Shown here: one piece after another, positions 1 to 64,000 of the stretch
Numbering within the stretch: position 1 is the stretch's first letter
Layout of the letters: every line of letters starts with the position of its first letter
From: Anadara kagoshimensis
Taxonomy: Eukaryota; Mollusca; Bivalvia; Arcoida; Arcidae
Length of the DNA stretch: 64,000 nucleotides
Direction: 5' to 3'
Assembly: GCA_021292105.1 (NCBI GenBank)
Contig: CM037868.1
Span: 27,920,139 to 27,984,138, forward strand
The notes under the pieces: model-generated
The model's input: only the letters and a program-made list of their open reading frames with translations
The model's database searches: none
Told to the model about the DNA's origin: nothing
Translations under genes and position numbers: made by a program

Positions 1-3000
1 TTGATAGACATATTTACAAGTGTCATATAGCTGACTAAACCTAGAGTGTTGGATATATTTACGGGTGACATACAGCTGACACAACCTAGATTGATGGATA
101 TATGTACAAGTGACATATAGCTGACACAACCTAGAGTGTTGGATATATTTACGGGTGACATATAGCTGACACAACCCAGATTGATGGACATATTTACAAG
201 TGACATATAGCTGACACAACTGATATTGGTGGACATATTAACGAGTGACATATAGCTGACACAACGTAGATTAGTGGACATATTAACGAGTGACATTTAG
301 CTGACACAACCTAGATTATTAGACATATTTACAAGTGTCATATAGCTGACTAAACCTAGATTGATAGACATATTTACAAGTGACATACAGCTGACACAAC
401 CTAGATTTATAAACATATTTACAAGTGACATATAGCTGACACATGGTAGATTGATTGATATATTTACAAGTGACGTTTAGCTGACGCAACCTAAATTAAA
501 AGACATACTTGCAAATGACATATAGCTGACACATCCTAGATTGATAGACATATTTACAAGTAACATGGACCTGATACATCCTAGATTGATAGACATATTT
601 ACGAATAACACATAGCTGACACAACCGATATTGGTGAAAATATTAACGAGTGACACAATTCACATTGATAGATATATTTACAAGTGATAAATAGCTGACA
701 CAACCTAGATTAAAAGACATATTTACAAGTGACATATAGCTGAAACAACTGATATCAATGGATATATAAACAAGTGATATATTGCTAACACATCTTAGAT
801 TTATGAATATATGTACCAGAGATGCATAGCTGACACATCCTAGATTGATGAACATATTTACAAGTGACATATAGGTGACACAACTTAGATTGATGGATAT
901 ATGTACAAGTGACTTATAGGTGACAAAATCTAGATCGATGGACATATTTACGAATAACACATAGCTGACACAACCGATCTCAATTAATATTAATTAACGA
1001 GTGACATACAGCTGACAGAACATAGATTGATGGATATATTTACAAGTGACATACAGCTGACACATCTCAGATTGGTGGACACATTTACGAGTGTCATATA
1101 GCTGACACAATTTAGATTGATGGATATATATACGAGTGACATATAGCTAACAAAACCTAGATTGATGGACATATTTACGAATAACACTTAGCTGACACAA
1201 CCGATTTTTGTGGACATATTAACGAGTGACATATAGCTGACACAACTTAGATAAGTGGACATATTTACATGTGACATATAGCTGACACAACTTAGATTGA
1301 TGGATATATGTACAAGTGACTTATAGGTGACAAAACCTAGATCGATGGACATATTTACGAGTAACACATAGCTGACACAACCGATACCAATGGATATATT
1401 AACGAGTGACATATAGCTGACACAACCTAGATTGATGGACATATTTACGAATAACACATAGCTGACACAACCGATTTTGGTGGAAATATTAACGAGTGAC
1501 ATATAGCTGACACAACTTAGATTAGTGGACATATTAACGAGTGATATATAGCTGACACAACCTAGATTGATATACATATTAACAAGTAACATATAGCTGA
1601 CACAACCTAGAATGACATACAGCTGTCACAACCTAGATTGATAGACAAATTTACAAGTGACATATAGCTGACACAACCTAGATTGATGGACATATTTACA
1701 AGTGACATATAGCTGACACAACCTAGATACATGGATACATTTACAAGTCACATATAGCTGACACAACCTAGATTAAAAGACATATTTACAAGTGACATAT
1801 AGCTGGCACAATCGATATCGATGGAAATATTTACAAGTGACATATACCTGACACATCCTAGACTGATAAACATATTTAAACAGACATATAACTGACACAA
1901 TTTAGATTAATAGACATATTTATAAGTGACATATAGCTGACACAATTTAGATTGATAGACATATTTACAAGTGACATATAGCTGACACTACTGATATCGA
2001 TGGATATATAAACAAGTGATATATTGCTAACACATCCTAGATTTATGAATATATGTACCAGAGATGTATAGCTGACACAACTTAGATTGATGGATATATG
2101 TATGAGTGACGTATAGCTAACACAACTAAGATTGATAGACATATTTACAAGTGACATTTAGCTGACACAACTTAGTTTGATGGATATTTGTACAAGTGAC
2201 ATATAGCTGACACATCCTAAATTGATGGACATATTTACATGTGACATATAGCTGACATCACTTAGATTGATTGATATATGTACAAGTGACTTATAGGCGA
2301 CAAAAACTAGATCGATGGACATATTTACGAGTAACTTATAGCTGACACAACCGATATCAATGGATATATTAACGAGTGACATACAGCTGACACAACCTAC
2401 ATTGATGGACATATTTACAAGTGACATATAGCTGACACATCTCAGATTGGTGGACACATTTACAAGTGATATATAGCTGACACAATTTAGATTGATGGAT
2501 ATATATACAAGTGACATATAGCTAACAAAACCTAGATTGATGGACATATATACGAATAACATATAGCTGACACAACCGATATTGGTGGACATATTAACTA
2601 GTGATATATAGCTGACACAACCTAGAGTGTTGGATATATTTACGGGTGACATATAGCTGACACATGGTAGATTGGTAGACTTATTTACAAGTGACATATA
2701 ACTGACACAACCTAGATTGATATACATATTAACAAGTAACATATAGCTGACACAACCTAGATTGATGGACATATTTACAAGTGACATATAACTGACACAA
2801 CCTAGATTGATATACATATTAACAAGTAACATATAGCTGACACAACCTAGATTGATGGACATATTTACAAGTGACATATAGCTGACACAACCTAGATTCA
2901 TGGATATATTTACAAGTCTCACATAGCTGACACAACCTAGATTGATAGACATATTTACAAGTGACATACAGCTGACACAACCTAGATTGATAGACATTTT

Positions 3001-6000
3001 TACAAGTGACATATAGCTGAAACATGGTAGATTGATTGATATATTTAAAACTGACGTATAGCTGACACAACCTAAATTTAAAGACATATTTACAAGTAAC
3101 ATATAGCTGACACAATCTAGATTAAAAAACATATTTACAAGTGACATATAGCTGACACATCCAAGATTGATGGACATACTTACAAATGACATATAGATGA
3201 CACATCCTAGATTGATCGACATATTTACAAGTGACATGGACCTGACACAACCTAGATTGATAGACATATGTACAGGTAACATAAAACTGACACAATTTAC
3301 ATTGATAGACATATTTACAAGTGACATATAACTGACACAATCTAGATTGATATACATATTTACAAGTGATATATAGCTAACACAACCTAGATTGATTGAC
3401 ACATGTACAATTGACATATAGCTGACACAACTGATATCGATTGATATATAAACGAGTGATATATTGCTGACACATCCTAGATTTATAAATATATGTACCA
3501 GTGATGTAGCTGACATATCCTATATTGATGGACATATTTACAAGTGATATATAGCTGACACAACTTAGATTGATAGACATATTTACAAGTGACATATAAC
3601 TGACACAATCTAGATTGATATACATATTTACAAGTGATATATAGCTAACACAACCTAGATTGATTGACACATGTACAATTGACATATAGCTGACACAACT
3701 GATATCGATTGATATATAAACGAGTGATATATTGCTGACACATCCTAGATTTATAAATATATGTACAAGTGATGTATAGCTAACACAACTTAGATTGATG
3801 GACATATTTACAAGTGATATATAGCTGACACAACTTAGATTGATGGACATATTTACAAGTGACATTTAGCTGACACAACTTAGATTGATGGATATATGTA
3901 CAAGTGATATATAGCTGACACATCCTAGATTGATGGACATATTTCCAAGTGACATATAGCTGACACAACCTAGATACATGGATACATTTACAAGTGACAT
4001 ATAGCTGACACAACATAGATTGATAGACATATTTACAGGTAACATAAAACTGACACAATTTACATTGATAGACATATTTACAACTGACATATAACTGACA
4101 TAATCTAGATTGATAGACATATTTATAAGTGACATATAACTGACACAATCTAGATTGATAGAAATATTTACAGGTAACATATAACTGACACAATTTACAT
4201 TGATAGACATATTTACAAGTGACATATAACTGACATAATCTAGATTGATAGACATATTTATAAGTGACATATAACTGACACAATCTAGATTGATATACAT
4301 ATTTACAAGTGATATATAGCTGACACAACCTAGATTGATTGACATATGTACAATTGACATATAGCTGACACAACTGATATCGATTGATATATAAACGAGT
4401 GATATATTGATGACACATCCTAGCTTTATGAATATATGTACAAGTGATGTATAGCTGACATATCCTATATTGATGGACATATTTACAAGTAATATATAGC
4501 TGACACAACTTAGATTGATAGACATATTTACAAGTGACATTTAGCTGACACAACTTAGATTGATGGATATATGTACAAGTGACATATAGCTGACACATCC
4601 TAGATTGATGGACATATTTACACGTTACATATAGCTGACACAACTTAGATTGATGGATATATTTACAAGTGACATATTGCTTACACAACCTTGATTAAAA
4701 AACATATTTACAAGTGACATATAGCTGACACAACCGATATCGATGGATATATTAACGAATGACATATAGCTGACACAACTGATTTCGATGGATATATTAA
4801 CGAGTGACATACAGCTGACACAACCTAGAATGATAGACATATTTACAAGTGACATATAGCTGACACAACCTAGATTGATGGACATATTTACAAGTGACAT
4901 ATAGCTGACACAACCCAGATTGATGTATATATTTACAAGTGACATATAGCTGACACAACCTAGATTAAAAGACATATTTACAAGTGACATATAGCTGACA
5001 AAACCGATATCGATGGATATATTAACAAATGACATATAGCTGACACATCCTAGATTGATAGACATATTTACAAGTGACATTTACCTGACACATCCTAGAT
5101 TGATAGACATATTTACAAGTTACATATAACTGACACAATCTAGATTAATATACATATTTATAAGTGACATATAGCTGACACATCCTAGATTGATATACAT
5201 ATTTACAAGTGATATATAGGTAACAGAACCTAGATTGATGGTCATATTTACAAGTGACATATAGCTGATACATCTCAGATTGGTGGACACATTTACGAGT
5301 GTCATTTAGCTGACACAACTTGGATTGATGGATATATATACGAGTGACATATAGCTAACAAACCTAGATTGATGGACATATTTACGAATAACACATAGCT
5401 GACACCACCGATATTGGTGGATATATTAACGAGTGACATATAGCTGACACAACTTAGATTAGTGGACATATTAACGAGTGATATATATATAGCTGACACA
5501 ACCTAGAGTGTTGGATATATTTACGGGTGACATATAGCTGAATCATGTTACATTAGTGGACATATTTACAAGTGACATATAACTGACACAACCTAGATTC
5601 ATGGATATATTTACAAGTGACATATAGCTGACACAACCTAGATTGATAGACATATTTACAAGTGACATACAGCTGACACAACCTAGATTGATAGACATAT
5701 TTACAAGTGACATATAGCTGTCACAACCTAGATTAAAAGACATATTTACAAGTGACATATAGTTGACACATGGTAGATTGATGGATATATTTACAAGTGA
5801 CATATAGCTGACACAACCTAGATTGATAGACATATTTACAAGTGACATATAGCTGTCACAACCTAGATTAAAATACATATTTACAAGTGACATATAGCTG
5901 ACACATGGTAGATTGATGGATATATTTACAAGTGACGTATAGCTGACACAACCTAGATTTAAAGTCATATTTACAAGTGACATATAGCTGACACAACCTA

Positions 6001-6265
6001 GATTAAAAGACATATTTACAAGTGACATATTGCTGACACATCCAAGATTGATGGACATACTTGCAAATGACAAAAAGCTGACACAATCTAGATTGATAGA
6101 CATATTTACAAGTGTCATACAGCTGACACAACCTAGACTAATAGAATATTTACAAGTGACATATAGCTGACACAACCTAAATTGATGGATTTATGTACAA
6201 GTGACATATAGCTGACACAACCTAGATTGATAGACATATTTGCGAGCGACATATATCTGACACAT
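1..6265. repeat. 45-bp minisatellite array (about 139 copies)
   Basis: Contiguous imperfect tandem repeat with a 45-bp period, built around 'acatatttacaagtgacat' followed by 'agctgacacaacctaga'. It is already in progress at the window edge. Several monomer variants alternate: one with ttgatggacatattta, one with gatatcgatggatata, one with attaaaagacat and one with tttatgaatatatgta. Because 45 is a multiple of three and many monomers lack stops, long minus-strand frames read a 15-residue repeat (MSLVNMSINLGCVSY-like). Composition follows the monomer and nothing suggests translation. The array decays between about 6200 and 6300, about 130 bp before the acceptor of a channel exon, so it probably lies in an intron of that gene. 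That last point is inference, because the upstream exons are outside the window. Confidence 0.95.
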
Positions 6266-6399
6266 CCCAGATTGAGGAATATATTATCCTGTAATCCATT
6301 TATCCGACACACCATAGATTGGCATATAGCTAATACATGCCAGTTTATTGACATAAGTATGAGTGACATAAAGTTGACACAACCTATTCTTTTGTTCAG

Positions 6400-9205
6400 G
6401 ATTTGTCGATTAATGTTTCATCAGAACTGACAAATGAAGAGTTAATACTAAAGGAAGATGATCAAGATTTGTCCAGACTCAATGTGTCATGTCTTGTTGA
6501 TGAACAGGAGTGGCATCTCAGCGATCTTGTAGAAGCTGAAGAAAGAATGCTCAAGAAAGAATTCAGTGAAGCCAAAAATATAGCTTATCCTGGTATACTT
6601 GTCAAATGTGTTGCTACCAGAAGGCCTGGCTTCTTTGTATGGAATATTCTAATCATCATGGTTAGTAAAACTAAAATCATCATAAAAATACATCAACCAT
6701 ATAATACTTTTAACTCTCTGTGACTATTTTTTCACGAAGCATTGCGCATTTAGAAATCAGTCTCAGCTCCTTCCGAAGAGACCTTAAAAACCAACGCCCC
6801 GTTTCAGGACAGGCGTGGCACGTTAAGGAACCCTCCCTGCCTAAGCCTTCTACAAAGGTAAAAAATTTCTGCATTTCACCTATAGTTGGTGACATCTCAA
6901 TATAAGTGTAATATTCATGACTGGGGCGTAAAGCATCAATCAATCAATCTTTTGTTGTAAAGGGATGTTGCTTATATTGGAGATTTCGAATTAAGATGGA
7001 GAAGACTTTAAGGGTGGTTTAAGGGGTAATATCAGAAGTACAACACTTGAAGTTTTATTTCAATGGGTATTTTGATTCATTAAACAAGTTGTTAAAATGT
7101 TCAGCTATTTAAATCAATGTGATCTTAATGAAGGTCAAGATACATATATCAATATGTATTAAACAATCACGTATGAAATGCATCATTTTTTCTTCTGTGA
7201 TCCTCCTCCATTGTGAGTACCGTCTCTGTTTTGTGATTCCGTTTCCCTTTTATGGAAATTATCTAATATAATTATGTATTCAGTGGTGTAGCGTGTATAT
7301 AAGCCAATAATCTGTGCTTCTACATACACTGTATTTTATATTTAAAAACAATAATCCAACATGTCATTAGCCATGTCATTTACAATATACAAACATCTTC
7401 TTATATTGATAACTGTGGACAAAATTCCAACAAGAAAAAAAATCACTAGATTTTGCTTCTCTCTTCAAATTTTCAGGGGAGCATGCTCCCATACCCTCCT
7501 GGCATGAACGCACTGGCAACAGGCTTGCACACTATTTTTTGCTGGCTACACCACTGGTATTGTTGATATAGGGGTTAAGACTTGAAGTGACTTTTTGTTT
7601 ATTTTTATCATGTTTTTGTTGTTACAGACGATCATTAGTTCTCTGTCTTTTTGTTCGTTTGTTGTGGATAGAGACTTACCTCAAAGAAGATTACAGCTGG
7701 GATTTACACTCACTCTTACAGGGGTAGCATTTAGATTTGTAACCAACCAAAGTCTTCCTAAAATCTCTTACCTCACAAAACTGGTATGTGTTAAACCAAT
7801 AAACTTTCTAGAGATGTCATTTATAGTGTTATAACTTCTGTTATCATGCACAAAGCATAACGCTCCATTTAGCATATCATGATTAGTTTCCTCTGAATAA
7901 CTTAAATTACCAACTTGTATAACAATCGTAACGCTTTCTTCATGATATGTCGCTGTGGCCATATAAGACCAAATGCGCTTTTTCTGACAATTTCACATTT
8001 TTTCGATATGGCGCAAATCAGATTTCAAAAGAGATATACTATTTGAACGTCGACAATGGTTTTTCTTGTCCGTGAAAACATTGGTAAAATTATGAAATTA
8101 TCATTAATTGTTTTATTTCGAATTTGGTGTGTGTAATAATTCATTTAATTCTGTACATATACATCTTTGTTTTTATACACATAAACTGTCTGATTTCAAA
8201 ATTTCATTTTTGACAGTTTAGCGAAATATAAGCGTTACGATTATTTTGCAATGACTGATAAATATTCTTGAAAATACATGAAGTCCTGTTTATAGTCTGT
8301 TTTAACTTAGAAGTGTATGTAGTGATTGATTGAATGCAATTAAAACTAAGATTAAATGTTACAGACTATAAAACTCCTCACGCCTTGTGTGTTAACTGGC
8401 AGCCATTCCTGTAGACAATGTTATTGTTCTATAGTTCCTGCTGTCAGCGTTTGCGAATGCATACATATAGCAATGCTGGTAAATACTTTTGGGTATCTTG
8501 ATAAATAATGTCAATGTTGAACTTCCTTGAGCAAGGACAAAGGAAAAGGTTTGATTTTTTAAATTTTGAAAAAATATTAAAATACAATATAAACATTTGA
8601 ATAAAAAATGACATCCTATCCTTACTTAGTTATACTTTTAACCTAAATGTAATTAATTTTCTGAAACTTGCTTTAAAATGGAGTTATTGGATCTGCAGAT
8701 TTTAGGCCAGTATTTTGTTTTTATAAATTATCTCCCCTTAAAAATTCTCAATCTCCTTGCAGTTAGTTGTTGTTACCTTTGATATTTATTTAGAGTTTCT
8801 AACCGGAACATAGCTTTTTTAGCCCGCATTCTTGTTATTTTTAACTCGCCTGAGTCAAAGGCTGTAGAGAGTTTCTCTGATCAAAGTTTACCATTTATAA
8901 TTCATATTCTGTTGTAAGTGTTGGTCTGGTCTGAAATAGTTTGAGCCTTCTGTATAGCAGTTATATATTCTTATTTAACTTATCAGTCATCTTGAACCTG
9001 ACTTATTTATTTATTTATTTTACAGGATAAGTACATCCTTTTCAGTATGATATTTAACTATTTGGTCAGTATATGGCATGCAATCATCACGTTTTTTGAG
9101 TATGACCTCAGCCTTCAGAGATGGTTAGATATCGGCGCCTTTATATTTTTTCTGGCACTCTACATCCTGTTTCAGATTATTTTTGTGTTGATAGTGGTAA
9201 TAAAG
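6400..9205 (+). CDS. Pentameric ligand-gated ion channel, 3' part (three exons), ELIC-like pore
   Basis: Partial gene for a subunit of a plasma-membrane pentameric ligand-gated ion channel. Three exons, all phase 0: 6400-6660 (acceptor ttgttcag, donor gttagt), 7628-7783 (acceptor ttgttacag, donor gtatgt) and 9026-9205 (acceptor ttttacag, donor gtgagt). Together they give 199 residues. Residues 1-75 are the end of the extracellular domain (EWHLSDLV, then ILVKCVATRRPGFFVWN, the strand leading into M1). M1 is about 76-98 (WNILIIM/TIISSLSFCSF) and crosses the first splice junction. M2 is about 104-125 (RRLQLGFTLTLTGVAF), followed by the M2-M3 loop SLPKISYLTKLDKY. M3 is about 140-160 and M4 about 177-199 (FIFFLALYILFQIIFVLIVV). 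The M3-M4 loop is very short, as in prokaryotic channels. By eye M2 matches bacterial ELIC better than nicotinic or GABA/glycine receptors. The ligand-binding exons lie upstream of the window. The terminal exon was not identified; an acceptor at 10040 followed by CCGATAAACAGATAA would give a PINR-stop ending, but this is weak. Confidence 0.82.
6765..6950 (+). mobile_element. SINE 3' fragment in channel intron
   Basis: The stretch carries ggcgtggcacgttaagg, then 'ttggtgacatctcaatataag', 'atgactggggcgtaaagc' and a short tail of ATCA repeats. The same ordered blocks occur at about 12960-13110, 27950-28106 and 32554-32710. This is the conserved 3' part of a molluscan-type tRNA-derived SINE. The tRNA-like head is absent or unrecognisable here, so the copy is 5'-truncated. 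It lies between the first and second visible channel exons. The left boundary is approximate. Confidence 0.6.
7281..7556. mobile_element. Non-autonomous hAT-like MITE, 276 bp
   Basis: Perfect 12-bp terminal inverted repeats CAGTGGTGTAGC (7281-7292) and GCTACACCACTG (7545-7556) bound an element with no coding capacity. The 5-bp direct repeat GTATT lies immediately outside each end (7276-7280 and 7557-7561). The CAGTGG...GTAGC terminus is of the hAT type, although hAT target duplications are normally 8 bp. The interior includes a 14-bp palindrome GGGAGCATGCTCCC (7477-7490). It sits in the intron between channel exons 1 and 2. Confidence 0.7.
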
Positions 9206-10133
9206 GTGAGTCATTTGCCATAAAAGGTTTATAATTTTTGGCAAACAACAAAATTACCCTAAAAACGAAAAACAAATGCTTAATATAGAACCTCAAATCC
9301 TCAGGCGTTGAAAAATACATCATTATCGTAATAATCTGACTTTTAACCAGGGCATAATGTCTGAATTCGAATGTGAAAAGGATCAACGCCACTTTAGTAT
9401 GGAAATCCCCAATCATTTTTATTACATAACTCACATAATCATGATTAAGTATACATACTATTAATGCACTTTATGGGAAAAAAGAGATTAGGGCGCACGT
9501 TATTGAAACCAAATTTTGATTTTTTTTTTAATTTATCAATCGATAATTTTATTATGTTCTCATAATGTAAATTATGTACCCATAATGTGAATTATGTACT
9601 AAAAGTGATTGCGTCGTTCCATTATGGCAAGCCGTCACCATTTTAATCCCCATAATTGCAGTATGTAGATAATACATACTTACGTACATAATGCATAAAT
9701 TAACTTGCCCGTTAATGAGCACCGTTTAGCCAATCAGACGCCTGGTAACAAAAGGCTCTATAGACCTAATGACTTAATGATTCAACATTGGGATGTACTT
9801 TCGACTTGTATCTAGACATATTTAAAAAAAAATAAAATAAAAAAATAAAAACCACACTAATTGTCTTCTTCAAGTTAAGATTCGCGTTAATTTTGTACTC
9901 GGATCCATTAGGAATCCGTGCCGACGACTAAGGTTTTCCTGAGGACGAAGATTGTGTTACACACCTACGGAATAACTGAACCCATGTGTATATGCGTAGC
10001 TTTATATAATCATTGATATATGGGCATGTATTATTTTTAGCCGATAAACAGATAAAATATATTTGTGTTTATTATGAGAACATAAAATCTTTTATTGACC
10101 CTTCAATGGCGTATCTTGTATTAGCAACTACTA
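9206..10133. other. AT-rich stretch 3' of channel exon 3, no firm gene
   Basis: This should contain the end of the channel gene. The only candidate terminal exon seen is 10041-10055, after the acceptor-like tattatttttag. It would encode PINR and a stop in phase 0. Short repeats of cataatgtaaattatgta occur near 9560-9600, and an A-rich tract lies at 9822-9850. Nothing else was recognised. Confidence 0.3.
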
Positions 10134-11125
10134 GTACAAATACAAATACAAATACTTTATTGTACAAATACACCCTCTAGGGGCCGTGTACAGTCAATAC
10201 AAGTATAATAATTACATACATACAATAAAACAAACAGTTAATGGCATTTTAAGATATTTTGTCTAAGTGAGAAACAATTATGTACAAATCTTGCAATAAG
10301 GGCAGAGTGTCTTTCAGGGGGATTGAACATGAATGTAGATAGTTCAGGGAAGTTAATTTTAAGATGTCTGGGAAAACATGAGATAAAATAGTGAATATGT
10401 TTTTTCGGTAGGCGGCATATGCCGAGCAGGATAATAAGAGATGAAGCTCATCTTCTATATGATCCCCTGTGCATAACTTGCATGTGCGTTCTAAAATTGG
10501 TAAACCTTTATACCTCCCGCGCTCTATCTCGAGATCATGTGCGCTGAGTCTTAATTTAGTAAATGATGTGCGATGAGAATTATTTCTAATAGCCAAGTAT
10601 GGCGCGTATTCCATGCAGGGATTAAACTTATAATATGTTCTAAGTTTATTTGATTTAGTGTGTGCATCCGAAGTTTGTACTGTGTACTGTTGTAAGAATT
10701 CTGTTTTAAGTGCTTTTTCGATTGTCAAATTTTGGACTGTGTGGCATCTATGTTAGTTTCTTTTGAAGAGTATTAATTTTGAAATAAGTCGATAGTTTAT
10801 TATTTATTTGAGAGATTGATATGTCCTCCAGATATGCTTTATGTATCAGTCTATGACTATCTGAGTTAACTAGTCTGTTCCAATAGTTAATAGTATTTAA
10901 AAATATATTTAACGAGAGAGGATATGTACCAAGTTCTGCCAGGGGGCCGACATTGGAGCATTTCCTAGGTAGCTGTAGGATCGATTTACAGATTTTTACC
11001 AAGGTTTCATCACAGACGTTGTTATTCCAATTTTGAAATATATTATCGTTCCCTATATTGCAGATTTGAGTGCCCCATACCTCCGAGGCATACAGAATTA
11101 TTGGTTTAATAATTGAATTAACGTT
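10134..11125 (-). pseudogene. 5'-truncated LINE: reverse-transcriptase C-terminal remnant
   Basis: Minus-strand remnant of the last part of a non-LTR retrotransposon polyprotein. From about 11122 down it reads KPIILYASEVWGTQICNIG, then KICKSILQLPRKCSNVGPLA, then ELGTYPLSLN and YWNRLV. After a break it continues at 10728-10249 with LRLSAHDLEIERGRYKGLP and a cysteine cluster CKLCTGDHIEDELHLLLSCS. This order (YASEVWG, LAELGTYPL, a Cys/His zinc-knuckle-like end) is typical of animal LINE C-termini. The frame is broken at about 10729-10748 by a stop and a 1-bp shift. The element ends with a short tail of TACAAA repeats (10134-10155; ATTTGT on the element strand). The 5' end, including the catalytic reverse-transcriptase motifs, is missing, so the copy is dead. 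Confidence 0.75.
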
Positions 11126-12287
11126 TTAACTATCACTTAATTTTAAAAATCAAGTTTCTGACAAATTAACCTGCTATAGCTATTCAATAACACCTGTCTA
11201 TATTTCCTCTAACAAAAAGCTGGATAATAAATGTCTGTATGATTGGGAAACCATCCATAAAAAACTGAACTAAACTAAAACTGGAAGTTTTAGAAAATAG
11301 CTATTAAGGGGGAAACTACTCTAAATTAAATTTCTGACAAACATTCCTCTATATTCCGTTTTAAAATAACTAATTTTTATTTTTATGTTACTCAATGTCG
11401 TGTAGTTATACATCAGTACACGTGTTTGTACTATAATAACGGGGAATTTAGCTCAATTTTAACTAATTAAATTTTAAAATACAACATACAAATTCACTCT
11501 ATTTTCACTAACTTTTAATCGGAATAGCGACCCGGACTATCCAGTGGTCACCTCCAGACTGACGCTAAACATAATACAAAAAACAAACAATGCTATCAAA
11601 AATACCCGGTGGTCATAGAAACACATTAAACACTATAAAAGGACCCTATAAAGTCGTGGCCTTATGTCCCACCAGGGACGAAGAGGATAGGAAAAATAGG
11701 AATAAAGTCTATTAACGGAAGTAATTAATGTCACCAGGATAAATCAAGTAAAGTCCGAAATAATGGAAAGCCTTCAGGTATAATCGACAAATGAACGTAA
11801 CTAATCCGTTACCTGTGGCATTAATAGAAGATTGTAAAAACGTGTAAATGAAATAACTAAATGTATAAAGTCTAAAATTCAGAAAATTGAATAAAATAAA
11901 ATATATCGAATTTTGCACTGTCACAGTACGTTGTATACAATAGGTAACGGTACTTGCTGCACCTTGTATCACCAGGAACGTTGAAATCCGTTCGGCATAT
12001 CTAAAGTTAATATCATCATTTCAATTTTTAGGAAAATTATTAAAATATATACGTTCAATTTCTAATGAAGAAAATCGACATTTAAACTCAAATTTAATTA
12101 TTCTTTTACTACCACCAATGCCAAATTCCTTTGCTTATTACGTGTTTATGTTGTCCACATTTTTAAAGTGGAGTAGTCTACCTTTGTAGGAAATCTCTAA
12201 AAATATCCACCTCCTGGTAGTTACTACTTGTATAAAAAGCGACCCAGTGAATCTTGTAAACACCCCCCCCCCCCTCATGATCTTAAC
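11126..12287. other. Gene-free AT-rich stretch
   Basis: No credible exon, RNA gene or repeat family was recognised. Short open frames here have no domain signature or splice context. A C homopolymer of about 12 bases lies near 12264-12275. Confidence 0.4.
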
Positions 12288-12457
12288 CTGCTCTGTTCTA
12301 TCATTATTTATATCATACATGTATATGAGAAGCTGAATAATTTGCACATACAACACTGCAGGTTGATGAGGCATCTCTAGATCATTGTCTTTCTGAGAAA
12401 ATTGCAATGCCGCACAGAGAGTGAAAGACTGGAAGGTAAGACTTCCCACACAGGCTG
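12288..12457 (-). CDS. Possible internal exon of unknown gene
   Basis: A minus-strand open segment is bounded by an acceptor-like ggaatcccttttag (exon start 12457) and a donor-like CAG/gttaag (exon end 12288). Two leading bases are followed by 56 codons, starting ACVGSLTFQSFTLCAALQFS and ending NNDRTEQ. It has a balanced amino-acid composition, unlike the surrounding low-complexity frames, and ends exactly on a codon boundary. I do not recognise the family and see no partner exon in the window, so it could be an isolated spurious frame or a transposon fragment. Confidence 0.3.
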
Positions 12458-12803
12458 CTAAAAGGGATTCCAGACAAGGTTGAAAAATTGTAGCTAGACA
12501 ATGACAAATTATTATTAGATAATGGCTGCTCTACCAAATAAGTTAACCAGACCACAGTACTTCTTCCATTCTTCTTATGGTTCTCATATACTAGTGTTTA
12601 ATTTTACCATTGCCAACACTGGCTATGAAATAGAGTATAGGCCTGTCAAAAGTTTAACACTTACCTATCGAAATGGTGCTGACTCGACAGCTGTACTGCA
12701 ACCCATAACTAGCTGTATCTCAGAAACTGTTTGACAGCTTCTGTCGATATCTTTATACCGCTCGGTTCCTCCTTAGCTGTTTCAGGCTCTCGATCCCTTG
12801 TTA

Positions 12804-13110
12804 GTACCACTACGGTAGCTCAGTTGGTAGATTACTCGCTCCATATGTGGAGGTCATGGGTTCGAACCCCAACGGGGTGTGACCCAAGACTCGAAAGTGG
12901 ATAGTGATTGTTCTGGCGACAAGCACTTGGCATTACGAAATAAAAGTCACGGTTATTTTGGATGGGAACTTAAAATAAACGAGGTCCCGTGTCATGGTAG
13001 GCGTGGCTCGATAAAGAATTATGGTATATAATGCACCTTCGCCTATAGCTGGCGACATCTCGATATAAGTAAAACTTTTGACTTGGTTGTAAAACACCAT
13101 CACATTACTC
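12804..13110 (+). mobile_element. tRNA-derived SINE, nearly full length
   Basis: The head at 12808-12880 has a pol III A box (tagctcagttggtaga) and B box (ggttcgaaccc), followed by the middle block 'gcgacaagcacttggcatt' (12917-12936). The 3' domain then follows with 'aggcgtggctcgataaag', 'tagctggcgacatctcgata' and 'cttggttgtaaaacaccatc'. The D stem is degenerate (agattac instead of agagcac) and the acceptor strands do not pair, so it is a SINE head and not a functional tRNA. The 3' end runs directly into repeats derived from its own tail. Confidence 0.75.
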
Positions 13111-13370
13111 CCCCAACCCAGAATTGACAATCTCAATGTAAGTGAAACTTGACCAGATTGTAAAAACATCATTACTGACCACTACATCCCAAAACTGACC
13201 GTCCTGCATGGATATAAGTTAAAGAAACTTGACTTTGAAGTAAAACACCATTACCCTACTATCCCACCCCAGAACTGACAATCTTTTGAAATACATTTGA
13301 AATGATTTTGACTGCGGCATAAAACACTATTTCTTTACTTTACTATCCAAAACTGACCTTGTTGATTTAA
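13060..13370 (+). repeat. Minisatellite derived from SINE 3' end
   Basis: About four degenerate units of 60-75 bp, each with the order 'aactgac...ct', 'atataagt(t)gaaa', 'cttgact...gtaaaacacc' and 'attac...actatccca'. The first unit is the 3' end of the SINE that begins at 12804, so the repeat appears to have grown by tandem duplication of the SINE tail. A related array occurs at 22060-22340. Confidence 0.6.
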
Positions 13371-13388
13371 GTGAAAGAATCATAGATT

Positions 13389-13545
13389 TAAGAAATGACA
13401 TTTTTTCATTATCGATGCAAGTATGAATAACAATGGACAGTCGAAATTACATGACGGCAAAGCCGTTCATGTATAATTGGGACTGGCCATTAATATTGTT
13501 ATTCATACTTACATCGATAACGAAAAACAGAATGTCATTTCTTAT
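13389..13545. repeat. Foldback (palindromic) element, about 157 bp
   Basis: The left arm (taagaaatgacat, then attatcgatgcaagtatgaa) is repeated in reverse complement on the right (ttcatacttacatcgataa, then atgtcatttctta). The centre is itself self-complementary (acatgacggcaaagccgttcatgt, at about 13448-13471). It could form a long hairpin. It is probably a foldback-type non-autonomous DNA element; no flanking target duplication was established. Confidence 0.65.
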
Positions 13546-13571
13546 ATTTACAATCTTAATTTCAAAAACTC

Positions 13572-13680
13572 GCAAAATACACAGTGTATTTTGAAATATT
13601 TAAAATATGACTGTATCTCTTGCAAAATACACAGTATTGTGTGTGTATTTTAAAATATTTACAATATGACTGTATCTCTC
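13572..13680. repeat. Short direct duplication (2 copies)
   Basis: Two adjacent copies of a segment of about 50 bp, with gcaaaatacacagt at 13572 and 13621 and aatatgactgtatctct closing each. The flanking DNA to 14326 (about 650 bp) holds no recognised gene. Confidence 0.5.
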
Positions 13681-14323
13681 TTCGATGAAACATGCAGAAG
13701 CTATTGTATTGCAATTGCCTTGAAAGACAATTGGGGTCATGATCCTTGATATGTATCAATTTTCCAGCAATATGACGTCATGCCCCACACAAGGGGTCAC
13801 GTGCCGGTAGTCATGTGAGATACGCCGATTTCGCATGGCTAAAAACCCTACCGCACATGAGCAGATATTGAAGAAATCGCGCCAAGTTACAAAATATTTA
13901 TTATCCATAGAATTTCGCATGCGCCACACTATCTTGCATTACTCCTTGAAATACCATGATCAGAATGTTATTTCTTAATTTTATTCTGCCTTGACAACCC
14001 ATTCGGAAAAATGGCAGCGTCCACATTGATAAACGATAACAAAAATAGTTCTTTCACTGACAGTACGTTTTATTGATATTACACATGTATTTGAAAAAAA
14101 ATTACAATGTACATTGGTTGAAGGTTGAATTTGCTAACATCCCTGATTGAATTGCAACCATTGTGTTAAAAATTTCGTGAAGGGCGTGCGGACGGATATT
14201 ATCGGTGGTAGCACAAGGGCGTGGGAAAGTATCAACCGCCGCAGTATTCGAATGTTGGACGATAGAGCTGGATGGTTCATTATCCCCCGCCAGCAGTGGT
14301 GAGGGGGGATATAGTAATACCGC

Positions 14324-14326
<3 letters not shown>

Positions 14327-14386
<60 letters not shown>

Positions 14387-14392
14387 GGGGGG
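14327..14392. repeat. (GT)27 microsatellite followed by poly-G
   Basis: An uninterrupted GT run (14327-14380) is followed by C and an 11-base G homopolymer (14382-14392). Open frames across it on both strands, reading His-Thr or Val-Cys repeats, are products of the dinucleotide. Confidence 0.97.
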
Positions 14393-14395
14393 TCC

Positions 14396-14940
14396 GTCCC
14401 AATTGGTTTCCGTGCATTTAAAAGAGATCCGTTCATCCGATTGATCTGAAACTTGGTCAGTTGATTTGTTATGGTGATGAGTGGTGTGGGATTGCTCGAC
14501 AGCGCGTAACCGTGCATCCAAGATGGCCGCCGTTACTAATAAACTAGACTTTTTCACCCAATTCATAGCTACGTGCATTTGAAAGAAAACCGTACATTCG
14601 ATTGAGCTGAAACTTGTTCAGTTAATTTATTGTGGTGGTAAGTGGTGTGGAATTGCTTGACAATCGTATTGTATATCCAAGATGGTCGCTGTTACTATAA
14701 ATAGCAAAAACCTATAAATGCGCATTATAGCCTTATTTATGAACCGATTTTGTTGTTTTTGTGTGTGTTTATGAATAATTTTGTTTCCATGCATTTAAAA
14801 GAAAACCAGTCATCCAATTGAGCTGAAACTTGGTCAGTTAATTTATTGTGGTGATGACTGGTATGGGATAGCTCAACAGCCTTATAGCATATCCAAGATG
14901 GCCGCCATTACTATAAATAGCAAAAACCTATGAATGCACA
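14396..14940. repeat. Dispersed repeat, three tandem degenerate copies
   Basis: Three copies of a unit of about 150-165 bp start near 14400, 14572 and 14788. Each carries gcattt(a/g)aaagaaaaccg, then 'gagctgaaacttggtcagtt', 'ttattgtggtgatga' and 'atccaagatggccgccatta'. The last block also occurs, diverged, near 47825 in a second repeat. No coding potential; this looks like a non-coding mobile-element relic. Confidence 0.65.
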
Positions 14941-15142
14941 TTACAGCCTTATTTATGTACCAATTTTGTTGAAATTTTAAACATAGAAAATAGAACTCAT
15001 GTTATTAAAACATATCAAAGGATTTTTCTGTAATGTTTTTATTTTACCTAATATAGTGTATCTATACTTTAGTTTCACTTTGTATTGAATTCACTGATGT
15101 TCACCACTGCGGGGGATAGTGTTCTCTGAACACTTTGTTCGT

Positions 15143-15870
15143 CTAACCTTGCGCAGTTAGAGGCAGAGCATTGCTCGTGGATTGTTTCTGCTCCGTAGAT
15201 AAATCTCTGGAATAGCTCCTAACAGAAGCTTCATTCCTGTGAGAGGAAAAATTGATTTGTCTGGTTTCAAAACCGAGATCACTTAGGGATTGTATGGCAG
15301 TGGCACGTAAACAATGTGCAATGTAACGTTTGTCACAACGAGCCAGTTTACAAATATCTGGAAGGAAATTTCTGAATGAAAATTTCCCCAACGGTTTGTT
15401 GCTGTACCGGATTTCACAAGAAGGGGACGTGAGGGCATCTTTGACACATTGATTGAACAAGTTCTGTGCGTTTCCATCAGTTTTGCTGATAAAAAACTTC
15501 AACATGTTTACCGGACAGGAAGGAGTATTCGTGGCGTACATAAGCTTGTCAGAAAAATCAACATTTTTAGAAATACCACCCTGATTGTTTTTCTGCTGAG
15601 TTTTATGCGTGAGACATACATATTCATTGCCATTTTTAGAAGGAGTTTTTGTTTAACTTGTGATGAAATTCCAAAACTCTACTAATAAAATGAATAGATA
15701 AGTTATACCACACACATAATCGAATAGATAAGTTATACCACACACATAATCGGAGTTTAATTGGGGTTTGACAGGCTGCTTGCAGGAAGGCGGAAATCTT
15801 TTGAAGGTCAGGCTTTGTAATAATTTCTGTGCTGGTTATGGACACATTTACCTGTTGCAGTTCTTTGTTT
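15143..15870 (-). pseudogene. Crypton/DUF3504-type tyrosine recombinase remnant
   Basis: Minus-strand remnant of a tyrosine-recombinase domain, the DNA-cutting enzyme of Crypton DNA transposons. From high to low coordinates: TKPDLQKISAFLQAACQTP, VWYNLSIHFISRVLEF (frame 15845-15636), then in a second frame from 15652 GNEYVCLTHKTQQKNNQGG, YATNTPSCPVNMLKFF, KRYIAHCLRATAIQSL and INFSSHRNEASVRSYSR, ending at 15143. The expected catalytic residues are all visible: the first Arg (HFISR), H-x-x-R (HCLR), His (SSHRN) and the nucleophilic Tyr (RSY). The copy is broken by an in-frame TAA at about 15653, a frame change, and a 30-bp tandem duplication at 15691-15750 that repeats RLCVWYNLSI. A possible N-terminal extension up to 16176 is too unclear to include. 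Confidence 0.7.
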
Positions 15871-16261
15871 TAACAATCCGTTTAATTAACTATTTGCACT
15901 TTTAAATGCCCTGTCGCCAACAATGTCCACACGTCTTCCAATATTCAAATGTTTATCAAAGAATTTTATGGTAATCTATATCATTCTCAGTAGCACTGTC
16001 TGGAGATTACTGTGTTTTGTTCTCACAATAAAATTTGCCCAGTTTATCACGCCCACCTCTTTCATGTTCGGTTCGCTTCCAAATCTCTCTCTATGCCAGT
16101 CTGTAAATAAACGAAATGTTGAAAAAGCTTGCAAATTCAAATTGTAAATATCAGGTATTTTCATGATTTTTTTCAATGCCTACGTTTTACAATATTGCCA
16201 TTTATTATTTTTTTTAAATTTATCAACAAATTTGTTCGAGTTGTTGCCCTTTGTACGGCAT

Positions 16262-17385
16262 TATTTTAAGTTGTAGTTCATTTCGTTCCTGTGCCGCTGT
16301 ATTTATTTTATAATTTGTGGCTGTAGTTCATTTTGCTCCTGTGTCGCTGTATTTATTTTATAATTTGTGGCTGTAGTTCATTTGGCTCCTGTGTCGCTGT
16401 ATTTATTTTATAATTTGAGACTGTAGTTCATTTTGCTCCTGTGTCGCTGTATTTATTTTATAATTTGTGGCTGTAGTTAATTTTGCTCCTGTGTCGCTGT
16501 ATTTATTTTATAATTTGTGGCTGTAGTTAATTTTGCTCCTGTGTCGCTGTATTTATTTTATAATTTGTGGCTGTAGTTAATTTTGCTCCTGTGTCGCTGT
16601 ATTTATTTTATAATTTGTGGCTGTAGTATATTTGGCTCCTGTGTCGCTGTATTTATTTTATAATTTGAGGCTGTAGTTCATTTCGTTCCTGTGTCGCTGT
16701 ATTTATTTTATAATTTGAGGCTGTAGTTCATTTCGTTATTGTGTCGCTGTATTTATTTTACAATTTGAGGCTGTAGTTCATTTCGCTCCTGTGTCGCTGT
16801 ATTTATTTTATAATTTGTGGCTGTAGTTCATTTCGCTCCTGTGTCGCTGTGTTTATTTTATAATTTGTGGCTTTAGTTCATTCCGTTCCTGTGTCGCTGT
16901 ATTTAATTTATAATTTGTGGCTGTAGTTCATTTCGCTCCTTTGTCGCTGTGTTTATTTTATAATCTGAGGCTATAGTTCATTTCGTTCCTGTGTCGCTGT
17001 ATTTATTTTATAATTTGAGGCTGTAGTTCATTTCGTTATTGTGTCGCTGTATTTATTTTATAATTTTAGGCTGTAGTTCATTTCGTTCCTGTGTCGCTGT
17101 ATTTATTTTATAATTTTAGGCTGTAGTTCATTTCGCTCCTGTGTCGCTGTGTTTATTTTATAATTTGTGGCTGTAGTTCATTTCGCTCCTGTGTCGCTGT
17201 ATTTATTTTATAATTTGTAGCTGTAGTTCATTTCGCTCCTGTGTCGCTGTATTTAGTTTATAATTTGTGGCTGTAGTTCATTTCGTTCCTGTGTCGCTGT
17301 ATTTATTTTATAATTTGTGGCTGTAGTTCATTTCGCTCCTGTGTCGCTGTATTTATTTTTACTTATAATTTGTGGCTGTAGTTAG
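16262..17385. repeat. 50-bp satellite array, left block (about 22 copies)
   Basis: Very regular 50-bp period: gtagttcatttcgctcctgt, gtcgctgtatttattttata, then atttgtggct. Monomers differ mainly by single substitutions (tcgctcc/tcgttcc; gtggct/gaggct). It contains no open frame of note because the period is not a multiple of three. Confidence 0.97.
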
Positions 17386-17769
17386 TTTAAACAGTATTTA
17401 TTTGATAAATTTAAATACAATAGATATAACATTATAAATGATTAATTAATAGGATTCTGGAACTAGAGAATATCTCTAATATTAACCAGTCTCCTTAAAC
17501 AACTTAAACGTCTAATAAAGGTGTATAATTAATTACATAATAATAGTAGTAGTAAAAATATGGTAATAATATAATAATAATATAATAATAATGATAATAA
17601 TAGGAAATTGTGGTAGAATAATAATAATTACAATAATAATAAAAAATTGTGAATAATAATTATAATAAAATTGTGAATAATAATAATAATAATAATAATA
17701 AATATCGGTGGAATGATTATGATTATAATATTACTAATAGTATAAAAAAATTAAATTGTTATATAATAA

Positions 17770-17819
<50 letters not shown>

Positions 17820-18049
17820 AAATACAAAGTGTGTACATGTGCAAAAAATAGATGCATGGGTGTATTCATATATCATTGAAAAATTCATAAAAATGAAATT
17901 AATTAAATACATTTGGTGTGTAACAAGTAATTAATATGATAATAATATGATTGACAATGGTAATAATAATAAAGCCATGATGTGTTGAATATTCATAATA
18001 CAATACTTTTTACTGTTCTTCATTAGCTCAAAACATGCAGCCTGTACTA

Positions 18050-18082
<33 letters not shown>

Positions 18083-18189
18083 TGATTGACAATGGTAATA
18101 ATAATAAAGCCATGATATATTAAATATCCATAATACAAGCTACATACTTCGAACCAATGAGAAACAGTAAATAGTGTTAAGTAAAACGT
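17386..18189. other. AT-rich block interrupting the 50-bp array
   Basis: About 800 bp of DNA unrelated to the flanking monomers. It is rich in AAT/ATA trinucleotide runs, including a long run at about 17768-17817. It contains an internal direct duplication of about 60 bp (aataatatgattgacaatgg, near 17941 and 18079). Array monomers end on its left and resume on its right, so it is either an insertion into the array or a segment captured between two array expansions. No gene seen. Confidence 0.75.
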
Positions 18190-20314
18190 TTATTATTTGT
18201 GGCTGTAGTTCATTTCGTTCCTGTGTCGCTGTATTTATTTTATAATTTGTGGCTGTAGTTCATTTCGTTCCTGTGTCGCTGTGTTTATTTTATAATTTGT
18301 GGCTTTAGTTCATTTCGCTCCTGTGTCGCTGTATTTATTTTATAATTTGTGGCTGTAGTTCATTTCGTTCCTGTGTCGCTGTATTTATTTTATAATTTGA
18401 GGCTGTAGTTCATTTTGCTCCTGTGTCGTTGTATTTATTTTATAATTTTTGGCTGTAGTTCATTTTGCTCCTGTGTCGCTGTATTTATTTTATTATTTGT
18501 GGCTGTAGTTCATTTCGCTCCTGTGTCGCTGTATTTATTTTATAATTTGTGGCTGTAGTTCATTTCGCTCCTGTGTCGCTGTATATATTTTATAATTTGA
18601 GGCTGTAGTTCATTTCGCTCCTGTGTCGCTGTATTTATTTTATAATTTGAGGCTGTAGTTCATTTCATTCCTGTGTCGCTGTATATATTTTATAATTTGA
18701 GGCTGTAGTTCATTTCGCTCCTGTGTCGCTGTATTTATTTAATAATTTGAGGCTGTAGTTCATTTCGTTCCTGTGTCGCTGTATATATTTTATAATTTGA
18801 GGCTGTAGTTCATTTCGCTCCTGTGTCGCTGTATTTATTTTATAATTTGTGGCTGTAGTTCATTTCGCTCCTGTGTCGCTGTATTTATTTTATAATTTGT
18901 GGTTGTAGTTCATTTCGCTCCTGTGTCGCTGTATTTATTTTATAATTTGTGGCTGTAGTTCATTTCGCTCCTGTGTCGCTGTATTTATTTTATAATTTGT
19001 GGCTGTAGTTCATTTCGCTCCTGTGTCGCTGTATTTATTTTATAATTTGTAGCTGTAGTTCATTTCGTTCCTGTGTCGCTGTATTTATTTTATAATTTGT
19101 GTTTGTAGTTCATTTCGTTCCTGTGTCGCTGTATTTATTTTATAATTTGTGTTTGTAGTTCATTTCGTTCCTGTGTCGCTGTATTTATTTTATAATTTGT
19201 GGCTGTAGTTCATTTCGCTCCTGTGTCGCTGTATTTATTTTATAATTTGTGGTTGTAGTTCATTTCGTTCCTGTGTCGCTGTATTTATTTTATAATTTGT
19301 AGCTGTAGTTCATTTCGCTCCTGTTGCAGTGTTTATTTTATAATTTGTAGCTGTAGTTCATTTCGCTCCTGTGTCGCTGTATTTATTTTATAATTTGTGG
19401 TTGTAGTTCATTTCGTTCCTGTGTCGCTGTATTTATTTTAAATTTGTGTTTGTAGTTCATTTCGTTCCTGTGTCGCTGTATTTATTTTATAATTTGTGGC
19501 TGTAGTTCATTTCGCTCCTGTGTCGCTGTATTTATTTTATAATTTGTGGTTGTAGTTCATTTCGTTCCTGTGTCGCTGTATTTATTTTAAAATTTGTGTT
19601 TGTAGTTCATTTCGTTCCTGTGTCGCTGTATTTATTTTATAATTTGTGGCTGTAGTTCATTTCGCACCTGTGTCGCTGTATTTATTTAATAATTTGTGGC
19701 TGTAGTTCATTTCGCTCTCCTGTGTCGCTGTAGTTATTTTATAATTTGTGTTTGTAGTTCATTTCGTTCCTGTGTCGCTGTATTTATTTTATAATTTGTG
19801 GCTGTAGTTCATTTCGCTCCTGTGTCGCTGTATTTATTTTATAATTTGTGGCTGTAGTTCATTTTGCTCCTGTGTCGCTGTATTTATTTTATAATTTGTG
19901 GTTGTAGTTCATTTCGTTCCTGTGTCGCTGTATTTATTTTATAATTTGTAGCTGTAGTTCATTTCGCTCCTGTGTTGCTGTATTTATTTTATAATTTGAG
20001 TTGTAGTTCATTTCGTTCCTGTGTCGCTGTATTTATTTTATAATTTGTAGCTGTAGTTCATTTCGTTCCTGTGTCGCTGTATTTATTTATAATTTGTGGC
20101 TGTAGTTCATTTCGCTCCTGTGTCGCTGTATTTATTTTATAATTTGAGGTTGTAGTTCATTTCGTTCCTGTGTCGCTGTATTTATTTTATAATTTGAGGC
20201 TGTAGTTCATTTCGTTCCTGTGTCGCTGTATTTATTTTATAATTTGTAGCTGTAGTTCATTTCGCTCCTGTGTGCAGTGTTTATTTTATAATTTGTGGCT
20301 GTAGTTCATTTTGC
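18190..20314. repeat. 50-bp satellite array, right block (about 42 copies)
   Basis: Same monomer and phase pattern as the block at 16262-17385. A few shortened monomers occur (near 19324, 19436, 19996, 20083 and 20272). It ends abruptly at ttgctgcagc. Confidence 0.97.
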
Positions 20315-20502
20315 TGCAGCTTTTTTTGTAATTTGTTTGGACCCTATTTGAATCTATATCTATTTATTTTCGGAAAAATATATATATATATCAATTACCT
20401 TGTAGAATTTTCATTCCCCCCTTATTGTTGCGTTTTGTCGCCTTGCTCTGGTTCATCGATTCATAATTCTTTAAACCTTCTAAATCTTTTCGCTGTTTTG
20501 GT

Positions 20503-20703
20503 TTATTTGCTGATCTGGACTAGGATGCCTGGTGGTGGAAGATCTGGATCATCAGACAAACCAATTGAACTCCAGAAATCTGCATAATCTGGCAGCGTGG
20601 AAATTGAAGCTTCTATCAGATGGTCAAATTCAGGATTGAAATTGAGCAATTCCAAAAATTCTTCGTCATTCATGACAAGATTGAAATTTCCGTGTGCTTC
20701 CAT
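20503..20703 (-). CDS. Possible small acidic ORF, 66 aa
   Basis: An ATG-initiated minus-strand frame begins MEAHGNFNLVMNDEEFLELL and continues NFNPEFDHLIEASIS and DDPDLPPP before a stop. Its balanced composition (Asp/Glu with aromatic residues, rather like an acidic activation segment) differs from the AT-rich low-complexity DNA around it. I do not recognise a family. No clear splice donor follows and no second exon was found. It may be a first exon, a transposon fragment or chance. Confidence 0.25.
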   Translation of the reverse strand: MEAHGNFNLVMNDEEFLELLNFNPEFDHLIEASISTLPDYADFWSSIGLSDDPDLPPPGILVQISK

Positions 20704-21081
20704 TAAGAACAGCTAGGATTCGATCACACAGACGATAAAAAAGTTTTAACTTAGATTATTTATTTTTATTTTACATTTGTTTAAAATTTTTAAATTTTGA
20801 TTAAATTGTTAAAGTAAAGAGTTTTTAATTATTTATTTATTTATTTTGTTTATTTCGTCTTCACGAACTCGCCCGATTGTCACCGTAAAAAGCTAAAAAT
20901 AGAACGGAATGTCAGAAGGTACTTTCCAGAATCTATATTTGTGACTGTAGTGTATTCATACGCGGTGATTTGCCGTAACAAGTAAATGACATATTTACAT
21001 GATGACGTCAATAATTATCTATAACACTATAACATACTCAACATGTGTTATAGAAGGAGAAACAATGACAATTGTAAATAT
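20704..21081. other. AT-rich spacer
   Basis: Low-complexity TTTA-rich DNA (20750-20850) followed by unremarkable sequence up to the MITE. No gene seen. Confidence 0.4.
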
Positions 21082-22043
21082 TATAGTCCGATCACATTTT
21101 CAGTGATGAAAAAACATGTTTTGAATGGGTGGTGTGATTCAAACTTAGATATCTTACTTGATATAACTTCAATAGACTTGAAATTTTACACGTGTTATTA
21201 GAACATATTTTTTCATATTTTGAATATTTTTTGCTGATATTCTCAGCTTTTTTCAATTTTTTGCTTTTAATTTATATGAATAAATTTAAATAAACTTTTT
21301 CGATAAAAGTTTGTTGAGAAATTAATACTTGTTCGTTTGCAGTCTTGTTTTAAAGATAAGTATTTAAAAATACTATTTTTCTATCTTCATGCTTAAATTA
21401 TTAATATTCACTGTAATTTTTGAGTTTTCGGGAGTCAAAATTTAGCAATTAATTGAAAGGTAGCTGTTGTCCCTCTCATATGTTGATATGGCATATTCGA
21501 CAGTTTCATTCATATAATTCATATACGTTATTCATAATTGGGTTCTGATTGGCTAATACCTATTCACGCCATACGGGTTTATACAGGTGTTTCTATTTCT
21601 AACCAGTATACGTCTCGGGCTAACCCATTGCATTTTTTATGAATGGACAACAGGTAAAACAGCACAGACATCAAAATAATGAATGATATTCATTTATTAC
21701 ACATGTTTGACCTAGAACGACGCAATGTTTTAATTTAATGTTTTGAAACTGCAAAACCTTCAAGTTCATCTAACTAAGCCACGTTTTTATCTCAAAAGAT
21801 AAAGTTATTGGCGATAATGCATTTTACTACGTGATACGCATTATCTGAATTCAGATGCGCGTCGGATAAAAACTGGTTTTATTTGATTTTTAGACTTAAT
21901 ATAAGGAATTTGATCAAACTATTTAAACATATGTCATAAAAATAACAGATCTACATATGGCATTAATAAAATTTGAGGTAAGTAATCCACGATCTTTTTA
22001 AGGCCACATCGGTATTCATCACTGAATAAGTGATCGGACTATA
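21082..22043. mobile_element. Non-autonomous DNA transposon (MITE), 962 bp
   Basis: The terminal inverted repeats are 29 bp with two mismatches: 21082-21110 begins TATAGTCCGATCAC and 22015-22043 ends GTGATCGGACTATA, and both arms include the block TTCAGTGATGAA or its complement. There is no open frame that could encode a transposase. The outermost TATA/TA makes a TA target duplication possible (Tc1/mariner-like), but the superfamily is not settled. A run of TA follows the right end. Confidence 0.8.
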
Positions 22044-22059
22044 GGCATATATATATATA

Positions 22060-22340
22060 TATACATGTACCACCATCACTCCACTCCATCATCCCCTAAC
22101 TGATCTTGACTACTGGAGTAAAACAACATTACTCCACTATACTATCCCAGAACTGACCGTCTTGATATAATTGAAAGAATCCTGGTTTAGGTGTAAAACA
22201 CCATTACCCCACTGCATCATTAAGAGCTGACTGTCCAGATATAAATGAGAAAAAAATGACTATTTAATTATTTTCTGTGGAAACACCATTACTCCACTAA
22301 ACTATCCCAGAACTGACTGCCTCGCAATAATAAAAAAATA
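22060..22340 (+). repeat. Second SINE-tail-derived minisatellite
   Basis: About four degenerate units of 60-70 bp share the blocks 'gtaaaacaccattactccac', 'actatcccagaactgac(c/t)g' and 'tgatataa(t)tgaaa'. They are clearly related to the array at 13060-13370 and to the 3' end of the SINE at 12804. It sits directly after the MITE. Confidence 0.6.
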
Positions 22341-22447
22341 CTTTTAAATTGAAGTATCAGATGTCATGTAGGAGTTTTTCTTTTGGCTTTAGTGAACGTG
22401 TGTAAAATTTGAGATAAAAAAAGAAAAAAAGGGGCAGATAAACACAC

Positions 22448-23146
22448 TATGACATTATTGTGCTCCCATCTATGTCATGGCACCTAATCATATTAATGGT
22501 AGATATACAATGTGACATCATAGTACAAACACTCTATGACATGATACCTAATGACAGGGGACTGATATACATATTTTTCATGACAGAACTCCATTCTATG
22601 ACATGATACCTGCTTGTAGGTGACAGATTGACACTATGTGACCATAGCACTCCCATCACTGATATGATACCTGCTGGTAGATAACAGACTGATACTATGG
22701 TATGATACCTGCTAGTTAATGGCAGATAGATACTATGACCTCATAGCACTGCCTCGTATGACATGATACCTACTATTAGATGAAGATTGACACTATGGCA
22801 TCATAGCACTCTACTCTATAACATGATAACTGCTGGTAGATGACAGATGGACACTATGGCATCATAGCACTCCACTCTATGACATGATAACTGCTGGTAG
22901 ATGACAGATGGACACTATGGCATTTTAGCATTCCCCTTTATGACATGATAACTGCTGGTAGATGACAGATGGACACTATGGCATTTTAGCATTCCCCTTT
23001 ATGACATGATACCTACTATTAGATGAAGATTGGTACTATGACATCATAAGACTCTCCGCTATGACATGATATCTGCTGGTAGATGAGAGATGAATACTTT
23101 GACACCATGGCACTCCCCTCTATGACATGATACCTACTTGTAGATC
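22448..23146. repeat. 61-bp minisatellite array (about 11 copies)
   Basis: Tandem units of about 61 bp with the blocks tatgacatgata(a/c)ctgctgg, tagatgacagatggacacta, and tggcatcatagcactcc. The leftmost units are more diverged; those at 22790-22990 are nearly identical. Confidence 0.9.
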
Positions 23147-24205
23147 TATGGAATCGATCAGACATAGACTTATCGAGACATCGGCCAAACATATACTTGT
23201 CGATATCTCGAGTAGACATAGAGTTGTCGATGTCTCAATTAGACATAGACTTGTCGAGATATTGATCAGACATAGACTTGTCGATAACTCGATCAGACAT
23301 AGAGTTGTCGAGATCTCAATCAGACACAGACTTGTCGATAACTCGATCAGACATAGACTTTTCAATAACTTGATCAGACATAGACTTGTCGATAACTCGA
23401 TCAGACATAGACGTGTCGATAACTCAATCAGACATAGACTTGTCGATATCTCGATCAGACAAAGACCTGCCGAGATCTCAATCAGACACAGACTTGTCGA
23501 TAACTCGATCACACATAGACTTGTCGATAACTCGATCAGACATAGACTTGTCTTTAACTCGATCAGACATAGACTTGTCGATAACTCAAACAGATACACA
23601 GACTTGTCAATAACTCGATCAGAGATAGACGTGTCGATAACTCGATCAGAGATAGACGTGTCGATAACTCGATCAGAGATAGACGTGTCGATAACTCGAT
23701 CAGACATAGACTTGTCAATAACTCGATCAGAGATAGACGTGTCGATAACTCGATCAGACATAGACTTGTCAATAACTCGATCAGACATAGACGTGTCGAT
23801 AACTCGATCAGACATAGACGTGTCGATAACTCGATCAGACATAGACGTGCCAATAACTTGATCAGACATAGACTTGTCGATAACTCGATCAGACATAGAG
23901 TTGTCGAGATCTCAATCAGACACAGACTTGTCGATATCTCGATCAGACAAAGACCTGCCGAGATCTCAATCAGACACAGACTTGTCGATAACTCGATCAC
24001 ACATAGACTTGTCGATAACTCGATCAGACATAGACGTGTCAATAACTCGATCAGACATAGACTTGTCGATAACTCGATCAGACATAGACATGTCAATAAC
24101 TCGATCAGACATAGACGTGTCGATAACTCGATCAGACATAGAGTTGTCGAGTTGTCAATCAGACACAGACTTGTCGATAACTCGATCAGACATAGACTTG
24201 TCGAG
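23147..24205. repeat. 27-bp minisatellite array (about 39 copies)
   Basis: Tandem 27-bp units of cgataactcgatcagacat followed by agacttgt. Because 27 is a multiple of three and the monomer is stop-free in several frames, long frames appear on both strands (SITRSDIDL or ELSTSLCLI repeats). A segment around 23280-23560 is repeated near 23880-24030 (cgagatctcaatcagacaca, gacctgccgagatctc), so blocks of units have been copied together. Not regarded as coding. Confidence 0.95.
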
Positions 24206-24419
24206 TGAATTTGATAATTGTTTTATTGCATGCGTTATTCTAAGGATAAAACTGTATATAGACCTAGATAATACATACATCATAAACCAGTATGTTTATT
24301 ATTCTTCAATTTTAGTATTTTATACAAAAGCAAGATATTGAACAACGAGAAGACGCTTATCAGGTAGGTAGCAATTAATTATTATTCTATATAACATAAT
24401 GTATTAGTATCATAGACTA
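24206..24419. other. Short spacer between the 27-bp array and the 175-bp repeats
   Basis: About 210 bp of AT-rich DNA. No gene or repeat recognised. Confidence 0.4.
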
Positions 24420-24960
24420 GGAACAAAATCAGAAAATGTGACTTGAAGCGGCATTTTTAGTAAAAGTTGGTAAGATGCATTTCTAACATAATTCGAGGGT
24501 GCTGCATTCAAAAATGGCGGATACCAAGCTCAATTTTGAGTTTTTGAATCTATAATTCCAAAAATAAAATGGCGCCTAAAATTAATGGTGTACCAATGCA
24601 AAAAATGCTACTTGGGTTGACAAATTTGGTAAAAATGGTAACATGATTAATTAACATAATTCGAGGATGCCGAATCCAAAAATGGTAGATACCAAAGTCA
24701 ATTTTGAGTTCTTGAACCCATAATTCAAAAACAAAATGGCGACTTAAATTTATAGTGTACCAATGCAAAAATACTACTTGGGGTTTCAAATGATAGTGAA
24801 AGTTGGCAACATGCTTAATATAACATAATTCGAGTTTGCTGAATTTAAAAAATGACTGATACCAAGTAAAATTTTGAGCTATTGAACCCATAATTCCAAA
24901 AACAAAATGGCGACTGTTTCAATTTATAGGCAAAATTATTGAAGTTGCATATTTCGGCAA
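24420..24960. repeat. About 175-bp tandem repeat, 3-4 degenerate copies
   Basis: Each copy has acataattcgag, then aaaaatgg(c/t)(g/a)gataccaa, 'caattttgagtt', 'ttgaacccataattc' and 'caaaaacaaaatggcgactt'. The last part of this block (from 24552) is inside the segmental duplication, and the equivalent repeats recur at 29163-29520. Confidence 0.75.
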
Positions 24961-25654
24961 AACATGGCATTTTGTTCCTTTTACATTTCAGCATAACTTG
25001 AGGTTGTTAAATTAAAATGGAAGAGGCTAAACTGATGTTTAAATGTTTAAACCAAATTTAAAACAATTTTTAAAAATAAAGTGGTGGCTATAATTAAGTG
25101 TTTATTCATTATGTGTGCCTTTTTCATAGTATACTGAAAGATTTACATGACTAAATTAAGTTCATAACCAAAACCATACTAAAATACTGCTAAATTCAGA
25201 TCATGGTGTGGAATTAACAGTCAAATCGAAACTTGTGTTTGAAGTGCAAAAAGAGCTTATTTCAGAACAGTCTTTTATACAGAGTTTGCCACATGTTCTT
25301 GCAAAATAGAATGTAGAACCCGTGGTTGTAAATGTGAAAATACCAAATTACTAAGAGTGTCATCATGCGTCAAACTTTTAAGAATGATATTGCCTTAAAA
25401 GGTAGAATCACAACCATTACTTAGAAACATAAATCGATTGATACGTTGTGATCGTCATAAGTAGAGGTTTGAATTTTGGCGGTAATACTGCATTATTTTA
25501 CAACATAGTTTCTATCTCTATTCAGTTTTGCCAGCGATGTTTAAGGAACTCAATGCAACTTTTTAATAATTTATTTTCTTGAAAATTTAAAAAGTCCTCC
25601 AATGAATGTTTGACATGATCTAACTATAAAACTGGGTAATGAAAATAGCAAGAA

Positions 25655-26292
25655 TGATGCCATCATTTACCGTTTACCGTGGTGATGAAACCATCTTTCT
25701 CTGCCTTCTTTGGCAGAGGTGAACCAGGGTGATTCTATTGTTTAGACTGTGCTCTGGCTTGAAATAATGTCCCACTTTTACCCCATAGTAACAAAGCTCT
25801 TATGGGAGCTGCTAGCAAGATCTACCACTAAAATGTTTAGAATAACACGCGACAAAGTGCATCTTGTATGCTTTTGATTAACTGCTAGAATCCCAACAAG
25901 CTCAAAGTTTACTTATTGCAGGATGTAAGAATGGAATGCACGCTTCTCTGTGAAATGAAAACTCACTGTCCTTATATTTTCTGTAACTAACCTGTCAATC
26001 ATAACAATACCATGGTTTTTATATACGTTTCCACAATTTTAAAATTATTAGTGGCCAAGCTTTCAAAATTTGTGAAAATGTTTAAAGTATTTTTGTTTTT
26101 ACAAATTTGCAAAAACAATTTTCTTTTTGAAAGAAATGGATGTCTCAGAAATGAGCAGTCAATGATGCTTTCGGCTATGGAATGGAATGAAAACAAAGCT
26201 CTATTGACCATTTCTGGGGTTGCAACAGTGGCATACCTTCTATGACTGGGATCATCATCAATGTTCTGCCTGTCCTGTTCACAATCCGCCAC
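25655..26292 (-). pseudogene. Degenerate mariner transposase, copy 1
   Basis: Minus-strand remnant. The frame at 26292-25999 starts with QNIDDDPSHRRYATVATPEM followed by VNRA, which resembles the mariner linker after the DNA-binding HTH (DDPRSGRP..TPE). About 500 bp further on, YFKPE and then HPGSPLPKKAEKDGF, TTVNGK appear in two different frames, matching the mariner region before the second catalytic Asp. Order, strand and spacing fit one transposase. Stops and frame changes throughout make it non-functional. Assignment rests on short motifs. Confidence 0.55.
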
Positions 26293-27949
26293 TCACCTCT
26301 TTTCTTAGTGTATCATATCAGTATAAATAGCCTTAGGTGCTTAACCTTCTTGTACAAATATTAGATCCTGCTCTTTCACCATTTTTTTACATTTGCCAAG
26401 TCACTAGTCTTATTTATTTTAGAGTAATACCTTGTTGATATTAACTTAAAACAATTACATGGGCTTCGGATACACGGGTTTAAATAGTCAGTAGATAGAA
26501 GGGTTGCAAAGGGACATCGGCGCTAATCTCCTTTAACAGAAGTCTCACGATATATCATTCAGCCCTCGTACTTCTTACCAGTTTTAATAAAACCAAATAC
26601 AGTATTACTTTTGCTATAGTTGAATATCAAATTTTACATCAACATTTTGTAGTGCAAATTCACCTTTTTAGCAAAAAATCAGCTTAGAGTTGCTCCGTGA
26701 TGACTTAGCACCTCTAAATAGGTTTGAAAACCTAATGTAGATACATTTACTTTGCTCTTCCACTATAAAAAAGAACAATTCTGAAGCATTTTGCTTAGGC
26801 ATTGTGCAAACACAGGTTTCAATTTTCTAAGCTATTTCAATCTAAACTCTGGGCTACATAAATCAGTGTTTCAGCATTTTATGTGGCATACTTAATTCAT
26901 TTAATTAAACAGAAACATACAGTCCCATGTTCAAATTACAATCCAAAAAAAGCGAAAAGTTTTAAAACTGGCTTAAGTTAAACATGTAAACTTCGTTCAG
27001 AAGTCAAATATATGAATTTTTTTCATAATGACCTTTGTCTTTAGGCCACCTGAGACGAAGACTGACTGGCATGCCAGATCCTTTGATTTCATGAAAATCA
27101 AACCCCGTTTTTACAGAGTTATTGCCCCTAAAAACAATTAAATAAAATGACAAGCTAAGTAGCATTTTTTGTAAGAATATGATGATTTATAGAGGAGTTG
27201 TTACCTATGCAGTGTAATTTTTTTCAAACTTTTGTTTTTGACCATATTATTAAAAAGTATAATAAATAGATAAAAACACCAAGTTGCAAAAACAATCAAC
27301 ATGCCAAGATCTAACCTCATAGCAAATTTTGTGTGTGATAGTCAACGAAGGTGTTGTTGCCCCTAAAATTTAAGTATCTGTTAAATGGTTTCATGTGAGC
27401 AATAAGGCCCATAGGTATTTTGCTTGAATTTGCTGCTCATTAACACCCAAGTAAGCCTTGAAATATTACAATCTTTGATAAATAGCTGTTTGCTACTAAA
27501 ACAACTTCGATATCAACTTTCATGCAAAAATGCATTTTACTTTTGGCGACCATTTTGTATTTAAATTTTGACCTACTTAGAGCAATTGTTCAGCTTTGTA
27601 TCCGCCATTTTCGAACTCAGCACACCCAAATTAGGTAAGAAGGATATATGTTTTGCTTTTACTAAAAAAATGCCTCTTCCTCTTTAAAACGACGTCTTTT
27701 CTGAAAATGTGCCTAGTCTATCACCATTCAGGGTTTTTCAGGAAGATATTGGGGTCCAATGTTAAGGTACCTTACTTTTATCATTTAGCTCGCCCAAAGT
27801 CCTATCATAAATTCATATACACGTTATTTTTAGAAGTTTAAAATTAAACTTTCATTTAGATTTTCCTTTGATTTTAAGTTTTTAAATTTCCGTTTTGCAT
27901 GGAATAATTTAATTTTTATAAGTCTTGTCCTGGATAATTTATAAGAAGT

Positions 27950-28106
27950 CACGATGGGCTAGGCACGATAAAGAACCCCGCCGTTTAATGCCATCAGCCC
28001 AAAACACAGGCAAACGTTTCTGCACCTTGGCCTACAACTGGCGACGTCTCGATACAAGTGAAATATTCTTGACTTGGACGTTAAACACCATCACTCACTC
28101 ACTCAC
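27950..28106 (+). mobile_element. 5'-truncated SINE with target-site duplication
   Basis: A 157-bp body (aggcacgataaagaacc, then 'ctggcgacgtctcgatacaa', 'tcttgacttggacgttaaac', then a tail of CACT repeats) is flanked by perfect 12-bp direct repeats TTTATAAGAAGT at 27938-27949 and 28107-28118. Only the 3' domain is present. The flanking repeats show it moved as a truncated copy by retroposition. Confidence 0.85.
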
Positions 28107-28154
28107 TTTATAAGAAGTGAAAAAGGACTCGTATTACAATCTTTCACTGATGAG

Positions 28155-29162
28155 ACATAGAATTATTATATAAAATGACTACATCAAACATAGAATTATT
28201 ATATAAAATGACTACATCAAACATAGAATTATATATAAAATGACTACATCAAACATAGAATTATTATATAAAATGACTACATCAAACATAGAATTATTAT
28301 ATAAAATGACTACATCAAACATAGAATTATTATATATAATGACTACATCAAACATAGAATCATTATATAAAATGATTACATCAAACATAGAATTATTATA
28401 TAAAATCACTACATCAATCATAGAATTATTATATAAAATGACTACATCAAAAATAGAATCATTATATAAAATGATTACATCAAACATAGAATTATTACAT
28501 AAAATGACTACATCAAACATAGAATTATTATATATAATGACTACATCATACATAGAATTATTATATAAAATGACTACATCAAACATAGAATTATTATATA
28601 AAATGACTACATCAAACATAGAATTATTATATAAAATGACTACATCAAACATAGAATCATTATATAAAATGACTACATCAAACATAGAATTATTATATAA
28701 AATGACTACATCAAACATAGAATTATTATATAAAATGACTACATCAAACATAGAATTATTATATATTATGACTACATCAAACATAGAATCATTATATAAA
28801 ATGACTACATCAAACATAGAATTATTATATAAAATGACTACATCAAACATAGAATTATTATATAAAATGACTACATCAAACATAGAATCATTATATAAAA
28901 TGACTACATCAAACATAGAATTATTATATAAAATGACTACATCAAACATAGAATTATTATATAAAATGACTACATCAAACATAGAATTATTATATAAATG
29001 ACTACATCAAACATAGAATCATTATATAAAATGACTACATCAAACATAGAATCATTATATATAATGACTACATCAGACATAGAATTATTATATAAAACGT
29101 CTACATCAAACATAGAATTATTATATAAAATGACTACATCAAACATAGAATTATTATATATA
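28155..29162. repeat. 33-bp satellite, first block (about 30 copies)
   Basis: Tandem 33-bp units of catagaattattatataaaa followed by tgactacatcaaa. Stop-free on both strands in some frames, giving MTTSNIELLYK or NSMFDVVILYN repeats. It ends inside a monomer (tatatataattcc) where copy 2 of the segmental duplication begins. Its last units (including gactacatcagac and ataaaacgtctacatc) match those near 33470-33550 in the large block. Confidence 0.97.
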
Positions 29163-30257
29163 ATAATTCCAAAAATAAAATGGCGCCTAAAATTAATGGT
29201 GTACCAATGCAAAAAATGCTACTTGGGTTGACAAATTTGGTAAAAATGGTAACATGATTAATTAACATAATTCGAGGATGCCGAATCCAAAAATGGTAGA
29301 TACCAAAGTCAATTTTGAGTTCTTGAACCCATAATTCAAAAACAAAATGGCGACTTAAATTTATAGTGTACCAATGCAAAAATACTACTTGGGGTTTCAA
29401 ATGATAGTGAAAGTTGGCAACATGCTTAATATCGAGTTTGCTGAATTTAAAAAATGACTGATACCAAGTAAAATTTTGAGCTATTGAACCCATAATTCCA
29501 AAAACAAAATGGCGACTGTTTCAATTTATAGGCAAAATTATTGAAGTTGCATATTTCGGCAAAACATGGCATTTTGTTCCTTTTACATTTCAGCATAACT
29601 TGAGGTTGTTAAATTAAAATGGAAGAGGCTAAACTGATGTTTAAATGTTTAAACCAAATTTAAAACAATTTTTAAAAATAAAGTGGTGGCTATAATTAAG
29701 TGTTTATTCATTATGTGTGCCTTTTTCATAGTATACTGAAAGATTTACATGACTAAATTAAGTTCATAACCAAAACCATACTAAAATACTGCTAAATTCA
29801 GATCATGGTGTGGAATTAACAGTCAAAATCGAAACTTGTGTTTGAAGTGCAAAAAGAGCTTATTTCAGAACAGTCTTTTATACAGAGTTTGCCACATGTT
29901 CTTGCAAAATAGAATGTAGAACCCGTGGTTGTAAATGTGAAAATACCAAATTACTAAGAGTGTCATCATGCGTCAAACTTTTAAGAATGATATTGCCTTA
30001 AAAGGTAGAATCACAACCATTACTTAGAAACATAAATCGATTGATACGTTGTGATCGTCATAAGTAGAGGTTTGAATTTTGGCGGTAATACTGCATTATT
30101 TTACAACATAGTTTCGATCTCTATTCAGTTTTGCCAGCGATGTTTAAGGAACTCAATGCAACTTTTTAATAATTTATTTTCTTGAAAATTTAAAAAGTCC
30201 TCCAATGAATGTTTGACATGATCTAACTATAAAACTGGGTAATGAAAATGGCAAGAA

Positions 30258-30895
30258 TGATGCCATCATTTACCGTTTACCGTGGTGATGAAGCCATCTT
30301 TCTCTGCCTTCTTTGGCAGAGGTGAACCAGGGTGATTCTATTGTTTAGACTGTGCTCTGGCTTGAAATAATGTCCCACTTTTACCCCATAGTAACAAAGC
30401 TCTTATGGGAGCTGCTAGCAAGATCTACCACAAAAATGTTTAGAATAACACGCGACAAAGTGCATCTTGTATGCTTTTGATTAACTGCTAGAATCCCAAC
30501 AAGCTCAAAGTTTACTTATTGCAGGATGTAAGAATGGAATGCACGCTTCTCTGTGAAATGAAAACTCACTGTCCTTATATTTTCTGTAACTAACCTGTCA
30601 ATCATAACAATACCATGGTTTTTATATACGTTTCCACAATTTTAAAATTATTAGTGGCCAAGCTTTCAAAATTTGTGAAAATGTTTAAAGTATTTTTGTT
30701 TTTACAAATTTGCAAAAACAATTTTCTTTTTGAAAGAAATGGATGTCTCAGAAATGAACAGTCAATGATGCTTTCGGCTATGGAATGGAATGAAAACAAA
30801 GCTCTATTGACAATTTCTGGGGTTGCAACAGTGGCATACCTTCTATGACTGGGATCATCATCAATGTTCTGCCTGTCCTGTTCACAATCCGCCAC
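30258..30895 (-). pseudogene. Degenerate mariner transposase, copy 2
   Basis: Counterpart of the remnant at 25655-26292, with a few substitutions (TPEM to TPEI; a His-coding position changed upstream). Same motifs and same breaks, so it was already dead when the segment duplicated. Confidence 0.55.
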
Positions 30896-32553
30896 TCACC
30901 TCTTTCCTTAGTGTATCATATCAGTATAAATAGCCTTAGGTGCTTAACCTTCTTGTACAAATATTAGATCCTGCTCTTTCACCATTTTTTTTACATTTGC
31001 CAAGTCACTAGTCTTATTTATTTTAGAGTAATACCTTGTTGATATTAACTTAAAACAATTACATGGGCTTCGGATACACGGGTTTAAATAGTCAGTAGAT
31101 AGAAGGGTTGCAAAGGACATCGGCGCTAATCTCCTTTAACAGAAGTCTCACGATATATCATTCAGCCCTCGTACTTCTTACCAGTTTTAATAAAACCAAA
31201 TACAGTATTACTTTTGCTATAGTTGAATATCAAATTCACATCAACATTTTGTAGTGCAAGTTCACCTTTTTAGCAAAAAATCAGCTTAGAGTTGCTCCGT
31301 GATGACTTAGCACCTCTAAATAGGTTTGAAAACTAATGTAATACATTTACTTTGCTCTTCCACTATAAAAAAGAACAATTCTGAAGCATTTTGCTTAAGC
31401 ATTGTGCAAACACAGGTTTCAATTTTCTAAGCTAATTCAATCTAAACTCTGGGCTACATAAATCAGTGTTTCAGCATTTTATGTGTCATACTTAATTCAT
31501 TTAATTAAACAGAAACATACAGTCCCATGTTCAAATTACAATCCAAAAAAAGCGAAAAGTTTTAAAACTGGCTTAAGTTAAACATGTAAACTTCGTTCAG
31601 AAGTCAAATATATGAATTTTTTTCATAATGACCTTTGTCTTTAGGCCACCTGAGACGAAGACTGACTGGCATGCCAGATCCTTTGATTTCATGAAAATCA
31701 AACCCCGTTTTTACAGAGTTATTGCCCCAAAAAACAATTAAATAAAATGACAAGCTAAGTAGCATTTTTTGTAAGAATATGATGATTTATAGAGGAGTTG
31801 TTACGTATGCAGTGTAATTTTTTTCAAACTTTTGTTTTTGACCATATTATTAAAAAGTATAATAAATAGATAAAAACACAAAGTTGCAAAAACAATCAAC
31901 ATGCCAAGATCTAACCTCATAGCAAATTTTGTGTGTGATAGTCAACGAAGGTGTTGTTGCCCCTAAAATTTAAGTATCTGTTAAATGGTTTCATGTGAGC
32001 AATAAGGCCCATAGGTATTTTGCTTGAATTTGCTGCTCATTAACACCCAAGTAAGCCTTGAAATATTACAATCTTTGATAAATAGCTGTTTCTTGCTACT
32101 AAAACAACTTCGATATCAACTTTCATGCAAAAATGCATTTTACTTTTGGCGACCATTTTGTATTTAAATTTTGACCTACTTAGAGCAATTGTTCAGCTTT
32201 GTATCCGCCATTTTCGAACTCAGCACACCCAAATTAGGTAAGAAGGATATATGTTTTGCTTTTACTAAAAAAAATGCCTCTTCCTCTTTAAAACGACGTC
32301 TTTTCTGAAAATGTGCCTAGTCTATCACCATTCAGGGTTTTTCAGGAAGATATTGGGGTCCAATGTTAAGGTACCTTACTTTTATCATTTAGCTCGCCCA
32401 AAGTCCTATCATAAATTCATATACACGTTATTTTTAGAAGTTTAAAATTAAACTTTCATTTAGATTTTCCTTTGATTTTAAGTTTTTAAATTCCCGTTTT
32501 GCATGGAATAATTTAATTTTTATAAGTCTTGTCCTGGATAATTTATAAGAAGT

Positions 32554-32710
32554 CACGATGAGCTTGGCACGATAAAGAACCCCGCCGTTTAATGCCATCA
32601 GCCCAAAACACAGGCAAACGTTTCTGCACCTTGGCCTATAACTGGCGACGTCTCGATACAAGTGAAATATTCTTGACTTGGACGTTAAACACCATCACTC
32701 ACTCACTCAC
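32554..32710 (+). mobile_element. SINE copy carried by the segmental duplication
   Basis: Same 157-bp truncated SINE and the same TTTATAAGAAGT flanks (32542-32553 and 32711-32722) as at 27950-28106. It is a passenger of the duplication and not an independent insertion. Confidence 0.85.
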
Positions 32711-32757
32711 TTTATAAGAAGTGAAAAAGGACTCGTATTACAATCTTTCACTGATGA

Positions 32758-35700
32758 GACATAGAATTATTATATAAAATGACTACATCAAACATAGAAT
32801 TATTATATAAAATGACTACATCAAACATAGAATTATTATATAAAATGACTACATCAAACATAGAATTATTATATAAATGACTACATCAAACATAGAATCA
32901 TTATATAAAATGATACATCAAACATAGAATTATTATATAAATGACTACATCAAACATAGAATTATATATAAAATGACTACATCAAACATAGAATTATTAT
33001 ATAAAATGACTACATCAAACATAGAATTATTAATAAAATGACTACATCAAACATAGAATTATTATATAATGACTACATCAAACATAGAATTATTATATAA
33101 AATGACTACATCAAACATAGAATTATTATATATAATGACTACATCAAACATAGAATTATTATATAAAATGACTACATCAAACATAGAATTATTATATAAA
33201 ATGACTACATCAAACATAGAATCATTATATAAAATGACTACATCAAACATAGAATTATTATATAAAATGACTACATCAAACATAGAATTATTATATAAAA
33301 TGACTACATCAAACATAGAATTATTATATAAATGACTACATCAAACATAGAATCATTATATAAAATGACTACATCAAACATAGAATTATTATATAAAATG
33401 ACTACATCAAACATAGAATCATTATATAAAATGACTACATCAAACATAGAATCATTATATATAATGACTACATAAGACATAGAATTATTATATAAAACGT
33501 CTACATCAAACATAGAATTATTATATAAAATGACTACATCAAACATAGAATTATTATATAAAATGACTACATCAAACATAGAATCATTATATAAATGATA
33601 CATCAAACATAGAATCATTATATAAAATGACTACATCAAACATAGAATCATTATATAAAATGATACATCAAACATAGAATTATTATATAAATGACTACAT
33701 CAAACATAGAATTTATTAAAATGACTACATCAAACATAGAATTATTATATAAAATGACTACATCAAACATAGAATTATTACATAAAATGACTACATCAAA
33801 CATAGAATCATTATATAAAATGACTACATCAAACATAGAATTATTACATAAAATGACTACATCAAACATAGAATTATTATAATAATGACTACATCAAACA
33901 TAGAATTATTACATAAAATGACTACATCAAACATAGAATTATTATATAAAATGATACATCAAACATAGAATTATTATAATGACTACATCAAACATAGAAT
34001 TATTATATAAATGACTACATCAAACATAGAATTATTAATAAAATGACTACATCAAACATAGAATTATTATATATAATGACTACATCAAACATAGAATTAT
34101 TATAAAATGACTACATCAAACATAGAATCATTATATAAAATGATTACATCAAACATAGAATTATTATATAAAATCTACATCAAACATAGAATTATTATAA
34201 AATGACTACATCAAACATAGAATTATTACATAAAATGACTACATCAAACATAGAATTATTATATAAAATGACTACATCAAACATAGAATTATTATATATA
34301 ATGACTACATCAACATAGAATCATTATATAAAATGACTACATCAAACATAGAATTATTATATAAAATGACTACATCAAACATAGAATTATTATATAAAAT
34401 GACTACATCAAACATAGAATCATTATATAAAATGACTACATCAAACATAGAATCATTATATAAAATGACTACATCAACATAGAATTATTATATAAATGAC
34501 TACATCAAACATAGAATTATTATATAAAATGACTACATCAAACATAGAATTATTATATAAAATGACTACATCAAACATAGAATTATTATATAAAATGACT
34601 ACATCAAACATAGAATTATTATATAAAATGACTACATCAAACATAGAATTATATAAAATGACTACATCAAACATAGAATTATTATATAAAATGACTACAT
34701 CAAACATAGAATTATTATATAATGACTACATCAAACATAGAATCATTATATAAAATGACTACATCAAACATAGAATCATTATATAAAATGACTACATCAA
34801 ACATAGAATTATATATAAAACTCTACATCAAACATAGAATTTTATATAAAATGACTACATCAAACATAGAATTATTATATAAATGACTACATCAAACATA
34901 GAATTATTATATTAATGACTACATCAAACATAGAATTATTATATAAAATGACTACATCAAACATAGAATTATTATATAAAATGATTACATCAAACATAGA
35001 ATTATTATATAAAACGTACATCAAACATAGAATTATTATATAAATGACTACATCAAACATAGAATTATTACATAAAATGACTACATCAAACATCTAATTA
35101 TTATATAAAATGACTACATCAAACATAGAATTATTATATAAATGACTACATCAAACATAGAATCATTATATAAAATGATTACATCAAACATAGAATTATT
35201 ATAAAATGATACATCAATCATAGAATTATTATATAAATGACTACATCAAACATAGAATCATTATATAAAATGATTACATCAAACATAGAATTATTATATA
35301 AAATGACTACATCAAACATAGAATTATTATATATAATGACTACATCATACATAGAATTATTATATAAAATGATACATCAAACATAGAATTATTATATAAA
35401 ATGACTACATCAAACATAGAATTATTATATAAAATGACTACATCAAACATAGAATTATTATATAAATGACTACATCAAACATAGAATCATTATATAAAAT
35501 GACTACATCAAACATAGAATTATTATATAAAATGACTGCATCAAACATAGAATTATTATATAAAATGACTACATCAAACATAGAATTATTATATAAAATG
35601 ACTACATCAAACATAGAATTATTATACAAATGATACATCAAACATAGAATTATTACATAAAATGACTACATCAAACATAGAATTATTATATAAATGATAC

Positions 35701-38700
35701 ATCAAACATAGAATTATTATATAAATGACTACATCAAACATAGAATTATTATATAAAATGACTACATCAAACATAGAATTATTATATAAAATGACTACAT
35801 CAAACATAGAATTATTATATATAAATGACTATATCAAACATAGAATCATTATATAAATGACTACATCAGACATAGAATTATTATATAAAATCTACATCAA
35901 ACATAGAATTATTATATAAAATGACTACATCAAACATAGAATATTATATAAATGACTACATCAAACATAGAATCATTATATAAATGATTACATCAAACAT
36001 AGAATCATTATATAAAATGACTACATCAAACATAGAATTATTATATAAAATGTACATCAAACATAGAATTATTATATAAAATCACTACATCAAACATAGA
36101 ATCATTATATAAAATGACTACATCAAACATAGAATTATTACATAAAATGACTACACCAAACATAGAATTATTATATAAAATGACTACATCAAACATAGAA
36201 TTATTACATAAAATGACTACATCAAACATAGAATCATTATATAAAATGACTACATCAAACATAGCATTATTACATAAAATGACTACATCAAACATAGAAT
36301 CATTATATAAATGACTACATCAAACATAGAATTATTACATAAAATGACTACATCAAACATAGAATCATTATATAAATGACTACATCAAACATAGAATTAT
36401 TACATAAAATGACTACATCAAACATAGAATCATTATATAAAATGACTACATCAAACATAGAATTATATAATAAAATGACTACATCAAACATAGAATTATT
36501 ATATAAAACTACATCAAACATAGAATTATTATAATGACTACATCAAACATAGAATTATTACATAAAATGATACATCAAACATAGAATTATTATATAAAAT
36601 GACTACATCAAACATAGAATTATTACATAAATGACTACATCAAACATAGACATCAAGAATTATTATATAAAATGACTACATCAAACATAGAATTATTACA
36701 TAAAATGACTACATCAAACATAGAATTATTATATAAAATGACTACATCAAACATAGAATTATTACATAAAATGACTACATCAAACATAGAATTATTATAT
36801 AAAATGACTACATCAAACATAGAATTATTATATAAAATGACTACATCAAACATAGAATTTATATAAAATGACTACATCAAACATAGAATTATTATATAAA
36901 TGACTACATCAAACATAGAATTATTATATAAAATGACTACATCAAACATAGAATTATTATATAAAATGATTACATCAAACATAGAATTATATATAAAATG
37001 ATACATCAAACATAGAATTATTATATAAAATCTACATCAAACATAGAATTATTATATAAAATGATTACATCAACATAGAATTATTATATATAATGACTAC
37101 ATCAAACATAGAATTATTATATAAAATGACTACATCAAACATAGAATTATTATATAAAATGACTACATCAAACATAGAATTATTATATAAAATGACTACA
37201 TCAAACATAGAATTATTATATAAAATGATTACATCAAAATAGAATTATTATATAAAATCACTACATCATCATAGAATTATTATATAAAATGACTACATCA
37301 AACATAGAATATTATATAAAATGACTACATCAAACATAGAATTATTACATAAAATGACTACATCAAACATAGAATTATTATATAAAATGACTACATCAAC
37401 ATAGAATTATTATATAAAATGACTACATCAAACATAGAATTATTATATAAAATGACTACATCAACATAGAATATTATATAAAATGACTACATCAAACATA
37501 GAATTATTATATAAAATGATACATCAAACATAGAATTATTATATAAAATGATACATCAAACATAGAATCATTATATAAAATGACTACATCAAACATAGAA
37601 TTATTATATAAAATGATACATCAAACATAGAATCATTATATAAAATGACTACATCAAACATAGAATCATTTATAAAATGACTACATCAAACATAGAATTT
37701 ATATATAATGACTACATCAAACATAGAATTATATATAAAACCTCTACATCAAACATAGAATTATTATATAAAATGATTACATCAAACATAGAATTATTAT
37801 ATAAAATGACTACATCAAACATAGAAATTATATAAATGATTACATCAAACATAGAATCATTATATAAAATGACTACATCAAACATAGAATCATTATATAA
37901 AATGATTACATCAAACATAGAATTATATATAAAATCTACATCAAACATAGAATCATTATATAAAATGATTACATCAAACATAGAATCATTACATAAAATG
38001 ACACATCAAACATAGAATTATTATATAAAATGACTACATCAAACATAGAATTATTACATAAAATGATACATCAAACATAGAATCATTATATAAAATGACT
38101 ACATCAAACATAGAATTATTATATAAAATGATTACATCAAACATAGAATTATTATATAAAACTACATCAAACATAGAATTATTATATAAAATGATACATC
38201 AAACATAGAATTATTATATAAAATGACTACATCAAACATAGAATTATTATATATAAATGACTACATCAACATAGAATTATTATATAAAATGACTACATCA
38301 AACATAGAATTATTCTATAAAATGACTACATCAAACATAGAATTATTATATAAAATGACTACATCAAACATAGAATTATTATATAAAATGACTACATCAA
38401 ACATAGAAATTATTATAAAATGACTACATCAAACATAGAATCATTATATAAAATGATACATCAAACATAGAATTATTATATAAAATGACTAATCAAACAT
38501 AGAATTATTAATAAAATGACTACATCAAACATAGAATTATTATATAAAATGACTACATCAAACATAGAATTATTATATAAAATGACTACATCAAACATAG
38601 AATTATTATATATAATGACTACATCAACATAGAATTATTATATAAAATGACTACATCAAACATAGAATTATTATATAAAATGACTACATCAAACATAGAA

Positions 38701-41612
38701 TTATTATAAAATGACTACATCAAACATAGAATTATTATATAATGACTACATCAAACATAGAATTATTACATAAAATGACTACATCAAACATAGAATCATT
38801 ATATAAAATGACTACATCAAACATAGAATTATTACATAAAATGACTACATCAAACATAGAATCATTATATAAAATGACTACATCAAACATAGAATTATTA
38901 CATAAAATGACTACATCAAACATAGAATATTAAAAAAAAAACATAGTTTTTAAACATAGAATTATTATATAAAATGACTACATCAAACATAGAATTATTA
39001 CATAAAATGACTACATCAAACATAGAGTCATTATATATAAATGACTACATCAAACATAGAATTATTACATAAAATGACTACATCAAACATAGAATTATTA
39101 TATATAATGACTACATCAAACATAGAATTATTACATAAAATGACTACATCAAACATAGAATCATTATATAAAATGACTACATCAAACATAGAATTATTAC
39201 ATAAAATGACTACATCAAACATAGAATCATTATATAAAATGACTACATCAAACATAGAATTATTACATAAAATGACTACATCAAACATAGAATTATTATA
39301 TATAATGACTACATCAACATAGAATTATTACATAAAATGACTGCATCAAACATAGAATTATTATATAAAATGATTACATCAAATATAGAATTACTATATA
39401 AAGTGACTACATCAAACATAGAGTTATTATATAAAACGTACATCAAACATAGAATTATTATGTATAATGACTACATCAAACATAGAATTATTACATAAAT
39501 GACTACATCAAACATAGAATTATTACATAAAATGACTACATCAAACATAGAATCATTATATAAAATGACTACATCAAACATAGAATTATTACATAAAATG
39601 ACTACATCAAACATAGAATTATATATATAATGACTACATCAAACATAGAATTATTACATAAAATGACTACATCAAACATAGAATTATTATATAAAATGAC
39701 TACATCAAACATAGAATTATTATATAAAATTATTACATCAAACATAGAATTACTATATAAAATGACTACATCAAACATAGAATTATTATATAAATGACTA
39801 CATCAAACATAGAATTATTATATAAATGACTACATCAAACATAGAATTATTATATAAAATGATTACATCAAACATAGATATTACTATATAAAATGACTAC
39901 ATCAAACATAGAATTATTATATAAAACGTCTACATCAACATAGAATTATTATATAAAATTTTACATCATACATAGAATTATTATATAAAATGACTACATC
40001 AAACATAGAATTATTACATAAAATGACTACATCAAACATAGAATTATTACATAAAATGACTACATCAAACATAGAATTATTACATAAAATGACTACATCA
40101 AACATAAAATATTATATAAAATGACTACATCAAACATAGAATTATTATATAAAACGTCTACATCAAACATAGAATTATTATATAAAATGATTACATCAAA
40201 CACAGAATCATTACATAAAATGACAACATCAAACATAGAATTATTATATAAAATGATACATCAAACATAGAATTATTATATAAAATGATACATCAAACAT
40301 AGAATCATTACATAAAATGACTACATCAAACATAGAATTATTATATAAAATGATACATCAAACATAGAATCATTACATAAAATGACTACATCAAACATAG
40401 AATCATTATATATAATGACTACATCAAACATAGAATTATTACATAAAATGATACATCAAACATAGAATTATTATATAAAATGACTACATCAAACATAGAA
40501 TTATTACATAAAATGATACATCAAACATAGAATCATTATATAAAATGACTACATCAAACATAGAATTATTATATAAAATGATTAAAATGATTACATCAAA
40601 CATAGAATCATTACATAAAATGATACATCAAACATAGAATTATTATATAAAATGACTACATCAAACATAGAATCATTACATAAAATGATTACATCAAACA
40701 TAGAATTTACATAAAACGTCTACATCAAACATAGAATTATTATATAAAATGATTACATCAAACATAGAATATTACATAAAATGACTACATCAAACATAGA
40801 ATTTATATTAAAATGACTACATCAAACATAGAATTATATATAAAATGATACATCAAACATAGAATTATTATATAAAATGACTACATCAAACATAGAATTA
40901 TTATATAAAATGACTACATCAAACATAGAATTATTATATAAAACTACATCAAACATAGAATTATTATAAAATGACTACATCAAACATAGAATTATTATAT
41001 AAATGACTACATCAAACATAGAATTATTATATAAAATGACTACATCAACATAGAATTATTATATAAAATGACTACATCAAACATAGAATTATTAAAAATG
41101 ACTACATCAAACATAGAATTATTATATAAAATGACTACATCAAACATATAATTATTATATAAAATGACTACATCAACATAGAATTATATAAAATCACTAC
41201 ATCAAACATAGAATTATTATATAAAACGTCTACATCAAACATAGAATTATTATATAAAATGATTACATCAAACATAGAATTATTACATAAAATGACTACA
41301 TCAAACATAGAATTATATAAAATGACTACATCAAACATAGAATTATTATATAAAATGACTACATCATAACATAGAATTATTATATAAAATGACTACATCA
41401 AACATACAATTATTATAAATGACTACATCAAACATAGAATTATTATATAAAATTATTACATCAAACGTAGAATTATTGTATAAAATGACTACATCAACAT
41501 AGAATCATTAAATAAATGGATTACATCAAACGTAGAATTATTGTATAAAATGACTACATCAGACATAGAATCATTATATAAAATGACTACATCAAACATA
41601 GAATTATTATAC
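32758..41612. repeat. 33-bp satellite, main block (8.9 kb, about 270 copies)
   Basis: Same monomer as the block at 28155. Beyond about 33560 many units are shortened by 1-6 bp (for example aaatgatacatcaaac lacking 'ct', attatataaatgac lacking two A). This breaks the open frames into short stretches. Common point variants are gaatcatt, ttacataaa and aaaacgtctac. One A homopolymer interruption occurs at 38931-38943. Each full monomer contains a TATATAAAA box. The array ends at attatacacataatttt. Confidence 0.97.
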
Positions 41613-41650
41613 ACATAATTTTAGTGCATTATGAAAATAAATGCAAGAAT

Positions 41651-44266
41651 TGAGATGACCAAAGATGTAAACAATGTCAACACAGAATGGAGATGACCAA
41701 AGATGTATACAATGTCAACACAGAATGGAGATGACCAAGGATGTAAACAATGTCAACACAGAATGGAGATGATCAAAGATGTAAACAATGTCAACACAGT
41801 ATGGAGATGACCTAAGATGTAAACAATGTCAACACAGTATGGGGATGATCAAAGATGTAAATAATGTCAACACAGTATGGAGATGACCAAAGATGTAAAC
41901 AATATCAACACAGTATGGAGATGACCAAAGATGTAAATAATGTCAACACAGTATGGAGATGACCAAAGATGTAAACAATGTCAACACAGTATGGAGATGA
42001 CCAAAGATGTAAACAATGTCAACACAGTATGGAGATGACCAGAGATGTAAACAATGTCAACACAGTATGGAGATGACCAAAGATGTAAACAATGTCAACA
42101 CAGTATGGAGATGACCAAAGATGTAAACAATGTCAACACAGTATGGAGATGACCAAAGATGTAAACAATATCAACACAGTATGGAGATGACCAAAGATGT
42201 AAATAATGTCAACACAGTATGGAGATGACCAAAGATGTAAACAATGTCAACACAGTATGGAGATGACCAAAGATGTAAACAATGTCAACACAGTATGGAG
42301 ATGACCAGAGATGTAAACAATGTCAACACAGTATGGAGATGACCAAAGATGTAAACAATGTCAACACAGTATGGAGATGACCAAAGATGTAAACAATGTC
42401 AACACAGTATGGAGATGACCAAAGATGTAAACATTGTCAACACAGTATGGAGATGATCAAAGATGTAAACAATGTCAACACAGTATGGAGATGACCAGAG
42501 ATGTAAACAATGTCAACACAGTATGGAGATGACCAAAGATGTAAACAATGTCAACACAGTATGGAGATGACCAAAGATGTAAACAATGTCAACACAGTAT
42601 GGAGATGACCAAAGATGTAAACATTGTCAACACAGTATGGAGATGGTCAAAGATGTAAACAATGTCAACACAGTATGGAGATGGCCAAAGATGTAAACAA
42701 TGTCAACACTGTATGGAGATGGCCAAAGATGTTATCAATGTCAACATAGAATAGAGATGACCAAAGATGTAAACAATGTCAACACAGTATGGAGATGGCC
42801 AAAGATGTAAACATTGTCAACACAGTATGGAGATGACCAAAGATGTAAACATTGTCAACACTGTATGGAGATGGCCAAAGATGTAAACAATGTCAACACA
42901 GTATGGAGATGGCAAAAGATGTAAACATTGTCAACACAGTATGGAGATGGCCAAAGATGTAAACAATGTCAACACTGTATGGAGATGGCCAAAGATGTTA
43001 TCAATGTCAACATAGAATAGAGATGACCAAAGATGTAAACAATGTCAACACAGTATGGAGATGGCCAAAGATGTAAACAATGTCAACAGAGTATGGAGAT
43101 AGCCAAAGATGTAAACAATGTCAACACTGTATGGAGATGGCCAAAGATGTTATCAATGTCAACATAGAATAGAGATGACCAAAGATGTAAACAATGTCAA
43201 CACAGTATGGAGATGGCCAAAGATGTAAACATTGTCAACACAGTATGGAGATGACCAAAGATGTAAACATTGTCAACACTGTATGGAGATGGCCAAAGAT
43301 GTAAACAATGTCAACACAGTATGGAGATGGCAAAAGATGTAAACATTGTCAACACAGTATGGAGATGACCAAAGATGTAAACATTGTCAACACAGTATGG
43401 AGATGACCAAAGATGTAAACAATGTCAACACAATATGGAGATGGCCAAAGATGTAAACATTGTCAACACAATATGGAGATGGCCAAAGATGTAAACAATG
43501 TCAACACAGTATGGAGATGACCAAAGATGTAAACAATGTCAACACAGTATGGAGATGACCAAAGATGTAAACAATGTCAACACAGTATGGAGATGACCAA
43601 AGATGTAAACATTGTCAACACAGTATGGAGATTACCAGAGATGTTATCAATGTCAACATAGAATAGAGATGACCAAAGATGTAAACAATGTCAACACAAT
43701 ATGGAGATGGCCAAAGATGTAAACAATGTCAACACAATATGGAGATGGCCAAAGATGTAAACAATGTCAACACAGTATGGAGATGACCAAAGATGTAAAC
43801 AATGTCAACACAGTATGGAGATGACCAAAGATGTAAACAATGTCAACACAGTATGGAGATGACCAAAGATGTAAACAATGTCAACACAGTATGGAGATGA
43901 CCAAAGATGTAAACAATGTCAACACAGTATGGAGATGACCAAAGATGTAAACAATGTCAACACAGTATGGAGATGACCAAAGATGTAAACAATATCAACA
44001 CAGTATGGAGATGACCAAAGATGTAAACAATATCAACACAGTATGGAGATGACCAAAGATGTAAACAATATCAACACAGTATGGAGATGACCAAAGATGT
44101 AAACAATGTCAACACAGTATGGAGATGACCAAAGATGTAAACAATGTCAACACAGTATGGAGATGACCAAAGATGTAAACATTGTCAACACAGTATGGAG
44201 ATGGCCAAAGATGTAAACAATGTCAACACAGAATGGAGATGACCAAAGATGTAAACAATGCCAACA
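41651..44266. repeat. 38-bp satellite array (about 69 copies) with higher-order duplications
   Basis: Period exactly 38 bp: aacacagtatggagatgacc followed by aaagatgtaaacaatgtc. Variant monomers mark copied blocks. The unit with gatgttatcaatg starts at 42731, 42997, 43149 and 43643, separated by 266, 152 and 494 bp (7, 4 and 13 monomers). The accagagatg variant recurs at 42035, 42301 and 42491. Each monomer carries the forkhead-like core TGTAAACA (or a close variant). Confidence 0.97.
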
Positions 44267-44317
44267 TTCAAATAGAAAACACTGCTTATTCAGAATCAAG
44301 TCCACTCCCGGGCCACC

Positions 44318-44440
44318 GTCTAGATGGCTTAGCAGTTATAGTTTCGCCTGGAATGAGAGCCTGTAGGTTTGATCCGTTGTTAGGTGCTTCATAAGATTTT
44401 AAACTTGATATGCTACTTGCACTTGGCAGATAGAGGACAG
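44318..44440 (+). mobile_element. Degenerate tRNA-derived SINE head
   Basis: 'gatggcttagcagttata' (A-box-like) and 'taggtttgatccg' (B-box-like) are followed by 'gctacttgcacttggcag', which resembles the block after the head of the SINE at 12804. Downstream 3' domains are not clear. Confidence 0.45.
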
Positions 44441-44499
44441 TATATTGACTGGTTTACTAAGTACCTTGAAAAACTGACGAAAATGAAGATTTCAAAGAA

Positions 44500-44710
44500 C
44501 CATAAATCTAACCGATAATCGAAATTTAGTTTTTGTTTTCCAACTGGACTTGTAGGTCAACTATGCGAAGGTACATACTAAATATGAGTCCAAACTCTCA
44601 ACAAATATAGAAAAAAGTCCAGATTGGAAATTTGAAAGGGCCATAACTCTGTCAAAACTAATCCAAGTAGACTTTTAGGTCACCTTTATAAAGGTACATA
44701 AATACACTGC
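44500..44710. repeat. Dispersed repeat with two degenerate units
   Basis: Two related stretches: actggacttgtaggtcaact, then gaaggtacata (about 44542-44578), and agtagacttttaggtcacct, then aaaggtacata (about 44667-44701), with 'gggccataactctgtcaaaa' between. It resembles non-coding dispersed repeats common in mollusc genomes. Identification is by eye only. Confidence 0.4.
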
Positions 44711-46293
44711 ACCAAGCGAAACGAAGCATAAAAGAGCTACTACTGAAATAATGGCGTATGCACCAGGCTGATTTAAGTTTTTTTGGCTATAACTGTAAAA
44801 TGATACAATCCTAGAACAGGGTTGAGGCTTTTGACAATCTCTGGTTGATCTTTTACTTTCCAATATCAGTTATTTGAAAAAATCCCAATTTATATTCAGT
44901 AAAACGGGAATATAAAGAGAAAAGAATCAATTAACACGTCATTAAATAGAAATATTTACCGCTTTAAATTCATAATGCTTAGATTGTTTTTATTTCGACC
45001 AGCAAATCGTGGGTACTCTTCATTGATATTCTGTCACTTCACCATTTAAAGCGCCTTTCTTCACCTTTCTATCATCACTATGTAAAATGGAACCCCCTGT
45101 TTCCATGACGACCTTTAAGTGGTAGTCTAAGGTCTCAAAAGGTACCAAAGGTCTATCTCGTTTCATCTTGATGGCAAAACTGGGCCAATTGAGCACTTTT
45201 AACCTATATTTCTTAAATTGTTCTTTATGATTCGGTAATTTTCAGGATCTTTTAGCCTAAACGCTATACACGTGGCCTTATCTACATGAAATAAGCTTTC
45301 AATTGCTTGACTATAAAACTGTATCATTTTTTCCATATCTTTTTCTCGATATTTTCCATTGATCATATTAATAAGCTTGTGGGGTCAATTGATATCAGAT
45401 AAAATAATCATTAAATTTGCAATTGCTTATTCTTCCACATGATTCTTATGAACGAAATGGATAGTTACTCTGATACCAAAGTCGACATTTTTTTTTAAAT
45501 ATTTAAATATGATACTGTATATATTACTGGATGGTTTTAATTTTAATGTTATATTTTATTCTTTAGAATAAAGCAGTGAGAGTTTTAGGTGAGAGCTGGA
45601 AAAGTGACAGAAGGACAGTGAGGTCTGTTAGTAACAGAAGAACTAGACGTAACCAAGTAAAAAGTATTATAGCTTAATAAACACAACGCCGGATCACAGG
45701 TGGATATATAGGTGATCACAACATTAGTAATATAACGTGTTGCACACGAGTGATTCTGTATATAGGTTTGGTGTCTAACAAGTGTACCAGGAGTGATAGT
45801 CATGTGATGTTACCGCGGATTCACGGGTGCTTATACGGGTATTAGTATTCACGAAAAATGTGCGTGTTTTTGGTGTAGATAAAGGGGCATGTACGATTAT
45901 ACAGCATTCGAAGTAAGCCACTCGTTGTATCAGAAAACATACTCTTTTATACCCCGCTCACCCACCCCTCAATGTATTTGACTTGTATTATATGGTACTT
46001 TTTCTATTGTAGAAGTTTGAAAGTGTATTCAGTCTTTTAATTGCATTATGTGCCACCGTGAGTTTGCTGTAAGGATGAAATTGAATTTATATGTAAAAAA
46101 ATACAATAAAGCTGCTACACGTGTAGACACTTGTCAGGCACTTGTCCTATATCTTTATGTGTTGAGTTTTATTTTATAAATATTTTGTATTAGCTTGAGC
46201 TGGGCGAAATGTGTATCTAACACAATTAAGCGTCATCTAAGTAGGAAAATTCAAGTGAAACCCATTTGCTTGAAAAACGTGAAAGAAGAAGGG
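44711..46293. other. Gene-poor stretch
   Basis: No credible exon, RNA gene or array recognised. Short frames here have no domain signature. Confidence 0.4.
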
Positions 46294-46604
46294 TACAACA
46301 CGCATTTTAAAAAGAAAATAAATCGTAGAACACCTCAACCGTAAATTGTCGAGTTTTCAAAAAACCTCGTAATATTTGTTGCATTTTTTATGGAAATTGT
46401 GCAAAAATACACGTGTTGGGGAAAGATTATTTTCACATTGTGTAACGAATTAATTAAAAAAATGAAAAGATATTAATATATTCAACGCCATAGAGCAGTG
46501 CATAGGGTCCAGAGTTTGTTAAAGAAATACGAGGTCTTTTGAAAACTCGACAATTAACGGTTGAGGTTTTCTACGATTTATTTTCCTTTTAAAAATGCGT
46601 GTAC
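46294..46604. mobile_element. Inverted-repeat element (MITE-like), about 310 bp
   Basis: The left arm 46294-46374 (tacaacacgcatttt, then aaaataaatcgtagaacacc, tcaaccgtaaattgtcgagt) is the reverse complement, with a few differences, of 46527-46604 (actcgacaattaacggttga, ggttttctacgatttatttt). No coding sequence between the arms. Probably a non-autonomous DNA element. Confidence 0.65.
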
Positions 46605-47055
46605 AAGGCGTGATATTGATATTGTAAGGCGAATAATAATCCAAAATCAACAAGTCATAAAAAGTGCACGGTCAAACAATACATTTCTATTTATATTGAG
46701 GTGAATATTGTTTGATTTGAACAATGCTGAACTATATATTTTATTCATTTATTCAGCATTTACACAAAAAAAAAAAAAAAAAAAAAAAAAACAAGGTCGA
46801 TCTGATTACAGGGAGAAAAATCATAACAATACAAAACATCCGAATATGCCTCAACAATAATCAAGTAATATCGAGTCTTAGCTTTTATAATCATAACTTG
46901 GATCGTTGGTAAGTATCACGCCTGGTACACGTATTTTTAAAGGAAAATAAACCGTAGAAAACCTAAACCGTAAATTGTCAAGTAAACCTCGTAAACCTTA
47001 ACAAACTTTGTCCCCTATGCACTGATCTATAGCGTTGAATATATTAACATCTTAT
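46466..47055. repeat. Large inverted duplication of the right arm
   Basis: About 140 bp at 46466-46610 recurs in reverse complement at 46916-47055. Shared blocks are tattaatatattcaacgc(c/t)a, gcataggg, 'tttgttaa', the arm sequence and gtgtac. The roughly 305-bp spacer holds a 26-base poly-A run. The left arm at 46294 and the copy at 46916 are therefore direct repeats. A dead mariner transposase follows 30 bp later. Confidence 0.65.
46766..46791 (+). repeat. Poly-A tract, 26 bases
   Basis: Uninterrupted A run in the spacer of the inverted duplication. It could be a retroposon tail, but no retroposon body was recognised upstream. Confidence 0.85.
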
Positions 47056-47086
47056 TATTTTTTAAATTAATTAAGCTTTTTAGGCC

Positions 47087-47500
47087 AAAAGATGATTTCC
47101 TTTTGCGTCTGGTGACTAAAGATGAGACTTGGGATAATTATTATGAGCCAGAGATTAAAGCTCAAAGTCGTCAGTGGGTAGGACCTGGGTCCCCGAATTT
47201 AAGACGCAACCATCTACTGGCAAGATGATGACCACAGTATTTTGGGACGCAAAAGGTGTTAAAATGTTTTTATTTTTTACCCAAGAAAAGTACAATAACT
47301 GGAGTGTATTATGCAGACTTGCTAGACCAGATGAGAACCACCATCCGTGAAAATCGCCGCATATCCGATCTGAAAAAGTCGTGAAAACAGTTGAGGAGTG
47401 GTTCAAAAGAAAGGACCTAGACTCAATCAGTTTTGGGCTGATGTCACTCGAACACCGTTGGTGCATCACACTAGATGACAATACATCGAAAGACAAAAGG
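47087..47500 (+). pseudogene. Mariner transposase remnant with internal deletion
   Basis: Plus-strand decayed transposase. The first part reads DDFLLRLVTKDETWDNYYEP, then QSRQWVGPGSPNLRR, containing the first catalytic Asp (DETW). A frame change leads to GKMMTTVFWDAKGVKMF with the second catalytic Asp (FWD). Another frame change gives KSTITGVYYADLLDQMRTTI and RENRR. The third catalytic region (normally around SPDL) is missing. After a further break the frame continues with KTVEEWFKRKDLDSISFGL and HRWCI, matching a mariner C-terminus. At least two frameshifts plus a deletion make it inactive. Ends and terminal repeats were not defined. Confidence 0.85.
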
Positions 47501-47649
47501 TGTTAAACACATTATTGCCACTTCTTGTTGCTAGTTTGGCGTTTTTGCTCTTGTACCTGCAGTTTTATTAATCAGTACACTGTGATAAGTTAAAAACTCA
47601 TGACAGGTAGTTAAGATTTTTACAACAAAAAGTGATATCCAATAACGTT

Positions 47650-47885
47650 TATTGTTAGCTCAACTGGATAAAGCCAGATGAGCTATTGGGATGATGCGTG
47701 CGTGCATGCGTTCGTCTGTCCGTTAACAGCAAACTCTGAAACTACCAGGGCCTTTTGAAACCTAATTTGCTGTGCAAGGTCCATACTAGAGTCCGACTGT
47801 AGTCTGTACAAATCATGACGATTGGATATCCAAGATGTCTGCCGTTACTAAAAATATAAAAAACCTACAAAATCTTGTTATCCAG
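47650..47885. repeat. Dispersed non-coding repeat
   Basis: 'gttagctcaactggataaag', then ccagatgagctattggga, then tgcgtgcatgcgttcgtctg. Later 'atccaagatgtctgccgtta', which matches the block shared by the three repeats at 14396-14940. No coding potential. Confidence 0.5.
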
Positions 47886-48425
47886 AACCATTTATTAGAG
47901 GCAAATCTGATTTGATATTTGGCTTCTAAATGATCTTAACCTCTAAGTTTGTACATTTTTTGGAATTCTGACAAAAATAGGTTACGCGTTTTTTCGTTTA
48001 ATTTTGGAGAAATCGTAAAATAGCTTCAAATTGTTACAGCGTGACTATTTGATCAGATAATGATATTCTTTTCTCACACCTGTGACATAGAAACCCCGCG
48101 TTTTTACCCATGTGGGATTTCCTTGTCTCACCCTAGGGTTGAGACAGGCTACACGCCAAATTTCCCGCGTAGTTATACCTGCTCTGTATTTATCATTGAG
48201 AGGACTTAATAAGTTGGGAAAAGTTCCGAAGTCAACCAACAATTTTTCAACGTCATAATCACTTACACACGCTTAATTGATGACGTCATAATCATTTTAC
48301 GTCAGAACGTCGACAATAATCGATTACGTCATTTTCAGCAGGCACCGATGATGACATAAAAACTGAACATTTTATGCAAGTTTTTGTTTAGAAATCACGT
48401 TTTATGTTGCAAATGTGTGAGAAAA

Positions 48426-48495
48426 AGAATCCTACACCAGTAACAGGGTAAGACAGAGATATCTCTGTCGTACCCTGTTACCGGTGTAAGATTCT
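48426..48495. repeat. 70-bp near-perfect palindrome
   Basis: The arms of 35 bp meet at agagatatctct (about 48455-48466), with about three mismatches: agaatcctacacc on the left against ggtgtaagattct on the right, and taacagggta against taccctgtta. No loop. It is flanked by AT-rich DNA; no gene nearby. Confidence 0.85.
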
Positions 48496-48574
48496 GTTAG
48501 TAATTACCTTCAAAATGAGGTCACGGTCAATTAGAAGGTTAGAAGGTTTTGGCCTTACTGATTCTATGTGTTAT

Positions 48575-50015
48575 CTGGAAAACTATATACTAGTATAGGC
48601 ATGTATATTAGAATATTGTTGGCATTGATGTAACAATCATTTTGATATACAGATTAAGGTCGTGGGTTCAAAGGTCAATGTCACAGATTCAAAACAAGAT
48701 CAAAATCGTTAATTAACACGAAAACTATTGACTTTTTGTATAGGTATTGTTGGCATTGATGTAACGATCATTTTGATATATAGATTAAGTTCATGGGTTC
48801 AAAGATCAAGGTCACTTGTATTATGGACTTGCAAGACAAAGAGTTATCTCTCTTTGTAACTTATGAATATGTATAATATAAAGCTCCATGAACATCTTTA
48901 TGTAAACCCAAGTTACGTCTATGACGTACGCATTGTCACGTTGACGTAGTTCAGTATTAAAATGTTAACCTACATGAACAGACGTGTTGTTGTCATGTAA
49001 AACAACCCGACCACGAAGAATAATTACAGTCACAAAGAAAAACAATACTTAAATTGGTTAATTATTTTGAAAACTATCAATATTTTGTATAGGTATGTAT
49101 AATAAAATATTGTAGGTAATAATACAATGATCATTTTGGTGTATAGTAAAGGTCATGGGTTCAAAGGTCAAGGTCACAGACGAAAATCAATACTAAAATG
49201 GTTAATTATCTTGAAACCTATAAACATTTTGTATAGACATGTATATGTATATTGTTGGTATTGATGTAACGATCATTTTGATATAGATTAAGGTCAGAGG
49301 TTCCAATGTTAAGGTCACAGATACGAAATAATACTGAAATGGTTAATTATCTTGAAAACTATTAACATTTTCAATAGGCATGTGTATTAGAATGTTGCAG
49401 ATACAACTTCTATTTTGATGTATAGAAAAAGGTCATGGGTTTAAAGGTCAAGGTCATGGGTTCAAAGGTCAAGGTCACGTGTGCAAAATACCGAAATGGT
49501 TAATTATCTTGAAAACTAGAAACTTTTGGTATAGGCATATTTATTAGAATAATGTTATTACTGATGAAACAATCATTTTGATATATATAAGGTCATGGAT
49601 TCAAATGTGATCAAGGTCACAGATGCGAAAAAATACTGAAATGGTTAAGTGTTTAGAAAACTATTAATTTTTATATAGGCATGTATATGTGAATGTTGTA
49701 GGTATTGATACAGCGGCCATTTTGATGTATAGAAAAAGGTCATGGGTTCAATGGCCAGGGTCACGGATGCAAAACAATATCGAAATGGTTAAGTATCTCG
49801 AAAACTATAAACTTTTTGTATAGGCATGTATATTAGACTTTTGTTGATATTGATTTAATAACCATTTTGATATATAGATTAAGGTCATGGATTAAAAGGT
49901 AAAGGTCAGAGAGACGAAAGAGTACTGAGATGGTTAATTATCATGAAAACTATTAACTTTTTTATGAAAGAAGATATATTAGAATGTTATAGGTATTGAT
50001 ACAACGATCATGTCT
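48575..50015 (+). repeat. Degenerate roughly 145-bp tandem repeat rich in AAGGTCA
   Basis: About nine to ten diverged units, each with the order 'aaggtcatgggttcaaaggt' + caaggtcac, then 'aaatggttaattatcttgaa' + aacta, 'ttgtataggcatgtatatta', 'ttgttggtattgatgtaacg' and atcattttgatata. Spacing varies from about 126 to 150 bp. The motif TCAAGGTCA or AAAGGTCA recurs near 48679, 48803, 49167, 49448, 49468 and 49612, and is diverged elsewhere. No open frame supported. Confidence 0.75.
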
Positions 50016-52325
50016 GTTTATGCTACCAGAAGTCCAATTTACCATTTAGCCTTTGGAAAAGTAAAATCTATAATATGTTCAAGATATTGATTATTTTTAA
50101 GGTAGGTATTGGATTTTAATTTACTCTTAACATCTATGGTAGCACAATACATTCTGCTTTTAAGATTCCTGCAAGTCACGGTTGCATTTCCAAATATCTT
50201 TGTCGATGTAACTTGTTAGATTATCTCCACCTGAGAAGATGTGTTATAACATTTTTGAACACGTCATGTTTATATCAATTTCCTCACAGACTTTGGGTAA
50301 TCAACATAATGTTGGCACAGACTACAGTAGTGTTTGACGTTAATTCTGAAGCTGGTGGAGACGCACTTAGAATATTTTTATTTTCTCAACCAGAAATGCA
50401 AAATATTAATCATGACTCGTCGGAAAATTAATGGGTTGGCAAGAATTCGCGTTTTTTGCCCTATTGTAAATTCACAAGGCAATAGACAGTTGAATTGAAG
50501 TACAGAACGTATAAATACAAAGAGGAATACGAATTGGACTTTCATAATACTTTTAATGAGTGATATGTGGCCGTTGAAATACAGACTACAGTGTCTGATA
50601 TCGATGACAGAGGGCGTGATCAAGGTAAATTTGTTCAGATTTGATGAATTATCCGGTCCCAAACCAGAATGAATGTGTTGACGATAAAGTTAAATGCATG
50701 CACAATTCGACTAGCAGTGTAGAATTTAATTGCTGTTAATTCGGCTCAATAAGATTACGAATATATATGAGATAAGATGCTTGATATTATTCTATGGATT
50801 CTTATATAAAAATGTATTTCCTAGTTTTCACGGACACCGATTTAGTTGGCCGATGCTTGATGTAATTAATTTTAATTTACATTTCATTTTAAATTGAAAC
50901 AATTTTTTTTAAATAATAATTACACAAATTACGGAATAGGATATTGAAAACATTATGTACAGACTTTTTAAAGTTGGATAAAACTATTGAAGTTGAATCT
51001 AGTGCGACTAGAACGATTATCAACAAATCGAATTTTTTAATAAATTGTTCGTAATTCATTTGTGTTTTATTTTAACGGATCAATGGTCATGTTAGTGTCG
51101 TAGCGACCTTTATATGCTGAGAGGCGTGGTTTCATATACCAAAATATGCGATATTCAAATGTGGCAATATATCAATAGGCCGAGAAAAAAATCAAATTAC
51201 ATCACATCCATGTAAACAAGGCATAATTCACTATCACAAACACGTGGTAGCTACAAATATAGTCGATAAAACAGAACATTAACGTATTATAGCTTTTATT
51301 TTTCTGAATAATACATTATGATAAACGTTTGATGAGTATAAATCTATTAATCATTAATATTATAATTGTTCTACGTCACTTCACATATATACATGTATTA
51401 AAAAGCACATGAATGTACACAAAATACTAAGTGCGTCAAATTTAAACTATAACGTAAAACAAAATAGAATCTGATGTCATCAAAATATAAATAGTAACAT
51501 CTAACATGGCGACTTTTGACCTACGTCAACCTACGTCATAGGGAACAAACACTAATGTGTCTGAATATTTAGATAGCATTTGTTCTTATGCCTGTTCAAA
51601 TTATAATACCTGTAATATAGGTAAAATGTGAAGATTCAGCAAACCTTAGCAGAACTATTCTATGATGTCCGTTACTCGTATGCATCGCACGTTTTCTTCG
51701 ATAGAAGAAATCATATGAATTTCAATTTCAAGTGGCACTTGACTTAGCTTATAAACAGTTATGCTTTTTAAATAAGTACAGGTTCGATGTCAATTCGATG
51801 ACGATTTACATGATATAGACGAGGTTAGTTGACGTCACATAGTTGACCAACTTGTGATTACTGTACGTTTTTCATAGTGCTTTGAGTTCATTCATATTTA
51901 AACCTCATTTGTGATGTAAAACCTTTTTCTTTAAAAATCGAAAGGCCTAATAAATTATTCAGTAACCAATGAACTCATTTCGATATTGCAATATCACATT
52001 TATATTCTTTTACTCAGTAACATGCAGATACTTTATCATTTATTTATATTCATGGCATAAACTTGGTATTCCCCTTCTATATGACTTTACGACATCATAC
52101 TTGCAACAATGTATATTTAATTCAGGGGAGATTATTCTATGAGCATAAATTGGCCTAATTAATCAAGAGCAAAATGCATTATACAAAATTGTACATTTTT
52201 AAACAAAAAAGGTACATATAGAGATGTTGCTTTTATGTACATACAAAATATGAAAAAAGAGAACAGAGATAATTTTAATCAAGCACCAACACTGCTACAC
52301 TAATAGAATCTGTCACCTGTTTGTG
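50016..52325. other. Gene-free AT-rich stretch
   Basis: About 2.3 kb with no recognised exon, RNA gene or tandem array. Short open frames (for example near 50213-50431) show no domain or splice context. Confidence 0.4.
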
Positions 52326-52446
52326 ACCGATACCGTATGATCTCAGTCGAGGGTGATGTGATGTAACATTTATTCCAATCGAGGCTGTGCCGAGATTTGG
52401 ATATGTTACATCACATCACCTGAAACTGAGATCAACTCGTATCGGT
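52326..52446. repeat. 121-bp foldback palindrome
   Basis: The arms of about 44 bp (accgatac...tgatctcag, then ggtgatgtgatgtaacat; reverse complement atgttacatcacatcacc, ctgagatca, gtatcggt) surround a centre that is itself partly self-complementary (aatcgaggctgtgccgagatt). It can fold into one long hairpin. Probable foldback element or extruding palindrome. Confidence 0.85.
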
Positions 52447-52464
52447 CAGTACCAAACTGGACAA

Positions 52465-52508
52465 GACAGAAAAATCTAGCACCGGTGTGCGCGTGAGATT
52501 TTTCTGTC
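52465..52508. repeat. Short inverted repeat, 13-bp arms
   Basis: GACAGAAAAATCT (52465-52477) pairs with AGATTTTTCTGTC (52496-52508) around the spacer agcaccggtgtgcgcgtg. It lies 18 bp after the 121-bp palindrome. Confidence 0.8.
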
Positions 52509-53385
52509 CGAGGTACGAAAATACGTTATTAGTGATACAAGTGTAATTGTCAGCTATAAACAGTAAACATCAACAAATGCTGGCTCAGTTTGTGAATACG
52601 CAAGGGGACACTGTTTGAACAAGAAACACACCGAACAATGTAAATCAAACAGCTTACCATCTCCAGTTTACCGGAACTGTTCATCTAGTTGTCAAATATA
52701 AAATCTTCACTGCAGGTAAGTACATGCCAAAACATGTAGCAAGACGTCTATCAATTATATCGAGCATAGTTAAGACTATCAAATAATAAACTAGCAACTA
52801 CATTAATCACAACTATATAAGAGGTATACACTAAAAGTATGATGACAATAATAATAAAAAAAAATGAACAAAAACAGAAACCTAACGACACAATATAATC
52901 AGATAAGAATAGTTTTTGTAGTGGCGTAATTGTGTACCTTGAATATACACACTTGTGAAATATAGTTGCAAATATAATTAAATGGATGTTATCGTCCATT
53001 TGTAAATGATATTTATATTCTGTACAATTCAACTTTACAAATATTCTCAATTTTAAATCAAAATATATGATAGTTCTTGTATTTGAGGTAAAAATAAATG
53101 TTATGCATGACAGTAGCATTCACTGAATTCAGATGAGATTTGATTTTTCATTTCTATATTCTATATATTATAACAATAATGATGATATAATTAGTCTCAA
53201 TATTAAGTATAAACATTGACACAAAAGCAAAAACTAACACACTTATATTTAAGTCAATGTCAAAGATATGTCATATTTTTTAATCACTTTCTAATCAATT
53301 TCCGTTTTCCATGCTGTCATCCATCTTTTAATAATTCATAACAAATTTTACAGGACAGTAAAATTTCTCTTTTACTTCTTCGAAA
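52509..53385. other. 3' flank of the aminopeptidase gene
   Basis: AT-rich DNA beyond the minus-strand stop codon at 53386-53388. It should hold the 3' untranslated region. I could not settle a polyadenylation site. No other gene seen. Confidence 0.4.
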
Positions 53386-56300
53386 CTAATACTCTTTAAG
53401 CCAGGTTTCTAGAACAGGGTAATTTTTTTCCATCCACTTCATATTGCTTTTGGTCTTTTCGACAGCTTGCTGGAAAGCTCTGGTCCCGGATCCCAGGTTT
53501 GGGTGCTTTTCAATAAAATCTTGCAGCTGATAGGAAAAAATGAAATCATATTTATTGATTTATTGTTTTTGGATTTGCATGTGCATTAGTAGTTACGAGA
53601 TTAAATAAACTGGACTGTCTGAATATGCTTACACTACTTAGTGCATGTATTGAATATACTTAGAATGTGTGTATGTATTGAAAATGTTTAGACTTTTGAA
53701 TGTATTGAATATGCTTATACTGGTAGATGTACTGAATACGCTTAGACTAGTGGCTGTATTGAATATACTTAGACAAGTGAATGTGTTGAATATACTTAGA
53801 CTAATGGATGTACTGAATATTTTTAGGCTAGTGGATGTAATCAATAAGAATGTATTGAATACGCTTAGAATAGTGGATGTATTGAATATACTTAGACTCG
53901 TGGATGTATTGAATATGGTTAGACTGGTGGATGTATTGAATATACTTAGACTCGTGGATGTATTGAATATGGTTAGACTGGTGGATGTATTGAATATACT
54001 TAGACTCGTGGATGTATTGAATATGGTTAGACTGGTGGATGTATTGAATATACTTAGACTCGTGGATGTATTGAATATGGTTAGACTGGTGGATGTATTG
54101 AATATACTTAGACTCGTGGATGTATTGAATATGGTTAGACTGGTGGATGTATTTAAAACGCTTTGACTAATGGGTGTACTGAATATTTTTAGGCTAGTGG
54201 ATGTACTCAATATGAATGTATTGAATACGCTTAGAATAGTGGATGTATTGAATATACTTAGACTAGTGGATGTATTGAATATGGTTAGACTGGTGGATGT
54301 ATTGAATATGGTTAGACTAGTGGATGTATTGAATATGGTTAGACTAGTGGATGTATTGGTTATGTTTAGATTAGTGAATGTATTGAATACACACTAAGAC
54401 TAGTAGATGTATTAAATACGTTTAGACTAGTGTATATGTACATGTATTGAATGCGCTTAAACTATAGCTATTGGGTGAATTGAATATACTTAGACAAGTG
54501 AATGTATTGAATATGCTTAGACTAGTGAATGTATTGAATAAAATTAGACTAGTGAATGTATTGAATATACTTAGACTAGTGAATGTATTGAATATACTTA
54601 GACAAGTGAATGTGTTGAATATACTTAGACTAGTGAATGTATTGAATATACTTAGACTAGTGAATGTATTGAATATACTTAGACAAGTGAATGTGTTGAA
54701 TATACTTAGACTAGTGAATGTATTGAATATACTTAGACTAGTGGATGTATTGAATATACTTAGACTAGTGGATGTATTGAATATACTTAGACTAGTGGAT
54801 GTATTGAATATACTTAGACTAGTGGATGTATTGAATATACTTAGACTAGTGAATGTATTGAATATACTTAGACAAGTGAATGTGTTGAATATACTTAGAC
54901 TAGTGAATGTATTGAATATACTTAGACTAGTGGATGTATTGAATATACTTAGACTAGTGAATGTATTGAATATACTTAGACTAGTGGATATATTGAATAT
55001 ACTTAGACTAGTGGATGTATTGAATATACTTAGACTAGTGGATGTATTGAATATACTTAGACTAGTTGATATATTGGTTATGTTTAGACCAGTGGATGAT
55101 TTAAATACACTTATAGATGTATGGAATGTGTTTGGACTAGTAGATGCATTGAATACGCCTAAACTATTGGATGTATTGGTTATGTTTAGACTAGTGGATG
55201 TAATGAGTGCGCTATTGGATGCATTGAATGTATTGATTTAAATTCAATTAATGATACATTGCTACTTTTTTCATAGAAAAGTATAACTTTCATTAAATTT
55301 ACTGATTGAACAAACAGTGTCACTGATAAAAAAGTGTATAAAAATTTCGTAATGTAAGATATTATATAAACAATCTGTCATGCTAAAGCACATGCACAAA
55401 ATAGAGTATACAGCAAACAAAATATTATCAAGTCTTTTTAAAAAAAAACTAAAAACCAAATAAACCGTGCTCTTGAATAACACAACAGGCAATCGTACAG
55501 CTATACTGGCAAAAATGAATACTTCTCATGGACAAATAAAAAATAAAATAGAAACAACAAGGTGACGGTTTAGTGTTTCTCTGAACTATTGATATTTTTG
55601 TCGTGCAATTATTCATCAATTGATAGGTGTCGACTAAAATGTGGACAAAAATCAAATATACATAAAAGGACGTGACGTTAAGCGGTAAAAGGTAATTAAG
55701 CCGTACATTGCAGACGGATAGTTTGGGATTTTAATTTGAACATGGATATGTTTAATTTGTTTATATCAATTCGTATGGCATGGCTTAACAACTAAATGTA
55801 TCTTCTTCAACTGTCTACTGGTTACTTAGTTATCCGAAATTTTGAGAAAGGTTTTTGAATTGATTAAAGCTGATTTGTTGGTCCAGAAAATGACCTTGCT
55901 GATAAGAGGAGACTTGATATCTGACTAGTAAAAGCAGTAAAACACTAGAAAATATAAAACTGAATGCAAGATGGAAGTTCATTTGTGTTTTAGAAATCTG
56001 ACGATTTAAGATCGAAATCATCATGTTGAACATAGTTATAAAGAAGTTGGACGAGTTTGGACCTGTAGAGCTGTAGTCAAAGTGTACCTTTCTGACTAAG
56101 GTCTCTTTGGGCTGGTAAAGTATTGTTGATTTGAATTTCATTGAATAAAATAACTTCGTTGCTAAATTGTTTTATTATCTTTGATTTTTCACTTTAAGTA
56201 TTTCTGGGAATACTATTATTGAACTCCTTGTAATAAGGATGATTTCATTAACGTACAATGCAATACTTACTAACGTTTGTGCTTTCTGTTAATGGTTACA

Positions 56301-59300
56301 GTTTATAATTTTGAAGTTATCTATGCTACGTTAATATGGGAAGCAGACAGTTTCAACGCTAATATTAATAACGTTAGTTACGCTTCAAACATGATAGGTA
56401 TAACATGGTACGTCAATGTAATTCGTGATTTACCTGTGAAACATCTAACTCTGTATTAAATGATTCAGTGATACCACCAATGAGACGTGTAAAGGAGAAA
56501 AATCCAGTTCCATATCTACATACATCAAGCACAAATAAATAATTATTAATAACATTACGTTAGTGTATGGACTCATTCATCATATAACATAAAATAAAAT
56601 GCCAGTCAAACGAAAGGGGTTTGTTGTTTTTGTTGTGTTTTTTTAAAATAAAATTAAACGAAATTTGTAAACATGGTAAAAAATTATCAAGAACATATTC
56701 CACAAGATAGTTGCCATCTGATTATTAATTAGATATTGTCATTGAGGCAATAGAATCCATTGTCGTAGTTGAGATTTAAAATTGTTATCTATGGTTCCGT
56801 TTTTCTACCACTGTTCAAGCCATTCTGTTTGTGACAACGACTTACGCTTTATTTCCATAAAAAAAACCAAATCAAATTAAAAGGGTAAATCAGTTAGTCA
56901 CCCCAACTATAGGTGGAGGTGACTTAATAACGATTCATATTGTTCACTTTCTTGTACCTGGTCGTAACTAAAAATCTGCATGTCATCCACGATTTTCATA
57001 AGAATTTTTGTAAAAAAAAAAATGGCGATATGGATATTTTATATGGCGAAAATTACAGCTAGGTACAGTTAAAAAATATTAATATTTATTCAAGTTAATT
57101 TGGTTTTCTATGGAAATTTAGTTATTCACTGTCACAAACAGAATGACTTGGAACAGTAGACACAACAAATAAATGTCGGACGGAAATCGCTTCTAACTTC
57201 ATCGCCCTAATTAAACCAAAATTGTTTTATTTTAAGACTGAAGTTATAGCTTGCCTCAAAATATTTCTTAATGATGTTCATATTTTGAATTAAATATAAC
57301 TTAATATTTTCGTTTAATATTCTTCGAGTTTTGTTGACTTAGAAAGTGATCGTCGATATTTGTTACTTTTAAATGCAATCAAATATAAAATTGAAATTCT
57401 CTTCCGCTAAATCATAATTTTTCTAAAAATGTAATTCCTTTGATTCATTGATTTCAGTCTTCAATTATGTAGATAAAAATACCTTTGTGCACGTAAACAT
57501 GAAAGATCATCATATTTTGTACCCAAACAAAAAATCCTTTCATAAAATGAACTTAAAACTTCTTAAATGGGTTTGCCATTCCAAAATTATAAAGCTAACA
57601 TGCAGTACATACAGAAATCAAAATTTAAAAATTATAATCAAACATAATCGTGTTCGTGCATACATAAAAACGAAAAGCCAATTTAAGAATTTGTACCTGT
57701 TGTAAATCAAAATTTGTATTGAATTTTGTAGTTATTCCAGAAATAAACCTGGCAAAGCTCGATATACCTGCCCTATAGCTGCGTGTAAAGTGTAAATAAA
57801 TTATTAAAAAGAGAACAATCACATTGTACAAGGTTTCACAAAATGTTTATTTTGTAATTGTGAGTAATGAAGTATAAAATGCTTCTCAATACTTTGACAA
57901 TTACTCCTTACCCTCTTGTTTCAACATTTTTCTCAAGTGTCATGTTATTGCCTCACTTTCGTTTTAAAAGTTCATGTATTTAACTTATTTAGTCAGTTTC
58001 AAAGTATTAACATTGTGTTTAGATTGTGGTTTGGACACGGATGAATATGCTTATTTTAGATCGCAAATATTACAAAACGAGTCCGATAAGCTGGTGTGAT
58101 TATAAAGGTTCAAAATGTCAGCATATAAAAACCCATTTATAAGAATAGGCGGTTGATATACACATTACAACCACAACTTATATCAATGCCGACCATGTCC
58201 GCGAAGTTCCAATAAAAGAACCGATCAATAACAATATAATGACAATAAGGAACTTAAAAAGGACAATAATTTTGTACAAAAAGGATGGACTGAAACACAT
58301 AGTGTCCCTATTTGGTGACAAATTCTTCAAAATTAAAAAAAATGAAAATTCCGAGAAACTGTAACGGTTCACTTTGACTATTACAGAACTTTGAAAAACA
58401 AATGAACAAAGGACGACCTGACAGGATTAGCAATTTTAGGCCTGATATAATGTAATAAATATTAGCTTTTGTAAATCATCCACTACAATTTGGTCTCCAT
58501 CTGTTACAACCTGTAACATGGACTGCCCCTCAGATGAATCTAACACAATCATACATAATATAACCTTTTCTTTTGTTCATACCCACATTTAGTAATTCAT
58601 CGAAGTATTGTAGCACCATAATAACATTAATACAAAATGTTCATTTGTAATATTATAGTACACTGATTCACTGAAATATTGTTTTCACTACATGTTTTAA
58701 AAGCAATTTTTTCAACTAGAATGAAAGGTAAAAAATATTAATAAATTATTAATAATTTTCGCAATCTGAATTTGAAAATTAAAGTTTATGTTGAAGTGAT
58801 ATAAACAGAAATTCAAACTTACTGATTAAATATATAATTCCACCTATCTCTTATAAAGTCCCAGGTGAGGGATCGACCAATGGAATTACGTGATATATAC
58901 ACCAGTACTGATGTTGCATCTTGTTTTCGTATTTGTTCCGGCGACAATGCATATCTAAGGTATCTAAAATATAAACAATAAACATTTGACAGGTTTTGAC
59001 AGTGTGAAATGTTTTTCAACGATTCATGGATAAAACACCAGGTGCGAAATATGAAGGTTTTCTAGGAAAACTTTTCATCATTTATATTGGACACCAAATC
59101 TACTAAATATCTTAAATTATTAAGGAAATAACACATAATAATGGATACAGTTGAAAGAGATTTGTTTAAAGAGTTAAAAATCTGTGTATTTACTTGATCA
59201 TATAGATAGAACAATAAATAAATAAATAAGTTTTGAATGTGTAACATTATGGTTACATTGAAACGATTATACCGACACTTATTATTTTTATATTTCAAAG

Positions 59301-62300
59301 TACACTCTGTTGTTATCTATCAATATAATATGCACGTATAGAAACGTTAAAATGTGATATTCAATATTAATAGAACAAAAGACGGCAAGATTTTATTTTC
59401 TATTACAAAGCAATAGGAGTTGAGACGTAACATAGTCTAAATAAACACACCAATAATATGATCATAACAACATATTTTGTGGATGTAAAATCTTTTATAT
59501 CAGGGGATAGTAGTCACGTAGTCGTGCAGTAAAATTGCCATGCAGTCATGTAGTCACATGGCAATGTACTTACATGATAATGTATACTATAGTTCTATCA
59601 TGTAGTGCTATAGTCATGAAGTTACATGGTCATGGAGTTATATTATGTAGTGATATAGTCATAAAGTTTCATGATCATGGAGTTATATCATGTAGCGATA
59701 TAGTCATGAAGTTTCATGATCATGGAGTTATATTATGTAGTGATATAGTCATGAAGTTACATGATCATGGAGTTATATTATGTAGTGATATAGTCATAAA
59801 GTTTCATGATCATGGAGTTATTTCCTGCAGTGATATAGTGATGAAGTTTCATAAAAATGGAGTTATATTATGTAGTGATATAGTCATGAAGTTACATGAT
59901 CATGGAGTTATATTATGTAGCGATATAGTCATGAAGTTTCATGATCATGGAGTTTTATTATGTAGTGACATAGTCATATAGTTACATGATCATGAAGTTA
60001 TATCATGTAGTGATATAGTCATGAAGTTTCATGATCATGGAGTTATTTCATGCAGTGATATAGTGATGAAGTTTCATGATCATAGAGTTATAATATGTAG
60101 TGATATAGTGATGAAGTTACATAATCATGAAGTTATATTATGTAGTGATATAGTCATGAAGTTACATGATCATGAAGTTATATTATGTAGTGATATAGTC
60201 ATGAAGTTTCATGATCATGGAGTCATTTCATGCAGTGATATAGTCATGAAGTTTCATGATCATGGAGTTATATTATGTAGTGATATAGTGATGAAGTTAC
60301 ATGATCATGAAGTTATATTATGTAGTGATATAGTCATGAAGTTACATGATCATGAAATTATATTATGTAGTGATATAGTCATGAAGTTTCATGATCATGG
60401 AGTTATATTATGTAGTGATATAGTCATGAAGTTACATGATCATGAAGTTATATCATGTAGTGATATAGTCATGAAAGTACAGGATCATGCAGTTATATCA
60501 TGTAGCGATATAGTCATGAAGTTACATGATAATGGAGGTATATCATGTAGTGATATAGTCATATAGTTACATGATCATGAAGTTTTATCATGAAGTGATA
60601 TAGTCATGAAGATACAAGATCATGGAGGTATATCATGTAGTGATATAGTCATATAGTTACATGATCATGAAGTTTTATCATGAAGTGATATAGTCATGAA
60701 GATACAAGATCATGGAGTTATATCATGTAGTGATATAGTCATGAAAGTACAGGATCATACAGTTATATCATGTAGCGATATAGTCATGAAGTTACAAGAT
60801 AATGGAGGTATATCATGTAGTGATATAGTCATGAAGATACATGATCATGGAGTTATATCATGTAGTGATATAGTCATAAAGTTACATGATCGTGGAGTTA
60901 TATCATGTAGTGATATAGTCATGAAGTTACATGATCATGGAGTTATACCATGTAGTGATATAGTCATGAAGTTACAAGATAATGGAATTATATCATGTAG
61001 TGATATAGTCATATAGTTACATGATCATGAAGTTTTATCATGTAGTGATATAGTCATGAAGTTACATGATTATGTAGTTAAATTATGTAGTGATATAGTG
61101 AATGTAAGTGTAGGAAGATTTAACTTAAGACGTTAGTATTTCTTATATAGATGTTACATATGACAACATACCTGCTTAATATCCACGTTTCTTTACTGCA
61201 AGCCAATGCTGACATTAGTCGAGATTTTTCAGATGCTACATTTGATGATTTATACTTGTTAAATGCAAAGTCCCATTCTTTTTCACCGCCATATTTGATT
61301 CCTGTACAATAAACTGTATATCGTAAAGATGCATCTATCCTGTAAGAATTAAAAAAAATAAAACATTATTAATATAACTGTGTAAATAACACAATTGTCT
61401 GTAAATCATGTCGGTATTATGAATGATATTCTGATGTGTCAGATAATACCAGTCTGATCATCATGTAAATATAACGATAAGGTACGATCTGATAAATGTA
61501 CAAATCTATACACTGTCAGAACTTATTAAATAGAAGTTAAGAGAGAAACTTCAGTTAAAAATCGTACGCCAAGCTGATAAATTTGCTTGCTCGCTAGACA
61601 GTCATTTCACTGGAAAGTCGAATAACTATTACTGCGGATCCTTTGTGGGAGAATTCGATACACCATTGTCTAAACATAAGATAAGCTATTTTCAATTTAA
61701 AAAAGATACTCTGCATCCAAAAATAAACAGTCTAAATGAATGCAAAATGAAGAACTGTCGTATTTAGTAATCTATATTGGTTAAAAACTATGAAATCTCT
61801 TACATATTTGTGCCTGTTCCAGTCATCCATTCATTAAAGAGTCTCCGAGATTCATCTATACATGACTTTATACCATAACCACACGCTTTAGATGATATTA
61901 TAGATCGTAAAAACCTGTCATAATAATATCATTTGTCATGAAATAAAAACACATGTAAATTAGTAGATTAGATCTTTTACAGTGCATGTGCAATATGCAA
62001 AAATATAACACACATGAACAAAGTTTACTAGCCTCTTTATCGTAGTCTCCGTCTGCATCTAAAGCTAATACGACAGTATTAGCTTAACAAACTAATGTTA
62101 TCGGTTAATGTTGACGTACATGAACTTGTCTTAGCTCACACCACTCATATATACTTTATTCTTAGGTTCTGAGGTCAACTGGGGAGTTTCTCCGGTATGA
62201 ATGCATTAACTTTTATAAAAAGATCGATTTTACTACAAGTATTTTAACAGCATCTTTTAGCCAATTAAATTTCAATATGAAATGACAATAACCTATGAAT

Positions 62301-63579
62301 GTCACATACAAATACAAGTAAAATATGTAGCATTAGTAATTATTTTATCCCTTCCAATGCATCCAACCTCACTTCCCCGTATGCGTGTTTAACCTAATTT
62401 GCCAGTTTTCAGGTTTAAGGTGTATTCTCTGTCTGCATTTAACGCCAATACGATAGTACGATGTTATCGGTTAATGATGACGTCGTCGTAGTTGTCGTAG
62501 CTCACACCACTCATATTTGCTTTAGTTTTAGATTCTTAGGTCAACAGGGGAGTTTGCAGCATAAATGCATTCAGTTTTATAAAAAGATTGTATTCAACTA
62601 TAAGTATTTCAACCGCATCTTTTAACGAATTACATTTAAATATAAAATCAGAAAATCCTATAAATGTCACATACAAATACAAGTGAAAAAATTATTATTT
62701 TATCCCTTCCAATGCACCCAACCTCACTTCCCCGATGGAAGTGTGCGTGTTTAACCTAATTTGCCAGTTGTCGGTTTTTTGTTTTTTTATTGTGATTTGG
62801 ACATTGGTCTTTATATTTGTGTTTGCTATATTGAAATCCCCAGCAGTGTACTGATTATTATATGAATGAGTGTTTTCCATTTCGATAATTGGCCAATTTC
62901 AGCGGTACATATAGCGATATTCAATAAAAAAAATTTTATAACACTTTAAATAGAAACAGAAAGTTTCCAGACCAATTTTAGCAGACCAAAAATAGAATTG
63001 GGACATTCCCTCACGTCATATTTATCCAACCATTCAAAAGATAAAATGACGAACGACGAACAGCACATACGTTTGAATCTGTAGAAACCTCAAGACTGGA
63101 GGCGATTTATTATCAAAAGATTTCGTTAACGAAAAGAAGTCCACAGATGCAGTCATACTAATAAGAAGTATTTAATTGTATTTGTAATTTATGATTTTTA
63201 AAAGAATTTTACCGGTTTTATTAATACCTTCATTAATCTGTGCTAGCTACACTAAAATCTGAAAATGTCATTTTGAAGAACAATTACTGTCTTGATATCG
63301 GTGGATCTGGGATTAAACGGACCTGACCAAAATAATATTCACCTCATCCTAACGGCATCAATATAACTGTGATCATTTTCGCATGACCCAGATCAAAATC
63401 GTCATAAGAAAATTATTGTATATTATTTAAATTGGTCTTTATATTATATCATAACTGTAGTGCTGTGGTGGTAAATAATATACTGTACATTTAATAACTT
63501 ACGATTGTAAATGCGTTGCTCCAGTATTATTCAACCCTGTTTCATTAAATATGTCACTAACCGTCTCCACCATATATTT
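53386..63579 (-). CDS. M1-family zinc aminopeptidase, C-terminal part (six exons)
   Basis: Minus-strand gene for an aminopeptidase N/ERAP-like enzyme that trims N-terminal residues from peptides. Only the C-terminal helical domain (ERAP1_C-like) is in the window; the catalytic GxMEN and HExxH parts must lie beyond 64000. Exons in transcript order: 63579-63503, 61914-61804, 61339-61172, 58963-58823, 56515-56434, 53526-53386. All have AG acceptors and GT donors, and their phases join without a break (720 nt, 239 residues plus stop). The reading runs KYMVETVSDIFNE, HLQSFLRSIISSKACGYG, CIDESRRLFNEWM, IDASLRYTVYCTGIKYGGEK + EWDFAF, ACSKETWILSRYLRYALSPE, GRSLTWDFIRDRWN, YGTGFFSFTRLIGG, LGSGTRAFQQAVEKTKSNMK + WMEKNYPVLETWLKEY. 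The blocks VYC-G, EWDFAF, WILSRYL, WDFIRDRWN and LGSGTRA are family hallmarks. No disabling change seen. Which M1 member it is cannot be told from this end. Confidence 0.92.
53615..55238. repeat. 27-bp minisatellite in last intron of the aminopeptidase gene
   Basis: About 60 tandem units of attgaatatacttagactag followed by tggatgt, with variants gtgaatgt and atggtta. Between about 53880 and 54150 a 54-bp dimer (actcgtggatg alternating with actggtggatg) repeats. It is stop-free on the plus strand (LNILRLVDV repeat), opposite to the gene. It lies wholly within the intron 53527-56433. Confidence 0.95.
55239..56433. other. Rest of aminopeptidase last intron
   Basis: AT-rich intronic DNA with no recognised gene or repeat family. 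Confidence 0.5.
56516..58822. other. Aminopeptidase intron between exons 58823-58963 and 56434-56515
   Basis: AT-rich intronic DNA. No exon, RNA gene or array recognised; short frames have no support. Confidence 0.5.
59505..61101. repeat. 45-bp minisatellite in an aminopeptidase intron
   Basis: About 35 tandem 45-bp units: gatatagtcatgaagtttca, tgatcatggagttatattat, gtagt. Each unit contains the palindrome CATGATCATG. It is stop-free on the plus strand over long runs (MKFHDHGVISCSDIV repeat), antisense to the gene. It lies in the intron between exons 61172-61339 and 58823-58963; its right end is 70 bp from the donor of the upstream exon. The rest of the intron (58964-59504) shows nothing else. 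Confidence 0.95.
62030..62770. repeat. 355-bp tandem direct duplication in an aminopeptidase intron
   Basis: Two diverged copies in the intron 61915-63502. Shared blocks in the same order are atgttatcggttaatg, 'agctcacaccactcatat', 'ttttataaaaagat', gtcacatacaaatacaagt, 'ttttatcccttccaatgca', acctcacttccccg and gtgtttaacctaatttgcca. The block acctcacttcc starts at 62366 and 62721, an interval of 355 bp. No coding content. Confidence 0.8.
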
Positions 63580-64000
63580 CTGAAGAAAAAAAGTACATGT
63601 AATGATGTTTAAACTTATTTTTGGGAGGTAAATTATACACCTTTTTGAAATCATTGTGATAGAGTATTGTTCAATAAAGCATTTATTAAATTTAATACCA
63701 CAAGAGAGTCATGAAGGAAAAAATCTTTTGACGCTCAACCGGCAGTATTCATTACAATTCACTATATTTTGCATACAGTTAGATAATAACCTGTGTCATA
63801 TGTAAACTTGTTAGTTGAAGAGTTATATACCTGACAGTTGTCATTATTTTCTAATGTATGTAGAACTATGTTATTTAATAATATTTTATAATATATTTAT
63901 GGTAACTTTCAAATCAGTTTGTTAAGAATTAAGTAAAAAAGTTTAATGAAAATAACCACTTTTTTCCCCCAAAAGACTAGTCAGTCATAAAGGATACACT
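63580..64000. other. Aminopeptidase intron running off the window
   Basis: AT-rich DNA upstream of the first visible exon. I see no further exon before the window ends. Confidence 0.5.

Follow-up and report, generated by a model that had tools for sequence, protein, structure and literature searches.

In Cys-loop receptors, the two cysteines stand seven residues before and seven residues after the aromatic residue of the FPxD motif. Receptors that keep this Pro loop without the cysteines were described in 2016 (Jaiteh, Taly and Henin; PMC4795631), with animal members mostly in Lophotrochozoa; in the parts of that paper drawn on here, Cys-less channels are listed in bivalves and gastropods, animal and protist sequences fall in one clade, retention is already weighed against transfer, and non-synaptic expression is predicted. 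Corresponding excerpts on the schistosome Cys-less LGICs (Johnson et al., 2023; PMC9874803) report Glu at M2 position -2' in all members, state that an acidic residue at -1' or -2' is often present in other Cys-less channels without being obligatory, and cite planarian homologs with expression in mechanosensory neurons and a knock-down phenotype. In the oyster, 8 of 141 ligand-binding domains lack the Cys-loop, and intronless nicotinic receptors are reported for molluscs in the same source (PMC6896357, in part); an annelid receptor treated in PMC10338036 (also in part) is nicotinic-like. Among the papers listed from one open-access library, no title or abstract opening dealt with the function of mollusc Cys-less receptors. 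For the class as a whole, little is known about ligands, selectivity or origin.

We analyzed a stretch of 64,000 nucleotides from Anadara kagoshimensis (the window; C12:27920139-27984138 of a 1.115-Gb assembly of 36 contigs), which is part of a eukaryotic chromosome and not a contaminant. It holds the 3' part of an intact-looking channel gene, the window gene, that has the F/YPxD loop without cysteines, the pre-M1 Arg and the M2-M3 Pro of the receptors surveyed in PMC4795631 and is likewise an animal gene, a likeness drawn by motifs; the M1 kink proline, by contrast, is absent in six genes here. With the schistosome channels it shares the Cys-less state and the kept FPxD, but it has Gln at -2' and Arg at -1' instead of Glu at -2' (PMC9874803). 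ELIC (Dickeya) and other prokaryotic pLGICs resemble the window gene in their Pro loop without cysteines, their short M3-M4 link and their domain order, and M2 starts with RLQ..FTL.LT in both ELIC and the window gene; unlike them, the window gene has shared phase-0 introns and lacks the M1 kink proline that is found in 7/7 bacterial sequences. The nicotinic-like and anion-type receptors of the same genome have the same pre-M1 R, M2 Leu 9' and M2-M3 P, and FPFD where the exon was read, but they carry GEK or PA/GR before M2 and an M1 proline, none of which is present in the window gene. We conclude that the window gene is real and that its kind is not new, as Cys-less channels are known from molluscs, worms and protists. 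Very probably, it encodes a subunit of a Cys-less pentameric channel and belongs to a small animal family of this already described kind.

Exons of the window gene and its Pro loop

The sequence-only reading of the window had proposed three phase-0 exons that encode M1-M4 of a pentameric channel with a short M3-M4 link, and all of this was recovered (Table 1). Each exon is in phase 0, with AG before and GT after it (GATTTG to ATCATG, ACGATC to AAACTG, and GATAAG to ATAAAG being the exon ends in order), and the peptides quoted earlier are present. The first exon, also found by a whole-genome self match, carries the beta-9 Trp and the pre-M1 Arg and is followed by the donor GTTAGT, a less usual form; SLPKISYLTKLDKY crosses the junction of the second and third exons (SLPKISYLTKL, then DKY). 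The spliced product of 199 aa, pre-M1 to M4 included, matches Pfam Neur_chan_memb (PF02932) with 38.5 bits against a cut-off of 28.1, and this match covers the second exon. In the alignment, four helices M1-M4 are recognized together with the pre-M1 Arg and the M2-M3 Pro. The link between M3 and M4 comprises about a dozen residues (helix ends by eye), and since both helices lie within one 60-aa exon, the window gene has no intracellular domain. A further exon carrying the stop must come after it; that last exon was not identified. Three further profiles stay under their cut-offs for the window gene: PF02931 reaches only 22.1 of 26 bits because the first exon of the gene is missing, and the window gene's 80.7 of 280.2 bits for NCBIfam LIC and 74.6 of 500 bits for LGIC_1 are far below the cut-offs, while 6/6 family members match both. 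In the family alignment (A1, 6 members), PF02932 was matched in 6/6 and PF02931 in 5/6, with E up to 0.1.

Comparison of open frames with paralogous loci located the Pro-loop exon beyond the window, at C12:27903685-27903885, 22.7 kb upstream of the exon at 6400. It reads ...TENLELEDFPFDNQ and joins in frame to DLSINV. This was the place to look for a canonical Cys-loop, which had been set beforehand as the feature that would count against the earlier reading. We found that FPFD is kept, in agreement with the [FY]PxD motif, that Glu and Leu occupy the two Cys positions, and that the window gene has no cysteine pair 13 residues apart. Both positions are non-Cys in all five genes with an aligned Pro-loop exon, the window gene included; in C14a only the second position is aligned and is Leu, so that the second position is replaced in 6/6. 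Among the comparison rows, both cysteines are present in 6/6 nicotinic-like rows of the same genome, whereas the window gene has neither; neither position is Cys in 7/7 bacterial rows, and the anion-type rows do not reach the loop. A different cysteine, four residues before the pre-M1 Arg (VKC.ATRR in the window gene), is invariant across the six Cys-less genes aligned.

The remainder of the window is rich in repeats. The SINE that had been noted in an intron is borne out by copies on many chromosomes: from 5416 first-look candidates at least 40 copies were listed, including the one in the window. Minisatellites fill much of the window (1-6282, 16272-20315, 32759-41611, 41652-44266, 53639-55206, 59591-61099 and others, with units of 45, 50, 33, 38, 27 and 45 bp), and strand skew and a very high AT content mark the stretch at 32759-41611 with the 33-bp array. 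Two adjoining frames resemble a LINE by eye and gave no Pfam match; the 169-aa frame, judging by its sub-threshold profile matches, resembles part of a tyrosine recombinase from a mobile element. Rfam gave nothing at gathering level over the window.

Table 1. Features within the window (positions counted from its first letter) and loci of the gene family (positions in the assembly)
Feature	Position	Strand	Remarks
Minisatellite, 45-bp (135-bp higher order)	1..6282	.	Tandem Repeats Finder; 3' part of the ~22.7-kb intron after the Pro-loop exon
Exon: end of extracellular domain (after Pro loop), pre-M1, first half of M1	6400..6660	+	87 aa, phase 0 at both ends
Intron, mid-M1	6661..7627	+	position and phase identical in 5/5 paralogs read
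SINE-like interspersed repeat, ~220 bp, in mid-M1 intron	6735..6955	+	copies with 74-81% identity genome-wide
Exon: second half of M1, M2 pore helix, M2-M3 loop	7628..7783	+	52 aa, phase 0
Intron, end of M2-M3 loop	7784..9025	+	donor conserved in 5/5 paralogs read, acceptor in 3/3 checked
Exon: M3, very short link, M4	9026..9205	+	60 aa, phase 0
Two adjoining open frames, 167 + 125 aa	10249-11125	-	by eye like the C-terminal part of a LINE retroelement
Open frame, 169 aa	15143-15652	-	DUF3504 (E 0.0016) and phage integrase (E 0.044), both below cut-off
Family loci on C12	27.9 (window gene), 33.89 Mb		
Family loci on C14	26.1, 28.4 Mb		
Family loci on C15	50.56, 50.59, 51.60, 51.64 Mb		
Family loci on C1	1.60, 2.05 Mb		

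A small family with shared exon borders

Two genome searches yielded a family of 10 loci (Table 1). The two C15 pairs have 96-99% identity in coding DNA, and the translations of the C14 twins and of the C1 twins are nearly the same; given these near-identical pairs, the distinct genes number about six. Some of the pairs may represent haplotypes that were not collapsed in the assembly, and not real duplicates, since other channel genes of this genome also occur in equal-scoring pairs. The genes read have exon borders in common. With the window gene counted, the border after the Pro loop has its donor in 5/5 genes and the next acceptor in 6/6, the mid-M1 intron is common to all six genes read, and the M2-M3 loop donor is found in 6/6 and the next acceptor in the four genes checked. 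Compared with three paralogs over 261-265 codons without stops, the window gene has a pS of 0.71-0.85 (saturated) and a pN of 0.26-0.45 (Nei-Gojobori counts from our own script), and is under protein-level constraint. Because the borders of the exons at 6400 and 7628 are common to five paralogs and, against three of them, saturated synonymous change is combined with limited amino-acid change, a chance origin of the exons is excluded. The earlier view of a divergent intron-bearing animal gene that is not bacterial contamination holds.

The beta1-beta2 exon, the first of the extracellular domain, is the missing part at the 5' end. The proposal to retrieve upstream sequence succeeded for the Pro-loop exon and failed for this one: it was not seen in C12:27880139-27936138, and a search of the whole assembly found no beta1-beta2 exon placed so as to belong to the window gene. 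Consequently, the locus could be truncated, that is, a non-functional copy that has lost its 5' part while its membrane exons are still intact, a reading in line with the less usual GTTAGT donor and with the intron of about 22.7 kb, minisatellite-rich at the window end, that parts the Pro-loop exon from the rest. We regard such a truncation as very unlikely, given that 266 codons run without stop or frameshift, that the protein is constrained relative to three paralogs, and that a run of 1000 N stands at a possible place of the missing exon. Between the end of this run (C12:27899986-27900985) and the Pro-loop exon lie 2.7 kb; the beta1-beta2 exon was located at the nine other family loci, about 0.5-14 kb upstream in the paralogs, and the run is therefore its likely place.

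Several paralogs have peculiarities of their own. In the C1 paralog at 2.05 Mb, the M1-M2 exon is tandemly duplicated (L026, 8312-8464 and 8571-8723), with splice sites intact and a one-residue difference (VAF/VTF); the locus at 1.60 Mb (L027) likewise has two copies of this exon, and these duplicates are possibly mutually exclusive exons. The C12:33.89-Mb paralog carries many minisatellite-like repeats of its M4-exon tail (L013, 1-1751; C12:33889823-33891658), with incomplete Pro-loop exon copies upstream. The M2-M3 region of the C14:26.1-Mb copy (L025, 410-736) is out of frame relative to its C14:28.4-Mb twin, which makes it either a broken copy or an assembly error. Beyond the family, a genome search with PF02932 gave at least 151 matches, many of them in open frames of at least 400 aa, like the intronless nicotinic receptors reported for molluscs, with 150 of 421 candidates scored. 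Equal-scoring pairs of channel-gene matches, separated by about 0.3-2 Mb within one chromosome, were observed on C8, C11, C12, C15 and C17, which suggests segmental duplication or uncollapsed haplotypes.

Tree placement and relation to bacterial channels

To place the family, we used trees of 27 rows: six Cys-less, six nicotinic-like and eight anion-type rows, the latter two from the same genome and the anion-type rows spanning only pre-M1 to M3, and seven bacterial rows. The C1 row is a composite of the C1a exons and the M3-M4 exon of its twin C1b. Excluded were L050 (the same gene as L049), L056 (match over two frames), L032, L033 and L036 (resembling nicotinic rows used), L045-L048 (no open frame through the motif filter) and the near-copies C15b, C14b and C1b. 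The Cys-less rows form a group of their own with support of 93/91, just below the starred level, and of 92/86, also below that level, when only membrane-domain columns are used. Both the nicotinic-like group (100/100) and the anion-type group (100/99) are starred, separate and without Cys-less rows; thus, as had been anticipated, the window gene does not lie inside either group of its own genome. Deeper branches are weak. Gene structure was dropped as a divider of the family from the Cys-loop genes, as the comparison exons had been preselected for long uninterrupted matches.

The earlier description of the membrane domain as specifically bacterial, or ELIC-like, was not supported. The window gene's identity to ELIC in this domain is 24/88 (27%), which falls inside the anion-type range of 20-25/90 (22-28%), and that to the nicotinic-like rows is 20-25 of 88 or 89. 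Among solved structures, its single sequence found a GABA-A gamma-2 chain first (1e-10), with ELIC entries from 8.4e-10, and the family profile placed GABA-A beta-3 (1.6e-29) ahead of ELIC (1.5e-25). Some measures do lean toward bacteria: outside the family, identity is highest for the bacterial row L052 (27/90, 30%), and the two highest BLOSUM62 sums there, 117 for L052 and 105 for ELIC, are both bacterial, against 98 for the best animal row. "ELIC-like" is thus apt for the absent cysteines and the short link; these comparisons do not establish that the domain is especially close to bacterial channels.

The same measures bear on whether an ELIC/GLIC-like channel was transferred from bacteria into an animal ancestor and gained its introns later. 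Such a transfer would fit the missing Cys-loop cysteines, which none of the seven bacterial rows has either, the short M3-M4 link of prokaryotic channels, the leading scores of L052 and ELIC, and a one-clade test of the Cys-less rows with ELIC that is not rejected (p-AU 0.46). We nevertheless consider it improbable: ELIC is no closer than the anion-type range, the other five bacterial rows share only 10-22 of 88 or 90 residues (11-24%), the best tree keeps all animal rows on one side, though with support of only 37/25, and a published tree, as far as the excerpt goes, joins such animal sequences to protist ones (PMC4795631). Moreover, three intron positions are common across the diverged family, so that any transfer would be old. 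One-clade tests with L052 (p-AU 0.191) and with the nicotinic-like rows (p-AU 0.489), and a placement of the Cys-less rows on the bacterial side of the animal Cys-loop rows (p-AU 0.302), were not rejected. The suggestion of a divergent lineage that was retained or transferred stands as to the divergent lineage, with transfer neither shown nor excluded by the values for ELIC and the nicotinic-like rows. When genome contigs of bacteria and archaea were scanned with the family alignment, 52 pattern matches came up and none was confirmed; a second scan with ELIC as query gave one Dickeya locus, and PF02931 found bacterial channels in 7/398 genomes of the Dickeya phylum, the Dickeya genome among the seven.

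The family could also consist of animal Cys-loop receptors that became Cys-less secondarily, as in some nematodes, through a recent loss of the cysteines. The best tree, which groups the Cys-less rows with the anion-type rows (64/74), and the unrejected grouping with the nicotinic-like rows would agree with this. What makes a recent loss highly unlikely in our view is that both Cys positions are replaced in all five genes aligned there (and the second in all six), that a PAR or GEK signature is absent, that the M1 proline is absent in 6/6 genes, and that the M3-M4 domain is absent in the five with the exon read. In addition, joining the window gene alone to the anion-type rows was rejected (p-AU 0.0038), in a test whose constraint also splits the Cys-less group. 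Vertical inheritance of the Cys-less lineage within animals is most likely.

Pore residues and proposed working of the channel

The M1 kink proline is used in gating by most relatives. In the six Cys-less rows its position holds Ile (five) or Val (one), whereas it is Pro in 21/21 comparison rows. A published survey gives 77% Pro over the superfamily at this position (PMC4795631, in part), which means that sequences without it exist. A second feature concerns the residues before M2. The window gene has Gln at -2', Arg at -1' and Arg at 0', with no acidic residue at -1' or -2'; residues -2' to 0' are QNR in C12b and C15a1, DFR in C15a2, ADR in C1a and ENR in C14a, so that an acidic residue at -1' or -2' occurs in three of six family genes (C1a, C14a and C15a2). 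With Gln at -2', Arg at -1' and no acidic residue, this subunit would be unlikely to form a standard cation channel by itself. Going by these residues, it may pass anions or act as a selectivity-modifying partner of its acidic paralogs.

By homology to the superfamily, five subunits would assemble as a pentamer, and a small extracellular ligand would presumably bind between them. As elsewhere in the superfamily, the FPFD loop and the pre-M1 Arg would link the binding event to the M2 pore. A channel with no M3-M4 domain would be expected to lack the usual synaptic anchoring, and it may act in sensory or other non-synaptic signalling. More speculatively, the lophotrochozoan Cys-less branch might have lost the M1 kink proline while the inner pore mouth of one subunit turned from acidic or neutral to doubly basic, a scenario that we put forward as doubtful.

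The window gene leaves the known distribution of the Cys-less class unchanged. With it comes a family of about six animal Cys-less genes that bear introns, are placed on chromosomes and share exon borders; the lack of the M1 proline and the differing charges ahead of M2 are specific features open to test. If the doubtful scenario were true, one small Cys-less family could give both cation- and anion-passing channels, independently of the nicotinic/GABA split.
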